Shown here piece after piece: positions 1-64,000 of a DNA stretch of 64,000 nt. Source of the DNA: Massilia antarctica (lineage in GTDB: Bacteria; Pseudomonadota; Gammaproteobacteria; Burkholderiales; Burkholderiaceae_D). The notes below the pieces were generated by a model. The model was not told the origin of the DNA, did not search any database, and saw only the letters and a list, made by a program, of their open reading frames with translations. How positions within the stretch are numbered: the first letter of the stretch is position 1; each line of letters begins with the position of its first letter. The translations under genes and the position numbers were made by a program. The stretch covers positions 2,480,001 through 2,544,000 of the forward strand of contig NZ_CP065053.1 in the NCBI RefSeq assembly GCF_015689335.1. The letters run 5' to 3'.

Positions 1-666
1 TCGCACCGCCGCGCCATCGCCGCGCAGCAGGCTGGCTTCTTCAAGGACGAGACCACCCCGGTCGAAATCATCACCCGCACGCCGAACCTGGCAACCGGCC
101 AGATTGACATCACGACCCGCACGGTCGATACCGATGAAGGCGCGCGCGCCGATTCGACCATCGAATCGCTCGGCAAATTGAAGCCGGTGTTCGCGGCCAA
201 GGGCACCGTCACCGCGGCCAACAGCTCGCAGATGTCGGACGGCGCCGGGGCGCTGCTGATCGTCAGCGAAAAAATCCTGCGCGAGCACAATCTGACCCCG
301 CTGGCGAAGTTTTCCTCGTTCGCGGTGCGTGGCGTGCCGCCTGAAATCATGGGCATCGGCCCGAAAGTGGCGATTCCCGCAGCATGCGCCGCCGCCGGCA
401 TCACCCAGGACCAGCTGGACTGGATCGAACTGAACGAAGCCTTCGCCGCACAGGCACTGGCAGTCATGGGCGACCTGGGTCTGGACCCGTCCAAGGTCAA
501 CCCGATGGGCGGCGCGATTGCGCTGGGCCATCCGCTGGGCGCGACCGGTGCGATCCGCGCCGCCACCGTGATCCACGCGCTGCGCCGGAATAACCTCAAG
601 TACGGCATGGTCACCATGTGCGTCGGTACCGGCATGGGCGCGGCAGGCATTTTCGAACGCGTATAA
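1..666 (+). CDS. Thiolase (acetyl-CoA acyltransferase), 3' part
   Basis: The frame is open from base 1, so the gene begins upstream of the window and the N-terminal half with the first catalytic cysteine is missing. About 221 residues remain. The C-terminal thiolase signatures are clear: NEAFAAQAL, then GGAIALGHPLGATGAIR with the catalytic histidine in GHPLG, and finally CVGTGMGAAGIFERV with the second active-site cysteine. The family cleaves 3-ketoacyl-CoA or condenses acetyl-CoA in the cytoplasm. A rho-independent terminator follows, then an enoyl-CoA hydratase on the same strand, so the pair looks like beta-oxidation. Whether it is a FadA-, PcaF- or PhaA-type enzyme cannot be decided from this part. 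Confidence 0.93.
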   Translation, partial: SHRRAIAAQQAGFFKDETTPVEIITRTPNLATGQIDITTRTVDTDEGARADSTIESLGKLKPVFAAKGTVTAANSSQMSDGAGALLIVSEKILREHNLTPLAKFSSFAVRGVPPEIMGIGPKVAIPAACAAAGITQDQLDWIELNEAFAAQALAVMGDLGLDPSKVNPMGGAIALGHPLGATGAIRAATVIHALRRNNLKYGMVTMCVGTGMGAAGIFERV

Positions 667-689
667 GCGTCGGTTAAAATAATGTCATC

Positions 690-730
690 AAGGGCGCTGC
701 GGTTTAACCTCGGCGCCCTTTTCACTTTTT
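690..730 (+). terminator. Rho-independent terminator after thiolase
   Basis: AAGGGCGC (690-697) pairs perfectly with GCGCCCTT (713-720) and is followed by TTCACTTTTT. It lies 24 bases after the thiolase stop and ends about 10 bases before the hydratase start, so the hydratase probably depends on read-through or on a promoter inside the thiolase gene. Confidence 0.75.
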
Positions 731-739
731 GGAGAATAC

Positions 740-1519
740 ATGGATATTTTGACGAGCAAGGCCGACGGCATCCTGACCATCGAATTTAACCGCATCGAGC
801 GCAAGAACGCGATCACCGGCGTGATGTACCAGGCCATGGCCGATGCGCTGGTCGGCGCCGAGAGCGACGACGCGGTGCGCGCGATTATCATCGCCGGCAA
901 GCCCGAGATTTTCACGGCCGGGAACGACCTGGACGACTTCATGAAAAATTCGGCCCCGGTCGAAGGCGTGCCGCCCGAAATGCGTCCGGTGTTCCAGTTC
1001 ATGCGCGCGCTCTCCGGCAGCAGCAAGCCGGTGGTGGCGGCGGTGTCCGGCGCGGCGGTCGGCATCGGTACCACCTTGCTGATGCACTGCGACCTGGTCT
1101 ACGCGGCCGACAATGCCAAGTTCTCGATGCCGTTCTCGCAGCTGGGACTGTGCCCGGAATTCGCATCGAGCCTGCTGCTGCCGCAGATGGCGGGTTTCCC
1201 GCGCGCGGCCGAAAAGCTGCTGCTCGGCGAAGCGTTTTTGGCGCAGGAAGCCTACGACATGGGCCTGGTGTCGAAAGTGCTGCCGCTGGAAGAACTGCGT
1301 CCGTACGCGCTGCGCCAGGCGGCCAAGCTGGTGGCGCTGCCCGCCGCCTCGATCCGCGCGACCAAGTCGCTGATGAAGCGCTCGCGCACTGCGGCCATCA
1401 ACGAGACCATGGGCGCCGAAAACGCCTTGTTCGGCGCCATGCTGCTCGCGCCCGAAGCGAAGGAAGCGTTCACCGCGTTCTTTGAAAAGCGCAAGCCGGA
1501 TTTTTCGAGGTTCGCCTGA
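740..1519 (+). CDS. Enoyl-CoA hydratase/isomerase
   Basis: A 259-residue crotonase-fold protein of normal family length. The oxyanion-hole segments are visible: AGKPEIFTAGNDLDDF near residues 50-66 and KPVVAAVSGAAVGIGTTLL near 95-113. The LGLCPEFASSLLLPQ segment near 135-150 has a glutamate where hydratases place a catalytic acid, but one usual glutamate is replaced, so the isomerase/hydratase split is uncertain. A ribosome site (TTTTGGAGAATAC) precedes the ATG. It follows a thiolase, which suggests fatty-acid or aromatic-acid beta-oxidation in the cytoplasm. Confidence 0.92.
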   Translation: MDILTSKADGILTIEFNRIERKNAITGVMYQAMADALVGAESDDAVRAIIIAGKPEIFTAGNDLDDFMKNSAPVEGVPPEMRPVFQFMRALSGSSKPVVAAVSGAAVGIGTTLLMHCDLVYAADNAKFSMPFSQLGLCPEFASSLLLPQMAGFPRAAEKLLLGEAFLAQEAYDMGLVSKVLPLEELRPYALRQAAKLVALPAASIRATKSLMKRSRTAAINETMGAENALFGAMLLAPEAKEAFTAFFEKRKPDFSRFA

Positions 1520-1554
1520 TACCCTGGGCGTGGCGATCGCGCCTCCGTTGAGTA

Positions 1555-2064
1555 TTACCAGGACGATTGGTTCTTTGGGAGATCGTTGTTCGGATCGTAG
1601 ACGTTGATGGCATCGGCGCCGGTCAGCGCGTCAGTGTAGATGACAAGATTCTCTCCGCCGGTGATCGCGGAATTGAACAGGATTCCCTTTGCGTCGGCAG
1701 CAAGGACCTGATCGCCGATGACCCAGGATGGGGGTTCAATGCCTTGGTTGAAATGCATGTTCCGCCAGTCGCAGTAAAAATCTTGCCAGAGCGCGTCCCA
1801 GCCGCTGGTAAAGCCGCCGCGGAAGTCCACGATGGCGTTGATGCTTACGTTATAGCTGACCATGAGCCCGGGCGGCAGGAGCGCATCGAGCTGCTGGTAC
1901 TCGGCTAGGGCGGTCTCCAGCTCCAGTGACAGGTAGAGCGCATTGACACCAGGCCGGTTGGCGCGCCCGCCATAGGCGCCGGCACCGGCCCCCGAGGTCG
2001 GCGCAAATGACCATTTCGGCTGGTGGACCCGGTAGGCAACAGCGTTGAGCGGGGTAAGAATCAT
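1555..2064 (-). CDS. RES-domain toxin of a RES/Xre toxin-antitoxin pair
   Basis: A 169-residue protein with the RES layout: an arginine in AYRVH (residue 12), glutamates in the ALYLSLELETALAEY stretch (about 43-56) and a serine in LFNSAITGGENLVIY near the C-terminus. Known RES toxins degrade cellular NAD+, and this is inferred here. The start codon overlaps the antitoxin stop by 4 nt (2061-2064), which is the usual antitoxin-first, translationally coupled order. Length and layout fit a complete toxin. Confidence 0.88.
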   Translation of the reverse strand: MILTPLNAVAYRVHQPKWSFAPTSGAGAGAYGGRANRPGVNALYLSLELETALAEYQQLDALLPPGLMVSYNVSINAIVDFRGGFTSGWDALWQDFYCDWRNMHFNQGIEPPSWVIGDQVLAADAKGILFNSAITGGENLVIYTDALTGADAINVYDPNNDLPKNQSSW

Positions 2065-2477
2065 CCGATGTACCCGGCTTGTAGCGACTGGATGTACTTG
2101 ATGAGAGCGTCTGTGCGTTTTTCTGAAACGAGGTCCTGGGGCGTCTTGTAGTCGAATGTCGGCAGTGGATGATTCTTGAACCAGTAGATCGCTTTTTCGA
2201 TGCTGCCGCTAATATCGGTGGCAGCGCACATCACGCGCACCGATTCACGCAGGTACGACTGGATGGTCTCGGTGTCCGGTGCCAGCCTGACGGTGTTCCT
2301 GTGAACGTGTGCCTGCGCCGCGAGCGTCTGCATATCTACCCTGAAAACAAGTCCGAATCGTTTTGGGGAAATCGACGGGCTCGCCTCGGAATTGAGGAAA
2401 TTCATGAATTCGTCGAAGTTGCGATCGAATACAGGAACTGCCTCGCCGGCAGGGACGGTCATGTCTGCGGTAGCCAT
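2061..2477 (-). CDS. Antitoxin of RES pair, Xre/MbcA/ParS type
   Basis: A 138-residue protein. I start it at 2477 because AAAGGAGCAGAC lies directly before this ATG; a longer start at 2495 would run into the TGCACT repeats. It has an N-terminal helical part with VDMQTLAAQAHVHRNTV (an HTH-like segment) and a C-terminal toxin-binding part including SGSIEKAIYWFKNHPLPTF and TPQDLVSEKRTDALIKYIQSL, which is the DUF2384/MbcA pattern. It should bind and neutralise the RES toxin encoded immediately downstream and repress the operon. Confidence 0.85.
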   Translation of the reverse strand: MATADMTVPAGEAVPVFDRNFDEFMNFLNSEASPSISPKRFGLVFRVDMQTLAAQAHVHRNTVRLAPDTETIQSYLRESVRVMCAATDISGSIEKAIYWFKNHPLPTFDYKTPQDLVSEKRTDALIKYIQSLQAGYIG

Positions 2478-2490
2478 GTCTGCTCCTTTG

Positions 2491-2518
2491 TGCACTTTGT
2501 ATGCACTATCATTGCACT
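2491..2518 (-). promoter_or_regulatory. Three TGCACT direct repeats, candidate operator
   Basis: On the plus strand TGCACT occurs at 2491-2496, 2502-2507 and 2513-2518, exactly 11 bp apart, one helical turn. They lie immediately upstream of the antitoxin ribosome site. The likely role is autoregulation by the antitoxin; binding is inferred. Confidence 0.5.
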
Positions 2519-2695
2519 ATTTTCAGAATTGTTCAACCTTCCCATGCAGGGCGCCAACATGGCCAGCCAGTCGTCGCCCACTCGCGTGCGACGTAAGTGC
2601 AGTTCCTTTCGCCGTTGCGCGGGGAGCACATCCACCTGGCGGGGGTTATGCCTGGATGCAGAGTCGGAAGGCTGGCAAGAAGAAACCGCGCCGAT

Positions 2696-3658
2696 TCAAT
2701 GGAAGTGCTTTTGCCGCAATTGGCCTAGCCTGGAAAGATAGTCCTGATCACCAGCGTTCGGGTATTGGCGCTGTAGCGCCGCCAGCTCGTCGGCGTATGC
2801 GCTTCGCTGCGCCTGCTGCTGCTCGCTGCGCTGTTCCAGTTGCGCGATCTCCTGCGCCCGCTTGGGTGGGAAATGCCGCGCGAGCAAACGGTTCCGGAGC
2901 TGGTCCGCCGCCTGTGCGTCGCTGATGTCGAGGCGGGCCAGGCCCAGCTCGATGCGGTATTGCCCCATCGGCCCTTCTGCCGCGCGCAGGTCCTCATAAA
3001 ACGCCCCGTAATGCTGACCGCGCAAGTCTTCCACCCTTGCCAGGCGCGCCGCCAGCGACATGCCAGCCGCCTCGCCGGCGGCGAATTCGTTCACGGCGGC
3101 GGTAAAGCCGACCTGCGCCTTCTCGCGGCCGAACCACGCCTGCGTTTCCTCGCGTCCCATCGTCGCTTCGCGCAGCGCGGACAAGCGTTGCAAGCGCTGC
3201 GACAGCGGCGTGTCCATCTCCTGTACCAGGTGCGATTGCGCTTCCTTCACGGCGGGCAGGCGCTCGATGGCGCGTGACGCAATCGCCGCCGCGCGTGGGT
3301 CCGGCCAGGCGGCGACCGCGGCGCGCAGCCAGCGCTTGCAATCATCGATGCCGAGTGCGGCGCATTGTGCCTCACCCGCGCGCCACCAATCCTGCAAGCG
3401 GCCCTCGCGCAGCATCCGCGGGCCGTTCGCGGCAAGCGTGGCCGCTGCGCTCGCGCGCCGCTCGATGGCCGACGCGCGCACACCAGCTTCGCCCACCGCG
3501 CCGCCCGGCGCCGCGGACGCCACCGGTGCGGCACCCTGGTCCGCCAGCGCCACCGGGTGCGCCGCGACCGGATCGGGCACCCCGTCCGGCCCGACCAAGC
3601 CGATATAGATGGCCAAAGCAGCCGTGGCCGACGCGGCAACCAGGATCGCGGTGCGCAT
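2696..3658 (-). CDS. Lipase-foldase-like periplasmic chaperone (Lif/LimK-like)
   Basis: A 320-residue protein with a single N-terminal membrane anchor (residues 3-20), an Ala/Pro linker to about 60, then an almost entirely helical body rich in Arg, Glu, Gln and Ala. Two blocks resemble lipase secretion chaperones: LSALREATMGREETQAWFG and the C-terminal LGQLRQKHFH. Known members hold a secreted lipase in the periplasm while it folds. The canonical RxxFDYxLSAxGE motif is not visible, so it is diverged. It starts 7 bp after the sphingomyelinase stop and is the last gene of the operon. No lipase is nearby, so the client may be the sphingomyelinase or ceramidase; this is inference. Confidence 0.55.
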   Translation of the reverse strand: MRTAILVAASATAALAIYIGLVGPDGVPDPVAAHPVALADQGAAPVASAAPGGAVGEAGVRASAIERRASAAATLAANGPRMLREGRLQDWWRAGEAQCAALGIDDCKRWLRAAVAAWPDPRAAAIASRAIERLPAVKEAQSHLVQEMDTPLSQRLQRLSALREATMGREETQAWFGREKAQVGFTAAVNEFAAGEAAGMSLAARLARVEDLRGQHYGAFYEDLRAAEGPMGQYRIELGLARLDISDAQAADQLRNRLLARHFPPKRAQEIAQLEQRSEQQQAQRSAYADELAALQRQYPNAGDQDYLSRLGQLRQKHFH

Positions 3659-3665
3659 CGCCGGC

Positions 3666-4994
3666 TCAATAGGCGAACAAGCCGGCCACCGGGAAGTGGT
3701 CCGACAGGTCATGCGCGTACCACACCTCGTCGCGCAGGCTGCGCAGGATGCGCACGTTGTTCTCCTTGCGCACCGGCTGCCGGTTGTCGTTGGCCACCAT
3801 GATGTAATCGAGGTATTCGGTGGTGCCGCCAGACAGCGCACTGGTGGCGTTGACATTGACCGCCGCATCGAACGTGTAAGGGTAACCGGTGCTCGCCGGC
3901 GCCGAGGCCCGCAGAATCGACTGCATGCGAGCGTAATCGTCCGGGAACTTGAGCTTGTTGATATTCATGTCGCCGGCGATCAGCAGCGCGTCCGAGGCGG
4001 GGATTTTTTTGCTGTCGAGCATGGCGCGGATTTGTTCGAGGGCATGGAAACGCGTCTGGCGGGCTTCATCGCTATCCCTGGACGGCGTATGGGTGTTGCT
4101 CAGGTGGTAGGCTTTGCCGTTCTTCAGGATCTGGACATAATTGGCGCCCTTGTTCGCCAGGCAGTCGTCGCCGACGCAGCGGTCGAACACAATGATGTCG
4201 TCGGCCATGATCGGCCAGCGGCTGAGCACCATGGTGCCGCCATTGAGGAAGATGTTGGAAGGAATATCGACCAGACGCGACTGATAGGGGAAGGCGGTGC
4301 CAACCTTGGAGAGGAAGCGCGCGCGGCAGTCATTGTCGAAGATTTCCTGCAGCGTTACCGCGTCGTAGCCGTCCAGATTGGCGGCAATCTCGTCCAGCCG
4401 CGCGCAAATATTACTGGCGACCACCGGCAGGGCCCATACGTTATAGGTCAGGACCTTGAATTCGTCGGGCGCGCTTGCCGGCTCGACCGCGTTTTTGTTG
4501 TGAACCACGTAGTGGAGGTCGTCGTAACCGCCGGTGAATTTGGCGCGGTAGGAGGTCACCGACGCCTTCTGCGCGAACGTGGTGTCACGCTGATGGACGT
4601 TGCGGTCGCCGTACCATGGATCGTCGAAGCCGGCGCCACGCGCGGAGTGCAACAGGTTGCTTGAAAAAAGCGTGCCGGTCAGCTTCTGGCGCAGCACCAT
4701 GCTGCTGTCGCCGCTGCTCACGGTGGTGTCGAAATAAAACGTCTTGCCATTGGTGATGCCGATGTTCCGGTTCATCCACATCACACGCCGGGTGGCGTAG
4801 GCGGGAATCACGCTCGCTTCCCGTCCCCAACTGCTGCCCAGCGCAAGCTGCGCGTCGCCGCTCTGGCTGACCTGGACCGTGACCGGGGCGGCGGTGGTGT
4901 TGGTGACATACACATACGATTCGGCGTGCGCCGCGTTGCCAAACAGGGCGCCCAGGCACAGGCAGGATAGAACAAGTCGTAGAACGTGCGGCAT
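3666..4994 (-). CDS. Secreted sphingomyelinase C (neutral, Mg-dependent type)
   Basis: A 442-residue exported protein. The signal peptide is residues 1-24, cut after AHA. Residues 25 to about 175 form a beta-rich N-terminal domain of unknown role. The endonuclease/exonuclease/phosphatase fold follows, with N185 in LTYNVWALP, E217 in TLQEIFDND, GGTMVLSRWPI, SNTHTPSRDSDEARQTR, IAGDMNINK and the terminal D432-H433 in LSDHFPV. This set matches bacterial sphingomyelinase C, which hydrolyses sphingomyelin to ceramide and phosphocholine. GGAG lies 9 bp before the ATG. It sits between ceramidase and a foldase-like gene, so its product would feed the ceramidase. Confidence 0.9.
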   Translation of the reverse strand: MPHVLRLVLSCLCLGALFGNAAHAESYVYVTNTTAAPVTVQVSQSGDAQLALGSSWGREASVIPAYATRRVMWMNRNIGITNGKTFYFDTTVSSGDSSMVLRQKLTGTLFSSNLLHSARGAGFDDPWYGDRNVHQRDTTFAQKASVTSYRAKFTGGYDDLHYVVHNKNAVEPASAPDEFKVLTYNVWALPVVASNICARLDEIAANLDGYDAVTLQEIFDNDCRARFLSKVGTAFPYQSRLVDIPSNIFLNGGTMVLSRWPIMADDIIVFDRCVGDDCLANKGANYVQILKNGKAYHLSNTHTPSRDSDEARQTRFHALEQIRAMLDSKKIPASDALLIAGDMNINKLKFPDDYARMQSILRASAPASTGYPYTFDAAVNVNATSALSGGTTEYLDYIMVANDNRQPVRKENNVRILRSLRDEVWYAHDLSDHFPVAGLFAY

Positions 4995-5050
4995 ACTGAT
5001 CTCCGGTGGTTGAAAATCCAGGCTCGATGGGCCAACGTGAGTTTGCTTCC

Positions 5051-7060
5051 TTAGTTGACCTGGAAGGTGCGGCTGGTGCCGCTCAGCGCGCGGATGCTGC
5101 CATCCCAGCCATTCTTGTAGTTGCCGTCATGCCGGATCCGGTACTGGCCGGGGGCAGCGTCGGCGGGAATGTCCCACGAAATGGCGGCCTTGGAGCTGCC
5201 CCACACCGGATCGACCCGCACCCAGCGGTAGATGGTGTTCCAGTCGCCATCGGTGGCGACGGTGCGCCAGGCGGCGCCTTCCCAGCGCTGCACTTCAAGG
5301 AAGCTGCCGTTCTGGCGCAGGTCGTTTTTCGGATGCCCGGTCCAGAACTCGACATCGACCCGCTGGCCGCGCGCGTAGCTGGCGTTGGCCTGGCGTACCA
5401 CGTCGCCAAAACTCTTGAACAGCGGCGTGTTATCGAGGACCACGCCGGTCTGGAACGACAGCTGCTGGTTCGACAGGTCGCGCGTGGGCGCGCTGGGATA
5501 GGCCGGCACGCCCTGGCGCATCGCCGTGGCCAGTTCGTGGTAGCTTTGCTGATAGGCGCCCAGTGTCCACTTGCCGAAGTGGGTAGAGGCGCCTTCGTAG
5601 TGCTGGGCGTCGTATTCCTCGGGTGTGGTGATGTAGCCGGAGTACGCGTTGGCATAGCCGGCGATGACGACATGTTTGACACTGTCGCCCAGCGCTGCCT
5701 GGACGGTCTCGCGTATCCGGCGGCCGGCCATGATGGTCAGCTCTCCCGGCGCGGCCACGATCGCCAGCTGGCCGATGCGCACGATCGATACCGGCAGCAC
5801 TTCCGGCGACCAGGGCACGGGCTGCTGCACGCCTGGCGCCAGCAGCACCGGCTTGACGCCATGGCAGTCGCGCACCCATTGCGGCGCTGGTGTGAGGATG
5901 CCGCCAATCGCCTGGAAGAAGGGATTGCCAGCCAGGTCCCCTTCATTGAATCCATCCAGGCCGCGGCCATCTTCCGTGCCGGCCGCGAACGCGGTGCCCA
6001 GCGCCGCCGGGCAGGTGCTGCGCGCGCGGCCGTCGGCAAAATTGGCGGCCACGGTGAGGCGCGAAAAATCGATGAAGCGCTGGCGGTAGTCCAGGGTGCC
6101 GGCCAGCGGCTCGAGCGCGCCGTTGTAGATCGCCAGCGCCTTTTGCAACTGGCGTTCGCCGATGATGCGCGTGTTATCGAATTCGTTGCGGGTGGGGCCG
6201 GTCCCGTCGAGGTTCAGGTTGGGTGTCATGTCGCCGGCGTTCGACTGCGCGAAGGCCGCCACGAAATCGCCGTCCGCGTTGTAGCGCACACCTTTGAGGT
6301 CGTGTTCCCAGCGCCAGGCCGCGTAGCCCTTGTTGTCGGAGCTGAGCAGGTGGTTGTTGGGGGTCATCGATACGCCGTGCGTGGCAAACCAGCTGATGAC
6401 GCCCACGTCATCGGCGCCTTGCCTGAAGCGCAGCACCGTCATGTCCGGGTCAATCGGGCTGTTCCAGCGCTCGCGTTCTGCCAGCGGGTTGCGCAGGTAG
6501 GCGGGCAGCGAGCGGTTGTTGCTGGCATCGGTCAGCTGGCCCTTGCCGATGGCGATCGAGCCCGGTTTCAAGTCGCGGTGCGCCTTGTCGATGGCGGCCA
6601 CGATGCCGCCGACCACGGCGTCGAAGGTGCGTTTGTTGTAACCGTAGGTGGTGATGTTGTACAGCGCGTAGTGGGAAAATCCGCCCGACCCGGAGTGCGT
6701 ATGGGTGGCCGCCAGGATTACGTTGTCGGGCCCATACAGGCTGCCGTACCTGGCCCGCAGTTGCTTGAGCACCGCCTGCTGCACGCCCTGGAATACCATG
6801 CCCAGGTCGTTGTTGACGAAGACGATGCGCTTGCCGCTGGCCTGGTCGGCCACGATAAAGGCGCGGGCGCGCTGGCGCATGTGGATGCCCGCGCTCACTT
6901 GCGAGAGCGAGGCATAACCCATCATGCCCACTTCGGCGGCTTCGCCGGTGATGTCGGACATGCCGCGTCCGACCAGATAAGGATCGGCGCTGGCCGCGCC
7001 GCATGCCGCCGACAGTGCGATGGCCAGGGTCAAGCGCAGGGAATGGATGTGCGATGCCAT
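5051..7060 (-). CDS. Secreted neutral ceramidase
   Basis: A 669-residue exported protein. The start at 7060 is chosen for its AAGGAGACTCAC ribosome site. The signal peptide covers residues 1-25. Zinc-binding histidines are visible at 120 and 122 in AATHTHSGSGGF and at 228 in WFATHGVSM; later the APGELTIM glutamate and the YANAYSGYITTPEEY tyrosine complete the usual site. A C-terminal Ig-like domain ends the protein. The family cleaves ceramide to sphingosine and fatty acid. The motif that normally carries the catalytic serine (GDVSPN type) reads GDMTPN here, with threonine 279 in its place. The gene precedes sphingomyelinase in the same operon. Confidence 0.92.
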   Translation of the reverse strand: MASHIHSLRLTLAIALSAACGAASADPYLVGRGMSDITGEAAEVGMMGYASLSQVSAGIHMRQRARAFIVADQASGKRIVFVNNDLGMVFQGVQQAVLKQLRARYGSLYGPDNVILAATHTHSGSGGFSHYALYNITTYGYNKRTFDAVVGGIVAAIDKAHRDLKPGSIAIGKGQLTDASNNRSLPAYLRNPLAERERWNSPIDPDMTVLRFRQGADDVGVISWFATHGVSMTPNNHLLSSDNKGYAAWRWEHDLKGVRYNADGDFVAAFAQSNAGDMTPNLNLDGTGPTRNEFDNTRIIGERQLQKALAIYNGALEPLAGTLDYRQRFIDFSRLTVAANFADGRARSTCPAALGTAFAAGTEDGRGLDGFNEGDLAGNPFFQAIGGILTPAPQWVRDCHGVKPVLLAPGVQQPVPWSPEVLPVSIVRIGQLAIVAAPGELTIMAGRRIRETVQAALGDSVKHVVIAGYANAYSGYITTPEEYDAQHYEGASTHFGKWTLGAYQQSYHELATAMRQGVPAYPSAPTRDLSNQQLSFQTGVVLDNTPLFKSFGDVVRQANASYARGQRVDVEFWTGHPKNDLRQNGSFLEVQRWEGAAWRTVATDGDWNTIYRWVRVDPVWGSSKAAISWDIPADAAPGQYRIRHDGNYKNGWDGSIRALSGTSRTFQVN

Positions 7061-7092
7061 GTGAGTCTCCTTGTTCTGGTGAGAATGGACTG

Positions 7093-7986
7093 TCAAAAAC
7101 GCTTGGCCAGCGACAGGATCAGCGCCGCGCGATCCACCTTCCTGGTATTTCCCGCACTATCGGGCACCACCGCCAGTTCGCGGTTGCGCAGCACGGCGCC
7201 CGCCAGCTCGGCGCCAAAATCGAGGCCCCAGCGCGTGTGCACGATCCCCAGCTTGTAGTCAACCAGATCGGCGTCGCGGAAATGGCGCATTTTTTGAAAA
7301 CCGATGTGCGCAATCAGCTTGTTCCTGCCATCGAGCTTGTGCTTGATGCCGACGTCGAGCAGGTGCGAGCCGCGCGAGTGTTTGAGGCCACCGTCGTAGC
7401 AGGCGATCGCCTTGCCCGGGGCGCCCCCGGCCAGTACCGCCGGCAGATAAGCCGTGCCGCAGATGGTGGCCGTGTTATTGCCGCGCAGTTCGTCGCTGAA
7501 GACATACAGATAGCGTGCCTCGATGGCGCCATAGGCAAACTCGAACACGCCGTAGCTGGTATCGAATTTGGTGTTGGTCACGCCCGTCGGTTCGCCCGTG
7601 CTCCAGTCGATGCCGGTCGGCGCGTCGTTGGCCTTCGCGCCCGGGAACCACTCCTGTGCCACACCAGCGCCGAAGTGCCAGCCATCGGGATTGCCCCAGC
7701 GGTAGCCGAGCGCGCCGGTCACCTGCAAGCTATTGGTGCCCGGGAAAATCTCCTTGCGGACCGTGCCCAGTTGCAGATAGCCGACCACGCCCGATTCGTG
7801 CACCGCTTCCATCGTCAGTTCGGCGCCGGGGCGGTTGTAGGTATCGGATACGCCGCGGTTCTTGCGGTCGGTGAGCAGCTTCGCTTCGATGTCGAGCGAG
7901 TAGCTCTGGATCGCCGGCTCGGCGGCGTGGGCTTGGCCGGTGTGGATGACGCCCGCCAGCGCGGCCAGCACGATAAATTTGTTCAT
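7093..7986 (-). CDS. Outer-membrane protein, Gcw_chp/TorF-like
   Basis: A 297-residue protein with a signal peptide (cleavage after AHA, residue about 21) and alternating beta-strand character ending in a phenylalanine (LSLAKRF), as in outer-membrane beta-barrels. The DRKNRGVSDTYNRPGAEL stretch near residues 40-60 resembles the conserved start of the Gcw_chp family. Its start overlaps the DUF2147 stop by 4 nt and the ceramidase starts 32 bp later. A porin role for sphingosine, ceramide or fatty-acid entry is inferred from the operon. It could equally be a structural barrel with no transport role. Confidence 0.68.
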   Translation of the reverse strand: MNKFIVLAALAGVIHTGQAHAAEPAIQSYSLDIEAKLLTDRKNRGVSDTYNRPGAELTMEAVHESGVVGYLQLGTVRKEIFPGTNSLQVTGALGYRWGNPDGWHFGAGVAQEWFPGAKANDAPTGIDWSTGEPTGVTNTKFDTSYGVFEFAYGAIEARYLYVFSDELRGNNTATICGTAYLPAVLAGGAPGKAIACYDGGLKHSRGSHLLDVGIKHKLDGRNKLIAHIGFQKMRHFRDADLVDYKLGIVHTRWGLDFGAELAGAVLRNRELAVVPDSAGNTRKVDRAALILSLAKRF

Positions 7987-8402
7987 GGCGTCTCCTTCGA
8001 CTTGCAGCCGGCGGGGATGCTGGCAACGCGGGTCATGATCTCGGTCTCTCCCAGCAGTTCGGTGCCGATGTAGGCGCGCACCAGCAAGGTGTCGCCCTTG
8101 GTGCGCACGATGCCCTTGTAGTTTTTCCTGGTGCGGGGATCGTGCACCCAGCCGTTGCGCCAGGCGTCGTCCTGCCAGGTATTGAGCTTGGCAATCATGA
8201 CGCCGCACGCGTCGTCCGGCGTGCCGGCATCCTTGTCCCAGACGATGGTGCCGCACAGCGCATCCTTCGGCTCGGCGCAGGCCTTGAACGCGATGACCGC
8301 GGCCTTGTCGGCGCTGAGCCACAGACCGGGTACGGTGTCCGGCGCGGCCCATGCCGGCGCCACCCATGCACATGACAGCAACATCATCGCTATTGCTCGC
8401 AT
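7983..8402 (-). CDS. DUF2147 exported protein
   Basis: A 139-residue protein with a signal peptide (residues 1-20, cleavage after AWA). The DUF2147 pattern is clear: GLWLSADKAAVIAF near the start, then CAEPKDALCGTIVW, and WVHDPRTRKNYKG. These small periplasmic proteins form a beta-barrel that may bind a lipid or hydrophobic ligand, but no function is established. AAGGAGACGAG precedes the ATG. It overlaps the next gene by 4 nt. In this operon it could be a carrier for sphingosine or its oxidised products, which is inference. Confidence 0.75.
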   Translation of the reverse strand: MRAIAMMLLSCAWVAPAWAAPDTVPGLWLSADKAAVIAFKACAEPKDALCGTIVWDKDAGTPDDACGVMIAKLNTWQDDAWRNGWVHDPRTRKNYKGIVRTKGDTLLVRAYIGTELLGETEIMTRVASIPAGCKSKETP

Positions 8403-8434
8403 CTCGTCTCCTTGTGGTGCTTCGGTTTTGGTGC

Positions 8435-9712
8435 TTATGGCATGGGTGTCAGTACCGGCCATCGCTGCGTGATCCGGCCCGACTCCATCACGACGATGTC
8501 GCCGAATTGCTGGAGCACGGACTCGCTCTGGCGTGGCCGAAGGAAGATGACATCGTCCACGTGCAGTTGTTGTGCGCCGGAGCCAAGCAGGACCTGCTGG
8601 TTCGACGACGTTCCATACAGGCCGCTGGGCACGATGCCGGCCGGCGAGACGGGATCGGCCAGCCAGTTGCCGCCATAGATGAACCAGGCGTGCGACTGGT
8701 TCACGTCCCACGCACGGACGGCGGCGCCGATCCATTCGACCCCGTTCGGCATGTCGAATTGCGCCGGCGCTTTCAGGACCGGCGTGGCGATGAATGCGGC
8801 CGGCGCCAGGTCGCCCAGCAGTGCGGTGTCGAAGTCGCCCGGCTTGACGAGGGCCGAGCCGAGCGCCACTTCGTTGGCCGCGCCTTTGCCGTCGTGCAGG
8901 CGATAAGTCGGCGAGCCGCCGGCGTTGAGGGTCAGGCCGTCCGCCGCCGCGCCGCCATGCAGCGCGCGGGTGGCCTGCGCGGCATAGTCGCGGTAAATGC
9001 CAAGCGCGTCGGCCAGGGCGCGCGCGCGCAGGCCCGGCAGGTTAGGCAGCTTGGTGATGTGGGCGTCGTAACCCATCATGCCGGACCACTGCAGGCGCGG
9101 TTCCGACTTCACGATGTCGAGCATCTGCTGCAGCGCGGCCGCACTGGCAACGCCGCCGCGATGCAAGCCGACGTCGATTTCGACATTCACGCGCAGCTGC
9201 AGCTGGCGCTGGCGTGCCAGGTCGCGGTACTGTGCCAGGCGCTGGGGACTGTCGACCAGCCATTGCAACTGGCGCGCCGGATCGAAGCCGCCATTCTTGA
9301 AACGGTCGTAGAACTGGGCGGCGGCGGCCACCGGCAGCGGCTTTCCAAGCAACAGATCGAGCGCCGGGCGCTGCGCGGCCAGCTGCTCCAGGTAGGCCAG
9401 GTTAAACACCATCAGGCGCTCGGTGCGCATTGCGGTGATCAAGTCGTCGAGCAGGGGCAGGCAGGGCAGGGATTTGGCCACCAGGCGCAGGTGCATGCGC
9501 CCGCCGATGTTGCGCATGACCTGGGCGGCATTGGCCAGCATGCGGTCGCGGTCGAGCACCATGGTCGGCGTGGCGATGCCGGCTGCGCGCAACGCCGCGG
9601 CCACGTGCGCGAAGTAGGCGTCGTGCGGGGCGCCGTGCGCGCGCGGACGCAGGGCCAGTGCGCCGGCGCCAGCCAGGCCGGCGATGGCCGCCAGCGCGGT
9701 GCGGCGCCTCAT
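8435..9712 (-). CDS. Exported PLP-dependent fold-type III enzyme (DSD1/D-threonine aldolase-like)
   Basis: A 425-residue protein starting with MRRRTALAAIAGLAG, a twin-arginine-like export signal. The body is an alanine-racemase-type barrel: TPTMVLDRDRM, the PLP lysine K80 in LRLVAKSLP, NVEIDVGLHRGG, SGMMGYDAHI and LNAGGSPTYRLH. A C-terminal metal-binding domain with HVDDVIFLRPRQSESVLQQFGD fits D-threonine aldolase or D-serine dehydratase relatives. An exported PLP enzyme of this type is unusual. From memory, Pseudomonas aeruginosa sphB has the same architecture, beside an oxidase (sphC) and a cytochrome (sphD). Sphingosine, with its amino-alcohol head, is the likely substrate, by inference. 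Confidence 0.8.
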   Translation of the reverse strand: MRRRTALAAIAGLAGAGALALRPRAHGAPHDAYFAHVAAALRAAGIATPTMVLDRDRMLANAAQVMRNIGGRMHLRLVAKSLPCLPLLDDLITAMRTERLMVFNLAYLEQLAAQRPALDLLLGKPLPVAAAAQFYDRFKNGGFDPARQLQWLVDSPQRLAQYRDLARQRQLQLRVNVEIDVGLHRGGVASAAALQQMLDIVKSEPRLQWSGMMGYDAHITKLPNLPGLRARALADALGIYRDYAAQATRALHGGAAADGLTLNAGGSPTYRLHDGKGAANEVALGSALVKPGDFDTALLGDLAPAAFIATPVLKAPAQFDMPNGVEWIGAAVRAWDVNQSHAWFIYGGNWLADPVSPAGIVPSGLYGTSSNQQVLLGSGAQQLHVDDVIFLRPRQSESVLQQFGDIVVMESGRITQRWPVLTPMP

Positions 9713-11097
9713 GCCGGCACTCCGAACAGGGCGCGCAAGTGGGGATTGAGCATGCGCCCGTGCGGGTCCATCTGCTGGCGCAGCGCCTGGAAGTCCTTCC
9801 AGCGCGGGTACAGCGCGGCCAGTTCGGTGGCGCTGAAGTTATGCAGTTTGCCCCAGTGCGGACGGCCGCCGTATTTGCGAAACACCGGGCCGATTTCCGA
9901 GGTCAGGTAGTCGTAGGCTTCGCCGTGCGCCGCATGCACCGCGATCGAGCAACTGTCGCGCTGGTAGAAGGGACTGAGCCAGGCGTCATCGGCTTTAACG
10001 AAGCGAAATTCAAGCGGGAAGAATACGTCGTTGCGCCGTTCCAGGGTGCGGATCACGTCGCGCACGCAGGCGATGCCCACCTCGCGCGGCACGTGGCATT
10101 CGGTTTCGTTAAAGCGGGTCGGACGCACATTCGAGAGCAGGCGGAACGAGCGGTTGGTGGCGTGTTCGGTCAGGTCCGCGTCGATCAGCCTGGCCGCGCT
10201 CCAGCGTCGCAAGCCGGGGAACTTGCCGAGCCAGTCGCGTAGCTGGCGCAGGTCGCGCAGCATGTCTTCGTCTTGCGACGGTGGCATCAGGATGTCGCTG
10301 CCGGCGTAGGCGTCGTGCGTGATGGCGGCGGCGTAGCCGGTGAAAGGCAGGTAGTAGAACTCAAAGTGGCGATGGATGCGCGCCAGTTCCGGCGCCTGTT
10401 GCAGCATCTCTTCGAGCGGCTTTAGCCACACCTTGCGCTGCAGGCTGTGCGCGGGCACCACGCGCATCGTCAGCTCGGTGATGACGCCAAGGCTGCCCAG
10501 CGACACGCGCGCGGCTGCCATCTGGTCGGCGTGGCGCTCTTGCTGCCACTCGGTGACGTCGCCCTGCGGCGAGACGATGCGCATGCCGATCACGTCCGCA
10601 TGCAGCGCCGGCAGCGCGGCGCCGGTGCCGTGGGTGGCGGTGCTGATCGCGCCGGCCAGCGACTGCATGTCGATGTCGGGCAGGTTGCGCAGCGCCAGGC
10701 CAGCGCCGTCGAGCTGGCGCGACACTTGCGACAGGCGGGTGCCGCCTTTCAGGGTGGCGCTCATGGCCGCCTTGTCGTGGGAGCGCAGGCCGGAGAGGCG
10801 GTCGAGCGAGACGATCGTACCAAAGGTCGGCACCAGGGGAGTGAACGAATGGCCGGCGCCCACGCAGCGCACGGCGCCGCCCGATGCGCGCAGCAGCGCG
10901 GCGACGGCAGCTTCGTCGGCCGGTGCGGCCAGGGCGCGCGCCGTGCAGTGCGCGCTGTCCGACCAGTTTTTCCAGGTGACGGCGGCTTGGGCAGGCGCTG
11001 CCGCCGCCAGCGCCGGGATGGCGCGGCTGGCCAGCAGGCTCGCGGCCACCGCCCCGGTTTTCAGGAACAACCTGCGGCGCCGGGACAGGGGGCTCAT
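9709..11097 (-). CDS. Tat-exported FAD oxidase, ALO/GULO family
   Basis: A 462-residue protein with a clear twin-arginine signal (SRRRRLFLKTGA at residues 5-16). The FAD-binding PCMH domain shows VRCVGAGHSFTPLVPTFG, LRNLPDIDMQSLAGA and ISTATHGTG. The C-terminal ALO-type domain contains the HWGK motif (RPHWGKLHNF). Such enzymes oxidise a hydroxyl or lactone and pass electrons on to a cytochrome or oxygen. The gene overlaps cytochrome c upstream (4 nt) and the PLP enzyme downstream (4 nt), so the three are translationally coupled. A role in oxidising sphingosine is inferred from the cluster. Confidence 0.87.
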   Translation of the reverse strand: MSPLSRRRRLFLKTGAVAASLLASRAIPALAAAAPAQAAVTWKNWSDSAHCTARALAAPADEAAVAALLRASGGAVRCVGAGHSFTPLVPTFGTIVSLDRLSGLRSHDKAAMSATLKGGTRLSQVSRQLDGAGLALRNLPDIDMQSLAGAISTATHGTGAALPALHADVIGMRIVSPQGDVTEWQQERHADQMAAARVSLGSLGVITELTMRVVPAHSLQRKVWLKPLEEMLQQAPELARIHRHFEFYYLPFTGYAAAITHDAYAGSDILMPPSQDEDMLRDLRQLRDWLGKFPGLRRWSAARLIDADLTEHATNRSFRLLSNVRPTRFNETECHVPREVGIACVRDVIRTLERRNDVFFPLEFRFVKADDAWLSPFYQRDSCSIAVHAAHGEAYDYLTSEIGPVFRKYGGRPHWGKLHNFSATELAALYPRWKDFQALRQQMDPHGRMLNPHLRALFGVPA

Positions 11098-11453
11098 GGC
11101 GTGGCCCCGGCGCTCATGAAGCGGGTGAGTGCGCGCAGGTCGTCGGGCGAGCAATCGTTGCACTGGCCCCGTGCCGGCATCGCGTTGAGGCCCTCGGCGG
11201 CATGCCTGACCATCTGGTCCATGCCCTGCGCGAGACGGCGTTGCCAATGTGGGGTGAAGCCGGTGAGGGGGGCGCCGCTGGCCGCGACGGCGTGGCAGGC
11301 CATGCAGGAGCGTTCGTAGCGTTCGGCCAGTTGCGGGTCGCTCGGGCGTGCGGCCTGGGCCCGTTGCAGATCGGCCGCGGCGGGCTTGTCGACTGACGCC
11401 GAACAGCCACACATGCCCATCGCGAAAACCGCCATGCCCAGTATCGTTCGCAT
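11094..11453 (-). CDS. Small c-type cytochrome, membrane-anchored or lipoprotein
   Basis: A 119-residue protein. I choose the ATG at 11453, preceded by GGGGTGAACGG, over one at 11474. The N-terminus MRTILGMAVFAMGMCGCSAS is a signal with a cysteine that could be a lipobox. One heme site, CMACH, lies near residue 50. It is the first gene of the sphingolipid operon and overlaps the flavin oxidase by 4 nt, so it is the probable electron acceptor of that oxidase. A methionine in ALNAMPARG probably supplies the second heme ligand. Confidence 0.85.
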   Translation of the reverse strand: MRTILGMAVFAMGMCGCSASVDKPAAADLQRAQAARPSDPQLAERYERSCMACHAVAASGAPLTGFTPHWQRRLAQGMDQMVRHAAEGLNAMPARGQCNDCSPDDLRALTRFMSAGATP

Positions 11454-11482
11454 CCGTTCACCCCGCAGCCGCATAGTTATCG

Positions 11483-11538
11483 GAACAATGTTCTGGATAA
11501 TAACGACGTATCAAAAATAAAACAACGTTTTATTTTTG
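11483..11538 (-). promoter_or_regulatory. Promoter and palindromic operator of sphingolipid operon
   Basis: On the minus strand, TTGTTT (11525-11520) and TATTAT (11502-11497) are 17 bp apart. A perfect 12-bp inverted repeat with a 3-bp centre covers 11512-11523 and 11527-11538 (CAAAAATAAAAC) and overlaps the -35 box. A second short palindrome, GAACAATGTTC (11483-11493), lies at the expected start point. The layout fits a repressor site for the neighbouring TetR protein. The AT-rich stem lacks the GC content of a terminator. Confidence 0.6.
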
Positions 11539-11554
11539 GGAGTGTTGCGGGGGT

Positions 11555-12205
11555 TTATGTGCGGAAACGGTGCAGGATTCCGGTCATTAATACATCGAGC
11601 AAGTCTTCCAGGTGCTGGTCGAAGGCGGCGTGTTCGAACCACTGTTCGGATTCGCCGAACACGAGCCGCAGCGAGGTCATGCCGTGGATACCTTCCCAGA
11701 AGATCTGGCCCATGGAGTCGAGGCGGTCGGCGCGCACCACACCCGATTCGGCCAGGGCCGCGAACAGCTGGCGGCCGAAGGCGTAGGGGTCCTGGGACTG
11801 GTTGCCATGTTCGATCTTGGCGCTTTCGACCGGCGCGTGGGGCCGGCGTTCCAGGAAGACCAGCGCGTACTGGTCGGGATGGAGCATGCCGAACTTGACG
11901 TAGGCACGGCCGGCGCGCTTGATGTTGTCGATCGGCGGCAGTGCCGGGTCGGTGGCGGCGCGCATGGCCTTGGCGAGGTTGAGCAGGTCGCTGTCCATGG
12001 CCTGGGTAATGAGCGTGGCCTTGTCCTCGAACAGCGCATACACCACGGTGGTGGAAAAGCCAGCTTCCTCGGCAACCTTGCGTAAGGTTATCGCGCGCGC
12101 ACCGCCCGCCTTGATCAGTTTTCTGACGGCCTTGATGATGTCTTTACGGCGCTGTTCGGATTCCCTCAGCTTGCGATCCTGCACGCTGCTTGTTGCCTTC
12201 ACCAT
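11555..12205 (-). CDS. TetR-family regulator
   Basis: A 216-residue protein, started at 12205 where AGGATTGAATCAC precedes the ATG; the open frame extends further but has no ribosome site. The N-terminal HTH is typical: RRKDIIKAVRKLIKAGG, then ITLRKVAEEAGFSTTVVYALFEDKATL (about residues 20-65). The C-terminal part, with FGMLHPDQYALVFLERRP, resembles the WHG ligand-binding domain. It lies 101 bp upstream of the eight-gene operon on the same strand, with a palindromic promoter between. It is the likely repressor, perhaps released by sphingosine or a related long-chain amine; the ligand is inferred. Confidence 0.85.
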   Translation of the reverse strand: MVKATSSVQDRKLRESEQRRKDIIKAVRKLIKAGGARAITLRKVAEEAGFSTTVVYALFEDKATLITQAMDSDLLNLAKAMRAATDPALPPIDNIKRAGRAYVKFGMLHPDQYALVFLERRPHAPVESAKIEHGNQSQDPYAFGRQLFAALAESGVVRADRLDSMGQIFWEGIHGMTSLRLVFGESEQWFEHAAFDQHLEDLLDVLMTGILHRFRT

Positions 12206-12477
12206 GTGATTCAATCCTGTTAGATGCTTGGTACGCGGCCCGAGCCTATCAGAAATCATACGGGGGTGGGCAAGAATACGATTGGCGGTGTGGGCTGCCG
12301 GGGCTGGGCGGGGGCTTGCCTGGGAGGCATGCCTGAGCGCGTTGACTGGGGTGGCGCGTGATTGCGTTCATGTTTCGCTTTGCCGTCGGACTGCCGGGTT
12401 GCGCTCGGCGCTTCGGGGCGCGAGCCGCATCTCGGGGGCAACGTCGGGGCCGATGCGCCTGTCCACCAGCGCATGTG
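12206..12477. other. Gene-free stretch upstream of TetR
   Basis: About 270 bp of mixed composition between the TetR start and the end of the interrupted membrane-protein gene. I see no convincing reading frame, terminator or promoter beyond the TetR ribosome site. Confidence 0.4.
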
Positions 12478-12564
12478 CTATCGAATTATGATGAAGATAA
12501 AAAGAATGAAAAAACAAATGTGAAAGGCGATCCACCCGGTTCGAACTCGGTAGACATGTTTGCT

Positions 12565-12594
12565 GGCCCTATGACGTTTCCGGTGAAACTTGAC
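12565..12594 (+). repeat. ISL3 left terminal inverted repeat
   Basis: Thirty bases starting GGCCCTATGACG. Matches the right end with two C/T differences. Confidence 0.92.
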
Positions 12595-12796
12595 ATCGGC
12601 TATGCTGTGAGTTTTTGCCGTCCCGGAATGCGGTCAAGGGCGGCGCGCGTTGTGCGCGTGCCGGCGTAGCGCACCCTTGACGGCATGTAGGGCGCATACG
12701 CTGGGCCATGGTCGTCGACGCGGCAGGCCGTGGCGATGACCATGGATAACAGGCGTGCCGGCGTATCCGGCTGGAGAAGGCAGTTTGAGTATTAGC

Positions 12797-14131
12797 ATGG
12801 AAACCTTGTTCACCACCGCGCTGGGCTTGCAAGCTCCGTGGGAGGTGACTGAATTCAAGCTCGACACTGGGGCGCGACGGATCGATTTTGAAGTACGCTA
12901 TCAAAGCGAGGAGATGGCCTGCCCCGTTTGCGAGACACCAGCACAGAAGATCCACAGCCGCATGCGGCGCAGCTGGCGACATCTCGATTTCTTCCAATAT
13001 GAAGCTTGGGTGCACGCCGAAGTACCGCGCGTGCGCTGCCGCTCCTGCGGCAAGACCTCGCGCATTGAGGTGCCGTGGTCGCGACCTGGAAGTCATTTCA
13101 CCTTGCTTTTCGAGGCGCTGGCCATGTCCTTGTGCCAGACGATGACGGTGGCCGAGACCGCCCGGCTGCTGCGTGTGACGGCGCATCGCCTGTGGCGCAG
13201 CGTCGGCCATTACGTCGCGGTGGCGCGCGGCAAGGATGACATGAGCGACGTGAAGCTCATCGGCATCGACGAGACCAGCCTTCGGCGCGGTCACCAGTAT
13301 GTGACTGTTGTTCACGATCTGGACGCCAAGCGCCTGCTGTTCGCCACCGAAGGCCGCGGCCACGAGACGGTAGCCGCTTTCAAGGCCGATCTGATTGCCC
13401 ATGGCGGGCAGGTGCAGGGAATCGCGCATGTCTGTATGGATATGAGCCAGGCCTACGTCAAGGGCGTCACCGAGCAATTGCCGCAGGCTCAGATCAGCTT
13501 CGACCGTTTCCACGTCATTGCCATGGCCAACGATGCCATGGACAAGGTCCGCAAGCTGGAAATGGCGGAACAGCCGCGTGTCGTTCGCAGCGCCTTGGGC
13601 ACCGAACGCAAGACCGTCCGCGCATTGATGTGGGGAATGCGTCGCGACGCGCGTAGCTGGACGGCACGCCAACGCGACACGATGTATCTCTTGCAGCGCT
13701 CCCGACTCAAGACTGCAAGGGCGTGGCGGCTGAAGGAAGCATTGCGGGACGCCTATCGGCAGGCCGTTACCGCCAACAACGCGGAGGTGGCGCAGTCAGC
13801 GCTGGAGAGTTGGATGTCGTGGGCTCGCCGGAGTCGACTCGAGCCGTTCAAGAAGCTGGCGTTGACGCTGCGCGAGCGACTGCCGGGCGTCGTGCGCGGC
13901 ATGCTCGATGGCCGCAGTAACGCCTATGTCGAAGCGATGAACGGCATGCTTCAGCAATCCAAGCGTGCAGCGCGCGGTTTCCGCAGCGCCGCCAATTTCA
14001 TTGCCATCGCCTATCTGCGCATGTCCAAGCTGACTCATTTGCCTGTCAATCCCTTGCAGACAGCAGGAAAAAGGTCTGTTTCAATTAGGCGATACCGCGA
14101 CGGTCGTCAAGTTTCACCGAAAACGTCATAG
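12797..14131 (+). CDS. ISL3-family transposase
   Basis: A 444-residue DDE transposase. I use the ATG at 12797 (METLFTTALGL), the family's usual N-terminus; a GTG at 12755 would be longer. An N-terminal zinc-ribbon is seen in CPVCETPA and CRSCGKTSR (about 40-90), followed by a helix-turn-helix with TVAETARLLRVTAHRLWR. The catalytic acids are likely in GIDETSLRRG, ISFDRFHVI and YVEAMNGML. The TAG stop lies inside the right terminal repeat. The frame is intact. Confidence 0.95.
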   Translation: METLFTTALGLQAPWEVTEFKLDTGARRIDFEVRYQSEEMACPVCETPAQKIHSRMRRSWRHLDFFQYEAWVHAEVPRVRCRSCGKTSRIEVPWSRPGSHFTLLFEALAMSLCQTMTVAETARLLRVTAHRLWRSVGHYVAVARGKDDMSDVKLIGIDETSLRRGHQYVTVVHDLDAKRLLFATEGRGHETVAAFKADLIAHGGQVQGIAHVCMDMSQAYVKGVTEQLPQAQISFDRFHVIAMANDAMDKVRKLEMAEQPRVVRSALGTERKTVRALMWGMRRDARSWTARQRDTMYLLQRSRLKTARAWRLKEALRDAYRQAVTANNAEVAQSALESWMSWARRSRLEPFKKLALTLRERLPGVVRGMLDGRSNAYVEAMNGMLQQSKRAARGFRSAANFIAIAYLRMSKLTHLPVNPLQTAGKRSVSIRRYRDGRQVSPKTS

Positions 14132-14135
14132 AGCC
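14106..14135 (-). repeat. ISL3 right terminal inverted repeat
   Basis: Thirty bases which, read on the minus strand, start GGCTCTATGACG; matches the left end at 28 of 30 positions. It includes the transposase stop codon. Confidence 0.92.
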
Positions 14136-14383
14136 TGTTTGCTTAGGCCATCGTCCTTCAATTTTCTATGTTCGCTTGACCAAAGCCAAGCAAAGAACTC
14201 GGGTTTTAACATCCAGTCAATATTCACAAAATAAAACAGGCTGGGCATTTTTAATGTGCTGTAAATATCCCAATGCCGATCTCTTAAGCGGACTATCAGA
14301 ATAATATTAAGTAATGTGCACGCGATCGCACTTGATATTGTTGTTATAAACATGATCATTTGAATGTCGCACATCGAATTAAC

Positions 14384-14690
14384 CTATTTGCAGGAACATG
14401 TCTCTTCGCGCGAAGAGATTACTTTAGAGGATCCTATCGGGGCCACGGAAAAACTGGCTTCAATTCCAGCCTCTCCGGAAAATGCCAGATCGGATCCCGC
14501 CCTCCCAACCTTAACTGCACCATAGCTCACCCCTCCGCCCCAAGAAATTCCACCCGCCATTTTATAATAATCGCCATTAAAGACGTTCGGATCAGGGGTG
14601 GATGAGGAATCATTCAATGTGACGTTTGAGCCTGTATAACCAATGGGAAACGATAGCCCTGCACTTAAATACATTCCTCGTACTTTAACC
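14384..14690 (-). pseudogene. Detached C-terminal part of the secreted Rhs protein
   Basis: The frame here reads VKVRGMYLSAGLSFPIGYTG and then a glycine/serine-rich beta segment including GGISWGGGVSYGAVK, ending SREETCSCK. It is the former 3' end of the Rhs gene upstream on the minus strand. When the 207-bp element and one 9-bp duplication are removed, GKRTVVK joins VRGMYLS in frame. The apparent ATG start (14707) lies inside the inserted element. About 98 residues were lost from the Rhs C-terminus. Confidence 0.85.
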
Positions 14691-14897
14691 CATGTCGTTA
14701 TACACATCTTTTTTTATAATAAAATCAACGACTTGCGCCTGACATCGCTAGGGCGCCGTCGACATGAAACGACAGAGAATCAGTGCGGTTGATCTTAAAA
14801 TACCCGCATTTCGCTTAATTTTTAGGCAAAACCTCATGGAAATCGCCGCCCCGGGCTGAAATGACGTTGCGCGGAAAAAGATGTGTATAACGATATG
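14691..14897. mobile_element. 207-bp MITE-like element with 9-bp target duplication
   Basis: Terminal inverted repeats are CATRTCGTTATACACATC plus a T-run: left 14691-14713 and right 14875-14897, 23 bp with one mismatch. The direct repeat ACTTTAACC occurs at 14682-14690 and 14898-14906. There is no coding capacity inside. A 9-bp duplication and the TTATACACATCT core recall the Tn5/IS50 group of the IS4 family, so it may be a non-autonomous derivative. It is inserted in the Rhs gene. Confidence 0.85.
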
Positions 14898-17800
14898 ACT
14901 TTAACCACAGTTCTCTTGCCATTTATGCATTCAGAGGTTAAGGTATAAATATCCAGTCCGGCTGAGAGAACGCTCGCGCCAACGAATCCGCCAAGAACTG
15001 TGCCGGTCCATGTCACCAGCCCTGTTGGATCGATGTAGCTAAGAGGGTTAGCCAAGACATAAGTATAAGTATTAATTCCGCCTTTTAAACCGATCGGATC
15101 GCTCTGTATATAGCGGCCCGTCTGCGGATCATAATCCCTGTAGTAGTTATAATAGAGGTTTGTCTCGCGATCATAATACTGTCCAGGGAAACGAAGGTTG
15201 TAGATGAAATTCCCCAAGCGCATTGGGTTCTCATCCGGCGGATCTTCTCCGAATGGATTTGCGCTATCCCAGCGCCACATTATCTTGTTGTCGCTGGGAC
15301 GGGTCACGACCCGCGGCGCCCCGAGGTGATCGGCGTAGATATAAAACGCAGTTTCTCCGGCACCCGTAGCACGCGGCGTGATGACGGCGACCGGCAAATT
15401 CTCAAAGTAAATTGTTTCCTGTATTGGCGTGCCGGCGCTATCGTACTCGCCGATCATTCGCCCGGACTCATCGTAGACAAAGTACGTGGAAAAACCAGCC
15501 GTATTTGACTTTACCGTACGTTGGCCCAAGCCGTTGTAGAGGTATTGAACGCCCGCGCCACCCACACCCGTGACACTGCTCAGCCGCCCGTTGTTGCCGT
15601 AAGCGTAGCGGATCGTTCCATCACTGATGAGGTTACCCGTTGCGTCGAACACATTGCGTTTCGCCGGCAACGGCCCGGACGTTGCAGCCAGCCGGTTGCT
15701 GCCAGGGTCGATCGTGCTGAGGTAGCTATTGGCTCCAAGAATAACTTTGGTCCGGTTACCGTTGGCATCGTACTCGACGCCTTGAGCGGAGGTGGCGGTG
15801 GTAACGCCGATCAGGCGATCACGTCCATCGTAGCTGTAGCGTTGATCCAGCTTGCCTGAGGCGGCGTTTCCTGTGTGGGTGCTGGCCACGATCCGCCCGG
15901 CGGCGTCATAACCGAGCGTGCGCAGCGCCCCACCAGCCATCAGGTGACCAAGCGGATAGCTCACTAGCCGGTTTTGAAGGTCGAACTGGCGCTCATACTT
16001 GTTGGGACTGCCCGCGCTGTGATTACCCCATAACCATGAGCGCGCGGCGCCGAACGGCTGGTACCTCATCTCGCTGAGAATCGTCACGCGCGCCGCATTC
16101 GGGCGGGTCAGGTCCAGGGAGGACGGTTTTCCATTGCTGTCGTAAGTGATGTCGATACGATTGCCGCTGGGGTAAGTCATCGAGGTGACATGGCCCACCG
16201 CGCCGCCCGTGCTGCCATACGTGTAGGCAGTCGCGAAGCGCCTTGCGGCCGCGCCGCTCGTCTGCTCCTTCTTCAATAGCCTCCCCATGGCGTCGTAGGC
16301 GTATGTGGTGTTTCCCGCCTCGTCCGTCATGGTCGTGACGCGGCCCGCTGCGGGACTGCCGCCTGCGCCATAGTCAAACGTGCTGGTGCCGATGGCGCTC
16401 ACACGGCCCGCCGCGTCATACCGGTAGACAGTTTTGCGGCCTCCGGCATCAAGGCGCGATAGCGCGTTTCCCGCTGCGTCGAACTGCGTGGTCGTTGTGC
16501 CGGTATCAGGACTGATCAGGGCCGTTTGCTGTCCCAGTCCGTTGACCACATAGCGCGTCTGCAAGTGGCGCGGATCGACCACAGACGCAAGCTGATCCTG
16601 CGGCGTGTAAGCGTAATCAATCGTGGCCTGCTTGCCCGTGGCATTTGCCGCGGGCAGCGCCTGTTGTATCAGACGGTTAAACGTGTCGTAAGTTCCCTGG
16701 CTGACGTGCCCCAATGGATCGGTGCTCGATGTCAGGTTGCCGACCGAATCGTACTCGAAGCGCGTACCTGGATCGTTCGCGCTTTTCTGTTCGCGCTGCA
16801 GGCGATTGAGGGCGTCGAAGGCGCGCGCGCTCTGCCCGACGAGTTTGCCGTTCGGGTCTTTTACTTCCTGGCGTAGGGTATTACCCATCGCATCGAGCGT
16901 GACGTCGATCCGGTTGCCGGCACGGTCGCGCAGGCCGGTGAGGCGGTGGGCATCATCGTACGTGTACTCCAGCGCCGAACCGTCGGGCGCCACCATGCGG
17001 ATCAACTGGCCTATGAGGTCATACTCGTAGCGCGTGGTTGCGGCCTCTCCGCTGGCCGCGCGGATGGTGCTGGATATCAAGCGCTGGCGCAGGCCGTATT
17101 CAGATTCCACAATGTGGCCATTCGGAAGCGCAATTTTGGTCGGCAAGCCATCCTCGCTGTATTCGAGGTAACTGGTGACTTCCCCAATGCCGTTGCGCAC
17201 GCTCGCCAGGTCGCCTGGATGGTGGCTTGCGCTGGTGTCGGCGTAATAGATCATGCTGGCCGATTCAGCCTTGCCATTCGCATCGGCCGGTCCGCTACTC
17301 GTCAACAACTGCCCGCTTCGATTGTAGGTGTAGCGCCATTCAAGGACCGGGCCGGTCCCGGTCGCCGCAAAACCGAGCGCGCCATTGCCGTCGGTGCTCG
17401 CCTGCACGGTCGCACGGCAGACGACGGCAATCGGTTTCCCGTTGGGCAGCAGCGCGCCCCCGGCACACTCGACTACCTTGCCGGAGGCCTCCCGCTGGCC
17501 GTTGTACACCTTGGTTTCCAGGCGTGCCGGCCCGGCAAGCCCGACAGCCAAAGGCCAATCCGGATGCCAGCGCGTGCTGTTCTTGCGTGCGCTCGCGGGA
17601 CACGCGGCGCCTGTGGCCAGCCCCGTGATGCGTGCGTTTTCCGTTCCGCGCAGCGGGTCGCTGATAAAGCAGGTCTTGTTCCCGTTGAAGTCGGTTTTGC
17701 TCGTGACATCGCCGTTGACGCTGTAGGCCTTGGCACTGGCGCCGGCGGCGCAGCCGGCACCGGCTGGCTGGCTTTGCGCGGTAATTCTGCCCGTACCGTC

Positions 17801-19099
17801 GGTGCCGTACGCAATGGACACGGTGCGGCTGCTGCCGAGCGGATCGGTCACGATCCGGCTGTTCCGGTTGGGATAGGCAAACGTGTAGCGTTGCGCGCCG
17901 CCGGCGTGCTCCGACAGCACGGCCTTGGCATCGATGTTGTAAGCGTACGTGGCAAAGCGCTTGCCGTGTTCGTCGGTGATGCCCGTCAATAGGAAGCGCT
18001 GGTTGGCATCTTCGTAGTGGTAAGTCCGCGAGGCCATGTCGGCGCCGGCGCGGTCGAGGAAATGCACGCCGACCAGGCGGCCCATGCCTTCAATCGGCCC
18101 ATAGCCGGGCACGGCCGCCTGCTCGTATTCGTAACGCACACTGCCGGTGGAGCCGGAGATCGACGCGATGGTGTCGCCCTCCCACCTGATCGTCACGCCA
18201 CGGCCGCCGGCGTCGGTCATGCTGGCGAGCTGCTTGTTCTCATCGTAAGCGTAATGAGTCACCGTGCCGTTGCGGGTGTATGCGCTGCTGAGCCTGAAAC
18301 CGTCGTCGATCTTGGTGAAACGTTCGACCGTTCCGTCGGGCGTCGTCAGCAGCCAGCCGGCATCGTTCTCTTGCGCTACCAGGGTCATGCTCCTGTCGTA
18401 GTCGGAACGGTAGGTGCCGTCGGCCTGGCGCGAAAACTGGAAATAGCTGCCGTCGCTGAGGGCGCCACTGACTTTCCGCCTGATGGTGGTCCCGAAGTCC
18501 CTGGGGGCATGGAAGGCGCGCTCGAAGGAAAACGACCAGCCCATGCCGGCTGATTGTCCGAGGCCGTTTTCGCGCACGCTGCGGTAGGTGCGCCCGATAC
18601 GCAAGGCGTCACCGGGTCCTGCAACGAGGTCGGTTTCATGCTGGACTTTGGCGCCGCTGACAAATTGAACCGGATTCCCCGCCGAGCCTTCGCATGACAA
18701 GGGAACGGGGATTTCCGGCTTTTCCTTGAGGCAGACGCCTTGAGGATAAGGCTTGTACCCCTGCGTGCACATCAGGAGGGTGCCCCCATACACTTCCACA
18801 CCACCGGCCCTCAAAAAATGCGGGTAGATGCAGGCATACCAGTCTCGGTGACCGTCATGCGGCCGCATCGCCTTCAGCGGCCGTCCCATGTGTTTCATCG
18901 CGGTCTTCTGACAAGCGGTCAGCGGGTCGGGTGCATATGCTTCTGGTCCCACCACCCCTGTGTAGTACGTCCAGCCTAAGGTTCCTTCGGGCAGGCCGTT
19001 TTCCGCGTGCGCGTTGCCATGTATCAGCGCGACGAACAGGAATATGACACGCAGGAGATGAGTGAGCGACGGCAAAATGCGGAGGACGCGAAAATTCAT
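14834..19099 (-). CDS. Secreted Rhs/YD-repeat protein, 3' end cut by MITE
   Basis: About 1421 residues. I start at 19099 (MNFRVLRILPS), where a signal peptide ending AHA precedes ENGLPEG; the open frame upstream is not signal-like. An N-terminal cysteine-containing region of about 120 residues is followed by a DUF6531-type start (GNPVQFVSGAKVQHETDLVAG), then many YD repeats (for example YDAAGRVSAIGTSTFDYG). The Rhs core is RYIQSDPIGLKGGINTYTY followed by NPLSYIDPTGL. After this comes a variable tail which now reads off into the inserted element (SLYTSFSAQRHFSPGRRFP) instead of the native VRGMYLS. Unlike T6SS Rhs proteins it has a Sec signal and no PAAR domain. The original product was about 1500 residues. 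Confidence 0.85.
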   Translation of the reverse strand: MNFRVLRILPSLTHLLRVIFLFVALIHGNAHAENGLPEGTLGWTYYTGVVGPEAYAPDPLTACQKTAMKHMGRPLKAMRPHDGHRDWYACIYPHFLRAGGVEVYGGTLLMCTQGYKPYPQGVCLKEKPEIPVPLSCEGSAGNPVQFVSGAKVQHETDLVAGPGDALRIGRTYRSVRENGLGQSAGMGWSFSFERAFHAPRDFGTTIRRKVSGALSDGSYFQFSRQADGTYRSDYDRSMTLVAQENDAGWLLTTPDGTVERFTKIDDGFRLSSAYTRNGTVTHYAYDENKQLASMTDAGGRGVTIRWEGDTIASISGSTGSVRYEYEQAAVPGYGPIEGMGRLVGVHFLDRAGADMASRTYHYEDANQRFLLTGITDEHGKRFATYAYNIDAKAVLSEHAGGAQRYTFAYPNRNSRIVTDPLGSSRTVSIAYGTDGTGRITAQSQPAGAGCAAGASAKAYSVNGDVTSKTDFNGNKTCFISDPLRGTENARITGLATGAACPASARKNSTRWHPDWPLAVGLAGPARLETKVYNGQREASGKVVECAGGALLPNGKPIAVVCRATVQASTDGNGALGFAATGTGPVLEWRYTYNRSGQLLTSSGPADANGKAESASMIYYADTSASHHPGDLASVRNGIGEVTSYLEYSEDGLPTKIALPNGHIVESEYGLRQRLISSTIRAASGEAATTRYEYDLIGQLIRMVAPDGSALEYTYDDAHRLTGLRDRAGNRIDVTLDAMGNTLRQEVKDPNGKLVGQSARAFDALNRLQREQKSANDPGTRFEYDSVGNLTSSTDPLGHVSQGTYDTFNRLIQQALPAANATGKQATIDYAYTPQDQLASVVDPRHLQTRYVVNGLGQQTALISPDTGTTTTQFDAAGNALSRLDAGGRKTVYRYDAAGRVSAIGTSTFDYGAGGSPAAGRVTTMTDEAGNTTYAYDAMGRLLKKEQTSGAAARRFATAYTYGSTGGAVGHVTSMTYPSGNRIDITYDSNGKPSSLDLTRPNAARVTILSEMRYQPFGAARSWLWGNHSAGSPNKYERQFDLQNRLVSYPLGHLMAGGALRTLGYDAAGRIVASTHTGNAASGKLDQRYSYDGRDRLIGVTTATSAQGVEYDANGNRTKVILGANSYLSTIDPGSNRLAATSGPLPAKRNVFDATGNLISDGTIRYAYGNNGRLSSVTGVGGAGVQYLYNGLGQRTVKSNTAGFSTYFVYDESGRMIGEYDSAGTPIQETIYFENLPVAVITPRATGAGETAFYIYADHLGAPRVVTRPSDNKIMWRWDSANPFGEDPPDENPMRLGNFIYNLRFPGQYYDRETNLYYNYYRDYDPQTGRYIQSDPIGLKGGINTYTYVLANPLSYIDPTGLVTWTGTVLGGFVGASVLSAGLDIYTLTSECINGKRTVVKVISLYTSFSAQRHFSPGRRFP

Positions 19100-19296
19100 G
19101 GTTTTCCAGTCTTTGGCAAGAGATGCGGGCAAAAATTGCCGCACAGAAAACCAGCTTATCGAATTTCGGATTGGAGATATTGCCGTGTCGCCATTCTGCC
19201 GTTGCGGCTGAAGCATGCCGGCGGGGTGGCAGGCCACAGCGGGGCGCCGGCAGCGGACCGGACGTGCGCAGGTCCGGCCGGACGCCAGGGGGGCCT

Positions 19297-19674
19297 TTAC
19301 TCCGGCCAGGCAATCGTGGGACCGTTCTGGATCGAGCGGATCAGGATCGGCGCCACGTGCTGGATCTTGTTCCAGTCAAAATAATAGCGGTCCATCGTTG
19401 CCGGCGACGCAATGTGGCGCTTGACGCCATTGTCGATCAGGTACACCGCCGCATCGCCGAACGCCTGCGCCAGCACGGCGCCGTGGCTGAGCGGTGTTCC
19501 CGTATCGATATTGTTCAGATGCGGGTCTTGCACGACGCCATTCCAATCGCGGAACAGCTTGTTGTACGTGTCCGGGTCGGGGATGTGCCGTTTCACGCCC
19601 TGATCGATGAGGTAGATTGCCGGTGTGCCGGGTAGCTGCATCCGCAGACCGTCGAGATCTTTTCTGATAGCCAT
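19297..19674 (-). CDS. Small protein with two YLID-GVKRHI repeats
   Basis: A 125-residue protein with AAGGTGAACATC before its ATG. It consists of two similar repeats: AIYLIDQGVKRHIPDPDTY followed by LFRDWN, and AVYLIDNGVKRHIASPATM followed by YYFDWN. The repeats are about 50 residues apart, with no signal peptide or membrane segment. Repeats of this kind occur in bacterial surface or adhesion-linked proteins, but no function is known to me. It lies 197 bp upstream of the Rhs gene on the same strand; a functional link is only a guess. Confidence 0.75.
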   Translation of the reverse strand: MAIRKDLDGLRMQLPGTPAIYLIDQGVKRHIPDPDTYNKLFRDWNGVVQDPHLNNIDTGTPLSHGAVLAQAFGDAAVYLIDNGVKRHIASPATMDRYYFDWNKIQHVAPILIRSIQNGPTIAWPE

Positions 19675-20105
19675 GATGTTCACCTTGATGGGTTGCGCCG
19701 CAAGCGATACGCGAACTCCTCGCCACCGGCCGCGCCGTTGCGGCAAGACGGACTGGCCAGCCGGGCAAGGAATAGTCAGGCGCGACGCGCGCACGGGCAG
19801 CCTTGTGGGCGCTCCGTGGATGTCGGCGCAGCCGCGCCTGTCCAGCCAGATTACGGGCGGTCCGCTTTCCATCAGTTGTGGCCGCTCAAGCGCCGGCCTG
19901 ACGCGGCACGCCGGCGCAGCGACGCGCCATCCGCGCCTCGTCTGTACACCTCACGCAACAGTCGATCTTGTTTTTTGAATAAGCAGAAGAAAATGGCGCC
20001 ATTGCCATTTTATAAATCCTCATGGCAGCGTAATGTTGACAGTCCACAATTTAAAAGTTTGTGTCGAAGTCCATCGATTAGTCCCATCATCCATAGGAGA
20101 CGTTC
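19675..20105. other. Intergenic, AT-rich near the lipin-like gene
   Basis: A 431-bp divergent gap. Bases 19970-20060 are noticeably AT-rich and probably hold the promoter of the plus-strand gene at 20106. The ribosome site ATAGGAGACGTTC precedes its ATG. I see no other gene. Confidence 0.4.
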
Positions 20106-21086
20106 ATGTTGAAACCCGTTGCGCGCTGTGTTGCGATTGCCTGTGCCTTGTCCGCCTTGCCTGCCGTTGCCGCCTGTCCCGATTACACGACCGCGGCCAA
20201 TCCGCCGGCCTTCTCCGGCCCCGCGAAAAAGACGTTTTCAAAGTTCGGCAATACCATCCTGGCGGGCTTGTACAAGCCCTGGCACATGGCGCACGACACC
20301 ATCGTCAAGGCAGGTTCGCAAGCGACTATCACGGGCAAGTTCGACTATGACGCGCTGCTGCACAAGGATCTGGAAGGCGAGCGCGTTCATGCGTATCTGT
20401 ACGGCACCGGCATGTCCCAATGGCAGTACGTCGGCAGTTACGTGACCGACAGCGACGGCAAGATCAACGTGCCGCTGGGCGTGCGCGCGGTCGGCGACTA
20501 TGTCGTGCGCTTCGTCGTGGAGGGGGATCTGAGCAGCACCACCGGCTATCTGAGCGTGGTCGATCCGGGGCGCGAGGCGGTGGTGTTCGATATCGACGGC
20601 ACCCTGACCATCAATGACTTCGAAGCCTATGCCGATTATGTCGGCGTCAAGACCGCCACGCCGTATTACTACGCGCCGCAAGTGGTCAACGCCTACCGCG
20701 AAAAGGGGTACCAGGTGATTTTCCTGACCGGGCGCCCGTACTGGGTCACCAGGGATGGACTGGAGTGGCTCGATATCCAGAAGGTCGGGCGCTGGCATTA
20801 TCACTCCAATCCCTACGGCGGCGGTCCGATTCCGCCCGATACCCAGAAATTCAAGACCGACTACCTGCGCCACTTGCGCGACGTGGTCGGCCTGAACATC
20901 GTGCGCGCCTACGGCAACGCCAGCACCGATATCGCCGCCTACGCCGACGGCGGAATACCCAAGGCGAATACCTATATCATCGGACCGAATGCCGGCAAGT
21001 CGGGCACCCAGCCGATCCACGGCGAGTATGGTTCGCACTACGCGTTTGTGGTCACGCCCACGCCGGTGGCGAGCTGCCGCCGCTGA
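20106..21086 (+). CDS. Secreted lipin/LNS2-like HAD phosphatase
   Basis: A 326-residue exported protein with signal peptide residues 1-23 (AVAA). Residues 30-150 form a beta-sandwich (DYDALLHKDLEGERVHAYLYG, then GSYVTDSDGKINVPL). A HAD domain follows: VFDIDGTLTINDF (nucleophile Asp, DxDGT), FLTGRPYWVT, and KFKTDYLRHL (lysine), ending with AYGNASTDIAAYADGG (acid motif). This order is that of the LNS2 domain of lipin and PITP-type proteins, which dephosphorylate or bind phosphatidic acid. A lipid-phosphate substrate is inferred. Ribosome site GGAG is 7 bp before the ATG. Confidence 0.85.
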   Translation: MLKPVARCVAIACALSALPAVAACPDYTTAANPPAFSGPAKKTFSKFGNTILAGLYKPWHMAHDTIVKAGSQATITGKFDYDALLHKDLEGERVHAYLYGTGMSQWQYVGSYVTDSDGKINVPLGVRAVGDYVVRFVVEGDLSSTTGYLSVVDPGREAVVFDIDGTLTINDFEAYADYVGVKTATPYYYAPQVVNAYREKGYQVIFLTGRPYWVTRDGLEWLDIQKVGRWHYHSNPYGGGPIPPDTQKFKTDYLRHLRDVVGLNIVRAYGNASTDIAAYADGGIPKANTYIIGPNAGKSGTQPIHGEYGSHYAFVVTPTPVASCRR

Positions 21087-21170
21087 GGCGGCGCGCCTGA
21101 ACGTCCCGACGCCCGCGCGTGTTCCCCGCTACCTTCCCCCGAATGGCAGCGGGAACCCGGCCCTCGCCGC

Positions 21171-21544
21171 TTACTGCTTGAGCCACGCGCGGCAGGCGGC
21201 GGGAATATCTTCGGTGCGCTTCAATTCCATGCACACGCCCCATGAACACTGGGCAAAGCTGCCGTCGGCGTTGCGCTTGAGGGTGGCGTCGGTCAGACCG
21301 ATCATCTTGTCGCCGCTGATCGTCAATGGCATGGCGCTGTACTTGCCCATCGATTCCCAGCATAACGTGCCGGTACCGTCGGCGCGCAGCAGCAAGGTGT
21401 GCGTCTGTCCGCTTTCCTTGCCCACCCACAAACCGGCCAGGTCCGGCGTTGGCGTGGGCGCGTAGCGGGGCGCGGCGCGGTCGGGCTGGTGGCGCAACCG
21501 CCGAGGATCAGGTACAGCAAGGCAAGAGCAGGGATTTTTTTCAT
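21171..21544 (-). pseudogene. Small lipoprotein, frameshifted
   Basis: The 5' part encodes MKKIPALALLYLILGGCATS, a lipoprotein signal with lipobox LGGC. The coding character then moves to another frame, which reads YAPTPTPDLAGLWVGKESG and continues through LLLRADGTGTLCWESMGKY to the end (AACRAWLKQ). The shift lies around 21455-21490 in a GC-rich run, so it is either a real one-base indel or a sequencing error. The second half resembles small beta-rich secreted proteins of unknown function. Without the shift it would be about 120 residues. Confidence 0.7.
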
Positions 21545-21553
21545 GGCAGTATG

Positions 21554-21685
21554 CTACTGGACGGCGGCTGCGCCCGCCAGCAAGTAATCGAACAGCACGT
21601 CGTTGAGCCGCGCCACTTCTTTCGTGACCGCGGCCAGCTCGGCGCTCACCTGGCATGCCTCGATGTGCTTTAGCGTACCTTCCAA
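21554..21685 (-). CDS. Possible short CDS or gene remnant, 43 residues
   Basis: Codons from a TTG at 21685 to TAG at 21554 read LEGTLKHIEACQ and VSAELAAVTKEVARLNDVLF, ending LLAGAAAVQ. The amphipathic helical character looks coding, but the start is uncertain and there is no clear ribosome site. It ends 9 bp before the lipoprotein start and could be the end of a decayed gene. I do not recognise a family. Confidence 0.25.
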   Translation of the reverse strand: MEGTLKHIEACQVSAELAAVTKEVARLNDVLFDYLLAGAAAVQ

Positions 21686-21824
21686 GCCATGCAGCCTGAC
21701 GCCAATCGCCTGCGTTGCAGCTCGACCGCCCTATAATCATCGTTTTGTGCGAGGCCGCGCGCGTAGTGTTGGTGATGGCTTGGGATTGATATGCGCATTG
21801 CGCGCTGGCCAAGCGCCCGCCACA

Positions 21825-22406
21825 TCAATCCTGGTCGCCTGGCGCGGGCGGCTTCTTCCTGCCTGTGATCATGGCAATGATCAGGTTTTCACGATGCTGC
21901 CAGCCCGTAAACACCACCCCGGACACATGCAGCGCAACCAGTCCCACCAGGGTCCAGGCAATACCCACGTGCAGCCGCACCGGCCAGGCATAGCCCCACA
22001 GCAGGTCGGTGGTGGCGGCCCAGCCGCTCAGGGCCAGCAGGCTCACGCAGGTCAGCAGGGCCAGCACCATCGCCCCGCCCAGCGGATTGTGGCCCAGGTG
22101 GCGCGCGGCGCGGCCCTTGGCCACGGCACGCAGGTAAGCGACGGTGGGCGCGGGAGCGCGCACGAACTGCCCGAAACGCGCATAGCGGTTGCCAGTAAAG
22201 CCCCACAGCAGGCGCGCGGCCACGATCGCCGCCGCCGCGTAGCCGATGTATTCGTGCGCCATGCCGGTCTGGCCGCTGGTGATCCAGGCCGCAAGGATGC
22301 TCGCCACCAGCGACCAGTGCAGCAGGCGCACCGGCGCATCCCAGATTTTTTGCCAATCCTGCTTCAGGGTGCGCTCGCCGGGCTTACTTCTCTTCGACGC
22401 GGGCAA
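21825..22406 (-). CDS. Cytochrome b561-type membrane protein
   Basis: A 193-residue protein with four predicted membrane helices. Conserved features are VWDAPVRLLHWSLV (first heme histidine), GMAHEYIGYAAAAIV, NPLGGAMVLALL and RLHVGIAWTLVGLVALHVSGV near residues 145-165. Such proteins carry electrons across the inner membrane, here perhaps to or from the flavin oxidase in the same cluster. The start overlaps the PepSY-domain gene by 23 bp, so the two are probably co-translated. Confidence 0.85.
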   Translation of the reverse strand: MPASKRSKPGERTLKQDWQKIWDAPVRLLHWSLVASILAAWITSGQTGMAHEYIGYAAAAIVAARLLWGFTGNRYARFGQFVRAPAPTVAYLRAVAKGRAARHLGHNPLGGAMVLALLTCVSLLALSGWAATTDLLWGYAWPVRLHVGIAWTLVGLVALHVSGVVFTGWQHRENLIIAMITGRKKPPAPGDQD

Positions 22407-22656
22407 AGGTCACCGGGTCGAAAAACGCTTCGATGCGCTTGCCGTCCGGGTCCTTGGCATAGACTTCGTAGCAGCTCGCGGTCGCTTCCATGCGGCGCAC
22501 CACCCAGCCTTCCTTGGTCAATTTTTCGTGCAGTTCGGTGTGCGGCTTCCATTCCGATTTCGGGCGCGTGGTGCATTTCACGTCGCCGTGGGCCCACACG
22601 CCGTTGACGGCGAAGGCGAGGACGAGCGGTGCCAGTTTGGCGATGGTTGAAGTCAT
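22384..22656 (-). CDS. PepSY-domain small exported protein
   Basis: A 90-residue protein with a signal peptide (residues 1-22, AHG) and one PepSY-type unit: KLTKEGWVVRRMEATASCYEVYAKDPDGKR is spread over residues 45-75, with a terminal FDPVTFARVEEK. AAGGAAATGCC precedes the ATG. Small PepSY proteins of this shape often sit beside cytochrome b561 and TonB-receptor genes. The role is unknown, perhaps a periplasmic partner of the cytochrome. Confidence 0.75.
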   Translation of the reverse strand: MTSTIAKLAPLVLAFAVNGVWAHGDVKCTTRPKSEWKPHTELHEKLTKEGWVVRRMEATASCYEVYAKDPDGKRIEAFFDPVTFARVEEK

Positions 22657-22680
22657 GGCATTTCCTTATCTATTTGAAAA

Positions 22681-23364
22681 TCAGGTCGCTGCCCAGCGGC
22701 GCAGCAGGTTATGGTAAATCCCGGTCAGCTTGAGCAGGTTGCGGTCGTCCGCCGCCAAGCCTGGTGTCAGGTTCTGGATGGTCTGGTCCAGGTCGAACAG
22801 CAAGGTGCGCTCGGCGTCGTCGCCCACCAGGCTTTCTATCCAAAAAAACGAGGCTAACCGCGCGCCGCGCGTGACCGGCGTGACCCGGTGCAGGCTCGAC
22901 GCCGGATACAGCACCATGTCGCCCGCATCGAGCTTGACGGTCTGCACGCCGAATTCGGTCTCGATTTCCAGCTCGCCGCCGTCGTACTCGCCTGGCTCCG
23001 AGAGGAACAGGGTGGCGGCCAGGTCGCTGCGCAGGCTCAGGTGCGTGTTTGGAATCTGCATCACTGCGCTATCAACGTGCGTGCCGTAGGTTTCGCCGAC
23101 ACTGTAGCGATTAAATTTTGGCGGATAAATCTTGCGCGGCAGGGCGGCGCCGATGAACAGCGGCGTGTTGCCGAGCGTGCGCAAAATATGATTGCCCAGG
23201 CTGACGGCCACCTCGGCACCATCGTCGATCTGGGCATTGTTCTTGGCCGAGCGTGCCAGGGTGCCGGCCGTGGCCGCGCCATCGCGCCACTCGGCCTGGT
23301 CGAGCCAGGCGCGAAACTGGCGCACCTCGTCCTTGCTCAACACCGATTCGAGGGTGGTCAGCAT
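22681..23364 (-). CDS. piuC: Fe(II)/2-oxoglutarate dioxygenase, PiuC/PKHD type
   Basis: A 227-residue protein of normal PKHD-hydroxylase length. The double-stranded beta-helix iron site is seen in [10 protein letters not shown] (His and Asp) and in [18 protein letters not shown] (distal His and the 2-oxoglutarate arginine). [16 protein letters not shown] and [11 protein letters not shown] fit the family. PiuC proteins are usually encoded beside siderophore receptors and are iron-regulated. Here it overlaps the FMN-oxidase gene by 7 bp and lies downstream of a TonB receptor, the same context. Confidence 0.9.
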
Positions 23365-24494
23365 GGCGAACCCGGCCGCGGCAGCACGGCGCCGCTGCCG
23401 ATCTCGTCCACGTTGGCGCAGCCGGCCAGCGCCATGCACACTTCGAGTTCCTCGCGCAGCAGCTTGACCATGTGCGCCACGCCGAGCGCGCCGGCCACGC
23501 TGAGCGCGTACATCTGCAGGCGCCCGATCAGCACCGCGTCGGCCCCCAGCGCCAGCGCCTTGAAGATATCGGTGCCGGAGCGGATGCCGCCGTCGAGCAG
23601 CAGCGGGAAACCGGGGCCGGTGGCGGCGCGGATGGCTGGCAGCACGTCCAGGCTGGCCGGCGCGCCGTCCAGGGTGCGTCCGCCGTGGTTCGATACCACC
23701 ACCCCGGCCACGCCGATGGCGCGCAGGGCCACGGCGTCGTCCGGGTGCAGCACGCCCTTGACCAGCACCGGCAGGGTGGTCTGGCCGATCAGCCAGCGCA
23801 GGTCGTCCCAGGTCGGCGCGCTGCCCATGATGCCCTGGAAGATGTGGCTGTGCCGGGGCGGGAGCGGCGCCGTGTTGGCCGGGGCGTAGCCGCGCAGGTT
23901 GGCCGCCACGCAGTCGGGCGGCATGCGAAAGCCGGCGCGCACGGCGCGCTTGCTGGGTACCTGGATCGGCGCGTCGAGCGTGACCACGATGGCGCTGTAG
24001 CCGGCCTTGACGGCGCGCGCCAGCAAGTCTTGCGTGTCGTCGCGGCGCAGCTGGAAGTACAGCTGGAACCAGCGCTGCGGCCCGGCGCCGCGCGCCACGT
24101 CTTCCAGGGTGCAGGACGACAAGGTGCTGCTGACCAGGCAACTGTCGACCGCATGCGCGGCGCGCGCGCTTTGCAATTCGCCGGCGGCGTGCGCCAGGTT
24201 CTGGAAGGCGACCGGCGCCAGGAATACCGGGTGGGCGAACTGCTGGCCCGCCACGCTCACGCGGGTATGCCCGCCGCTGACGTCGCGCAGCAGGCGCGGA
24301 TAGATATCCCAGCGCGCGAACGCGGCCAGGTTGGCGGCCACGGTCAGGTCGCGCCCGCTGCCGCCGGCCACGTAGTCGTAGCTGGGCGGCGCCATGAAGC
24401 GCTGGGCCAAGGTTTCGTAGTCGGCGGCGCAGCCGATGTCAGCGGGGATCTTGCCAAGAGGCGGCTGGGCGCCTGGGAGAGGTGTGGTCATCAT
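23358..24494 (-). CDS. FMN-dependent 2-hydroxy-acid oxidase/dehydrogenase
   Basis: A 378-residue enzyme of the lactate oxidase/glycolate oxidase family. FMN and substrate residues are in [39 protein letters not shown] and the [12 protein letters not shown] segment (catalytic His) near residues 268-280; [20 protein letters not shown] follows. It lacks a signal or an obvious membrane insert, so it is probably cytoplasmic. The ATG lacks a Shine-Dalgarno sequence, because a terminator-like hairpin occupies the leader. Confidence 0.88.
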
Positions 24495-24496
24495 AA

Positions 24497-24526
24497 AATG
24501 AAAAATGCCGGGAGTTACCCGGCATT
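24497..24526 (-). terminator. Rho-independent terminator after TonB receptor
   Basis: On the minus strand AATGCCGGG pairs with CCCGGCATT (24518-24526 and 24504-24512) across a 5-base loop and is followed by TTTCATTTT. It ends just before the FMN-oxidase ATG, so it could act as terminator or attenuator for the downstream four genes. Confidence 0.75.
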
Positions 24527-24583
24527 GTAGCGAAGTTGCTGGCTGCTTAAGAGACTAGATGCGAGACTTGACGCGGCCCGCGC

Positions 24584-26974
24584 TTACAGTTCGTAGTTCA
24601 GCGCCATCCGCACCGCGCGCGCATCGCCCTTGTACAGGAAGGCGCCGGAACGGTAGACGGCCGTGAAGTAATCCTTGTTCGTGGCATTGAGCACGTTCAG
24701 GCGCAGGTCCAGCTTCTTCGAGAAGCGGTAGGCGGCGAACACGTCGTACACGGTGAACGAGGGTACCGGCTGGGCGCACTGCTTGTCGGCGGTGTAGCCG
24801 GCGGCGGTGTCGGGCTGGCCGCCGCAACGGTCGCTCTCGTAACGGGCCACGGCGCCGAACGAGAAGGCATCGGTCAGCTGGTACTTGCCCTGGGCCGAGA
24901 ACGATTTCCTGGCGAAGTTGGCCAGTTCGCGGCCGATGCCGGCCGGCGCCGACGAACCGGTTACTTTCGAGCTCATCACGGCAGCGCCGATCTGGGCCGA
25001 CAGCGCTTCGGTGATGTTGCCGGTCAGGCCGAATTCCACGCCCTGCACCTTGTTCTTGCCGGTGTTGAAGGTGCCGACGGTGTCATAGTTCGCACCTTCC
25101 ATCACATCCTTCTTCTTGGTCTGGAACGCGGCGGCGGTGGCCAGCAGCTTGTCGCCCATCAAGTTCCACTTGGCACCGAGTTCCAGGTTGACCGAGGTTT
25201 CCGGCTTGGCGCCGGCGATCTTGTTCTGGTACAGCACGGCGCCGCCGTAGCCGCTGTTGGTGCCCGAATCGGCTTCGCCGCCGTTGATGTCCTGGGCGCT
25301 GGCTGCGCTGCCGTAGACGATCAGTTTCGGCAACACCTTGAAGCTGACGCCGGCGTGGCCGTTGACCAGGGTGTCGCTGTAGCTGTAGTCGCCCGCGATC
25401 TGGTTGGTGGCCGGGGTGCGGCGTACCAGGGACAGGTCGAAGCGGTCGGCGCGGATGCCGGCAAAGGCGGTCAGGCGCTCGGTCAGGTCGACCGTGTCCA
25501 TCGCCGTCAGGGAGAAGGACTTGACTTGCCAATCCTGGTTCCAGCTGTTGCGGGCGCTGCTGCGGCCGGCGAAGTTGCCCAGGTCGGCGACCGGGACGCC
25601 ATTGACGTCGTTGAAGCAGCGCGCGTTGTTCGGGCCGACGGCAATGGCGCTGCGGCAGTTGAAGGCGCCGCTGTTGGCGACCGTGAAGTTGCCCGAGACG
25701 ACCTGGTGGTCGGTGTATTCGACGCCGAAGATGAATTCGTGCTTCATGCCCATGAGTTGCTTGTCCCAGCGCAGATTGCTCTGGTGGGCAAAATAATCCA
25801 CGTCCTGCCAGCCGGTGTGGCCGCCGTCGAGCGCGGCGCTGACGAACGATTTGGTGGTATCGGCGGTGGCGCCGACATAGCGCGTGTTGCTCGACGCGCC
25901 GGTGGTGACGTAGGCATTGCCGGACTGGCCGTAACGGGTCAGGCTGGTCAGGGTCAGGTTGGGAGCGAGCTTCCAGTTGATGCGCGCGGTCACGGTGTCG
26001 ACGTCCGAACTGAGGAAGTCGCCGGACTGGGCGTACACCGGCACGTTGGTGGCCGGTACGCGGTTGGGCACCGTACCGACCAGGAAGTGGCCCAGGTCGG
26101 GCATCTTGTCGTCGGTGCGCAGGCCGTAGTAGTCGAGCGTGAGCGACAGGTCCTTGTTCACTTCCAAGAGGCCCGACACGGCCACGCCCTTGCGGGTGCG
26201 GCTCGATGGCGCGCGGTCGGGCACGTCTTCGTCGCCGTACAGCACGTTGGCGCGCAGGGCAAAGTTGTCGCCGAAGCCTTTGTTGAAGTCGGCGCTGATC
26301 CGCTTGTGGCTGTCGGTGCCCGCGCCCACGGTGATACGCTGGAAGTCCTTGTCCAGGGTGGCTTGCTTGGTGATCGCATTGACGGCGCCGCCGGCGGTGC
26401 CGCGGCCGGCGAAGCTCGAATTCGGGCCCTTCGAAATTTCCAGCTGTTCGATGGCGAAGCTTTCGCGGGTCGTCATGCCCGGGTCGCGCAAGCCGTCGAC
26501 GAACACGTCGCTGCGCGCTTCCTGGCCGCGGATGATGTAGCGGTCGCCGAAGGCATTGCCGTTTTCGCCGGTGCCCAGGGTGATGCCGGGCTGGGCGCTG
26601 AGGATTTGTTTCAGTTCGGTCATGCCGGAATCGTCGATCGCGGCCTTGGTGATCACCATGATGGTCTGCGGCGTTTCGGCCAGCGGACGGGTGTGGCGCG
26701 CATCGCCCGAGGTTTTGGCCTTGTACGGCGCGCCGACTTCGGCGTTCGGATTCGGGTCGAGGTACTTGCCGTAGACGACGACGTCGGGCAAGACTTTGCT
26801 ATCTTTTTCCGATGGCGCGGCGGCGGGCGCGGCGCTCTGGGCGCTGGCGGCGAACGGCATCATCAACAAGGCACTGGACATGCCCATGGCAATACTGGTT
26901 TTCTTCATGGTATTGAACGTCATGTCGCTCTTGCTACGAAGACTCTTTGGCTGTTGCGATTGTTGTTGCTTCAA
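24584..26974 (-). CDS. TonB-dependent siderophore receptor
   Basis: About 796 residues. I use a TTG at 26974 because GAGGAGTTAATC precedes it; ATG starts at 26923 and 26908 have weaker sites. A signal peptide (MKKTSIAMGMSSALLMMPFAASAQ) lies near residue 25-45. The plug domain includes TPQTIMVITKAAIDDSGMTEL, GERYIIRGQEARSDVFVDGLRD-like features (GDRYIIRGQEARSDVF) and GRGTAGGAVNAITKQ. The beta-barrel ends in VRMALNYEL. It is of the Fiu/catecholate class by sequence, and probably takes up iron chelates with TonB. Confidence 0.9.
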   Translation of the reverse strand: MKQQQSQQPKSLRSKSDMTFNTMKKTSIAMGMSSALLMMPFAASAQSAAPAAAPSEKDSKVLPDVVVYGKYLDPNPNAEVGAPYKAKTSGDARHTRPLAETPQTIMVITKAAIDDSGMTELKQILSAQPGITLGTGENGNAFGDRYIIRGQEARSDVFVDGLRDPGMTTRESFAIEQLEISKGPNSSFAGRGTAGGAVNAITKQATLDKDFQRITVGAGTDSHKRISADFNKGFGDNFALRANVLYGDEDVPDRAPSSRTRKGVAVSGLLEVNKDLSLTLDYYGLRTDDKMPDLGHFLVGTVPNRVPATNVPVYAQSGDFLSSDVDTVTARINWKLAPNLTLTSLTRYGQSGNAYVTTGASSNTRYVGATADTTKSFVSAALDGGHTGWQDVDYFAHQSNLRWDKQLMGMKHEFIFGVEYTDHQVVSGNFTVANSGAFNCRSAIAVGPNNARCFNDVNGVPVADLGNFAGRSSARNSWNQDWQVKSFSLTAMDTVDLTERLTAFAGIRADRFDLSLVRRTPATNQIAGDYSYSDTLVNGHAGVSFKVLPKLIVYGSAASAQDINGGEADSGTNSGYGGAVLYQNKIAGAKPETSVNLELGAKWNLMGDKLLATAAAFQTKKKDVMEGANYDTVGTFNTGKNKVQGVEFGLTGNITEALSAQIGAAVMSSKVTGSSAPAGIGRELANFARKSFSAQGKYQLTDAFSFGAVARYESDRCGGQPDTAAGYTADKQCAQPVPSFTVYDVFAAYRFSKKLDLRLNVLNATNKDYFTAVYRSGAFLYKGDARAVRMALNYEL

Positions 26975-27001
26975 GATTAACTCCTCAAATAGATGAGGAC
27001 G

Positions 27002-27055
27002 ATTATAGCGAAATCCGCTATATGCGTAAACGTTAATCAATCTCATTTGCATTTA
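27002..27055 (-). promoter_or_regulatory. Promoter and possible Fur box of TonB receptor
   Basis: On the minus strand TTTACG (27030-27025) and TATAAT (27007-27002) are 17 bp apart. Just upstream, AAATGAGATTGATTAACG resembles a Fur box. With the siderophore receptor and PiuC downstream, iron control is likely; the Fur match is imperfect. Confidence 0.5.
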
Positions 27056-27160
27056 CGGTATTGACATTTCTGTGGCGCAAGGTATGCGCGATCCATGACG
27101 TCGCGGCTGGCCGTACGCTGGCCGTCATGGCATGCTGGAATCAAACGGGGGAGGGAAGAG

Positions 27161-27201
27161 GGCGCATCGACGATGCGCCGGAGGAGGGCGGAAGGTCCGC
27201 C
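27161..27201 (-). terminator. Hairpins downstream of the Cache-domain gene
   Basis: GGCGCATCG (27161-27169) pairs with CGATGCGCC (27171-27179), and GGCGGA pairs with TCCGCC (27187-27201). They lie right after the Cache gene on the minus strand. No U-run follows, so the terminator call is tentative. Confidence 0.35.
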
Positions 27202-27207
27202 TTGCCC

Positions 27208-27669
27208 TTATTTCTTGTAATAGCCCGCGGAGAGGATGATGTCGTCGACTTTTTCAATATAGGCCGACTTGGCTTGCAGCTGCTTGGTGACGGGATTGAC
27301 CCATTTATAGTCGACCCAGCCACTGCCCGGACTGGCGGCCTTGGCCACGATTTCCTTCATGAAGTACTTATCGTCCGCATCCTTCAAGTCGATGATGTTC
27401 TTGCCCACCATCTTGGGATTGGCGCCGTGCGCCAGGACGGTGGCCTTGGCATCCCAGACGCTCAGGTACAAGTCGCCGCTCACGAATTGACCCTTGCTGT
27501 TGCCCACTTCGGCAAGCAGCTTGTCCTTCCCGTTCGCCTTCACGAAAGCGACACCGCGTTTCACCAGCGCCGATGCTTCCTCCGCCGTGGCCGGTTCGGC
27601 CGCCAGGGCGGGTAGCGCGAACGCGAATGACGCGACGACGCCAAGGACACCCTTGATAAACATTGTCAT
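27208..27669 (-). CDS. Exported single-Cache-domain protein
   Basis: A 153-residue protein. I use the ATG at 27669, with GGAGTAAGG before it. The signal peptide (residues 1-25, ALA) is followed by one sCache-like domain: VWDAKATVLAHGANPKMVGKN, DDKYFMKEIVAKA, and WVDYKWVNPVTKQLQAKSAYI. The pattern is typical of stand-alone periplasmic Cache proteins, which bind small carboxylates, but the ligand is unknown. It is the last gene before the VgrG/TPR group and is likely transcribed on its own. Confidence 0.85.
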   Translation of the reverse strand: MTMFIKGVLGVVASFAFALPALAAEPATAEEASALVKRGVAFVKANGKDKLLAEVGNSKGQFVSGDLYLSVWDAKATVLAHGANPKMVGKNIIDLKDADDKYFMKEIVAKAASPGSGWVDYKWVNPVTKQLQAKSAYIEKVDDIILSAGYYKK

Positions 27670-27786
27670 AACCTTACTCCTTGAAGTGATGGGGAATATG
27701 CGTCTGGCATGCTTGTCGATGGTGTACCGGGCAATGGCAAAAGTCAACCGGCACAGGCTGTCTCGCCTGCGAGGCGAGCCGGGCTG

Positions 27787-28266
27787 CTACGCCGAACGGA
27801 CGGTGGCGAGCCGCTTCAAGACCAGCTCGCGAAAGTCCGCGGCGCCGGGAAAGTGCAGGCAGGTTTCCAGGTCGGCGACGGCGGCCGGGCGGTTGCCCAT
27901 CGCGTAATGCACATTGGCCCGGTTGTAGTAGGTGTACGGATACTGCGGATCGAGTTGCGCGGCCCTGGAAAAATAGCCGAGCGCCTTGTCGTACTCGGCC
28001 TGTTCCAGGCAGATCGTGCCGGCCGTGCTGTAGGCGGACGCTTCGTCATAGCCGAGCGCGAATGCACGGTCCAGGTCGGCCATGGCCAGGTCGAACTGCT
28101 TTTGCATGGCCCAGGCGGTGCCGCGGTCGGCGTAGCCCTGCATATTGTCGGGATCGACCGCGATCACGTCATTGAACAAACCCATGGCGTCCTCGGTACG
28201 GCCCTGGGCAAGAAAAGCGCGCGCGCGCAGGCAAAACGGCATCAGGTCCAGCTTTTGTGTAGTCAT
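27787..28266 (-). CDS. Tetratricopeptide-repeat protein
   Basis: A 159-residue cytoplasmic protein with about four TPR units: ARAFLAQGRTEDAMGLFNDV, RGTAWAMQKQFDLAMADLDR, AGTICLEQAEYDKALGYFSR and RANVHYAMGNRPAAVADLET. No signal peptide is present. CGGAGCC lies 8 bp before the ATG. It follows the putative immunity gene of a T6SS effector on the same strand, and may be a late gene of that operon or an unrelated adaptor. Confidence 0.85.
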   Translation of the reverse strand: MTTQKLDLMPFCLRARAFLAQGRTEDAMGLFNDVIAVDPDNMQGYADRGTAWAMQKQFDLAMADLDRAFALGYDEASAYSTAGTICLEQAEYDKALGYFSRAAQLDPQYPYTYYNRANVHYAMGNRPAAVADLETCLHFPGAADFRELVLKRLATVRSA

Positions 28267-28344
28267 TTTCAGGCTCCGGGACAGCCACGCCGCGGCGTGG
28301 CAGCTGTCCTCATTCAATTAATCAAGGGCGCGGCGTGCGATCCT

Positions 28345-28812
28345 TCAAGCGCTGTGCGCGATCAGGCCGCTCAGATAGGTCTCGAAAGCGTCGAATTTGA
28401 TGGCGCTGGCATACGGCCGCGCAGGATCCTGGCGGGCGTGCGCGCGGATCTCGGGCGGGAAGGCCTCGTTGAGCCACAGTTCCTTGTGCTTGTAGATGGC
28501 ATGCGGACGGCCGTCGATGTCGTCGACCAGCACATGCCCGTTCCAGGCCGCTTCGTACAAGCGCCCCGATATCGTATTGAGAAACACGATCGCCAGATCC
28601 CCCGGCGCCAGCGGGGTATTGCCCCAGGAACTGGGCGCGTGCACGAAATCGATCTGCGCACCGGGCGCCTGGCCAGCCAGGCCGTGGCGCGCGCTGTACA
28701 CGGTGATCAGGCGTGCGCGCAGGTGCTGCGGCGCCGGCTCGGCCAGCACCTCCAGCAGCACGGCATCGTGGCCGGCGACCTTATCGGCCAGGAATGCTTT
28801 GTCTTCGCTCAT
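28345..28812 (-). CDS. Putative immunity protein of PAAR effector
   Basis: A 155-residue protein started at 28812 (MSEDKAFLADK), 4 bp after the effector stop. Features are a DAVLLEVLAEPAPQHL start, PAQIDFVHAPSSWGN-like segment (GAQIDFVHAPSSWGN) and LAPGDLAIVFLNTISGRLYEA. No signal peptide or membrane helix is seen, so it is probably cytoplasmic, or the toxin acts in the cytoplasm. I recognise no family. The call rests on its position directly after a PAAR-toxin gene. Confidence 0.55.
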   Translation of the reverse strand: MSEDKAFLADKVAGHDAVLLEVLAEPAPQHLRARLITVYSARHGLAGQAPGAQIDFVHAPSSWGNTPLAPGDLAIVFLNTISGRLYEAAWNGHVLVDDIDGRPHAIYKHKELWLNEAFPPEIRAHARQDPARPYASAIKFDAFETYLSGLIAHSA

Positions 28813-28816
28813 CGCC

Positions 28817-30100
28817 TCACTCTTTCGGCACCCAGGGCACGCCGACTTCTTCCAGGGCTGGCATGTAAGTGCGCATATTGCCCGTGGTTTCGGGAATCGG
28901 TATGCCCATCTGGCTCGGATAGGTTGCACAGTTGAAGGTGCAGCCGCCTTCTTTCGGGAAACCGTACAGCAGGTCGTCCATCGGCATCTTGACCCCGCGC
29001 GCCTCGTGCGCGGCGACGACGGCGTCGTACTGGGCCTGGGTCATCGGGATTTTTTGTTCGATCACGACTTGCGGCGTACCGTCGCGTCCGATGCTCGGGT
29101 TCTTCGCCACTTCGGCGAACACCGCCGTATCGTCGGTGATTATACCCTTGTACATGGTGCCTTCGCGCAGGGACTGCACCGCCTCGAAAGCCGTCATGTT
29201 CTTCGGCACGTCCGGACCGAAACCGTAAATGGTCTTGCCGCCATCGAGGGAATAGCCGACGTGGCCGGTGACCTCGTACGGGTGGGGCGGGTTTTCCCCC
29301 AGCAGGTCGACCGGCTTGCCGGCGCCGCGGAAGCCGATGATGCTGACCGACTGGTTGGGGCGGGCGGCGCGCGCCGCTTCCCAGGCGCTGCCGCCCTTGG
29401 CGCCCAGCAGGCCGCCGATCAGGCTGCCGCCCAGGGCCGACCATTTCTGGCCGTCCGAGCCTTCGCCGAAAATCGCACCGCCCAGCCAGCCGCCGCCCAG
29501 GCCGCCCAGCAGCCCGCCCGCCAGGCCGGCCACGGCCAGCAGCGGCCCGGCCAGCACCACCGCCGAGCCGATGCCGACCACCAGCAGGGCCGCGTGGACC
29601 CAGCCGGGCACCAGCTCTTCCGGCGCGATGTTGTCGGTCTGGACCGTGCCGCCGCCGATGTTGACATTGTTCGAGCCGCTGGTGATGACGGCGCTGCAGG
29701 CGATGGTGTCGTCCACCCGCGCCGCCGGCATGCCGTTGATGAAGACCGTGGCGCTGCCGGTGGCGATCGGCAAGGGCGCCTGTGGATGCTTGGCGCACAG
29801 GGTCATGTCGAGGTGGGCGCGCGCCGCCGGCTTGCCGTTGGTGAATACGTTGAAGGAGCACAGGCCTGAAATCATGCCGCTCACTTCCTTGGGCGCCCAG
29901 CTCATGGTGCTCATCGCTTCGCCCAGGCCGGCGCCCATGGCGGCGCCGGCGCCGACCATGGCGACCGCGGCCAGGCCGCCGGTGCCGACGATGACCACCG
30001 CCGCCACCGCGATGGCGGCGCCGGCCAGCAGCCCGGCCAGCAGCCAGCTCATGGTCGGGCTGTGGCCGATCGGGTCGGAAATGCGTGCCGCTTGCGCCAT
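28817..30100 (-). CDS. T6SS PAAR effector with prePAAR, TM helices and papain-like toxin
   Basis: A 427-residue protein. The N-terminus AARISDPIGHSPT is a prePAAR motif. Two to three glycine-rich membrane helices follow (about 17-65). The PAAR domain runs to about 165, with repeated NGMPAARVDDTIACSAV and GSNNVNIGGG. A second glycine-zipper segment is at about 170-250. The C-terminal toxin has GHVGYSLDGGKTIYGFGPD (likely catalytic His) and later GGCTFNCATYPSQMG (likely catalytic Cys). This His-first, Cys-last order resembles permuted NlpC/P60-papain enzymes. It starts 2 bp after the EagR-type chaperone. Confidence 0.85.
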   Translation of the reverse strand: MAQAARISDPIGHSPTMSWLLAGLLAGAAIAVAAVVIVGTGGLAAVAMVGAGAAMGAGLGEAMSTMSWAPKEVSGMISGLCSFNVFTNGKPAARAHLDMTLCAKHPQAPLPIATGSATVFINGMPAARVDDTIACSAVITSGSNNVNIGGGTVQTDNIAPEELVPGWVHAALLVVGIGSAVVLAGPLLAVAGLAGGLLGGLGGGWLGGAIFGEGSDGQKWSALGGSLIGGLLGAKGGSAWEAARAARPNQSVSIIGFRGAGKPVDLLGENPPHPYEVTGHVGYSLDGGKTIYGFGPDVPKNMTAFEAVQSLREGTMYKGIITDDTAVFAEVAKNPSIGRDGTPQVVIEQKIPMTQAQYDAVVAAHEARGVKMPMDDLLYGFPKEGGCTFNCATYPSQMGIPIPETTGNMRTYMPALEEVGVPWVPKE

Positions 30101-30102
30101 GC

Positions 30103-30963
30103 TCAGCCTTCGGTGCGGGCGCCGCCGGCGCCCTGTAAATGGGTGCGCACCTCGGCGATGCTGGCGAACGGCAGGCCGGCGCCGCCGCCCTGCAGCATCA
30201 GCCCCGGTATCAGGCGCTCGCCCAGCGCGGTGCTGCCGGGCGCCGCCGCTTCGAGCACATAGCTGCCGCTCTTGCGCCACAGCGAACCGCTGTTGGGCAC
30301 CATGAAGCGCGCCTGCAGCGGCCGGCCGCCGGCGTCGAAGAAGGCCCAGGCATCCTGTTCCACTTCGCGCGCATCGGTCTTGCGGCAGGCTTCTTCCTGG
30401 TCGCCGAACACATGCAGCAGGCGGCGCCGTTCCGACAGCGCGAAGATGAAGGGCTGGGCCGGCGCCGGCGCCGGCGTCGCCTGCGCGAGCTGCGCCGCGG
30501 CCCCGAGCGGGCGGCGCAGCTTGACGCTGGCGAGCATCCGGTCGAAGGCCGCGCTCCATTCGTCGCTGAACGCGCTCAGGCAGGTGGCGGCGATCAGGAT
30601 GGCGCGCGTGCTGCCGGGAGAGTCGCCCTGGGTCAGGGCGATCACCTGGCGCTGGTGCATGAAGATGCCATCCCTGCGCCAGCTATAGGCCAGGTCGAGC
30701 GCGGCCGCGTTGTCGAGCACCGCATCGAGGTTGTGGCGCAGCTGGAACTTCGGCAGTGCGCGCATCATTTCCTGGATGAGGCGGGCGCCGAATTCTTCCA
30801 GCGCTTCGCCAGGCTGGGTCTCGGCGTGCGACACCACCATGGAAAATTCGCTGGCGCCATCGTCGCTGAGCGTGAACATGTGCATGGTCTTGTCCTTGAG
30901 CCGGGCGGGCAGCTCGAAGATCAGGTCGTTCGCGTGGTAGAGCATTGTCTTGTCGTCGTTCAT
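30103..30963 (-). CDS. EagR-type (DUF1795/DcrB) T6SS chaperone
   Basis: A 286-residue cytoplasmic protein. The N-terminal half (residues 1-150) has the EagR fold pattern: MLYHANDLIFELPARLKDKTM, FSMVVSHAETQPGEALEEF and AFSDEWSAAFDRMLASV. The C-terminal half includes FVFAL-like FIFALSERRRLL. EagR proteins bind and protect the prePAAR membrane helices of their effector before loading on VgrG. It sits between VgrG and exactly such an effector, with gaps of 4 and 2 bp. The extended C-terminal domain of about 130 residues is unusual for a minimal EagR. Confidence 0.85.
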   Translation of the reverse strand: MNDDKTMLYHANDLIFELPARLKDKTMHMFTLSDDGASEFSMVVSHAETQPGEALEEFGARLIQEMMRALPKFQLRHNLDAVLDNAAALDLAYSWRRDGIFMHQRQVIALTQGDSPGSTRAILIAATCLSAFSDEWSAAFDRMLASVKLRRPLGAAAQLAQATPAPAPAQPFIFALSERRRLLHVFGDQEEACRKTDAREVEQDAWAFFDAGGRPLQARFMVPNSGSLWRKSGSYVLEAAAPGSTALGERLIPGLMLQGGGAGLPFASIAEVRTHLQGAGGARTEG

Positions 30964-30967
30964 CTGT

Positions 30968-33406
30968 TTATTTGTTCAGGTCGATCCGGCTGCTGCCGAC
31001 GATATCCACATGCACGCCCTCGAGCCGGATGGTGCCGTCGGCCTTCATCACGATCTTGCTCGCGCCTACCTGGAAGGTGATGTCGGTACTGGCCGTCACC
31101 AGCACATGCCCGGTCTGCGCCTTGGCCTCGATGTCGGTCTTGCCGGTCAGGTGGATATGTTCGGTCTCGGCCGTCAGTTCGATGTTCTTGTTGGCTTTCT
31201 GGTGGATGTGCGCCGTTTCCGAGGTCGTCTCGATATGCTGTTTGACGGTGGTGATGTGAAAGCCCGTGCTCACCGTATTGGTCTGGGATGGACCATGGAC
31301 GATATTGTCCTGCTTGTTCTGGACCGTGGTGACCATATCCTTCTGCGAATGGATATTGATCAATTCCTTGCCCTTGGCATCGTGGATCACCATTTCGGAA
31401 AAGCCGCCGCCGCCGGGTGTCGAACGGCTCTTGAAACCCATCATGTGGGCCGCGTCCGGCAGCGCGTACGGCACCGGCTGGTCGGCATTGAACAGGCGGC
31501 CGGTGCAGACCGGGCGGTCCGGGTCGCCTTCCAGGTAATCGATGATCACTTCCTGGCCGATGCGCGGAATCGAAATGGTGCCCCAGCCCTGGCCGGCCCA
31601 CGGCTGCGACACGCGGATCCAGCACGAGCTGCGTTCGTCGCGGCGCCCGTAGCGGTCCCAGTGGAACTGCACCTTGATGCGGCCGAAGGCATCGGTGTGG
31701 ATCTCGGTGCCTTTCGGGCCGACCACGGTGGCCGTCTGCGGCCCCGGCATCTGCGGCGGCCGGTGGGCGCGGCGCGGCCGGTAGGGAATCTTGCGCCGGA
31801 TTGCGCTGAAGGTATTCCGGTAGACGTCACTCATGCCGCGCTGGAAGTAGTTATTGCGCGCGTTGTACTGCACCGACAGCACCAGGAAGTCGTTGTCGGT
31901 GCCGTCGGCGGCATCGAACCAGTGGTGTTCCAGCAGTTTCAGGCTGTGGCCGGCAACCAGGCCGCGGCAATCGGACGCGCCGTGGAAAATCTTGGCCTGC
32001 CATTCCAGCACTTCCATGCGCTGGCGCGCTTCGCGCTTGCCGTCATCCTTGTTCTTGTACGAAAAGGCCGGATTGCCGTCGTAGATTTCCATCGGCGGCA
32101 CGTCGCCCTGCACCGACACGGTCGGCTGCTCGACGTACTGCATGCTGTTGGGCGCCTTGAAGTCGAAGGTGTTCAGGGCCAGCTTGGTCGACTGCAGCAT
32201 GCGCTCGGCGGTAAACGCGGTCACGCTATCCCTGTCCTGGGTGCGGTTGCCGCCATTGAAGGTGACCTCGGCATGCGCCTGTTGCGGCGGGCAAAAGCTG
32301 CTGTTGCGCGAGTCGTCGCTGATGACCATCACGTGGCCCGAGGCGCTGTGTTCGAAATAATAGAACAGGCCGTATTTTTCCATCAGGCGGCTGGTGAAAT
32401 GCTCGTCCGTTTCATCGTACTGGACGATATAGTTTTCCGGCGCGTAGGTCTGGCTGGTGCGCACTTCATAGGTGGCCAGGCCGCTGTAGTCGCCCTTGAA
32501 GATCTTGTCGAGCACGCCGAGCACGGTGTCGTCCTGGAAGATGCGCGAGTTCACCCGGCGCTTGAGGTAAGCGAACCAGGGCACGATTTCGGCGTGATAA
32601 AAGGCAAAGCCGCCGTCCGAGTGGGTGAAGCCGAAGGAATTGACGTAACCGTTGATGAAATGCTCGCTGCCATCGGCCTGCTGGACGCCGACGCTGACGT
32701 TCTTGCCCATCAGATCCTTGAGATCGATCGCGGCATTTTTCGACAGCAGGTTGAGCTGGAACACGTATTGTTCCGACAGCGAGGCGGCGCCGCTCATCGA
32801 TTCGATCAGCAGGGCTCGGCTGCCCTGCAGCGGCGAATAGAAACGCAGCAGGCGGGTGCCGTCGACGAAGTTGGCGGCGGCGCCGCCGGCCGCGGCACCC
32901 GCCCCGGCCACCGCATCCGGCTCGCCCGCCGGCGGCGCGCTGCGCGACGGGTCGATCGGCGAGGGCATGAACAGCGCTTCCGGCGTGGCGAAGTCGTTGA
33001 CCGCCTGTCCGGCCAGGGGATGTTCGGCGATGAGCAGTGGCGCGGGCGCCGCCACGGCCGCCGGCGCCGCCGCCAGCGGGGCGGGCGCGGCCAGCTTGGC
33101 GCCGGCGACATCGGCGAGGGCCCTGGCCTGGCCCGCCACGGCCAGCGCCTTGGCCACCTCGGGACTGGCCTGGGCGGCCAGGGCCGCGCCAGCCCCGGCC
33201 AGCGCGGCGACGCCGCCGCCCGCCTGCAGGGCCGCGGCCGTATCGAGCGCGGTGTTGCCGGCGGCGAGAGCGGCGGGATCGGCCCCGGCCGCGCCGGCAA
33301 CGCTGGTGGCGAGCCTGGCGGCGGCCAGCGGGGTGTCCAGCTCGGACGGCTTGGCCCCGGCAAGACCGGCGAGGGCGGGAGATTTGTCTACAGGTTGGAA
33401 TGTCAT
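30968..33406 (-). CDS. vgrG: Type VI secretion spike protein VgrG with Ala-rich N-terminal extension
   Basis: An 812-residue protein. The first ~183 residues are alanine/proline-rich and not VgrG-like. From about residue 185 the usual gp27-like domain begins (RLLRFYSPLQGSRALLIESMSG). The gp5-like region includes GPKGTEIHTDAFGRIKVQFHWDR and SCWIRVSQPWAGQGWG. The tail repeats (GKTDIEAKAQTG and TADGTIRLEG-like KADGTIRLEG) end with a short helix at IDLNK and no added enzyme domain. It is followed by the chaperone and PAAR effector, so it should carry them. Confidence 0.93.
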   Translation of the reverse strand: MTFQPVDKSPALAGLAGAKPSELDTPLAAARLATSVAGAAGADPAALAAGNTALDTAAALQAGGGVAALAGAGAALAAQASPEVAKALAVAGQARALADVAGAKLAAPAPLAAAPAAVAAPAPLLIAEHPLAGQAVNDFATPEALFMPSPIDPSRSAPPAGEPDAVAGAGAAAGGAAANFVDGTRLLRFYSPLQGSRALLIESMSGAASLSEQYVFQLNLLSKNAAIDLKDLMGKNVSVGVQQADGSEHFINGYVNSFGFTHSDGGFAFYHAEIVPWFAYLKRRVNSRIFQDDTVLGVLDKIFKGDYSGLATYEVRTSQTYAPENYIVQYDETDEHFTSRLMEKYGLFYYFEHSASGHVMVISDDSRNSSFCPPQQAHAEVTFNGGNRTQDRDSVTAFTAERMLQSTKLALNTFDFKAPNSMQYVEQPTVSVQGDVPPMEIYDGNPAFSYKNKDDGKREARQRMEVLEWQAKIFHGASDCRGLVAGHSLKLLEHHWFDAADGTDNDFLVLSVQYNARNNYFQRGMSDVYRNTFSAIRRKIPYRPRRAHRPPQMPGPQTATVVGPKGTEIHTDAFGRIKVQFHWDRYGRRDERSSCWIRVSQPWAGQGWGTISIPRIGQEVIIDYLEGDPDRPVCTGRLFNADQPVPYALPDAAHMMGFKSRSTPGGGGFSEMVIHDAKGKELINIHSQKDMVTTVQNKQDNIVHGPSQTNTVSTGFHITTVKQHIETTSETAHIHQKANKNIELTAETEHIHLTGKTDIEAKAQTGHVLVTASTDITFQVGASKIVMKADGTIRLEGVHVDIVGSSRIDLNK

Positions 33407-33654
33407 GGGGAGCTCGCGCGAACAAAATTATCACGTTGAACAGCGCCAACGCCGCCGCGCACGGCGGTGTGGCCATGAATGCCTTCATGGGGCAGCGCGC
33501 GGGTCGTGGCGCACCGTCCCTGCTGTTGCCGGCATCTGCAAGTAGGAATACCCAAGAAATTGTATATATACTATCATAAGCAGGCTCGTCAATTTCGAGT
33601 TATTCAACCGCACCAACCTATCGCGTCGCATCGACGCCAGAGAGTTCGCCGCGT
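33407..33654. other. Divergent intergenic region between VgrG and Rhs
   Basis: A 248-bp gap that must hold promoters for both T6SS genes. An AT-rich TATATATACTATCAT run at about 33560-33577 is a plausible -10 region for the Rhs gene. I see no small gene. Confidence 0.4.
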
Positions 33655-36600
33655 ATGTCTACCTCCGATTCCCCCAATCATTTTTTCGACTTCCAGCGCG
33701 CCCTCAAGGATCTCGGGCGGGCCTACGACAGCGCCGGCGCCCAGGTCCGGCAGGATATCGACCGGCGCCTGCAGCGCTGGTCGCACCGGGTGGCCGACTC
33801 GGTCGATTCGGTCGGGCGCGCCGCCATGCGGATCGAGGCGGTGCGCTGCACGGTCGCGGTCGGGCTGGCCATCGATGGCGCCGAGCACCGTTTCCAGGAG
33901 TTGCTCAAGACCCAGCTCGAAGGCCTCGATTTTTCGCAGATCTGGGGCGTGCTGTGGGGCGTGGTCAAGGAAGTGGTGTTGTACGTGGGCGGCGGCGCAG
34001 CCCTGGGCGGCACCGTGGGCGGCGTGGCCGGGGCCTTTGCCGCCGGCGCCGGCGCGGTGCCGGGCGCGATCGGGGGCGCGGCCCTGGGCGCCCAGATCGG
34101 CGGCGAAATCCTGGTCTGGATGGGCCTGGGCAGCCTGGTGTTGTATATCGGCGAAACCATTCCCACGATGTGCGGCAAGATGGCCGAAGGCTTCGCCACC
34201 GCCTGGCATGCCGGCGAGCTGCCCGACAGCGCCAGGGGCCAGTACGCGGCCCAGCTGCGCCTGGCCAGCGAATCGTTCGCGCAGGGCAAGTTGCTGCTGG
34301 TGAAAGCGATCCTGGCCGCGATCGTGCTCTACCTGTCGCGCGGGCAAGCCAGCAAGTCCATGCTGATGAAGGAATTGGGCAAGAGCAAGCTCGGTCCGGG
34401 CTTCGCCGACTGGGTGGTGGCCAACGAGGCCAAGCTGATGAAGCACCCGGCGTTGCAGCCGCGCATCGCGGCAGCCGAGGGCGAAGCGGCATCGGCTGCC
34501 AAGGCGGGCGCGGGCAAGGCCAGCCCGGCGGCCGAGCCCGCGAAACCGGCGGAGCCGGCCAAGCCGGCCGACGAGCCGCCGGCCAACGAAGGCAAGGCGC
34601 GCCGGCCTTGTCCGGCCTGCCTGCTGGTGGGCCAGCCCGTCAATCCGCTTTCCGGCAGCAAAATCCTGGCGGGCGAGCTCGACCTGGACTTCGCGCTGCC
34701 CGCGGCCCTGGGGCTGGTGTGGCAGCGCAGCTACAGCTCGGCCCAGGGCCGCGCCGGATGGCTGGGGCCGGGGTGGAGCACGCCGATTTCCGATGCCTTG
34801 GAAGTGGGCGCCGGCCAGGTCGTGGTGCTCGACGCCTGGCAGCGCGAGGTCACGTTTTCGCTGCCCCAGGTGGGCGCATCGGTCTACTCGCCGTCCGAAA
34901 AAATCAGCTTGGCGCGCACCGGCGAACGCAGTTTCGAACTGATCGACGAGGATGGGCTGCGCCGCCAGTTCGCCATGGCGGCGACGGCGAGCGGTATTGC
35001 GCGCCTGGTCGGGCTGGTCGATGCCAACGGCAACCAGCTCGGCATCGGCTACGACGGCCAGCTGCCGCAGCGCATTGAAGACAGCGCCGGCCGCGTTTTC
35101 CTGCTGGCGTTCGGCGAGCATGGCGGCGCGGCGCGCCTCGACACCATCGTCCTGCTGCCGGAAGCCGGCGGCCAGGGCGAGGTGCTGGTGCGCTACGCCT
35201 ACGATGCCGACGGCAACCTGGTCGAAGTGCGCAACCGCCTGGACCAGGTCACCCGCCGCTTCGCCTACCGCCAGCACCTGATGATCGAGCACGCCCAGCC
35301 GGACGCTCTGGTGTCGCGCTATGAATACGACCAGGACGGCCCGGGTGCGCGGGTGGTGCGCAACTGGACCAATAACGGCCTGTCGTGGAACTTCCGCTAC
35401 CTGGCGCGGGAAACGGTGGTGACCGATAAGCTGGGGCGCGAGCAGCGCTACCGTTTCGACGCCGAGGGCGGCTTTATCGGCCACGTCGACGCGGAAGGCG
35501 GGGTCACCGAGCGTCGCCTCGATGGTAACGGCAGGCTGCTCGCCATCGTCGACCCGGGCGGGCGCGCGATCGGTTTGCGCTACGATGCGCGCGGGCGCGT
35601 GGTGCGGGTGGAACGCGACGGCAAGGGCACCGGCATCGTCTACGATGCGCGCTTCGCCAAGCCGGCCCTGATCACCGATGCGCTCGGCGCCAGCACGGCG
35701 TTGCGCTACGACGAGCGCGGCAACCTGCTGAGCGTGACCAATGCGCTCGGCCAGCGCACCGCTTACCAGTACGACGAGGCCGGCTTGCCGGTCAGGTTGA
35801 CCGACGCCGCCGGCGGCGTCAAGCGGCTGGCCTACAATCGCGCCGCGCAATTGACCGCCTACACCGATTGCTCCGGCAATACGACGCGCTTCAGCTACGA
35901 CGGCAACGGCACGCTGTTGCGCACCACCGATGCCCAGGGCAATGCGACCACCTACACCTGCGACCCGCTCGGACGCCTGCTGGCGGTGGTGCAGGCGGAC
36001 GGTGCCACCGAGCGTTACGAATACGATGCGCTTGGCCGCCTGCTGGCGCGCATCGATCCTGCCGGGCAGCGCACCAGTTATGTGCTCGACAGCGACGGCA
36101 AGCCGCTCAAGCGCATCGATGCGCGCGGCGGCGTGGTTGAGTACCGCTATGACCCGGTGCGGCGGATGGTGGCATTGATCAACGAAAATGGCGATGCGCA
36201 CCGTTTCGTCTACGACGCGCTCGACCGCCTGAGCGAAGAGACCGGATTCGATGCGTGCCTGACCCGCTACCGCTACGACGGCAGCGGCCTGCTGGTGGCG
36301 AAGGAAGAGCATGGCAGCGGTGCGCGCACCGAGTTCACCCGCATCGACACCGGCTTTGTGCGCGATAGCGCCGGGCAGTTGGTCGAGAAGATCATCACGC
36401 GCAGCACCGGGCCGGCGCAGGCGGAGCAACTGCGCTTGCGCTACGCCTACGACGATGCCGGCCGGATGATCCGCGCCATCAACGCCGACGCCGAGGTGGC
36501 GATGCAGTACGACGCCGTGGGCCAGCTGGTGGCCGAGCAGACCGACAGCGGCGGCGAGTCGACTGTACTGCGCCACGCCTACGATGAACTGGGCAACCGG

Positions 36601-38166
36601 ATCGAGACGGTGCTGCCGGACGGGCGTGTACTGAATCATCTATTTTATGGTTCAGGCCACCTGCACCAGATCAATATTGATGGCGAGGTCATCACCGACA
36701 TCGAACGCGACCAGCTGCACCGTCCGGTCAGCCGCACCCAGGGCGCGCTGGCCAGCACGTTCCGCTACGATCCGGTGGGACGGCTGCTGTCGCAGGTGGC
36801 CGCACGCAGCGGCGCGGGCGAGGGCGGCGAGCCGCTCATCGCACGCCAGTACGACTATGACGAGAGCGGCAATCTGCTGGCCATCGACGATAGGCGCAAC
36901 GGGCGCACGAGCTACAGCTACGATGTGCTCGGGCGCATTTTGTCGGCCCTGCAGCCGCAGTCCGACGAGCGCTTTGCATTCGACCCCGCGCACAATCTGC
37001 TCGACGGGAGCATTGCCGGGGCTGGCCGGATCGAGGGCAACCGTGTTCGCGTGTTCGAGGATAAGCGCTATGACTACGACGCCCACGGCAACCTGAGCGA
37101 GAAGCTGGTCGGGCGCCATACGCGCATGCGCTTCACATGGAATGCCGCGCATCAGCTGGTCAAGGCGGTGGTGACGCGCCAGGCCGGCGCCGCGGCGCCG
37201 ACGGTGCAGACGGTGACGTATGCCTACGATCCGTTCGGGCGCAGGATTGCCAAGCGCGATGCGTTCGCGACGACCCGCTTCGCGTGGGACGGCAATCGCC
37301 TGCTGCGCGAGACACGGGGCATGTACAGCCGCACTTACCTGTATGAGCCGGCATCGTTTGTACCGCTGGCGCACATCGACGCGCCGCTGCCAGCCGGGAC
37401 GGCGCAGGACGCGCCGCAAGTGGCGTATCTTCACGCCGACCAGGTGGGCACGCCGCGCGAAATGACCGATGCGCAGGGCCGGGTCAGCTGGGCGGGGCAA
37501 TATAAGGCGTGGGGCAATGTGCTGATGATCGATGTGCCGGCGGCGTTCAGCCAGGCAATTGACGCGCAACAGGCTGATTTGCACGAGCAACGAATCCGCT
37601 TTCAGGGCCAGTATGCCGATGCTGAAACCGGATTGAACTACAACAGGTTCCGGTACTATGATGCCGATGTCGGACGGTTTATCTCCAGCGATCCTGTCGG
37701 GCTGCTGGGCGGAATGAATCTGTACCAATATGCGGCAAACCCGAGCGGGTGGGTCGACCCCTTGGGATTGGCGGGGTTCCTGTTTCGCGGCGACAATGCC
37801 TATTCCGGCGGGCCGATAGGTCAGCCGATGCAAGGCGGGGTGACCGCGAACGATATCTGGCAACATGTCACAAGCAAGGGAGATGGCAGCCTGACATCCT
37901 TCTCTGAGCAATTAAAGAATGGTAATGGAACCCGGGGCGCGACATTTTTCGGCGACCCGGTGAAAGTGTCGAAAGACGCTATTGCGGACTTGGTGGCTGA
38001 AGGCAAACTCCAGACCATCACACCGGAACAGGCCAAGGAAATCATGAAAGCCGATCCGAAGTTGAAAGCGAAGGCGAACGATGTGGTGCAGATAATGAAG
38101 AAGAACAATGAAGTGCTGGTGCGCGGGGAGGTGCCGGGTGAGATTGTCGTGAAGTGCAAATGCTGA
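33655..38166 (+). CDS. Rhs protein with T6SS-type N-terminus and ART-like toxin tail
   Basis: A 1503-residue protein with no signal peptide. Residues 1-330 include glycine-zipper membrane-type helices (GGVAGAFAAGAGAVPGAIGG) and a basic helical part. A DUF6531 segment begins near 345 (GQPVNPLSGSKILAGELDLD), then about 25 YD repeats. The core RYYDADVGRFISSDPVGLLGG ends WVDPLGLAG. The 129-residue tail has LFRGDNAYSGG (Arg), GSLTSFSEQ (Ser-Thr-Ser-like) and VPGEIVVK (Glu). This is the R-S-E layout of ADP-ribosyltransferases; activity is inferred. The tail DNA is lower in GC than the body. Confidence 0.88.
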   Translation: MSTSDSPNHFFDFQRALKDLGRAYDSAGAQVRQDIDRRLQRWSHRVADSVDSVGRAAMRIEAVRCTVAVGLAIDGAEHRFQELLKTQLEGLDFSQIWGVLWGVVKEVVLYVGGGAALGGTVGGVAGAFAAGAGAVPGAIGGAALGAQIGGEILVWMGLGSLVLYIGETIPTMCGKMAEGFATAWHAGELPDSARGQYAAQLRLASESFAQGKLLLVKAILAAIVLYLSRGQASKSMLMKELGKSKLGPGFADWVVANEAKLMKHPALQPRIAAAEGEAASAAKAGAGKASPAAEPAKPAEPAKPADEPPANEGKARRPCPACLLVGQPVNPLSGSKILAGELDLDFALPAALGLVWQRSYSSAQGRAGWLGPGWSTPISDALEVGAGQVVVLDAWQREVTFSLPQVGASVYSPSEKISLARTGERSFELIDEDGLRRQFAMAATASGIARLVGLVDANGNQLGIGYDGQLPQRIEDSAGRVFLLAFGEHGGAARLDTIVLLPEAGGQGEVLVRYAYDADGNLVEVRNRLDQVTRRFAYRQHLMIEHAQPDALVSRYEYDQDGPGARVVRNWTNNGLSWNFRYLARETVVTDKLGREQRYRFDAEGGFIGHVDAEGGVTERRLDGNGRLLAIVDPGGRAIGLRYDARGRVVRVERDGKGTGIVYDARFAKPALITDALGASTALRYDERGNLLSVTNALGQRTAYQYDEAGLPVRLTDAAGGVKRLAYNRAAQLTAYTDCSGNTTRFSYDGNGTLLRTTDAQGNATTYTCDPLGRLLAVVQADGATERYEYDALGRLLARIDPAGQRTSYVLDSDGKPLKRIDARGGVVEYRYDPVRRMVALINENGDAHRFVYDALDRLSEETGFDACLTRYRYDGSGLLVAKEEHGSGARTEFTRIDTGFVRDSAGQLVEKIITRSTGPAQAEQLRLRYAYDDAGRMIRAINADAEVAMQYDAVGQLVAEQTDSGGESTVLRHAYDELGNRIETVLPDGRVLNHLFYGSGHLHQINIDGEVITDIERDQLHRPVSRTQGALASTFRYDPVGRLLSQVAARSGAGEGGEPLIARQYDYDESGNLLAIDDRRNGRTSYSYDVLGRILSALQPQSDERFAFDPAHNLLDGSIAGAGRIEGNRVRVFEDKRYDYDAHGNLSEKLVGRHTRMRFTWNAAHQLVKAVVTRQAGAAAPTVQTVTYAYDPFGRRIAKRDAFATTRFAWDGNRLLRETRGMYSRTYLYEPASFVPLAHIDAPLPAGTAQDAPQVAYLHADQVGTPREMTDAQGRVSWAGQYKAWGNVLMIDVPAAFSQAIDAQQADLHEQRIRFQGQYADAETGLNYNRFRYYDADVGRFISSDPVGLLGGMNLYQYAANPSGWVDPLGLAGFLFRGDNAYSGGPIGQPMQGGVTANDIWQHVTSKGDGSLTSFSEQLKNGNGTRGATFFGDPVKVSKDAIADLVAEGKLQTITPEQAKEIMKADPKLKAKANDVVQIMKKNNEVLVRGEVPGEIVVKCKC

Positions 38167-38207
38167 TTCACGTTGATTGATGCGTAAGTTGAAAAATCGG
38201 GAACGCC

Positions 38208-38531
38208 ATGCCTTTAGGTAGCCACGCAAACGTTTACAACACCTGCCTGTTAATTCTGCGCGAGCGCGGTTTCAAGATGCACGTGGAAGGCGAGTTGGAT
38301 GACGATGGTTGTTATCCGGCCGATCTGCTGTGGATTGCCGAGAAAGACGGGTTTCGCTTCATGGGGGATAATCCCATCGAGCTGCTCGGACTGGTGGGCA
38401 TCTACGACCATGTGCGGCCTTCGGAAGACCGGCCATACTGGTGGCGCAAAGAAGGCGAGGATGTATGGCAGCAAATAATGAGCGCAGCCTTTCCGGAGCC
38501 GGAGCCGGAGCCGGATGGCGGCGGCGCATGA
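38208..38531 (+). CDS. Putative immunity protein for the Rhs ART-like toxin
   Basis: A 107-residue acidic protein that starts 41 bp after the toxin stop. Segments are LILRERGFKMHVEGELDDDG, CYPADLLWIAEKDGF and IELLGLVGIYDHVRPSEDRP, ending in a proline/glutamate tail (EPEPEPDGGGA). No signal or membrane segment is present, so it should act in the cytoplasm, as immunity to an ART toxin would require. The family is unknown to me; the call is by position and size. Confidence 0.6.
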   Translation: MPLGSHANVYNTCLLILRERGFKMHVEGELDDDGCYPADLLWIAEKDGFRFMGDNPIELLGLVGIYDHVRPSEDRPYWWRKEGEDVWQQIMSAAFPEPEPEPDGGGA

Positions 38532-38586
38532 CACCTTGCCGCTTTGCTGGCGCTGGGGCCGGACCCCCATCCGGGTCCGCGCCGAG

Positions 38587-38970
38587 ATGAGAACGGATAT
38601 ATTGTTGAACGTCGCGTCATGCGCGCTCGCCATCAAGTTCTATGTGGACGAATTCGGCATGTTCGAGATCGCGGCGGACTACGGCATGAATGCCATTCTG
38701 CTGCACGCGACCGGCAATCCCGGCGTTTGCCTGCAGATCAGCGAGCGCGCCGCAAAAACCGCAGGCGCGCCGCTCTTCGGCATGAGCGTCGATAGCTGCG
38801 ACAGCGAGTTTGAACGCCTGACGCAGACTGTTTTCAGCAGCGGTGCCCGCCTCGTGCCGGACCGTGACGGGAAGCTTGCCGTGTTTGAATGGCCCGGTGG
38901 CAAAAGCTTCCTGCTCGAAGATCCATCGCGGAACCAGTTCATGTTGTTCGAAGATCGCATCGCTCCCTAG
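38587..38970 (+). CDS. VOC (glyoxalase/bleomycin-resistance) protein
   Basis: A 127-residue protein. The start at 38587 is the first ATG aligned with the VOC fold (LLNVASCALAIKFYVDEFGMFEI); an earlier in-frame start overlaps the immunity gene. The second half reads FERLTQTVFSSGARLVPDRDG and ends in SFLLEDPSRNQFMLFED, the usual metal-site end. The ribosome site is weak (GCCGAG). It may be a metal-dependent lyase or a binding protein; the substrate is unknown. Confidence 0.72.
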   Translation: MRTDILLNVASCALAIKFYVDEFGMFEIAADYGMNAILLHATGNPGVCLQISERAAKTAGAPLFGMSVDSCDSEFERLTQTVFSSGARLVPDRDGKLAVFEWPGGKSFLLEDPSRNQFMLFEDRIAP

Positions 38971-39315
38971 CTTGCATGGTGCAGCGGCGGGCGGCGTCCC
39001 CAACAATGCCGTCGGGCTGCGTGTTGTCTCTTCCTTGGCCTTGTGCTTTCGCTGGCGCGTCGACGTGTTCCGCGATCCCGTGCGCAGCCGCATGCTTGCC
39101 GACCATATGGTGGCTGGTATTGCCGGATTTTGCATGGAAACGTGCGGCGCTGTCCGTTCAGGTTTGGCGCGACGACGCCACGATGGCCGGTAGGCGGGCA
39201 CTGCGGCAGGAAAGGCGGTTTATTGCAGAAACAGATGCAAGGAAGCCGCCGAAGCGCCGCCGCGCACGCCTGAGGCAGCGCAAAGGCAGGGCATGGGCGC
39301 TCGCTACAATGCGCC
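38971..39315. other. Gene-free stretch before the Rpn gene
   Basis: A 345-bp gap. No coding frame, terminator or palindrome was convincing; short open frames on both strands look like chance. Confidence 0.4.
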
Positions 39316-40371
39316 ATGCCCACCCCTCACGACCTCGGATACCGTTCGCTGTTCGCCCACCCTGAACTGGTGCGCGAACTGATCACGGATTTTACTTCGT
39401 TCAAGCTGCTCGACGAGGTCGCGCTGTCGGCCTTCGAGCGGGTCAACCCGGCGTATGTGAGCGAGCGCCTGTCGGCACGCGAGGATGACATCGTCTGGCG
39501 CGTGCGGCTGGGCGATGAATTTCTTTACGTGTACATCCTGATCGAATGCCAGTCCGGCGTGGACCGCTGGATGGCCTTGCGCATGCAGACCTACATTGGT
39601 TTACTGTACCAGGACCTGGTCAAGGGCCACAAATTGTCCCCTGGCCTGCTGTTGCCGCCGGTGCTGCCGCTGGTGTTCTACAACGGTGCGCCGCGCTGGA
39701 GCGCCAGCATGGACTTGTCCGGACTCCTCATGCAAGCGCCCGCCGAGCTGGAGGCCTTGCAGCCGTCCCAGCGCTACGTGCTGATCGACCAGCAGCGCCT
39801 CGACAGGACAGAGTTGGAAGCGAACGCCAGCCTGCTGGCGTTGCTGTTCAGGCTTGAACTTTCGGCCGGTTCCGATGTCTTATACGAAGTCATTCCTGCC
39901 CTGAAGACATGGTTTGCAGCCGCGCCCCAGGCCAGCCTGCGGCGCTCGGTTCAGGTATGGATAAACGCTCTGCTGGCGCGCGGAGCCAGCGAACGGGCAT
40001 TGTTGGTGGTTGGCAATGTGGAGGAGGGTGCCGACATGAAGGGAAAATTAGACATCTGGGCCGAGGAGTTCGAGGAGCTCGGCTTTCAAAAGGGAAACGC
40101 CGAAGGCATGGCGAAAGGTATGGAGAAAGGCAAGGAGGAAGGCAAGGCGGAAGGCAAGGCGGAAGGCAAGGCGGAAGGACAAGTCATCGCACTGCGCGGG
40201 GTGCTGGGCAGCCTGTTGCGCAATCGGTTCGGCGAGTTGCCAGTGCCGGCAACGCAGCGTATCGGCCGAGCCACGCAGGCAGAGCTCGAACAATGGTTCG
40301 CGCGCGGCCTCAACGCGACCAGCTTGCAGGCGGTGTTTGATGGCGCAACGTCGGCCCAGATAAACCACTGA
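39316..40371 (+). CDS. Rpn-family recombination-promoting nuclease
   Basis: A 351-residue PD-(D/E)XK-type protein (YhgA-like). The N-terminal motif HDLGYRSLFAHPELVRELI and the acidic-Gln motif YILIECQSGVDRWMALRMQTYIGLLYQDL are the family signatures. A middle helical part follows, then a charged low-complexity run of Gly-Lys-Ala-Glu repeats near residues 265-288, and a C-terminal helical end typical of the DUF4351-like tail. The repeat run is a 12-bp DNA repeat. Rpn proteins cut DNA and promote RecA-independent transfer of sequences; some act in phage defence. Confidence 0.85.
   Translation: MPTPHDLGYRSLFAHPELVRELITDFTSFKLLDEVALSAFERVNPAYVSERLSAREDDIVWRVRLGDEFLYVYILIECQSGVDRWMALRMQTYIGLLYQDLVKGHKLSPGLLLPPVLPLVFYNGAPRWSASMDLSGLLMQAPAELEALQPSQRYVLIDQQRLDRTELEANASLLALLFRLELSAGSDVLYEVIPALKTWFAAAPQASLRRSVQVWINALLARGASERALLVVGNVEEGADMKGKLDIWAEEFEELGFQKGNAEGMAKGMEKGKEEGKAEGKAEGKAEGQVIALRGVLGSLLRNRFGELPVPATQRIGRATQAELEQWFARGLNATSLQAVFDGATSAQINH
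40129..40176 (+). repeat. 12-bp tandem repeat inside the Rpn gene
   Basis: Three identical GGCAAGGCGGAA units (40141-40176) follow one variant GGCAAGGAGGAA (40129-40140). Each unit adds four residues in frame. Confidence 0.85.
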
Positions 40372-40647
40372 TTGTCGCCGGCGTCCCATCCGGCGCCGGG
40401 TCGCTTGCTTCCTGTCTTGCGGCGTCACCATTGGCCGAGCTGCACACGCGTGTAAACGATTGTTGCGAATGTGAACGCCGCCGTTCCTCACCATCCTGCC
40501 TTTCACCCTTCTGTCAACTGAAAAAACGCGACTGAGCCCGTCTCGCCACAGTCATGGCATCGTCACATTTCATCGTTACATTTTTACATTTCTTCCTTCG
40601 CGAACTATTCACGCGCTCGCCGCGTCGTGGACTCAACTGGAGTAATG
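40372..40647. other. Intergenic before the phospholipase operon
   Basis: A 276-bp gap. The AT-rich part 40555-40610 (CACATTTCATCGTTACATTT) probably carries the promoter; no other feature seen. Confidence 0.4.
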
Positions 40648-41670
40648 ATGAAACCCGGACTGCTTGCCACCAGCCTCGCGCTGGCCCTGTTTGCCAGCGC
40701 ACCCGCCAAAGCATGGCAACAAGAAACGCACCGCCGCATCGTGCTCGATGCGGTCGCCTTCATGAAGAACAATCCATCGACCACCAACTACACAAGGCTG
40801 GCCGCCGGCGTCGCCAAGGCCGGCTACACGATGGAGCAGTTCGCCCAGGCAGTGGGCCAGGGCGCCTACGATGTCGACGACTTCGCCGACACCTACCTGT
40901 GCGGCGCCACCACCGGCAGCTGCCAGATGGCGCCGGTCTGGGGCCTGGGTTCCTCGCTGGCCAACTACACTTCCTACTGGCACTTCCAGAACCACAGCGC
41001 CGGCCCCGACGTGCACGGCAACGCCTTCGGCGGCTACAACTACGCCAAACTGAGCAATCGGGGCGATATCGACAAGCTGGCCGCCGGCTGGCTGGTGGGC
41101 GACTATCTCGACGACGGCGCCGGCGGCCTGAAAGGCTGGTTCGGCGACAGCAGCAAGTACAACAGCTTCGGCGTGACCGAGGCCAACTACCGCATCGGCG
41201 GCACTTCCGCCAGCAAGCAGTACGCCGATTTCGAAAGCATGCCGTTCCAGCCGATCGACAACCTCGGCCAGTACTGGTGGCAGCAATTCCTGGCGCGCCC
41301 CACCGCGCAGTCGCTCGGCTTCGTGCTGCATGCCACCGATGTGGTCCAGCCGCACCACAGCTGGGGTACTTCGGGCAATGGCCACTCGGGCTGGGAACAA
41401 TGGGTCGGTGACTACTACGACCGCGAGCAGCTGGGCGATGCCGCGCTGGTGCGCGGCGCCCTGGCCAGCTTCACGCCGCTCGCGCCGGGCGCCACCGATA
41501 TCCGCGCCCTGCTGACCCAGGGCGGCAGCTATTCCTACGCCAACGGCGGCATCGTGCTGTCCTCGACCGACCACGCCGACCGCCGCACGGTGGCGCGCGC
41601 CATGGTGCCGCATGCGATCGCGATGGTGGTGCACGTGCTCAACCGCGCCGCCGAGCGCCTGGCGATTTGA
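40648..41670 (+). CDS. Exported zinc-dependent phospholipase C-like enzyme
   Basis: A 340-residue protein; GGAG is 5 bp before the ATG at 40648 (an ATG at 40645 is also possible). The signal peptide ends AKA, and the mature chain starts with tryptophan (WQQETHRRIV), which is the N-terminal zinc ligand in zinc PLC and S1/P1 nucleases. Later zinc residues are in YWHFQNHSAGPDVHG and VLHATDVVQPHHSWGTSGNGHSGWEQW. The protein probably hydrolyses phospholipids outside the cell. It overlaps the next gene by 4 nt. Confidence 0.85.
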   Translation: MKPGLLATSLALALFASAPAKAWQQETHRRIVLDAVAFMKNNPSTTNYTRLAAGVAKAGYTMEQFAQAVGQGAYDVDDFADTYLCGATTGSCQMAPVWGLGSSLANYTSYWHFQNHSAGPDVHGNAFGGYNYAKLSNRGDIDKLAAGWLVGDYLDDGAGGLKGWFGDSSKYNSFGVTEANYRIGGTSASKQYADFESMPFQPIDNLGQYWWQQFLARPTAQSLGFVLHATDVVQPHHSWGTSGNGHSGWEQWVGDYYDREQLGDAALVRGALASFTPLAPGATDIRALLTQGGSYSYANGGIVLSSTDHADRRTVARAMVPHAIAMVVHVLNRAAERLAI

Positions 41671-42995
41671 ACCCGGCACCCACCCTGCGCGCGCTGGCCG
41701 GCGCCGTCTGGCTGGCCTGCGCCTGGCCCGCGGCGGCATTGGACCAGGGCACGGCGGCCGCCCGCATCGATGGCGCGCCGCTGCTCGCGTTCAGCGTCGA
41801 GAGCAGCTGGCGCATGGCGCGCGCCGCCGACCCGGCCGTCCAGCGCGGCGCCACCTTGGACGCGCTGATCGCCAACCGCCTGCTGGCCGAGGCGGCGCGC
41901 AAGCGCTTCGGCGAGGAGGTCCTGTCGGCCGGCCAGCGGGTCGGCTTCGCGCGCGACGTGAGCATCGACGACCAGCTGGCGAGTACCCTGCGCACCCTGT
42001 ACGGCAGCGAGATGGAACAAGACCTGCGCCAGCTGCCCGGCGCGGGCCTGGACAGCCTGCTGCACCCGCAGGCGGTGAGCGACGCCGCCCTCGACACGGT
42101 GTTCGGCAAACCCGGCGCACTGCGGCTCGATCTCGATCTCGATAGCGCGCAACTGGCGCAGGCGGACAGGCTGGTGTTGCTGCGTTTCGCGCTGCCGCAC
42201 GGCGGCGACGGCAGCATCACCCTGGGCGACGTGGTCCGGCGCCAGAACGTGCAGGGCAGGGTGGCCCTGTTCGCGCGCGAGCGCGACTTCATGCTGCGCC
42301 AGGCCAGGGTGCAGGTGGCGGCGCGCTATGTGCTGGACTGGAGCCGGCGCCGCTTCGGCACCGATGCCGTGGCCGACCTGCGCCGGGTGTTGGCCGACCA
42401 GGGCGATGCGCAAGCCATGCTGCGCCTGCACGGCATGGGCGACGACCAGCATGCCGGCAGTCGCCTGCTCGACCAGCTTGCCAGTCAGGTCAGCCCGGCC
42501 CAGGTGCGCGACTGGTACCGGCGCCACCGCGACGATTTCGTGCGCATCGAACGGGTACGGGCGCGCCATATCCGCCTGCCCGACGAAGCGACTGCGCAAA
42601 AAGTCGCGGCCGCGCTGGCCGCCGGCGCCGATTTCGCTACCCTGGCGCGGCGCCATTCGGTGGCGCAGGACGCGGCCGCCGGCGGCGCGCTGGGCTGGGT
42701 GCGCCACCAGGGCCGCCCGGACTGGCTGGCGCAACTGCTGTTCGCCCAGGCCGAAGGCCAGGTCTCATCCCCGGTGCGCAGCCCGGCCGGGCCGTACGCC
42801 CAGGCGCCGTGGGAAATCGTGCTGGTCGAGCAGCGCGTGCTGGGCTACCAGGAAGCCGGTTCCGAATCGGTGCGCTATGCGGCCAGCCGGGCGCTGGCGC
42901 GCGAAACGGCGGCCGCGCAATTGACGGCGCTGCGCGCTGAACTGCTGCGCAAGGCGCGCATCGACATCGCCACCGCTGCCGGAGGGCCGGCGTGA
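41667..42995 (+). CDS. Parvulin-type peptidyl-prolyl isomerase, exported
   Basis: A 442-residue protein with a TTG start overlapping the phospholipase stop (TTGA). A signal peptide ends near residue 25 (AAA). A SurA-like N-terminal helical domain is followed by a parvulin domain near residues 285-395: ARHIRLPDEATAQKVAAAL, LARRHSVAQDAAAGGALGWV and GQVSSPVRSPAGPYAQAPWEIV. It is translationally coupled to the phospholipase and may fold it in the periplasm, a role inferred from the operon. Confidence 0.83.
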   Translation: MNPAPTLRALAGAVWLACAWPAAALDQGTAAARIDGAPLLAFSVESSWRMARAADPAVQRGATLDALIANRLLAEAARKRFGEEVLSAGQRVGFARDVSIDDQLASTLRTLYGSEMEQDLRQLPGAGLDSLLHPQAVSDAALDTVFGKPGALRLDLDLDSAQLAQADRLVLLRFALPHGGDGSITLGDVVRRQNVQGRVALFARERDFMLRQARVQVAARYVLDWSRRRFGTDAVADLRRVLADQGDAQAMLRLHGMGDDQHAGSRLLDQLASQVSPAQVRDWYRRHRDDFVRIERVRARHIRLPDEATAQKVAAALAAGADFATLARRHSVAQDAAAGGALGWVRHQGRPDWLAQLLFAQAEGQVSSPVRSPAGPYAQAPWEIVLVEQRVLGYQEAGSESVRYAASRALARETAAAQLTALRAELLRKARIDIATAAGGPA

Positions 42996-43519
42996 AGGCC
43001 GGCGCACTGATCGCCGCGCTGGTGGTGGCCGCTGGCGCGGCGTGGCTGGCGCTCCCGCAAGCCGGAGTGCCGGCCGCAGCACTGGCGGAGCGGCCCGCCG
43101 CAGCGCCCGCCACGGCCCAGGCGCCGCCCGTCCGGGCCGTGCAGGCGGCGGGAGCGGGATGGCTGGGCGAGGTGCCGCGCAGCGCGCCCAGCCCCGCCTG
43201 GGAAAGCATGGCCGATGCGCGCCGGCACGGCGACCCGCATACGCCGCCGCTGGCCCCTGCGGCGCTGCCCGGCAGCGGGCCGAGCGCCGCCCAGCTGGCC
43301 GATCCGCAAGCTTACCGGGCCTACGAAGCGCGCCAGGAGGCGCGCGTGCTGGCCGCCTTCGCCAGCGCCGCCGAGCTGGAAGTGCCGCGCTTGCAGGCCG
43401 ATGTCGAGCGGGCCCGCGCAGCCGGCATTTCAGCGGCGCAGATCGCCAGGGTGGAAGAGAAAATCCGGCGCCTGCAGCAGTTGCGGCGCGAGATCGCCGG
43501 GCCGCTGCCGCTGCGCTAG
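42992..43519 (+). CDS. Unknown exported protein, Ala-rich with C-terminal coiled coil
   Basis: A 175-residue protein beginning with GTG overlapping the isomerase stop by 4 nt. The N-terminus has one membrane or signal helix (AALVVAAGAAWLAL), followed by an Ala/Pro-rich linker to about residue 100. The end is a coiled coil (EVPRLQADVERARAAGISAA and QIARVEEKIRRLQQLRREI). This shape (anchor, linker, coiled coil) is like a small foldase. It is the third gene of the phospholipase operon. I do not recognise a family. Confidence 0.7.
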   Translation: MKAGALIAALVVAAGAAWLALPQAGVPAAALAERPAAAPATAQAPPVRAVQAAGAGWLGEVPRSAPSPAWESMADARRHGDPHTPPLAPAALPGSGPSAAQLADPQAYRAYEARQEARVLAAFASAAELEVPRLQADVERARAAGISAAQIARVEEKIRRLQQLRREIAGPLPLR

Positions 43520-43594
43520 CTGTGCACGTGCACAGTTTGTTTCGGCGCCGAAGGATGATAATCTGGCCGTCCGGGTTCTTGCCAGGAGGTCGCC

Positions 43595-44221
43595 ATGAGC
43601 AGCACGTTCTTGAAGGGCATCGACGTTTCGCATTTCCAGGGGACCATCGACTGGGTGACGGTCGCGCGCCAGGTGCAGTTTGCCTACGCCAAGGCCAGCG
43701 AAGGCAATAGTGTCACCGATCCCTGTTTCAGCGCCAACTACGCGGCCATGCGCGCGGCCGGCATCGCGCGCGGGGCCTATCATTTTTTGCATGCGGATGT
43801 GGATGGGGCCGCACAAGCCGGTCATTTCCTGGACGTGCTGGGTGAGCCGCAAGCGGGCGACCTGCCGCCCATGCTCGATGTGGAAACGGCTTGCGGCATG
43901 CAATGCGCGGCCATCGACACGTGCGCGCTGGCTTGGCTGGCGCAGGTGCGCAAGACCTTGTCCTGCACCCCGATCATCTATTCCTCGGGCGGCTTCTGGA
44001 ACAGCAATCTGGCCGGCTGCGCGGCATTGACCGATTTTCCGCTATGGATCGCCGAGTACACCAGCGCCGCCGCCCCGGTCCTGCCGCAGGGCGTGAGCAG
44101 CTATGCGATCTGGCAGCACTCGCAAACGGGCAAGCTCGACGGCATTGCCGGCGCCGTCGACCTCGACCTGTTCAATGGCAGCGCGCAGGCGCTGGCGCAA
44201 CTGGCCAGGCCGGCCCGCTGA
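43595..44221 (+). CDS. GH25 lysozyme (N-acetylmuramidase)
   Basis: A 208-residue single GH25 domain. The catalytic residues are in GIDVSHFQGTIDW (Asp 10) and MLDVETACG (Asp-x-Glu near residue 95). The conserved AYAKASEG and GAYHFLHADVDG segments fit the family. No signal peptide was seen, so export, if it occurs, needs another route, such as lysis or T6SS. AGGAGGTCGCC precedes the ATG. It cleaves bacterial peptidoglycan between MurNAc and GlcNAc. Confidence 0.92.
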   Translation: MSSTFLKGIDVSHFQGTIDWVTVARQVQFAYAKASEGNSVTDPCFSANYAAMRAAGIARGAYHFLHADVDGAAQAGHFLDVLGEPQAGDLPPMLDVETACGMQCAAIDTCALAWLAQVRKTLSCTPIIYSSGGFWNSNLAGCAALTDFPLWIAEYTSAAAPVLPQGVSSYAIWQHSQTGKLDGIAGAVDLDLFNGSAQALAQLARPAR

Positions 44222-44242
44222 ACGCCGCGCTACGCGACGCTG

Positions 44243-45391
44243 TTACAGCGGTGCGCGCACGATTGCGCCTTTTTTCCAGATCGCCATCAGGGCGCTGCTC
44301 AGGTTGACGCCTTCGTGGTCGTCGTCCGAAAACGGCGTTTTGTAGGTCGCGATCGCGCCCGGCACCGGGGTGCTCAGTTTTTCCAGCGCGGCCTTGATCT
44401 TCGGGCCCTCGGTGCTGTTGGCCTGGCGGATGGCGGCGGCCAGCAGCAGGATCGAATCGTGCCCGCCCGCGACAGCGGTCGGATTGGTGAGGCGCGGGCG
44501 CTTGTATTCGGCGCGGTAAGCCGCCTCGAACTCGCGTCCCGACGCCGAGCTGGCGCCTTCCACGAACGTCTGCGGCGAGATCGCCCCTTCGGCATGGGCT
44601 CCGGCCACATTGATGAAGGAATCGGTGGCATTCGCCCACGAGCCGATGATCGGCAGGTTCATCCCCATCTTGGCGCCGGTGGTGGCGATATGGCCCTGTT
44701 CGGTGCCGATGCCATACACCAGCAGCACTTGCGCCCCGGCTTCCTTGGCCTTGGCCAACTGCGCCGACATGTCGGTGTCGCCGACCTTGAAGCTGGCCTC
44801 CAAAACGGCCTTGACGTCGTGGGTCAGCAACTGCTTGACCATGTCGTCGTGCCCGCCCATGCCGTAGGGCGTGGTGTCATGCAGCAGCGCGATTTTCTTG
44901 TAGCCCTTCTTGACCGCGTAATCGACCATCATCTGCGCCTGCAAGGTGTCGGACGCTTGCACGCGGAAGGTGTAGTTGCCTTCAGGCGCGTTCTGGAAGG
45001 CCTTGGTCAGTTTGGTGCCGGCCGAGGCGGGCACGATATTGGGCAGCTTGGCCGCCTGCATCACCGGCTGGTAGGCCAGCACTACGCCCGTGTTCACGCC
45101 GCAGGAACAAGCCACCACACCTTTCGAGAGCAGGGTTTTCATGTTCTGCGCCGCGTTTTCCGGCTTGCTTTCGTCGTTGATCTCGACCAGCTCCAGATTG
45201 CGTCCCAGCACACCACCACGGGCATTGATGTGCGCGACCGCCAGACGCTGGCCGTCGCGCACCGCCAGGCCGAGCGGCGACGATCCGCCCGTCAGCGGCA
45301 GCATGGCGCCGATCTTGATGGTCTCGGCGGCCAACGTGGCGCTGCCGAGGCACAGCGTCACCGCTGCGAATGCGATATGGCTTAGTTTCAT
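44243..45391 (-). CDS. ABC transporter substrate-binding protein, LivJ/amide-type
   Basis: A 382-residue exported protein. The signal peptide ends TLAA-ET near residue 22. The type I periplasmic binding fold is clear: IKIGAMLPLTGGSSPLGLAV, GRNLELVEINDESKPENAAQ and QVLLVYGIGTEQGHIATTGA. No permease or ATPase gene is next to it here, so it is an orphan receptor. It is divergent from a purine permease across a region with two palindromes. The ligand (amino acid, amide or purine-like) is unknown. Confidence 0.88.
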   Translation of the reverse strand: MKLSHIAFAAVTLCLGSATLAAETIKIGAMLPLTGGSSPLGLAVRDGQRLAVAHINARGGVLGRNLELVEINDESKPENAAQNMKTLLSKGVVACSCGVNTGVVLAYQPVMQAAKLPNIVPASAGTKLTKAFQNAPEGNYTFRVQASDTLQAQMMVDYAVKKGYKKIALLHDTTPYGMGGHDDMVKQLLTHDVKAVLEASFKVGDTDMSAQLAKAKEAGAQVLLVYGIGTEQGHIATTGAKMGMNLPIIGSWANATDSFINVAGAHAEGAISPQTFVEGASSASGREFEAAYRAEYKRPRLTNPTAVAGGHDSILLLAAAIRQANSTEGPKIKAALEKLSTPVPGAIATYKTPFSDDDHEGVNLSSALMAIWKKGAIVRAPL

Positions 45392-45482
45392 GCGTAGTCC
45401 TTTTCCTTCTGGTCGGGTGAGAGGCAAACTGCTGATGTTAAGCAAACGGATAGCGTTTATGGCAAGGGCGCTTTAGTTTAAG

Positions 45483-45515
45483 GCAAATTTGCGTTGCTGC
45501 AACAGTTAACTGTTG
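45483..45515. promoter_or_regulatory. Two palindromes in the divergent region
   Basis: GCAAATTTGC at 45483-45492 and CAACAGTTAACTGTTG at 45500-45515, 17 bp centre to centre or less than two turns. They lie between the binding-protein and purine-permease genes. Likely regulator sites; the regulator is not in the window. Confidence 0.45.
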
Positions 45516-45654
45516 TATTTGCGCCAGCCATATGCCGGATCGGATAGCGCTTATGCGCAACTCATACGGTTCAGCCGCGAGCAGGTAGGATACGGTCGCA
45601 GACGGCACCCCGGCCGCCTTCATTCCCCATGCATAATCACCAGGAGAGACCATC

Positions 45655-46956
45655 TTGTCGTTACTTGAAAACCATTTCAAACTCAAGGAAAACGGAACCG
45701 ACGTCCGCACCGAGTTGCTGGCCGGGCTGACCACCTTCCTGACGATGGCCTACATCATCTTCGTCAATCCCTCGATCCTCGGCGACGCCGGCGTGCCCAA
45801 GGATGCCGTGTTCGTGGCCACCTGCCTGGCGGCCGCCCTCGGCAGCCTGATCATGGGCTTGTACGCCAACTATCCGATCGCGCTGGCACCCGGCATGGGC
45901 TTGAATGCCTATTTCGCCTACGTCGTGGTCAAGCAGATGGGCTTGTCGTGGGAGGTGGCGTTGGGCGCGGTGTTCATTTCCGGCTGCCTGTTTCTGCTGG
46001 TGAGCGTGTTTCGCCTGCGCGAACTCATCGTCAACGGCATTCCGCCCTCGATCCGGGTCGCCATCACGGTCGGGATCGGCCTGTTCCTCGGCCTGATCGC
46101 GCTGCGCAACGCCGGCATCGTGGTGGGCAATCCGGCCACCCTGCTCGGCGTGGGCGACTTGCATGCGGCGCCCGCCCTGCTGGCGATCACCGGCTTTTTC
46201 GTGATCGTCGCCCTCGACAAGCTCAAGGTCAAGGGGGCGATCCTGATTGGCATCCTGCTGGTCACCGTGCTCAGCTTTTTCTTCGCGGGCAATCAATTCA
46301 AGGGCGTGGTCTCGGCCCCGCCATCCCTGGCGCCCACCCTGTTCAAGCTCGACATCATGGGCGCGCTCTCGGTCGGCATCCTGAACGTGGTGCTGGTGTT
46401 CTTTCTGGTGGAACTGTTCGACGCCACCGGCACCCTGATGGGCGTGGCCAGCCGCGCCGGCCTGCTGGTCAACGGCAAGATGGCGCGCCTGAACAAGGCC
46501 CTGATGGCCGACAGCTGCGCCATCGTGGCCGGCGCCACCCTGGGCACCTCGAGCACCACGGCCTACATCGAAAGCGCGGCCGGGGTCCAGGCCGGCGGGC
46601 GCACGGGTCTGACCGCGGTGGCGGTGGCGATCCTGTTCCTCGGCTGTCTGTTCCTGTCGCCACTGGCGTCGGTGGTGCCGGCCTACGCCACCGCGCCCGC
46701 GCTGCTGTACGTGGCCTGCCTGATGCTGCGCGAACTGGGCGAGATCGACTGGAACGACACCACCGAAAGCATTCCGGCCGCGATTGCCGCGCTGACGATG
46801 CCGTTTACCTACTCGATCGCGATGGGCGTGGCCTTCGGTTTCATCTCGTATGCCGTGCTCAAGCTGATGACCGGGCGCTGGCGCGAAGTCAAGGCGGCGG
46901 TGTGGGTGATCGCGGGGGTGTTCCTGTTCAAATTTATCTATCTCGGCGCCGGCTGA
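45655..46956 (+). CDS. NCS2 purine permease (AzgA-type, guanine/hypoxanthine)
   Basis: A 433-residue inner-membrane protein with about 12-14 helices. A TTG start is preceded by CAGGAGAGACCATC. Family features: GLTTFLTMAYIIFVNPSIL, APGMGLNAYFAYVV, and ELFDATGTLMGVA with the following TSSTTAYIESAAGVQAGGRTG. These are characteristic of proton-driven guanine/hypoxanthine permeases. A Tsx-type outer-membrane channel lies 2.3 kb downstream, which fits purine or nucleoside uptake. Confidence 0.93.
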   Translation: MSLLENHFKLKENGTDVRTELLAGLTTFLTMAYIIFVNPSILGDAGVPKDAVFVATCLAAALGSLIMGLYANYPIALAPGMGLNAYFAYVVVKQMGLSWEVALGAVFISGCLFLLVSVFRLRELIVNGIPPSIRVAITVGIGLFLGLIALRNAGIVVGNPATLLGVGDLHAAPALLAITGFFVIVALDKLKVKGAILIGILLVTVLSFFFAGNQFKGVVSAPPSLAPTLFKLDIMGALSVGILNVVLVFFLVELFDATGTLMGVASRAGLLVNGKMARLNKALMADSCAIVAGATLGTSSTTAYIESAAGVQAGGRTGLTAVAVAILFLGCLFLSPLASVVPAYATAPALLYVACLMLRELGEIDWNDTTESIPAAIAALTMPFTYSIAMGVAFGFISYAVLKLMTGRWREVKAAVWVIAGVFLFKFIYLGAG

Positions 46957-47102
46957 ATAGTTGCGTGTTTGTCCAGCTTCCGACAGGCACGCAACACTTC
47001 CCGGGGCGATAACACGCGCGATTGCGTTTGGTCTTGACCTGACGCAAGCCAGACAGGACTATGTTCTTACGTTGTGACTGCCTGTCACCGAAAGGACACC
47101 CC

Positions 47103-49166
47103 TTGACCTTGTTACGCCACCTCTCGATCCAAAAGAAATTGATGTTGAGCATGGCAGCCTGTCTGCTCCTGTTTGTCGTCATTTCCTCCACCCTGAGCAT
47201 CACCATGACCGGGCGCGGCATCCGCGAGCGGGTCGTCAACCAGGAATTGCCGTCCGTGATCGGCGAAATCCGCAACGACGTGCTGCGCCAGATCGCCGTG
47301 CCGCTGGCGACCTCGCTGGCGCTGGCCAACAACACGTATGTGCAGGCATGGGAAGCGGAGGGCTTGCCCGACAGCGGCATGCAAGCCTGGAAAGCCTACG
47401 CCGGCCAGATCAAGGCGAAGAACAAGGCCGCCACCGTGTTCTGGATTTCCGATACGAGCGGCAAATACATGACCGAACAGGGCTTGAGCCGCACCCTGGA
47501 CAAGGCCGCCGGCACCGATCAGTGGTTCTATGGCTTCCTGGCCAGCGGCAAGCCCTACACCCTGGACCTGGACAAGGAAGTCGGGTCGAATGAATTCATG
47601 CTGTTCATCAATACCCGCGCCGAGGCGCCGGGCGGCAAGCTCGGCGTGGCCGGCCTGGGCCTGTCGGTGACCGCCCTGGCCGACACCATCCGCGCCTACC
47701 GCATCGGCCAGTCCGGCTTCGTCTCGCTGGTGCGCGCCAACGGCCTGGTGCTGGTGCACCGCGATGCCGCCCTGGCTGACGGCAAGCACTATCTGAAGGA
47801 TTTGCCGGGTTACGACGAGGCGCTGAGCAAGACCTTGCTGGGCGGCGCCAAATTCACCCATGCCGAAACCGACCTCGGGGCGGCGCGGCGCATGGTGGTG
47901 TCGTCCTTTGTGCCGGAACTGAATATGTATGTGGTGGCCGAAGTGCCGCAAGCCGAAGTGCTGGGCAATGTGGCGCGCGACGCCACTATTTCGGCCCTGG
48001 TGGCGGCGCTGATCGGCGGCGGCATCGGCCTGTTCGTCATTTACCTGATCAGCCGCGCGATCGCCGGTCCGGTGGCGCGCGCCGCCCACATGCTGAGCGA
48101 CATCGCCGGCGGCAACGGCGACCTGAGCCGCCGCATGCCGGTCGAAAGCGGCGACGAGGTGGGCGAACTGGCCGAGGCCTTCAACCGCTTCGTCTCCTCG
48201 CTCAACCTGACCATCAGCCAGGTGCGCGGCAGCACCGAAACCATCGCCGCCGCGTCGAGCGAAATCGCGGCCGGCAATATGGACCTGTCGGGGCGCACCG
48301 AAGCGCAAGCTTCCAGCCTGGAACAAACCGCGGCCGCCATGGAACAGATGACCTCGACCGTGAAGCAGAATGCCGAGAATGCCAGCCAGGCCAATCAGCT
48401 GGTCGTGTCCGCCTCCACCTACGCCGTCAAGGGGGGCGAAGTGGTGGGGCAGGTGGTCAGCACGATGGGATCGATCACGGACAGTTCGCGCAAGATCGCC
48501 GACATCATCGGCGTCATCGATGGCATCGCCTTCCAGACCAACATCCTGGCCCTGAACGCGGCCGTGGAAGCGGCCCGTGCCGGCGAGCAGGGACGCGGCT
48601 TTGCCGTGGTCGCGTCCGAAGTGCGCAACCTGGCGCAGCGCTCGGCGGGCGCGGCGCGCGAAATCAAGACCCTGATCGACGACTCCGTGCAAAAGGTCGA
48701 TGCCGGCAGCCGCCTGGTGGACGAAGCCGGCGTCACCATGCACCAGATCGTCACCTCGGTGCAGCAGGTCGCCGACCTGATGAGCGAGATCGCCGCCGCC
48801 AGTTTCGAACAGAGCCAGGGCATCGGCCAGATCAACCAGTCGATCAGCGCCATGGATGACGCCACCCAGCAGAATGCCGCGCTGGTGGAAGAAGCGGCGG
48901 CGGCGGCCGCGTCGCTGCAGGACCAGGCCGCCAACCTGGCCAAGGTGGTCAGCGTGTTCAAGCTCGACGAGAGCGCCACGCCGCTGGCCGCGCCTGCCGC
49001 GCCGGCGCGGCGCGTGCCCGCCACCCGCGCCGTGGCGCGCGCGCCGGCGCCGCACCAGGCCGCCAAGCCCGCCGCCAAGCCGGGCAGCAAGCCGACGGGC
49101 AAGCCGCCCGCCAAGCCGCCGGCCAAAGCCGCCGCGCCGGCCGGCGACGACTGGGAAGAATTCTGA
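47103..49166 (+). CDS. Methyl-accepting chemotaxis protein with CheR-tether tail
   Basis: A 687-residue chemoreceptor. I use the TTG at 47103 ([13 protein letters not shown]), preceded by AAAGGACACCCC. A first helix (12-35), a Cache-like periplasmic domain (to about 290), a second helix ([18 protein letters not shown]), HAMP (about 315-370) and the MA domain with [20 protein letters not shown] follow. The C-terminus has a Lys/Pro/Ala-rich flexible linker and ends in DWEEF, a match to the NWETF-type pentapeptide that binds CheR/CheB. The ligand may be a purine, given the neighbours. Confidence 0.92.
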
Positions 49167-49209
49167 CCGCCGTCCATTTGTTTTCGACACTCTCAACCAC
49201 GGGACCATC

Positions 49210-50082
49210 ATGACCGCAACCATCCTGCGCCGCCTTCCCGCGGCCTGGATCCTCGCCACGGCCAGCCTGGCTGGCGGCGCCGTCCAGGCGGCCGACTGGA
49301 GCGACACGGCGATCAGCTGGCGCACCGGCAACCGCTTTCGCGAACCCTTCAACCGCGACAATGTTGGCAAGAACATTTTCGCGCTGACCCATGCCAGCGG
49401 CTACCAGTACGGCAGCAATTTCTTCAACCTCGACATGCTCGTTTCCGACAGCAAGGACCCCGGTTCGCTGAACCAGACCGACGGCGCCCAGGAAGCCTAC
49501 CTGGTGTATCGCCACACGCTCGACATCGGCAAGCTGCGCGGCGCCCCCGTCAAATTCGGCCCGGTGAGCGGCGCCGGGGTGACTGTCGGTTTCGACTGGA
49601 ACGCCAAGAACGACGTCGGCTACAACTCGCGCAAGCGGATGCTGGTGGCCGGCCCGACCCTGATGTGGGACGTGCCGGGCTTCCTGTCGACCAGCCTGCT
49701 GCTGCTACGCGAGAGCAATGCGCCGAGCGGCGCCTTCCCGCCGATATCGAACGTGCGCGGGCGCTACACCTACGACCTGCATCCTATGCTCACGGCCAGC
49801 TGGGGCATCCCGGCCGGCGAGCTGTGGTCCTTCGAGGGCTTTGCCAACTTCATCGCTTCGAAGGGCAAGAGCGAAACCGGGGCCGACACCGGTGCCGAAA
49901 CCAACATCGACATGCAGCTCATGTTCGACGCCGGCGCCGCGATGGGCTACAAGAAGCGCACCTTCCGCGTGGGCCTCGAATACCAGTATTGGAACAATAA
50001 ATTCGGTAACACCTCGGCGACCACGGGCGGGCAGGGCTACCGCGCCAAAACGCCGATGGTGCGGGTGGCCTACCACTTCTGA
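49210..50082 (+). CDS. Tsx-like nucleoside-specific outer-membrane channel
   Basis: A 290-residue protein with a signal peptide ending AVQA near residue 27. The beta-barrel starts DWSDTAISWRTGNRF and contains GSNFFNLDMLVSDSKDP; it ends with PMVRVAYHF and the terminal phenylalanine needed for outer-membrane insertion. This is the OmpK/Tsx family, which moves nucleosides across the outer membrane. The purine permease and a chemoreceptor are upstream, which supports the call. Confidence 0.85.
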   Translation: MTATILRRLPAAWILATASLAGGAVQAADWSDTAISWRTGNRFREPFNRDNVGKNIFALTHASGYQYGSNFFNLDMLVSDSKDPGSLNQTDGAQEAYLVYRHTLDIGKLRGAPVKFGPVSGAGVTVGFDWNAKNDVGYNSRKRMLVAGPTLMWDVPGFLSTSLLLLRESNAPSGAFPPISNVRGRYTYDLHPMLTASWGIPAGELWSFEGFANFIASKGKSETGADTGAETNIDMQLMFDAGAAMGYKKRTFRVGLEYQYWNNKFGNTSATTGGQGYRAKTPMVRVAYHF

Positions 50083-50159
50083 GGGGGCAGCTACAATCTT
50101 GCAATCTTTGCTATACCATGGTTGGCTCGTTTCTTACTTTTTCACTACCGGAGCCCATC

Positions 50160-50795
50160 ATGCAAGAGTTGATCCTGTACGTCGACAGCCGTTTCACCAG
50201 TCCGTGGGCGCTGTCGGTGTTCCAGACACTGACCGAAAAGCAATTGCCGTTCACCCTGCACACGGTCGACCTGGACAAGGGCGAGCAGCAGCAGGCGCCT
50301 TTTCGCGACCTGGGCCTGACCGGACGTGTTCCACTTTTGGTGCACGGCGATCTGAGGCTGGCCGAGTCGAGCGCCATCGTCGAGTATCTGGAAGAAGCGT
50401 TTCCGCCGCCGGCCTGGCAAGCCGTGCTGCCGGGCGGGTTGGAACAGCGTGCCCGCGCGCGCCAGGTCATGGCCTGGCTGCGCAGCGACCTGATGGCCCT
50501 GCGCGCCGAGCGCTCGACCGAAGTGGTGTTCTGCGCGCCGACACAAGCGCCGCTGACGGCGGCCGGTCAGGCTGCCGCGGATCGCCTGACCGGCATCGCC
50601 GAGCGTTTGGTGAAGGGCGAGCACCTGTTCGGCGAATGGTGCATCGCCGACAGCGAGCTGGCGCTGGCGCTGAACCGCTTGATTTTGAACGGCGATCCGG
50701 TGCCGGAACGCCTCAAGGCCTATTGCGCGGCGCAGTGGCAGCGCGACAGCGTGCGCCAGTGGGCGGCCAAGCCGCGCGGCCAGGCAAGAGGGTAA
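50160..50795 (+). CDS. Glutathione S-transferase, YfcF-like
   Basis: A 211-residue protein with the thioredoxin-like N-terminal domain (LILYVDSRFTSPWALSVFQTL; GRVPLLVHGDLRLAESSAIVEYL with the glutathione-binding segment) and a helical C-terminal domain. The order of these elements matches YfcF-type GSTs. CCGGAGCCCATC is the ribosome site. It is not clearly part of an operon. The role is likely detoxification or peroxide reduction. Confidence 0.88.
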   Translation: MQELILYVDSRFTSPWALSVFQTLTEKQLPFTLHTVDLDKGEQQQAPFRDLGLTGRVPLLVHGDLRLAESSAIVEYLEEAFPPPAWQAVLPGGLEQRARARQVMAWLRSDLMALRAERSTEVVFCAPTQAPLTAAGQAAADRLTGIAERLVKGEHLFGEWCIADSELALALNRLILNGDPVPERLKAYCAAQWQRDSVRQWAAKPRGQARG

Positions 50796-50867
50796 CCCGG
50801 GGAAGTCGGCGGCAAGGATTGCGCTGAAATCCATCGGGCTGTATATTGTTGCCGAAAGGGAGCAGCA

Positions 50868-51338
50868 ATGGAAGAGCGACGCAAGAATCATGCAATGGCC
50901 GCGACGGTGGAGAAGGCAATCCTTCTCAAGGACACCGTATCGGTTCACCAAGCCGCAATTTACCTGGCTTCGGGCGGGGTGCCGCTCGACGTGACCGGGC
51001 GCGTCCTCACGACCCCGTACCGGCGCGGCATGGTGCGTTCCGGGGTCAGCGACGAGGCGTACACCATGCTGCCCCCCACGCCCGTGGCGCCGCCTGTACA
51101 CGCGCCTGCCGCCGCTCCCGCGCCCGCAGCTGCTCCCCCGGCCGTGGCCGCTCCCACTCCCAACCCTGTACCGCCGCCGGCCGCCCAGGCGGCCGCTCCC
51201 GCGCTCCCGCAACCCCTGCGCGATGCCGAGGCCGCGCAAGACATGGTCACGGTGCCGCAGATGGTGCCGGGCACGCCACCGACTGCCCGTTCATCCTGGC
51301 GCGACATCATTCATTCCGCCGGACCCACTTTCCGTTAG
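50868..51338 (+). CDS. Unknown protein with Pro/Ala-rich middle
   Basis: A 156-residue protein with AAAGGGAGCAGCA before the ATG. The N-terminal 65 residues look folded (VEKAILLKDTVSVHQAAIYLASGGV, VTGRVLTTPYRRGM). Residues 70-125 are Pro/Ala-rich, and the end reads VPQMVPGTPPTARSSWRDII. There is no signal or membrane segment. I do not recognise a family. Confidence 0.65.
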   Translation: MEERRKNHAMAATVEKAILLKDTVSVHQAAIYLASGGVPLDVTGRVLTTPYRRGMVRSGVSDEAYTMLPPTPVAPPVHAPAAAPAPAAAPPAVAAPTPNPVPPPAAQAAAPALPQPLRDAEAAQDMVTVPQMVPGTPPTARSSWRDIIHSAGPTFR

Positions 51339-51485
51339 CGCCAAGGCCCGGTTTTTGGGGCCGGCTGTTGTGAAACGTTAACAAAATCGCGCTGATTTTC
51401 ATCGTCGCGTCCTGCGCCGGCGACCCAGGCTGCGCCAGCCTGGCCGCTCGCATTCCGGGTGACGCTGTGGTGCACTGTTAATTCG

Positions 51486-51543
51486 TTGACACCTAAAATC
51501 GATGGGTGTTATATTCGTGTGCTTGCGATGGTAACGTTTCCAA
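51486..51543 (+). promoter_or_regulatory. Promoter and LacI-type operator of sugar ABC operon
   Basis: TTGACA (51486-51491) and TATATT (51510-51515) are 18 bp apart. The palindromic TGGTAACGTTTCCAA lies at 51529-51543, just after the expected start point. A near copy is found before the GH3 gene. The LacI regulator at 55751 is the likely binder. Confidence 0.75.
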
Positions 51544-51593
51544 TCCGGCGTTACCCCGGCGAGCGGACACAGATCCGCACACAAGGAGACAGG

Positions 51594-52859
51594 ATGCACA
51601 GAGCACACAAGCTGGCGCTGGCGGCAGCGCTGGCGCTGGGCGCCTGCGCCATGGCGCACGCGGCCGGACCTCAAGCCGAACGGCCGAAGGCCGGCGCGCC
51701 CCGGGCCGAGGTCATTCACTGGTGGACCTCGGGCGGCGAATCGGCCGCCGTCAAGACCATCGCCAACGCCTACCGCGCCGCCGGCGGGGTCTGGGTCGAC
51801 ACCGCCGTCGCCGGCAACGAGCAGGCACGCGCCGTGGCTGTCAACCGCATCGTCGGCGGCAATCCGCCCGCCGCCGCCCAGTTCAACGCCTCCATGCAGT
51901 TCCTCGACCTGGTCGAGCAGGGCATGCTCAACCAGGTCGACGACATCGCCGCCACAGAGCGCTGGGACAGCACCCTGCCGGCGCCCATCCGCGACGTCAT
52001 CAAGGTCAAGGGCCACTATTACGCGGTCCCCTTGAACGTCCACATGCCGACCTGGATCTGGTATTCCAGGGCCGCCTTCAGACAAGCCGGCGTCGCCAAA
52101 GAGCCGGCCACGATGGACGAACTGTTCGCCGCGCTCGACAAGCTGAAAGCCGCCGGCCTGATACCGCTGGCGCACGGCGGCCAGTCGTGGCAGGAAAATA
52201 TCGTCTTCATGGCGGTGCTGGCCAATGTGGGCGGCAAGGACCTGTACCTGAGCGTGTTGCGCGATCGCGACCCGCGCGCGATCGCCTCCGAACCGTTCAA
52301 GCAGGTGCTGCTGGCGTTCAAGCGCCTCAAATCGTATGTCGATCCCGGCTCGCCCGGGCGCAACTGGAACGACGCCACTGCGCTGCTGGTGAGCGGCAAG
52401 GCCGGCGTGCAGATCATGGGCGACTGGGTCAAGGGCGAATTGAATGCGGCCAAACTCACCGCCGGCAAGGAGTATGGCTGCATCACCGGCTTCGGCCCCA
52501 GGGCGCCCTTCCTGATCCAGGGCGACGCCTTCATCTTCCCCAAGAGCGCCAACGCCGATACCGTCAGGGCGCAAAAGCTGCTGGCCGGCGTGATGGTGGC
52601 GCCAGCGACGGTCGCCGCCTTCAACCGGGTCAAGGGTTCGCTGCCGGTGCGCGCCGACCTCGACGCCTCCGCGCTGGACCCCTGCGCCCAGGCCGCGCTG
52701 GTGGTGATGAAAGACCGCACGCGCCACGTCGGTAACGGCGAGGTCTATCTGACACCCGACCAGAACGGTGCGCTGGTCGACGTGCTGACCGCGTACTGGA
52801 ACACCGCCATGGCGGTCGAAAAGGCGCAGAAGAATATCGCCGCCGCCCTGAAAGGCTGA
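51594..52859 (+). CDS. ABC sugar transporter, substrate-binding protein
   Basis: A 421-residue exported protein with signal peptide (AHAA) near residue 24. The type II periplasmic fold shows VIHWWTSGGESAAVKTIANAY, GNPPAAAQFNASMQFLDLVEQG and VNHMPTWIWYSRAAF-like VHMPTWIWYSRAAF. This is the COG1653 sugar-binding family. AAGGAGACAGG precedes the ATG. The transporter, LacI regulator and GH3 enzyme together suggest a beta-glucoside or gluco-oligosaccharide ligand. Confidence 0.9.
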   Translation: MHRAHKLALAAALALGACAMAHAAGPQAERPKAGAPRAEVIHWWTSGGESAAVKTIANAYRAAGGVWVDTAVAGNEQARAVAVNRIVGGNPPAAAQFNASMQFLDLVEQGMLNQVDDIAATERWDSTLPAPIRDVIKVKGHYYAVPLNVHMPTWIWYSRAAFRQAGVAKEPATMDELFAALDKLKAAGLIPLAHGGQSWQENIVFMAVLANVGGKDLYLSVLRDRDPRAIASEPFKQVLLAFKRLKSYVDPGSPGRNWNDATALLVSGKAGVQIMGDWVKGELNAAKLTAGKEYGCITGFGPRAPFLIQGDAFIFPKSANADTVRAQKLLAGVMVAPATVAAFNRVKGSLPVRADLDASALDPCAQAALVVMKDRTRHVGNGEVYLTPDQNGALVDVLTAYWNTAMAVEKAQKNIAAALKG

Positions 52860-52862
52860 CCG

Positions 52863-53741
52863 ATGCGCATCCGCCACCCGTTGCGCCGGGTCATTCCCTT
52901 TGCCGCGCTGCTGCCGATGGCGCTGACGGTGATCGTCGGCTACCTCGGCACGGTGCTCTGGTCGCTGCACATTTCGCTGACCAACTCGCGCAGCTTCCCG
53001 TCCGACACCTTTGTCGGCATGGCGCAGTACACGCGCCTGTTCGAGAACGAACGCTGGCTGCTGTCGCTGCATAACCTGGCGCTGTACGGCGTGCTGTTCA
53101 TCGGCGCCTGCCTGGTGATCGGCTTCCTGCTGGCCGTGTTCATCGACCAGAACGTGACCGGCGAAGGTGTGCTGCGCACCGTCTTTCTGTATCCGTATGC
53201 GATGTCGTTCGTGGCCACGGGGCTGGTCTGGCAGTGGATGCTCACGCCCGGCAACGGCATCGAACAGGCGGCGCACCAGTTCGGGTTCGCCGGTTTTTCG
53301 TTCGACTGGATCGTCGACCAGGACATGGTCATGTACACGGTCGTCATCGCCACCGTGTGGCAGGCCTCCGGCCTGGTGATGGCGATGATGCTGGCCGGCC
53401 TGCGCGGCATCGACGGCGAAATCTGGAAGGCCGCGCGGCTCGACGGCATTCCCACCTGGCGCGTGTATGTGTCGATCGTGCTGCCGATGATGTGGCCGAC
53501 GATTGCCACCGTGCTGCTGCTGCTCGCGACCGCCGTGGTCAAGCTGTTCGATGCGGTCGTCGCCATGACCCAGGGCGGTCCCGGCACGGCCAGCGAAGTG
53601 CCGGCCAAGTTCATCATGGACCACCTGTTCGGGCGCGCCAACATCGCCCTGGCCTCGGCCGGCGCGGTGGTGCTGCTGGTGCCGGTGCTGGCCATGCTGG
53701 CGCCGTACGCGTATGCGCGCAGCCGCAAGGGGCGTGCATGA
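52863..53741 (+). CDS. ABC sugar transporter permease, MalF/UgpA type
   Basis: A 292-residue inner-membrane protein with about six helices. The EAA-like loop is in EIWKAARLDGIPTWRVYVSIVLPMMWP. A first helix runs PFAALLPMALTVIVGYLG. It starts 3 bp after the binding-protein stop and overlaps the second permease by 4 nt, so the three are translationally linked. Confidence 0.92.
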   Translation: MRIRHPLRRVIPFAALLPMALTVIVGYLGTVLWSLHISLTNSRSFPSDTFVGMAQYTRLFENERWLLSLHNLALYGVLFIGACLVIGFLLAVFIDQNVTGEGVLRTVFLYPYAMSFVATGLVWQWMLTPGNGIEQAAHQFGFAGFSFDWIVDQDMVMYTVVIATVWQASGLVMAMMLAGLRGIDGEIWKAARLDGIPTWRVYVSIVLPMMWPTIATVLLLLATAVVKLFDAVVAMTQGGPGTASEVPAKFIMDHLFGRANIALASAGAVVLLVPVLAMLAPYAYARSRKGRA

Positions 53742-54601
53742 AGCGCCTTTCGCACTTCAACCCGGCGCGCATCGGCGTCTATGCCTTCTTGATCAGCGCC
53801 GCGCTGTTCTTCCTGCTGCCGCTGTACGTGATGCTGGTCACCTCGGTCAAGCCGATGGAAGAAATCCGGCTCGGGAACATCTTCGCGCTGCCGCTGCAAA
53901 TCACCTTGCAACCCTGGAGCGACGCCTGGAGCGGTGCCTGCACCGGCGCCTCGTGCGAAGGCATCCGCGGCGGCTTCTGGAATTCGGTGGCGATCACGGT
54001 GCCGAGCACGATCCTGCCGATCCTGATCGGCGCCCTGAACGGCTACGCGCTGTCGTTCTGGAAGCCGCGCGGCGCATCGACCCTGTTCGCGATCCTGATG
54101 GTGGGTGCCTTCATTCCGCTGCAGGTGATGATCTATCCGCTGGTGCGGGTCCTGGCCGCCTTCGGCCTGTTCGGGTCCCTGCCGGGCATCGTGGTGGTGC
54201 ACATGATCTTCGCGATGCCAGTCATGACCCTGCTGTTCCGGAACTACTATGCGGCCATCCCGCACGAACTGTTCCAGGCCGCGCGCATCGACGGCGGCGG
54301 CTTCTTTCGCATCTTTATCCACGTGATGCTGCCGATGTCGCTGCCGATCATCGTGGTGGCCGCGATCATGCAGGTGACCGGCGTGTGGAACGATTACATC
54401 CTGGGACTGGTGTTCGCGGGGCGCGACAACGCGCCGATGACGGTGCAGCTCAATAACGTGATCAACACGACCACCGGCACGCGCCTGTACAACGTCAACA
54501 TGGCCGCCACCATCCTCACGTCGCTGGTGCCGCTGGCGATCTATTTCATCTCAGGGCGCTGGTTCGTGCGCGGAATCGCCGCCGGCGCGGTAAAAGGGTA
54601 A
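53738..54601 (+). CDS. ABC sugar transporter permease, MalG/UgpE type
   Basis: A 287-residue permease with six helices. It starts at 53738 (MKRLSHFNPARIGV), overlapping the first permease by 4 nt. The EAA loop is ELFQAARIDGGGFFRIFIHVMLPMSLP. The periplasmic segment GACTGASCEGIRGG has two cysteines, which is uncommon. The ATPase gene follows at 4 bp. Confidence 0.92.
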   Translation: MKRLSHFNPARIGVYAFLISAALFFLLPLYVMLVTSVKPMEEIRLGNIFALPLQITLQPWSDAWSGACTGASCEGIRGGFWNSVAITVPSTILPILIGALNGYALSFWKPRGASTLFAILMVGAFIPLQVMIYPLVRVLAAFGLFGSLPGIVVVHMIFAMPVMTLLFRNYYAAIPHELFQAARIDGGGFFRIFIHVMLPMSLPIIVVAAIMQVTGVWNDYILGLVFAGRDNAPMTVQLNNVINTTTGTRLYNVNMAATILTSLVPLAIYFISGRWFVRGIAAGAVKG

Positions 54602-54604
54602 TCC

Positions 54605-55657
54605 ATGTCGAATGTCTGTGTCCGCAAGCTGTGCATCACCCTCGGTGGCAACGAGATCATCAAGGACCTCGACCTGGCCGTGGAGGAGGGCGAATTCCTG
54701 GTGCTGCTGGGGCCTTCCGGCTGCGGCAAATCGACCCTGTTGCACAGCATCGCGGGGCTGATCGAGGTCAGCGCCGGGACGGTGGAAATCGGCGGCGAGG
54801 ACATGACCTTCGCCGACCCGAGCGAGCGCCATATCGGCATGGTGTTCCAGTCGTATGCGCTGTATCCGACCATGACGGTAGAGAAAAACATGTCGTTCGG
54901 GCTGCGCATCAACGGCACGCCCAAGGCGGAGATTGCGCGCCGCATCGCGCGCGCCGCCGAGATGCTGCATCTCGAACCCCTGCTGTCGCGCAAACCGGCG
55001 CAGCTGTCGGGCGGGCAGCGCCAGCGCGTGGCGATCGGGCGTGCGCTGGTGCGCGAAGCGGGCGTGTTCCTGTTCGACGAACCGCTCTCGAACCTGGACG
55101 CCAAGCTGCGCGCCGAACTGCGGCGCGAACTGAAACTGCTGCACCAGACCTTGCGCTCGACCATGATCTACGTGACCCACGACCAGGTCGAGGCGATGAC
55201 CCTGGCCACCCGCATCGTGGTCATGCGGGCCGGTAAAATCCAGCAGATCGGCGCCCCGGCCGACGTCTACGAACGCCCCGCCAACCTGTTCGTGGCAGGC
55301 TTTCTCGGTTCGCCATCGATGAACTTCATCGATGGCGCGATCGACCTTGAGGGCTGCTTTGCTGGCAAGGGCTTTCGCCTGGAAGGGGGCGCCGTGGGTG
55401 CGGCGGCCGGCCAGGCGCTGGTGCTCGGCATCCGTCCCGAGCATATCCGCATCGGCGCCGACGGCGCCTTGGAGGGCACGGTGGCGCTGGTCGAACCGAT
55501 GGGTAACCACCAGATCGTATGGATCGCCAGCGCCGGGCAGCAGCTCTCGGCCATCGTCAACGACACGCGCGTGTTCGCGCTGGGCGAGCCGGTGCGCTTC
55601 GCGGTCGACGCCGCGCGCGTGTCGCTGTTCGACAAGGCCAGCGGGCAGCGCCTGTGA
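54605..55657 (+). CDS. ABC sugar transporter ATPase, MalK/UgpC type
   Basis: A 350-residue ATPase with Walker A (GPSGCGKST), Q-loop (VFQSYALYP), signature (LSGGQRQRVAIGRAL), Walker B (VFLFDEP) and H-loop (THDQVEAMT). The C-terminal regulatory TOBE/MalK domain (residues about 240-350) is present with LGIRPEHIRIG. It energises the two permeases just upstream. It may serve other sugar importers as well. Confidence 0.95.
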   Translation: MSNVCVRKLCITLGGNEIIKDLDLAVEEGEFLVLLGPSGCGKSTLLHSIAGLIEVSAGTVEIGGEDMTFADPSERHIGMVFQSYALYPTMTVEKNMSFGLRINGTPKAEIARRIARAAEMLHLEPLLSRKPAQLSGGQRQRVAIGRALVREAGVFLFDEPLSNLDAKLRAELRRELKLLHQTLRSTMIYVTHDQVEAMTLATRIVVMRAGKIQQIGAPADVYERPANLFVAGFLGSPSMNFIDGAIDLEGCFAGKGFRLEGGAVGAAAGQALVLGIRPEHIRIGADGALEGTVALVEPMGNHQIVWIASAGQQLSAIVNDTRVFALGEPVRFAVDAARVSLFDKASGQRL

Positions 55658-55750
55658 GTTTTTCCTGGGTGGGATCCTCCAGGCATGCATGATGCGCGGT
55701 TTGCGGTATGCTTTCGCTGTGTTTACTAATCTGACCGATCAAAGGAAGTC

Positions 55751-56773
55751 GTGGCCAATATCAAAGACGTAGCACGCCTTGCCGGCGTTGGGCTGGGAAC
55801 CGCGTCGCGCGTCGTCAGCGGCAAGGGCTCGGTCTCGCCCGCGACGCTCGAACGGGTCAAGAAGGCCATCGCGGAACTCGATTTCCGTCCGTCGCACGCG
55901 GCGCGCTCGCTGTTGTCCGGCACCTCGCAGATGATCGGCGTGTACATTCCCGTCCTCAAGGGCACCTTCTACACCCCGATCCTGCAATCGATCGACACCG
56001 CGCTGCGCGCCGCCGGCCTGCACATGGTGGTGGCATTCGGGGTCGGCTCGGGCGATGCGCGGCGCCAGGCCATCGAAGGCATCGACTTCCTGATGGAGCG
56101 CGGCTGCGATGGCCTGATCCTGCTGACCAATCACCTGTCGGACGACGACATCGCCGCGCTCGGGCCCAAGCAGTCTCGCGTGGTGGTGCTGAACCACTGC
56201 TTCGCCAGCATCGCCGAGCAGTGCTTTTCGGCCGACCATACCGAGGGTGGCATCGCGGCGGCGCGCGCGTTGCTGGAGCACCGGCACCGCAAGATCGCGG
56301 TGATCGCCGGACCATCCACCTCGCCCGACAACGTCGACCGCATCGCCGGCTTCATGGGCGAACTTGAGCGCAACGGCATCAACACCGAAAAAATGTGGGT
56401 GGCCGAGAGCGATTTTTCGCCCGAAGGCGGCTGGGCCGCGGCGGCCGAACTGGTCGCCTCGGGACACAAGTTCACGGCGCTGTTTTGCGCCAATGACGAA
56501 ATGGCGGTCGGTGCGCTGTCGTACTTCCAGGATGTGGGGCTGTCGGTGCCGGGGGACGTGTCGGTGCTCGGTTACGACGATACGCCGAGCGCGCAGTTCT
56601 CGGCGCCGCGCCTGACGTCCGTGCACATCCCGTGGCGCGACGTGACCCTGAGCGGGCTCAATGCGCTGCTCAACCGCTGCTACGGCAGCGCGCATCCGGT
56701 GGAGCGCGATTTTCCGATCAGCGTGACCGTGCGCGCCTCGCTGGGCAAGCCGGCCAAGCGCCGCGCCGAGTAG
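55751..56773 (+). CDS. LacI-family repressor
   Basis: A 340-residue regulator with a GTG start and AAAGGAAGTC before it. The HTH is ANIKDVARLAGVGLGTASRVV with the hinge KKAIAELDFRPSHAARSL. The C-terminal sugar-binding domain shows MIGVYIPVLKGTFYTPILQSI and VLGYDDTPSAQFSAPRLTSV. It sits between the ABC importer and the GH3 enzyme. Two palindromic sites in front of these transcription units (51529 and 57101) are its probable targets. Confidence 0.92.
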   Translation: MANIKDVARLAGVGLGTASRVVSGKGSVSPATLERVKKAIAELDFRPSHAARSLLSGTSQMIGVYIPVLKGTFYTPILQSIDTALRAAGLHMVVAFGVGSGDARRQAIEGIDFLMERGCDGLILLTNHLSDDDIAALGPKQSRVVVLNHCFASIAEQCFSADHTEGGIAAARALLEHRHRKIAVIAGPSTSPDNVDRIAGFMGELERNGINTEKMWVAESDFSPEGGWAAAAELVASGHKFTALFCANDEMAVGALSYFQDVGLSVPGDVSVLGYDDTPSAQFSAPRLTSVHIPWRDVTLSGLNALLNRCYGSAHPVERDFPISVTVRASLGKPAKRRAE

Positions 56774-56821
56774 GGGAGGAGGCGGCTGCGCCGCTTGATC
56801 GTTACTCCCACGATCATTGCA

Positions 56822-56875
56822 ACCACCACCGTCACCGCCATCACCTCCACCACCGCCGTCACCGCCATCACCTCT
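56822..56875 (+). repeat. Two 27-bp tandem units
   Basis: ACCACCRCC followed by GTCACCGCCATCACCTCY occurs at 56822-56848 and 56849-56875 with two differences; a partial third copy follows. It is a low-complexity region after the LacI gene and is not coding. Confidence 0.7.
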
Positions 56876-56924
56876 ACCACCGTCGTTCGCGCCCCCCGTC
56901 GTTCCTGGCACTGCCAGAAACGAC

Positions 56925-57003
56925 TTCCCGCGCAGGCGGGAACCCAAGTTTATTGAGCCGCCTCTAGCTGCGCTACGAACTTGGGTTCCCGCCTGCGCGG
57001 GAA
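56925..57003. repeat. REP-like 26-bp inverted repeat
   Basis: The arms 56925-56950 and 56978-57003 are perfectly complementary over 26 bp around a 27-bp centre. Each arm holds an inner palindrome, TTCCCGCGCAGGCGGGAA. The sequence is of the kind repeated many times in intergenic DNA of such genomes. It lies between LacI and GH3 and may also stop transcription. Confidence 0.8.
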
Positions 57004-57061
57004 CGACGGCGATGGCGACGATGACGACGACGGCAAACGCGTGAATTACGCAATCTTATGA

Positions 57062-57116
57062 TTGACAAAATCTCTTCATCGTCGCACTATTGATCTTCGA
57101 TTGGGAGCGTTTCCAA
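57062..57116 (+). promoter_or_regulatory. Promoter and LacI-type operator of GH3 gene
   Basis: TTGACA (57062-57067) and CACTAT (57085-57090) are 17 bp apart. TTGGGAGCGTTTCCAA at 57101-57116 matches the operator at 51529-51543 in 13 of 15 positions and has the same place relative to the promoter. Confidence 0.72.
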
Positions 57117-57190
57117 TTTATGACAGCAGCAGATCGGGTCCTGGCACCGGTGTTCACCGGCAGGCATTTCCACTTTTTCGCACCGATACC

Positions 57191-59677
57191 ATGATCAAGA
57201 ATTCCTGCCTTATCGCAGCCGTCGCGCTGCTGCACGCGAGCCATGCCGGCGCCGCTCCCAAAACCCTGACTGACTGGCCGCGCGTGCGCAGCGCCATCGC
57301 CCCGGACGCCACGCTCGAAGCGAAAGTCGCCGGCATCGTGGCCGGCATGAGCCTGGCGCAGAAGATCGGCCAGATGACCCAGCCCGAGATCAAGGCCATC
57401 ACGCCCGAACAGGTGCGCGAGTTTTACATCGGCTCCGTCTTGAATGGCGGCGGCAGCTGGCCGAACGGGAACAAGTACGCCACCCCGGCCGACTGGGTCG
57501 CGCTGGCCGACAAGTTCTACGACGCCTCGATGAGCACCGACATGAAAGTGAAAGTGCCGGTCATCTGGGGCATCGATGCCATGCACGGCAACAGCAATGT
57601 GTACGGCGCCACCCTGTTCCCGCACAATATCGGCCTGGGCGCGGCGCACAACAAGAAGCTCGCGCTGCGCATGGGCGAGGCGGTCGGCAAGGCGGTGCGC
57701 GCGACCGGCATCAACTGGGTGTTCGCGCCCACCCTGGCGGTCACGCAGGACGATCGCTGGGGCCGCACCTACGAGAGCTTTTCGGAAGATCCGGCACTGG
57801 TCAACAGCTACGCCGGCGAATACGTGCGCGGCATGCAGGGCAATTTGCGCGACGACGCCAACGTGATCGCCACCGCCAAGCACTTCATGGGCGACGGCGG
57901 CACCGACCAGGGCAAGGACCAGGGCATCACCAAGGCCACGCCCGCGCAAATGATGAACATCCACGGCGCCGGCTACTACAGCGCGCTGGAAGCGGGCGCC
58001 CAGACGGTGATGGCGTCGTTTAACAGCTGGAACGATGTCTCGTCCGGCAAGGATTACGGCAAGGTCCATGGCAGCCGCGAACTGCTGACCGATATCCTCA
58101 AGACCAAGATGGGCTTCGACGGCATGGTGGTGAGCGACTGGGACGGCATCGGCCAGGTCAAGGGCTGCCGCAACGACAGCTGCGCCCAGGCGATTAACGC
58201 CGGCATCGACATGGTGATGGTGCCGATCGACTGGAAAGCCTTCATCGCCAACACCATCAAGCAGGTGCAAGCGGGCGAGATTCCGATGACGCGCATCGAC
58301 GATGCCGTCACCCGCATCGTGCGCGTGAAGATGCGCGCGGGCCTGTTCGGACAAAAGCCGTCGGCCGGCATGTACGCCGGCAAGCCGGAGGCGCTGCAGG
58401 CACGCTCCTTGGCGCGCCAGATGGTGCGCGAATCGCTGGTGCTGCTCAAGAACGACCGCGCAACGTTGCCGCTTCAGCGCGGCAAGAAGATTCTGGTCGT
58501 GGGCAAAAGCGCCGACAGCCTGTCCTTGCAGACCGGCGGCTGGTCGCTGACCTGGCAGGGGACCGATAACAAGAACAGCGACTTCCCGAACGGCGACACC
58601 ATCCTCGCCGGCATCCGCGAAGCCGCCGGCGCCGCCAACGTGACCTACAGCGCCACCGCCGAAGGGGTCGACGTGGCCGCTTTCGATACCGTGGTGGCGG
58701 TGATCGGCGAAACGCCGTACGCGGAGTTCGGCGGCGACATCGGCCCGTCCGGCACCCTGCGCCACAGCGGACGCTATCCGGAAGACCTGGCCGTGCTCAA
58801 GGCCGTCGCCGGCAAGGGCAAGCCGGTGGTCACGGTGCTGGTGTCGGGCCGCGCGCTGTACACCAATGACCTGATGAATCTGTCCGACAGTTTTGTCGCC
58901 GCCTGGTTGCCTGGCTCGGAAGGCAAGGGCGTGGCCGACGTGCTGTTCAAGGGCGCCCATGGCTTCACGGGCAAGCTGTCGTTCTCGTGGCCCAAGTCGA
59001 TCTGCCAGGCCACCGTGAACGTGGGCGGCGCCGATTACGCGCCGCTGTTCAAGACCGGCTACGGCCTGACCTACGCCAGCCGCCAGCAAGTCGGCCAGCT
59101 CGGCGCCAGCTACGCTGACGGCGGCTGCGGCGTGACCAATCTGTATCCCGTATTTAACCAGTCCGACCGCGCCACCTGGCCGCTGTACGCGGTGGTGGGC
59201 GACAAGCGCAGCGCGCTCGGCGCCGACTTGAACAACGCGTTCACCCAGTCCGGCGTGAAGATCGAAACGTCCCAGGTCAATACCCAGCAGGATGCCAAGA
59301 GCGTCACCTGGAGCGGCCCTGCGCGCCTCGAAGCGCACGGCGCCAAGGCCGTGGCCTTGCCGGCCTTCGCCACCAAGGATGGCGCGCTGCAGTTCGATAC
59401 CATCGTCAGCACCGCGCCCGCCGGGAAGGTGTTGGTGTCGATGGACGGCGCCGCGCTCGACCTGACTGCGGTCTTCAAGGGTCTGGTGGGCAAGGCCAGG
59501 CAGACCGTCAAGATTCCGCTCGCCTGCTTCACGGCCAGGGGCGTCGACCTGGCCAAAGTAGAAACGCCGTTCGCGGTGGCCAGCGACGCCGCTTTCAGCG
59601 CGGCCTTTGCCAATATCGAAGTGGCCGGCGGGGCGGCGCTCGACAAGGATGCGCTCAAGTGCGAGGAGCTGAGGTGA
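57191..59677 (+). CDS. Exported GH3 beta-glucosidase (exo-glucanase type)
   Basis: An 828-residue exported enzyme; signal peptide residues 1-22 (AGA). The GH3 N-terminal barrel shows [50 protein letters not shown] and the nucleophile Asp in [15 protein letters not shown]. The alpha/beta sandwich and PA14-less tail continue to about 620, with a C-terminal carbohydrate-binding-like domain. It resembles exo-1,3/1,4-beta-glucosidases such as ExoP. No strong ribosome site precedes the ATG. It would release glucose for the LacI-linked importer. Confidence 0.93.
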
Positions 59678-59844
59678 GCGATTGGCCGCGTCTTCTGGCC
59701 ATCGTCGGCGGCGCGCTGGTGCCGCTGGCGCAAAGCGTGCTGGCCGATGCGTTCGGCGTGCAGCTGTCGTTCCTGGTGCCGGCCGCCTGCTACCTGTTCG
59801 TCATCTATTACGGCCTCAAGTACGCCGCGATGTACCAGCGCTGA
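59674..59844 (+). pseudogene. C-terminal remnant of an MFS sugar transporter (GluP/FucP-like)
   Basis: The frame starting at GTG 59674, which overlaps the GH3 stop, reads [19 protein letters not shown] and then [19 protein letters not shown]. This is the last two membrane helices of glucose/galactose MFS transporters, where the AIVGGALIPLLQG motif is conserved. The preceding ten helices are missing. The deletion leaves a 56-residue fragment that is probably not functional. Confidence 0.7.
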
Positions 59845-60021
59845 TCCTCGCTTGCCGCCGTCCAGCACCGCCGCTTGCCGGCGGTGTTTTCATTTGGGGA
59901 TGCCATTCGTCATCTTCATCATTCGGATGAGGCCAGGGTGAACTTGCGGGGCCGGCGCACTGTCAAAAAGTGACAAGTGCTCGCGCGCGGGCTTCAATCC
60001 CAACCTCATCAGGAGATCGAC

Positions 60022-60684
60022 ATGCTCAACAAGAAACCAGTAAAAGGACTGATCGGCATTTGCGCCGCGGCTGCGCTGTGCGCCACCCTGGGCGTCCAGG
60101 CCCAGACCACCGGGACGCAGTCCGGCAGCCAGGGCGGCGGCGGACAGACCGGCACCCAGGGCAGCACGGCCAGCGGCGCCGGCGGCAGCGGAACCGGCAC
60201 CATCAGCAGCACGGACCGCAAGATCGTCACCGACCTGGCCATGGCGAACATGGCCGAGATCGAGGTGGCGCGCACCGCCCAGGGCAAGAGCCAGGACGAT
60301 CAGGTCAAGAAATACGCGCAGCAAATGATCGACGACCATACCAAGGCGCTGAACGAGGTGCAGCAACTGGCGCAGACCAGGGGCATCACCTTGCCCGCCA
60401 CCCTGGACCGCGCGCACAAGGCCAGGGCCGACAAGCTGGCCGCGCTGTCGGGCGATGCCTTCGACCGCGCCTACATGGCGCAGGCTGGTGTGGCCGAGCA
60501 CAAGAAAACCCACGGCATGCTGACCCGGGCGCAGGCGCGCGCCAAGGATGGCGACGTCAAGGCGCTGGTAATGCGCATGACGCCTACCGTGGAACAGCAT
60601 CTGAACGCGGCGCAGGAGTTGCACGGCAATAAAAATACCGCCATGGGCAACTCCAGAACGGGGACGGAGAAGTCGGGACAATAG
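60022..60684 (+). CDS. DUF4142 exported protein
   Basis: A 220-residue protein with a signal peptide ending VQA near residue 28; CAGGAGATCGAC is the ribosome site. After a Gly/Ser/Thr-rich linker (residues 30-60) comes the helical ferritin-like DUF4142 body: DLAMANMAEIEVARTAQGKS, VKKYAQQMIDDHTKALNEVQ and MTPTVEQHLNAAQELHG. Such proteins are periplasmic or outer-membrane linked with unknown function, often stress-related. Confidence 0.88.
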   Translation: MLNKKPVKGLIGICAAAALCATLGVQAQTTGTQSGSQGGGGQTGTQGSTASGAGGSGTGTISSTDRKIVTDLAMANMAEIEVARTAQGKSQDDQVKKYAQQMIDDHTKALNEVQQLAQTRGITLPATLDRAHKARADKLAALSGDAFDRAYMAQAGVAEHKKTHGMLTRAQARAKDGDVKALVMRMTPTVEQHLNAAQELHGNKNTAMGNSRTGTEKSGQ

Positions 60685-60778
60685 GCAAAGCGGGCAAGTC
60701 CCGCGCGCGAATGCTGTCGATGCCGGCGGCGGGAGGGTGGCGAGCGCGAGCTGAGCGGTAACGCTACAATGACCATTC

Positions 60779-61729
60779 ATGCTCGCCATCCTCGCCATTA
60801 CCTTTCCGTTTTTCGCCTTGGTCCTGTGCGGCTACCTTGCCGTGCGGCGCCACTTGCTGCCGCAACTGGCCATTCCGGGCCTGAACAGCTTCGTCCTGTA
60901 CTTCGCCTTGCCGTGCCTGCTGTACCGCTTCGGCTCGACCACGCCGCTGACCCAGCTGCTCGATGCCGGGCTGTTCGGCGTCTACCTGCTGTGCGCGCTG
61001 GCGACGGTGGGCCTGGCCATGCTGGTTACCCTGCGCCGCGCCGGCTGGAACGATGGCGCCTTCGGGGCGCTGGTGGCCGCCTTTCCGAACACCGGCTTCA
61101 TGGGTGTGCCGCTGCTGCTGGCCCTGCTCGGGCCGCGCTCGTCCGGGCCGGTGATCGTGGCGCTGGTGGTCGACCTGGTCATCACAACGTCGCTGTGCAT
61201 CGCCCTGTCGCGCCTGGGGCCGGCAGGCGGGCAGAGTAGCGCGGCCGCCCTGCGCAATGCCCTGGCCGGCATGCTGCGCAACCCCATGCCGTGGGCTATC
61301 CTGCTCGGCGCGCTGGCGTCCGGCGTGGGACTGGTGCTGCCCGCGCCACTGATGAAGACCGTCGGCCTGCTGGCCGACGCCGCCTCGCCGGTTGCCCTGT
61401 TCACCATCGGCGCGGTGCTGGCGCGCTCGCAGATGAATGCCAGCGGGGCCACCGCGCTGGCCGATGTTGTCCCGATCGCCCTGATCAAGCTGCTGATCCA
61501 CCCCTTGTTGCTGCTCGCCATAGGCCACGCCGCCATTGGCCTGGGCATTCCCATCGATCCGGCCGCCCTGACGGTGCTGGTGCTGGTCGCCTGCCTGCCC
61601 AGTGCCAGCAACGTGGCGCTGCTGACCGAGCGCTTCGGCGCCGACACGGGCCGGGTGGCGCGCATCATCCTGGTATCGACCGCGTTGTCCTTCCTGAGCT
61701 TTTCGGTAGCCGTATCGTTGCTTATATGA
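60779..61729 (+). CDS. AEC-family (auxin efflux carrier-type) transporter
   Basis: A 316-residue inner-membrane protein with about ten helices. Features are FFALVLCGYLAVRRHLLPQ, LNSFVLYFALPCLLYRFGS, GFMGVPLLLALLG and VACLPSASNVALLTERFG, the central motif of the family. Substrates in bacteria are mainly organic acids or malate-like compounds. It stands alone between DUF4142 and the GGDEF gene. Confidence 0.9.
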   Translation: MLAILAITFPFFALVLCGYLAVRRHLLPQLAIPGLNSFVLYFALPCLLYRFGSTTPLTQLLDAGLFGVYLLCALATVGLAMLVTLRRAGWNDGAFGALVAAFPNTGFMGVPLLLALLGPRSSGPVIVALVVDLVITTSLCIALSRLGPAGGQSSAAALRNALAGMLRNPMPWAILLGALASGVGLVLPAPLMKTVGLLADAASPVALFTIGAVLARSQMNASGATALADVVPIALIKLLIHPLLLLAIGHAAIGLGIPIDPAALTVLVLVACLPSASNVALLTERFGADTGRVARIILVSTALSFLSFSVAVSLLI

Positions 61730-61774
61730 AATATTTACGACTTCTGATAGCCTGTTTGTGAAATAATAAGGAGC

Positions 61775-61849
61775 ATGTCCCATCGACGGTGTGGCGGCAC
61801 ATTCTGGGGGTTCGATTGCTGGAAATGTTTGCAGTGGAGCAGGATCTGA
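61775..61849 (+). other. Possible 24-codon upstream ORF overlapping the GGDEF start
   Basis: AAGGAG (61768-61773) is followed directly by ATG at 61775. It opens a 24-codon frame (MSHRRCGG, then FWGFDCWKC) that ends at TGA 61847-61849, past the GGDEF start at 61825. The ribosome site is too close to the ATG for strong use, so it may serve the GGDEF gene instead. Confidence 0.25.
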
Positions 61850-64000
61850 TTCGGCTGGAAGAGGAGCTTTCTTCCCAGTACGGTGTCGCGCGCGTCAAGC
61901 CGATGCTGGCGCTGGCCTGGCATTTGCGCCAGCGCGACCCCGCGCGCGCCCGCTCGCTGGCGATCGACGCCGCGCCTCTGCTGACCTTGCTTCCCGAACC
62001 CGAGCGCCGCCTTGAACTGGCGCGCTGCCAGCTGATCGATGGCGAAGCAGCCTGGCTGGCCGGCCAGCTCGACACGGCGCGTACCCTGGCCGACGCTGCC
62101 TGGGCCGAGTTCCACCGCCAGGACGACTCCATCGGCAGCGCCGACGCGCGCTGGCTGCGCGCCTGGATCGAGGTCGATCGCGGCAATGCCGCCGCCAGCG
62201 ACGCCGAATTGCTGGCCGCCGCGCACGATGTGTGGCGCGCCGGCGACCGCCTGCGCGCCGACGTGATCGACGCCGCCGCCGCCCTGTTCGCGGTATTCCG
62301 CAATCTGCACTCGGCCAATGAACACTGGGGCAAGCGCTTCGACCCCGCCGAAAAAGGCTTGCATCCGGCCGCCGCCGGCTGGATCAACGATTATCTCGGC
62401 ACCTCGGCCTTCCAGGCCAGCGATTTCGGGCGCGCCATCGGCCTGTTGATGAACACCTTCGAGGCGGCGCTGGCCACCGGCCAGGTGCGGCGCGCGATCA
62501 ACGTCGCCACCAATATCGGCAACGCCTTCACCAGCCTCAATGCGCATCACGCCGCGCTCGAATGGATGCAGCGCGGGCTGGATCTGGCGCGTCCGACCGG
62601 CTGGCCGATGAGCATCGGCCTGGCTCTGATGCAGACCGCCGAAACCTTGCGCCAGCTGGGCCAGCGCGAAGCGGCGCTGGAACTGCTGCACGAAGCGCTG
62701 GCGACCTTGGCGCCCATGTCCGGCTCGCGCGCCTACGCCATCGCGCTCGAATACGAGGGCGACCTGGCGCTCGACGGCGGCGACTATGCGGCGGCCCTGG
62801 CCAGCTTCGCACGCCTGGAGGCGCGCGGCGAAGCGCTGCACCAGGCCGATTTCCAGAGCGGCGCGCGGCGCGGCCAGGCGCATGCGCTCTCGCACATGAA
62901 CCGCCCTCGCGATGCGCTCGACAAGGCTGCGGCGGCGCTGGCGCTGGCGCGCGAACACGGCGACGCCTACAACCAGATCGCCGCGCTCAAGGTGCTGGCG
63001 GAGATCCACGCGCGCCACCGCTTGCCCGGCCCCGCGCTGCTGGACGCGCCCAGTCCCGCGCTGCATTACCTTCAGCAGGCCATGGCGGTGGCGGCCACCA
63101 TCGACGGCTACACGGTGCCGGGCGACCTGTACGACGCCGTGGCGCGTGAATACGCCAGCGTCGGCGACTATCCGCAGGCGTACGACATCGCACTGCGCGC
63201 CGGCGCCGCGCGCGACAAGACCCATAGCCAGGAAGCGACCAACCGCGCCGTCGCCATGCAGGTGCAGTACCAGACCGAGCGCGCCAAGACCGAGGGCGAG
63301 CATCACCGCCAGCTCGCCGCGGCCGAAGCCAAGCGCGCCGAGGTGCTGCAGCAGACCAGCGCCACGCTCGAACACCTGTCGGCCATCGGGCAGGAAATCA
63401 CCACCCATCTGGACGCCGCCGCCGTGTTCCGCGCGCTCGACCGCCACGTGCACGGGCTGCTCGACGCCACCCACTTTTCCGTCTTCCTGATCGATCCGGA
63501 CGGCAGTTCGCTGCGCTGCGCGTTCGGGGTGGAAGCGGGCAAGGCGCTGCCGGCCACCTGCTTTTCGCTGACCGACGAACATGCCAATTCGGCGCGCTGC
63601 GTGCGCGAGCGGCGCGAAATCCTGCTCCACCTGAACGCTGGCGACGACATGCCGAACCTGATCCCGGGTACCCTGCCGACACTGAGCCTGCTGTTTGCGC
63701 CGCTGCTGATCGGCGAGCGGGTACTGGGTGTGATGACGGTGCAGTCGCTGCAGCCCAGCGCTTATCACGAACGGGAGCGCCTGATTTTCCGCACCTTGTG
63801 CGCGTACGGCGCCATTGCCCTCGATAACGCAGGCGCCTATTTGCAGGTGGCGGCCACGCTCAAGGCCCTGAGCGCGACCCAGGCCCAGCTCCTGGACAAG
63901 AACGTCGAACTGGAACTGGCTTACAAGGCGCTGGAAGAAGTCAGCCTGACCGACCAGCTGACCGGCCTGCGCAACCGCCGCTTCTTCCTGCAGCATGTCG
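61825..64000 (+). CDS. TPR-GAF-GGDEF protein, 3' end cut by window edge
   Basis: The open frame starts with MFAVEQDLIRLEEELSS and runs past base 64000, with 725 residues visible. Residues 1-430 are helical with TPR-like repeats (AVATNIGNAFTSLNAHHAAL-type pairs such as NVATNIGNAFTSLNAHHAAL). A coiled coil follows (AMQVQYQTERAKTEGEHHRQ). A GAF-like domain lies near 510-680 (AVFRALDRHVHGLLDATHF, APLLIGERVLGVMTVQSL). The diguanylate-cyclase domain begins at the edge with SLTDQLTGLRNRRFFLQHV. It probably makes c-di-GMP in the cytoplasm; the catalytic GGDEF motif is beyond the window. Confidence 0.88.
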   Translation, partial: MFAVEQDLIRLEEELSSQYGVARVKPMLALAWHLRQRDPARARSLAIDAAPLLTLLPEPERRLELARCQLIDGEAAWLAGQLDTARTLADAAWAEFHRQDDSIGSADARWLRAWIEVDRGNAAASDAELLAAAHDVWRAGDRLRADVIDAAAALFAVFRNLHSANEHWGKRFDPAEKGLHPAAAGWINDYLGTSAFQASDFGRAIGLLMNTFEAALATGQVRRAINVATNIGNAFTSLNAHHAALEWMQRGLDLARPTGWPMSIGLALMQTAETLRQLGQREAALELLHEALATLAPMSGSRAYAIALEYEGDLALDGGDYAAALASFARLEARGEALHQADFQSGARRGQAHALSHMNRPRDALDKAAAALALAREHGDAYNQIAALKVLAEIHARHRLPGPALLDAPSPALHYLQQAMAVAATIDGYTVPGDLYDAVAREYASVGDYPQAYDIALRAGAARDKTHSQEATNRAVAMQVQYQTERAKTEGEHHRQLAAAEAKRAEVLQQTSATLEHLSAIGQEITTHLDAAAVFRALDRHVHGLLDATHFSVFLIDPDGSSLRCAFGVEAGKALPATCFSLTDEHANSARCVRERREILLHLNAGDDMPNLIPGTLPTLSLLFAPLLIGERVLGVMTVQSLQPSAYHERERLIFRTLCAYGAIALDNAGAYLQVAATLKALSATQAQLLDKNVELELAYKALEEVSLTDQLTGLRNRRFFLQHV

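Follow-up and report, generated by a model that had tools for sequence, protein, structure and literature searches.

A TetR-linked gene unit of Massilia antarctica that probably serves sphingolipid catabolism, with a lipase-chaperone-type gene beside its sphingomyelinase

Does a single gene unit of Massilia antarctica encode the route from sphingomyelin, an animal-type membrane lipid, to oxidized sphingosine, as a preliminary description of this DNA had suggested? We addressed this in a window of 64,000 nucleotides (contig NZ_CP065053.1, positions 2,480,001 to 2,544,000), the whole stretch of DNA analysed, from a host that looks environmental. The eight minus-strand genes of that description and the accompanying TetR gene were all found, in the order given there, with the eight-gene set spanning positions 2696–11474 (-) downstream of the TetR gene. 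The features below use refined starts (SphB 11474, SphC 11097, SphD 9712, DUF2147 8402, outer-membrane protein 7986, ceramidase 7060, sphingomyelinase 4994 and LifO 3658).

11555..12259, minus strand: TetR-family regulator, 234 aa in its longest frame (PF00440 + PF13305)
11512..11538, no strand: perfect inverted repeat with 12-nt arms and a 3-nt spacer, located ahead of sphB; candidate TetR operator
11497..11525, minus strand: promoter-like TTGTTT-17-TATTAT, read by eye, overlapping the inverted repeat
11094..11474, minus strand: SphB-like cytochrome c (PF13442) with one CMACH haem site and a lipobox-like start, both read by eye
9709..11097, minus strand: SphC-like FAD/ALO oxidase (PF04030, PF01565, TIGR01679 above cut-off) with a Tat-like signal, RRRRLFLK, read by eye
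8435..9712, minus strand: SphD-like, putatively exported PLP enzyme (PF01168), Lys80 conserved, R-P-x-Q-S-E replacing the metal site
7983..8402, minus strand: DUF2147 protein (PF09917), putatively exported; kept across the cluster in relatives
7093..7986, minus strand: Gcw_chp outer-membrane-type protein (PF09694, E 1e-6), possible channel; kept across the cluster in relatives
5051..7060, minus strand: neutral ceramidase (PF04734 + PF17048, both above cut-off)
3666..4994, minus strand: sphingomyelinase C-like phosphodiesterase (SMase) with an extra N-terminal domain (PF03372; TIGR03395 E 3e-46)
2696..3658, minus strand: LifO, a foldase of the Lif (lipase chaperone) family whose N-terminus carries a hydrophobic segment (PF03280; AF2 model with weak Foldseek matches)

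From TetR to LifO the successive gaps are +80, -4, -4, +32, -4, +32, +56 and +7 nt. Computed from the refined starts, six of the seven junctions within the eight-gene set therefore overlap by 4 nt or leave no more than 32 nt between the genes, so that the tight packing reported earlier stands and its count of five is corrected. The 56-nt gap ahead of the SMase gene could hide a second transcript start.

The cytochrome c, ALO-type oxidase and PLP genes are adjacent, homologous to sphB, sphC and sphD of Pseudomonas aeruginosa and in the same order, with identities of 50% to SphB (across the C-terminal 99 residues), 41% to SphC and 45% to SphD over most of the length. The preliminary description had allowed that this resemblance might end at the superfamily; the relationship exceeds that level, and the sequence half of its reservation therefore falls away. 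The closest solved relative of SphC is a xylitol (alditol) oxidase (2vfr). The Tat-like and lipobox-like starts of the trio were read by eye, as were the export signals that we assign tentatively to the operon proteins in general; in P. aeruginosa SphD, too, a Tat-like start lies ahead of the annotated one.

The P. aeruginosa SphR regulon (sphA, sphBCD and cerN) thus resembles this locus in its homologous SphB-C-D order and its neutral ceramidase, but the available parts of PMC3900636 and PMC11893366 describe an AraC-type SphR with several binding sites, whereas here there is one TetR, one site and one unit. As the preliminary description had stated, the ceramidase gene of that organism lies elsewhere, cerN (PA0845) being apart from sphBCD (PA5328–PA5326) in the accessible text of PMC3900636. 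No match to SphR or SphA was found among the window proteins of the set at E 1e-3, and the outer-membrane proteins belong by sequence to separate families, Gcw_chp (PF09694) here and Phenol_MetA_deg for SphA. A megaplasmid of Ruegeria pomeroyi carries TetR-SphB-SphC-SphD-DUF819 (L061), with a similar trio (44/45/45%) behind a TetR gene; however, that TetR shows no similarity to the window TetR at E 1e-3, no similar inverted repeat is present (10 mismatches), and no ceramidase or SMase is annotated beside the trio.

TetR homologues were also found by tblastn ahead of the cluster in five relatives (G010, G004, G013, G007 and G006). The 23-bp core of the inverted repeat is identical across the six same-genus clusters compared, and the repeat has one site in its own genome when up to three mismatches are allowed, with 0 expected from window shuffles. 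The overlapping TTGTTT-17-TATTAT candidate was not reported by an automatic promoter scan. In the arrangement that we propose, TetR would hold the promoter repressed until bound by a lipid product. An ISL3 transposase gene adjoins the TetR gene.

The ceramidase matches the P. aeruginosa ceramidase (2zws) along its full length (E 4e-208, residues 39–680), and its score against the NCBIfam neutral ceramidase equivalog, 596 of 1200 bits, is below the cut-off. In a class sample, ceramidase co-occurs with SphD above chance, being present in six of seven SphD genomes versus 15/368 overall; this association is by genome, the genes being adjacent only in one of the seven (G137). By tblastn, the order TetR-B-C-D-DUF2147-OMP-Cer was also found in G010, G004 and G013; G007 and G006 show the same cluster order with SphB not detected (the G006 assembly is only 48% complete, and several of its cluster genes are split into pieces in different frames), and G017 shows it without TetR. 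As the core order recurs across genomes, we rejected the idea that the eight genes lie together by chance.

The chemistry of SphD is less easily read. All 15 SphD sequences match the fold-type III PLP domain (PF01168) and keep Lys80 (15/15 rows), with a profile match of 99.7%, and profile comparison relates SphD to D-3-hydroxyaspartate and D-threonine aldolases. It shares the PLP domain and PLP lysine with these enzymes (4v15, 7yqa, 6qkb) and with D-threo-3-hydroxyaspartate dehydratase, but it appears to be exported and carries Q-x-E where they have H-x-C/D (Q395 in 14/15 and E397 in 15/15 rows), in a comparison with eight templates that were chosen for carrying the H-x-C/D motif and from which 4/12 loci were dropped. 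None of the 15 sequences, and no protein of the own genome, matches the C-terminal metal domain PF14031, and the structure model of SphD has low confidence over the C-terminal half (mean pLDDT 62). Because the metal ligands are replaced, we rejected the reading of SphD as a classical metal-dependent D-threonine aldolase.

These features bear on the possibility that sphBCD does not act directly on sphingosine, that SphC oxidizes some other periplasmic compound in an operon for detoxification rather than nutrition, and that SphD is a racemase, dehydratase or other enzyme. That SphD lacks the metal ligands found in related aldolases and dehydratases would fit such a role. In the accessible part of the 2025 P. 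aeruginosa study (PMC11893366), sphB and sphC are required for sphingosine disappearance, sphD is dispensable in the growth assay, no product is identified, and the authors leave open whether SphB and SphC act on sphingosine directly. Against this alternative, SphD and ceramidase are associated across genomes and physically linked in seven clusters of relatives, and we consider it possible but on balance improbable. A sphingosine-directed trio is the reading that we retain; the trio and an oxidation/aldol route had already been proposed in 2014.

The SMase has an Exo_endo_phos domain that carries the catalytic residues seen in solved sphingomyelinases, on which basis it can be classed as a putative sphingomyelinase C. 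It matches solved bacterial sphingomyelinases, and seven catalytic-type residues, whose roles we take to be those assigned in such enzymes, are kept in the window protein and in 80/80 relatives (the best 80 of 185). It is of the Bacillus/Listeria type, whereas P. aeruginosa uses PlcH, according to the available portion of PMC5150637.

The gene directly following the SMase, described earlier as foldase-like, encodes a divergent lipase chaperone (Pfam Lipase_chap, PF03280, E 6e-11, above the curated cut-off), so that the earlier wording was correct in kind and under-rated the protein. Foldseek and VIA matches of its AF2 model to Lif folds are weak in E-value and rmsd, and PDB sequence searches, with LifO alone and with an 81-row Lif profile, found no Lif. 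Among the SMase-linked Lif members, 46/81 give a Lipase_chap match at E <=0.01. LifO resembles the Lif/LipB foldases (2es4, 9g8u) in its Lipase_chap domain, N-terminal hydrophobic segment, predicted helical fold and a gene directly after that of an exported enzyme; it differs in that this neighbour is a sphingomyelinase of unrelated fold and not a cognate lipase, and in its distant sequence relationship to the lipase Lifs that this genome encodes. A comparable case, in the available text of PMC4713064, is Acinetobacter CpaA/CpaB, in which a secreted enzyme that is not a lipase has a membrane-bound chaperone encoded by the adjacent gene, although CpaB has an SRPBCC-type domain and not Lipase_chap.

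We also determined that a Lif-family gene lies directly 3' of the SMase gene in 80/80 named loci from many genera (the best 80 of 185 relatives), compared with 0/1657 of the remaining frames of those loci, using a profile that after round one was trained on loci later scored; a three-sequence profile recovered 52/80 loci at E < 1e-4 and a 55-sequence profile the remaining 28. SMase and Lif distances are correlated over the 80 loci (r 0.90, with shared species history contributing). The pairing is not universal, because two full-length Vibrio SMases (L057 and L058; 33%) have no Lif-like neighbour. Weaker SMase-like matches occurred in 7/368 other genomes of the class sample, and two short loci among them (L047 and L048) gave no Lif match. 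The neighbour in Vibrio THAF191d (L056) does not itself match Lipase_chap and was placed by a small profile. In a tree with only two lipase Lifs included, the split between SMase Lifs and lipase Lifs has a support of 0.49; the SMase-Lif profile scored one same-genome lipase Lif at E 2e-7 and gave no score for the other. A literature search found no report of the pairing, Lif and sphingomyelinase both being mentioned, in unrelated places, in the accessible text of PMC8003266 and PMC9299443.

LifO might instead serve a lipase whose gene lies at another site, and adjoin the SMase by chance. In the available part of PMC4713064, characterized Lifs serve lipases, and P. aeruginosa LipB is entered for the remote lipC gene as well. 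The 80/80 pairing and the distance correlation both speak against this proposal. We rejected it and consider it very improbable, since the two further Lipase_chap (PF03280) genes in the genome both have lipase-type neighbours already. Our preferred reading thus keeps LifO as the partner of the SMase.

The SMase-LifO pair is joined to the cluster in only three of the seven clusters examined, all in one genus, and is absent from four, so that only the window genome, G010 and G004 were found to have the complete unit; in 79/80 named SMase loci (best 80 of 185) the pair stands alone within the flanks covered. This distribution, together with the 56-nt gap and an SMase score below the NCBIfam sphingomyelin phosphodiesterase equivalog cut-off (TIGR03395; 158 of 248 bits), would suit two separate functions side by side, in which ceramide and sphingoid bases of fungi, plants or other bacteria are processed by a ceramidase-sphBCD core, and SMase-LifO, acquired later and transcribed by itself, is a secreted enzyme of phospholipase type whose main substrate is a different one. 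In the three species, however, the pair has the same strand and order with 87–94% protein identity, the scan reported no terminator-like site on the minus strand in the region, and the expected product of the SMase is the substrate of the ceramidase; we therefore regard two separate functions as unlikely. The earlier suggestion of a portable system is not borne out, as the complete unit occurs in three genomes only and no plasmid record is common to the SphD (4 records) and SMase (18 records) match lists. One P. aeruginosa ‘plasmid’ SphD match also carries argB, dut and coaBC.

Taken as one unit, the locus is, in our judgement, probably a TetR-controlled sphingolipid catabolic and detoxification operon built from two modules. 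In module 2, the exported SMase would fold in the periplasm with the help of LifO, its dedicated membrane-anchored foldase, and leave by type II secretion, converting sphingomyelin into ceramide; GspD is present in the genome above its cut-off. Module 1 would comprise the ceramidase, the Gcw_chp protein, DUF2147, SphD, SphC and SphB, with the exported ceramidase splitting ceramide into fatty acid and sphingosine. Beyond sphingosine, SphC, a flavin oxidase with a putative Tat export signal, may oxidize it in the periplasm, the C1 hydroxyl being the simplest site, and hand the electrons on to SphB, a cytochrome c that is a putative lipoprotein. SphD could then cleave the 2-amino-3-hydroxy product by a retro-aldol-type PLP reaction, to which we give about an even chance, into hexadecenal and a C2 amino compound, which would be glycine if oxidation reaches the acid.

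We also lean towards the view that Lif-type steric foldases are not lipase-specific, and that members of one divergent branch, encoded alongside a family of secreted sphingomyelinases in Acinetobacter, Alcanivorax, Aeromonas, Vibrio, Chitinimonas, Massilia and others, are its dedicated folding partners; within Massilia the pair would be joined to a TetR-controlled ceramidase-sphBCD unit, its exported SphD being a Q-x-E relative of the D-beta-hydroxy-amino-acid aldolases without the usual metal site. By joining substrate release, oxidation and a candidate aldolase, the operon would offer a compact system for finding the sphingosine breakdown product. In addition, the SMase-Lif pairing predicts a general dependence of such sphingomyelinases on a foldase of their own; if true, this would extend a chaperone family hitherto tied to lipases to further substrates.

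The window, positions 2,480,001–2,544,000 of a single 7.43-Mb contig, carries the adjacent minus-strand sphingolipid genes that the preliminary description had claimed, and all of those named were found in the order proposed.

12259 down to 2696, minus strand: nine-gene unit from the TetR gene to the Lipase_chap gene (domain and profile matches)

The genes run as TetR, SphB-like (cytochrome c), SphC-like (FAD oxidase), SphD-like (PLP enzyme), DUF2147, Gcw_chp (an outer-membrane-type protein), neutral ceramidase, a sphingomyelinase C-like phosphodiesterase (SMase) and the Lipase_chap gene, whose foldase-like product we call LifO, with successive gaps of +80, −4, −4, +32, −4, +32, +56 and +7 nt. 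Homology and co-occurrence support well the suggestion that the unit would form a route from sphingomyelin to oxidised sphingosine, the biochemical reactions themselves being predicted. The idea of a ‘portable’ system was not borne out. The full unit is a rare arrangement, seen in three genomes of one genus; we found no ceramidase–sphingomyelinase operon in the literature for this group of bacteria. Near the operon end, on the opposite (plus) strand, lie fatty-acid oxidation genes encoding a thiolase C-terminal part and an enoyl-CoA hydratase (178–1519), and beside that end, on the minus strand, a RES-domain protein gene and an overlapping Xre/MbcA/ParS-type partner, which falls below Pfam's cut-off, are likely to be a toxin–antitoxin pair (1555–2495). 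An ISL3-family transposase gene (12755–14131, plus strand) lies immediately upstream of the TetR gene, and a large RHS-repeat protein is encoded at 14834–19237 (minus strand).

The supposed kinship of the trio with P. aeruginosa sphBCD held on protein comparison. The P. aeruginosa record (plasmid collection), which contains the cytochrome c, oxidase and PLP enzyme together with a transporter, sphR (by name) and argB, gave values of 50% for SphB, 41% for SphC and 45% for SphD, and has the same B-C-D order as the window. Ruegeria pomeroyi also has a TetR-B-C-D unit, with a trio at 44, 45 and 45% to the window proteins. Upstream of the annotated SphD start in P. aeruginosa NZ_CP070468.1 (8866–9060 of L055, the sph locus record) there is an in-frame stretch, NRRKFMFAGLGAGALLAGAAAW, omitted from the annotation; because this reads by eye as a Tat signal, SphD seems to be exported in P. 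aeruginosa, as it also seems to be in the window. DUF819 membrane proteins, possibly transporters of a product, adjoin the sphBCD genes of Ruegeria (L061 6539–11322) and Yoonia (L062 12591–15671).

Of 100 relatives, counting the own genome, 10 have ceramidase (PF04734), 13 have SphD and eight have both. Seven of these eight have the two genes in one cluster; in the eighth, G025, they lie on separate short contigs. A class-wide sample of 369 genomes (own included; E ≤ 1e-40 for SphD, E ≤ 1e-3 for ceramidase) gave SphD in eight and ceramidase in 16, and with the own genome excluded ceramidase was present in 6/7 SphD genomes compared with 15/368 overall (hypergeometric 1e-8). These co-occurrence figures are only indicative, since the genomes share ancestry and the lists had already been seen when the test was picked. 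One of these seven, G137, has a distant ceramidase (31%) between the end of the SphC gene and SphD, and the other six showed no ceramidase within the stretch taken around SphD.

LaBauve and Wargo (2014; PMC3900636) proposed that SphC oxidises sphingosine, giving an aldol, and that SphD then splits this into glycine and a long aldehyde. A 2025 study of P. aeruginosa (PMC11893366) reports that sphingosine disappearance and growth require sphB and sphC and that sphD is dispensable, and leaves the product and direct action open. Given this proposal and these mutant results, the oxidation/aldol route is already in print as a proposal; what we add here is that the C-terminal metal site of SphD is altered. 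A profile alignment (probability 99.7) against eight D-serine-dehydratase/D-threonine-aldolase-type proteins of relatives, chosen for their H and C/D motif (4 of 12 loci were dropped), places SphD Q395 and E397 at the positions of that H and C/D. E397 is present in 15/15 SphD rows and Q395 in 14/15, and none of the 15 SphD proteins matches PF14031. By CIP reasoning, C1 oxidation of natural sphingosine gives a D-series β-hydroxy-amino acid, which suits the SphD superfamily. Our preferred reading, to which we give about an even chance, is that SphD performs retro-aldol cleavage without the usual metal.

A possible control element lies between the TetR and SphB genes.

11512–11538: perfect inverted repeat CAAAAATAAAAC-GTT-GTTTTATTTTTG

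Its 23-bp core is identical across the six same-genus clusters compared, in which the flanking bases differ and TetR has 58–98% identity to that of the window. G025 has a four-mismatch repeat before ceramidase and G047 a five-mismatch repeat upstream of sphB; the repeat is absent (7–10 mismatches) from 5 of 13 sequences, namely G017, the second G025 contig, G052, Ruegeria and P. aeruginosa. Allowing up to three mismatches, this is the only site in the own genome, where a reversed control pattern found none. On the simplest reading, the repeat would be a candidate TetR operator dedicated to this single operon; a promoter-like site, seen by eye only, overlaps it.

The AF2 model of LifO is all-helical (pLDDT 85), and its top two PDB matches were the lipase foldases 9g8u_B and 2es4_D, with probability 1.00 but weak E-values (0.0075 and 0.011) and weak superposition (rmsd 10–11); the third match had a probability of 0.10, and a PDB sequence-profile search with the Lif profile found no Lif. 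The own genome has two further Lipase_chap genes, one (Lif E 1.6e-43) after an alpha/beta hydrolase gene and the other, divergent, in a row behind a class 2 lipase and a PPIase/SurA-like gene (below cut-off) at L203 1088–3699 (~7.25 Mb), possibly a two-chaperone lipase unit. Since both lie near hydrolase/lipase genes, the lipases of this genome seem to be served by their own Lifs. The type II secretion protein GspD is over its cut-off in this genome. Membrane-bound T2SS chaperones are defined in PMC4713064, whose substrate list, in the part available, comprises lipases, proteases, serine carboxypeptidase, pectin acetylesterase and phospholipase C, with sphingomyelinase absent. The open-licence literature gave no SMase–Lif-type foldase pairing among the matches listed, although a few further texts contain both ‘sphingomyelinase’ and ‘foldase’; the two papers with both ‘sphingomyelinase’ and ‘steric chaperone’ use the terms, in the portions available, in unrelated places.

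SMase matches were found in 5/100 relatives, and the Lif check took in four of these (G090 was left out): the pair lies inside the cluster in the own genome, G004 and G010, and on a separate contig in G079. One scan of named genomes gave 185 SMase relatives, and in the best 80 of these 185 a Lif-sized reading frame follows the SMase in every locus. A three-Lif profile matched 52 of these 80 loci at E < 1e-4 and, enlarged by those 52, all 80, with a single frame per locus and 0/1657 other frames scoring; plain tblastn with window LifO alone reached 43/80. By a simple start rule, 74 of the 80 loci have an SMase–Lif gap between −4 and +20 nt and the others one of up to +194 nt, and seven catalytic-type SMase residues, whose roles in catalysis we presume, are kept in all 80. 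The Pfam Lipase_chap model gave E 0.01 or better for 46/81 SMase-linked Lif members, and two full-length Vibrio SMases have no Lif partner. In Vibrio sp. THAF191d (L056 2924–10822) the SMase and its Lif-like neighbour are flanked on each side by a long protein that looks exported, with an M9 collagenase on the upstream side. By tblastn, 79 of the same best 80 loci have no ceramidase, outer-membrane protein, DUF2147, TetR or sph gene in their flanks (four under 12 kb). The SMase–Lif pair is a more general novelty than the nine-gene unit.
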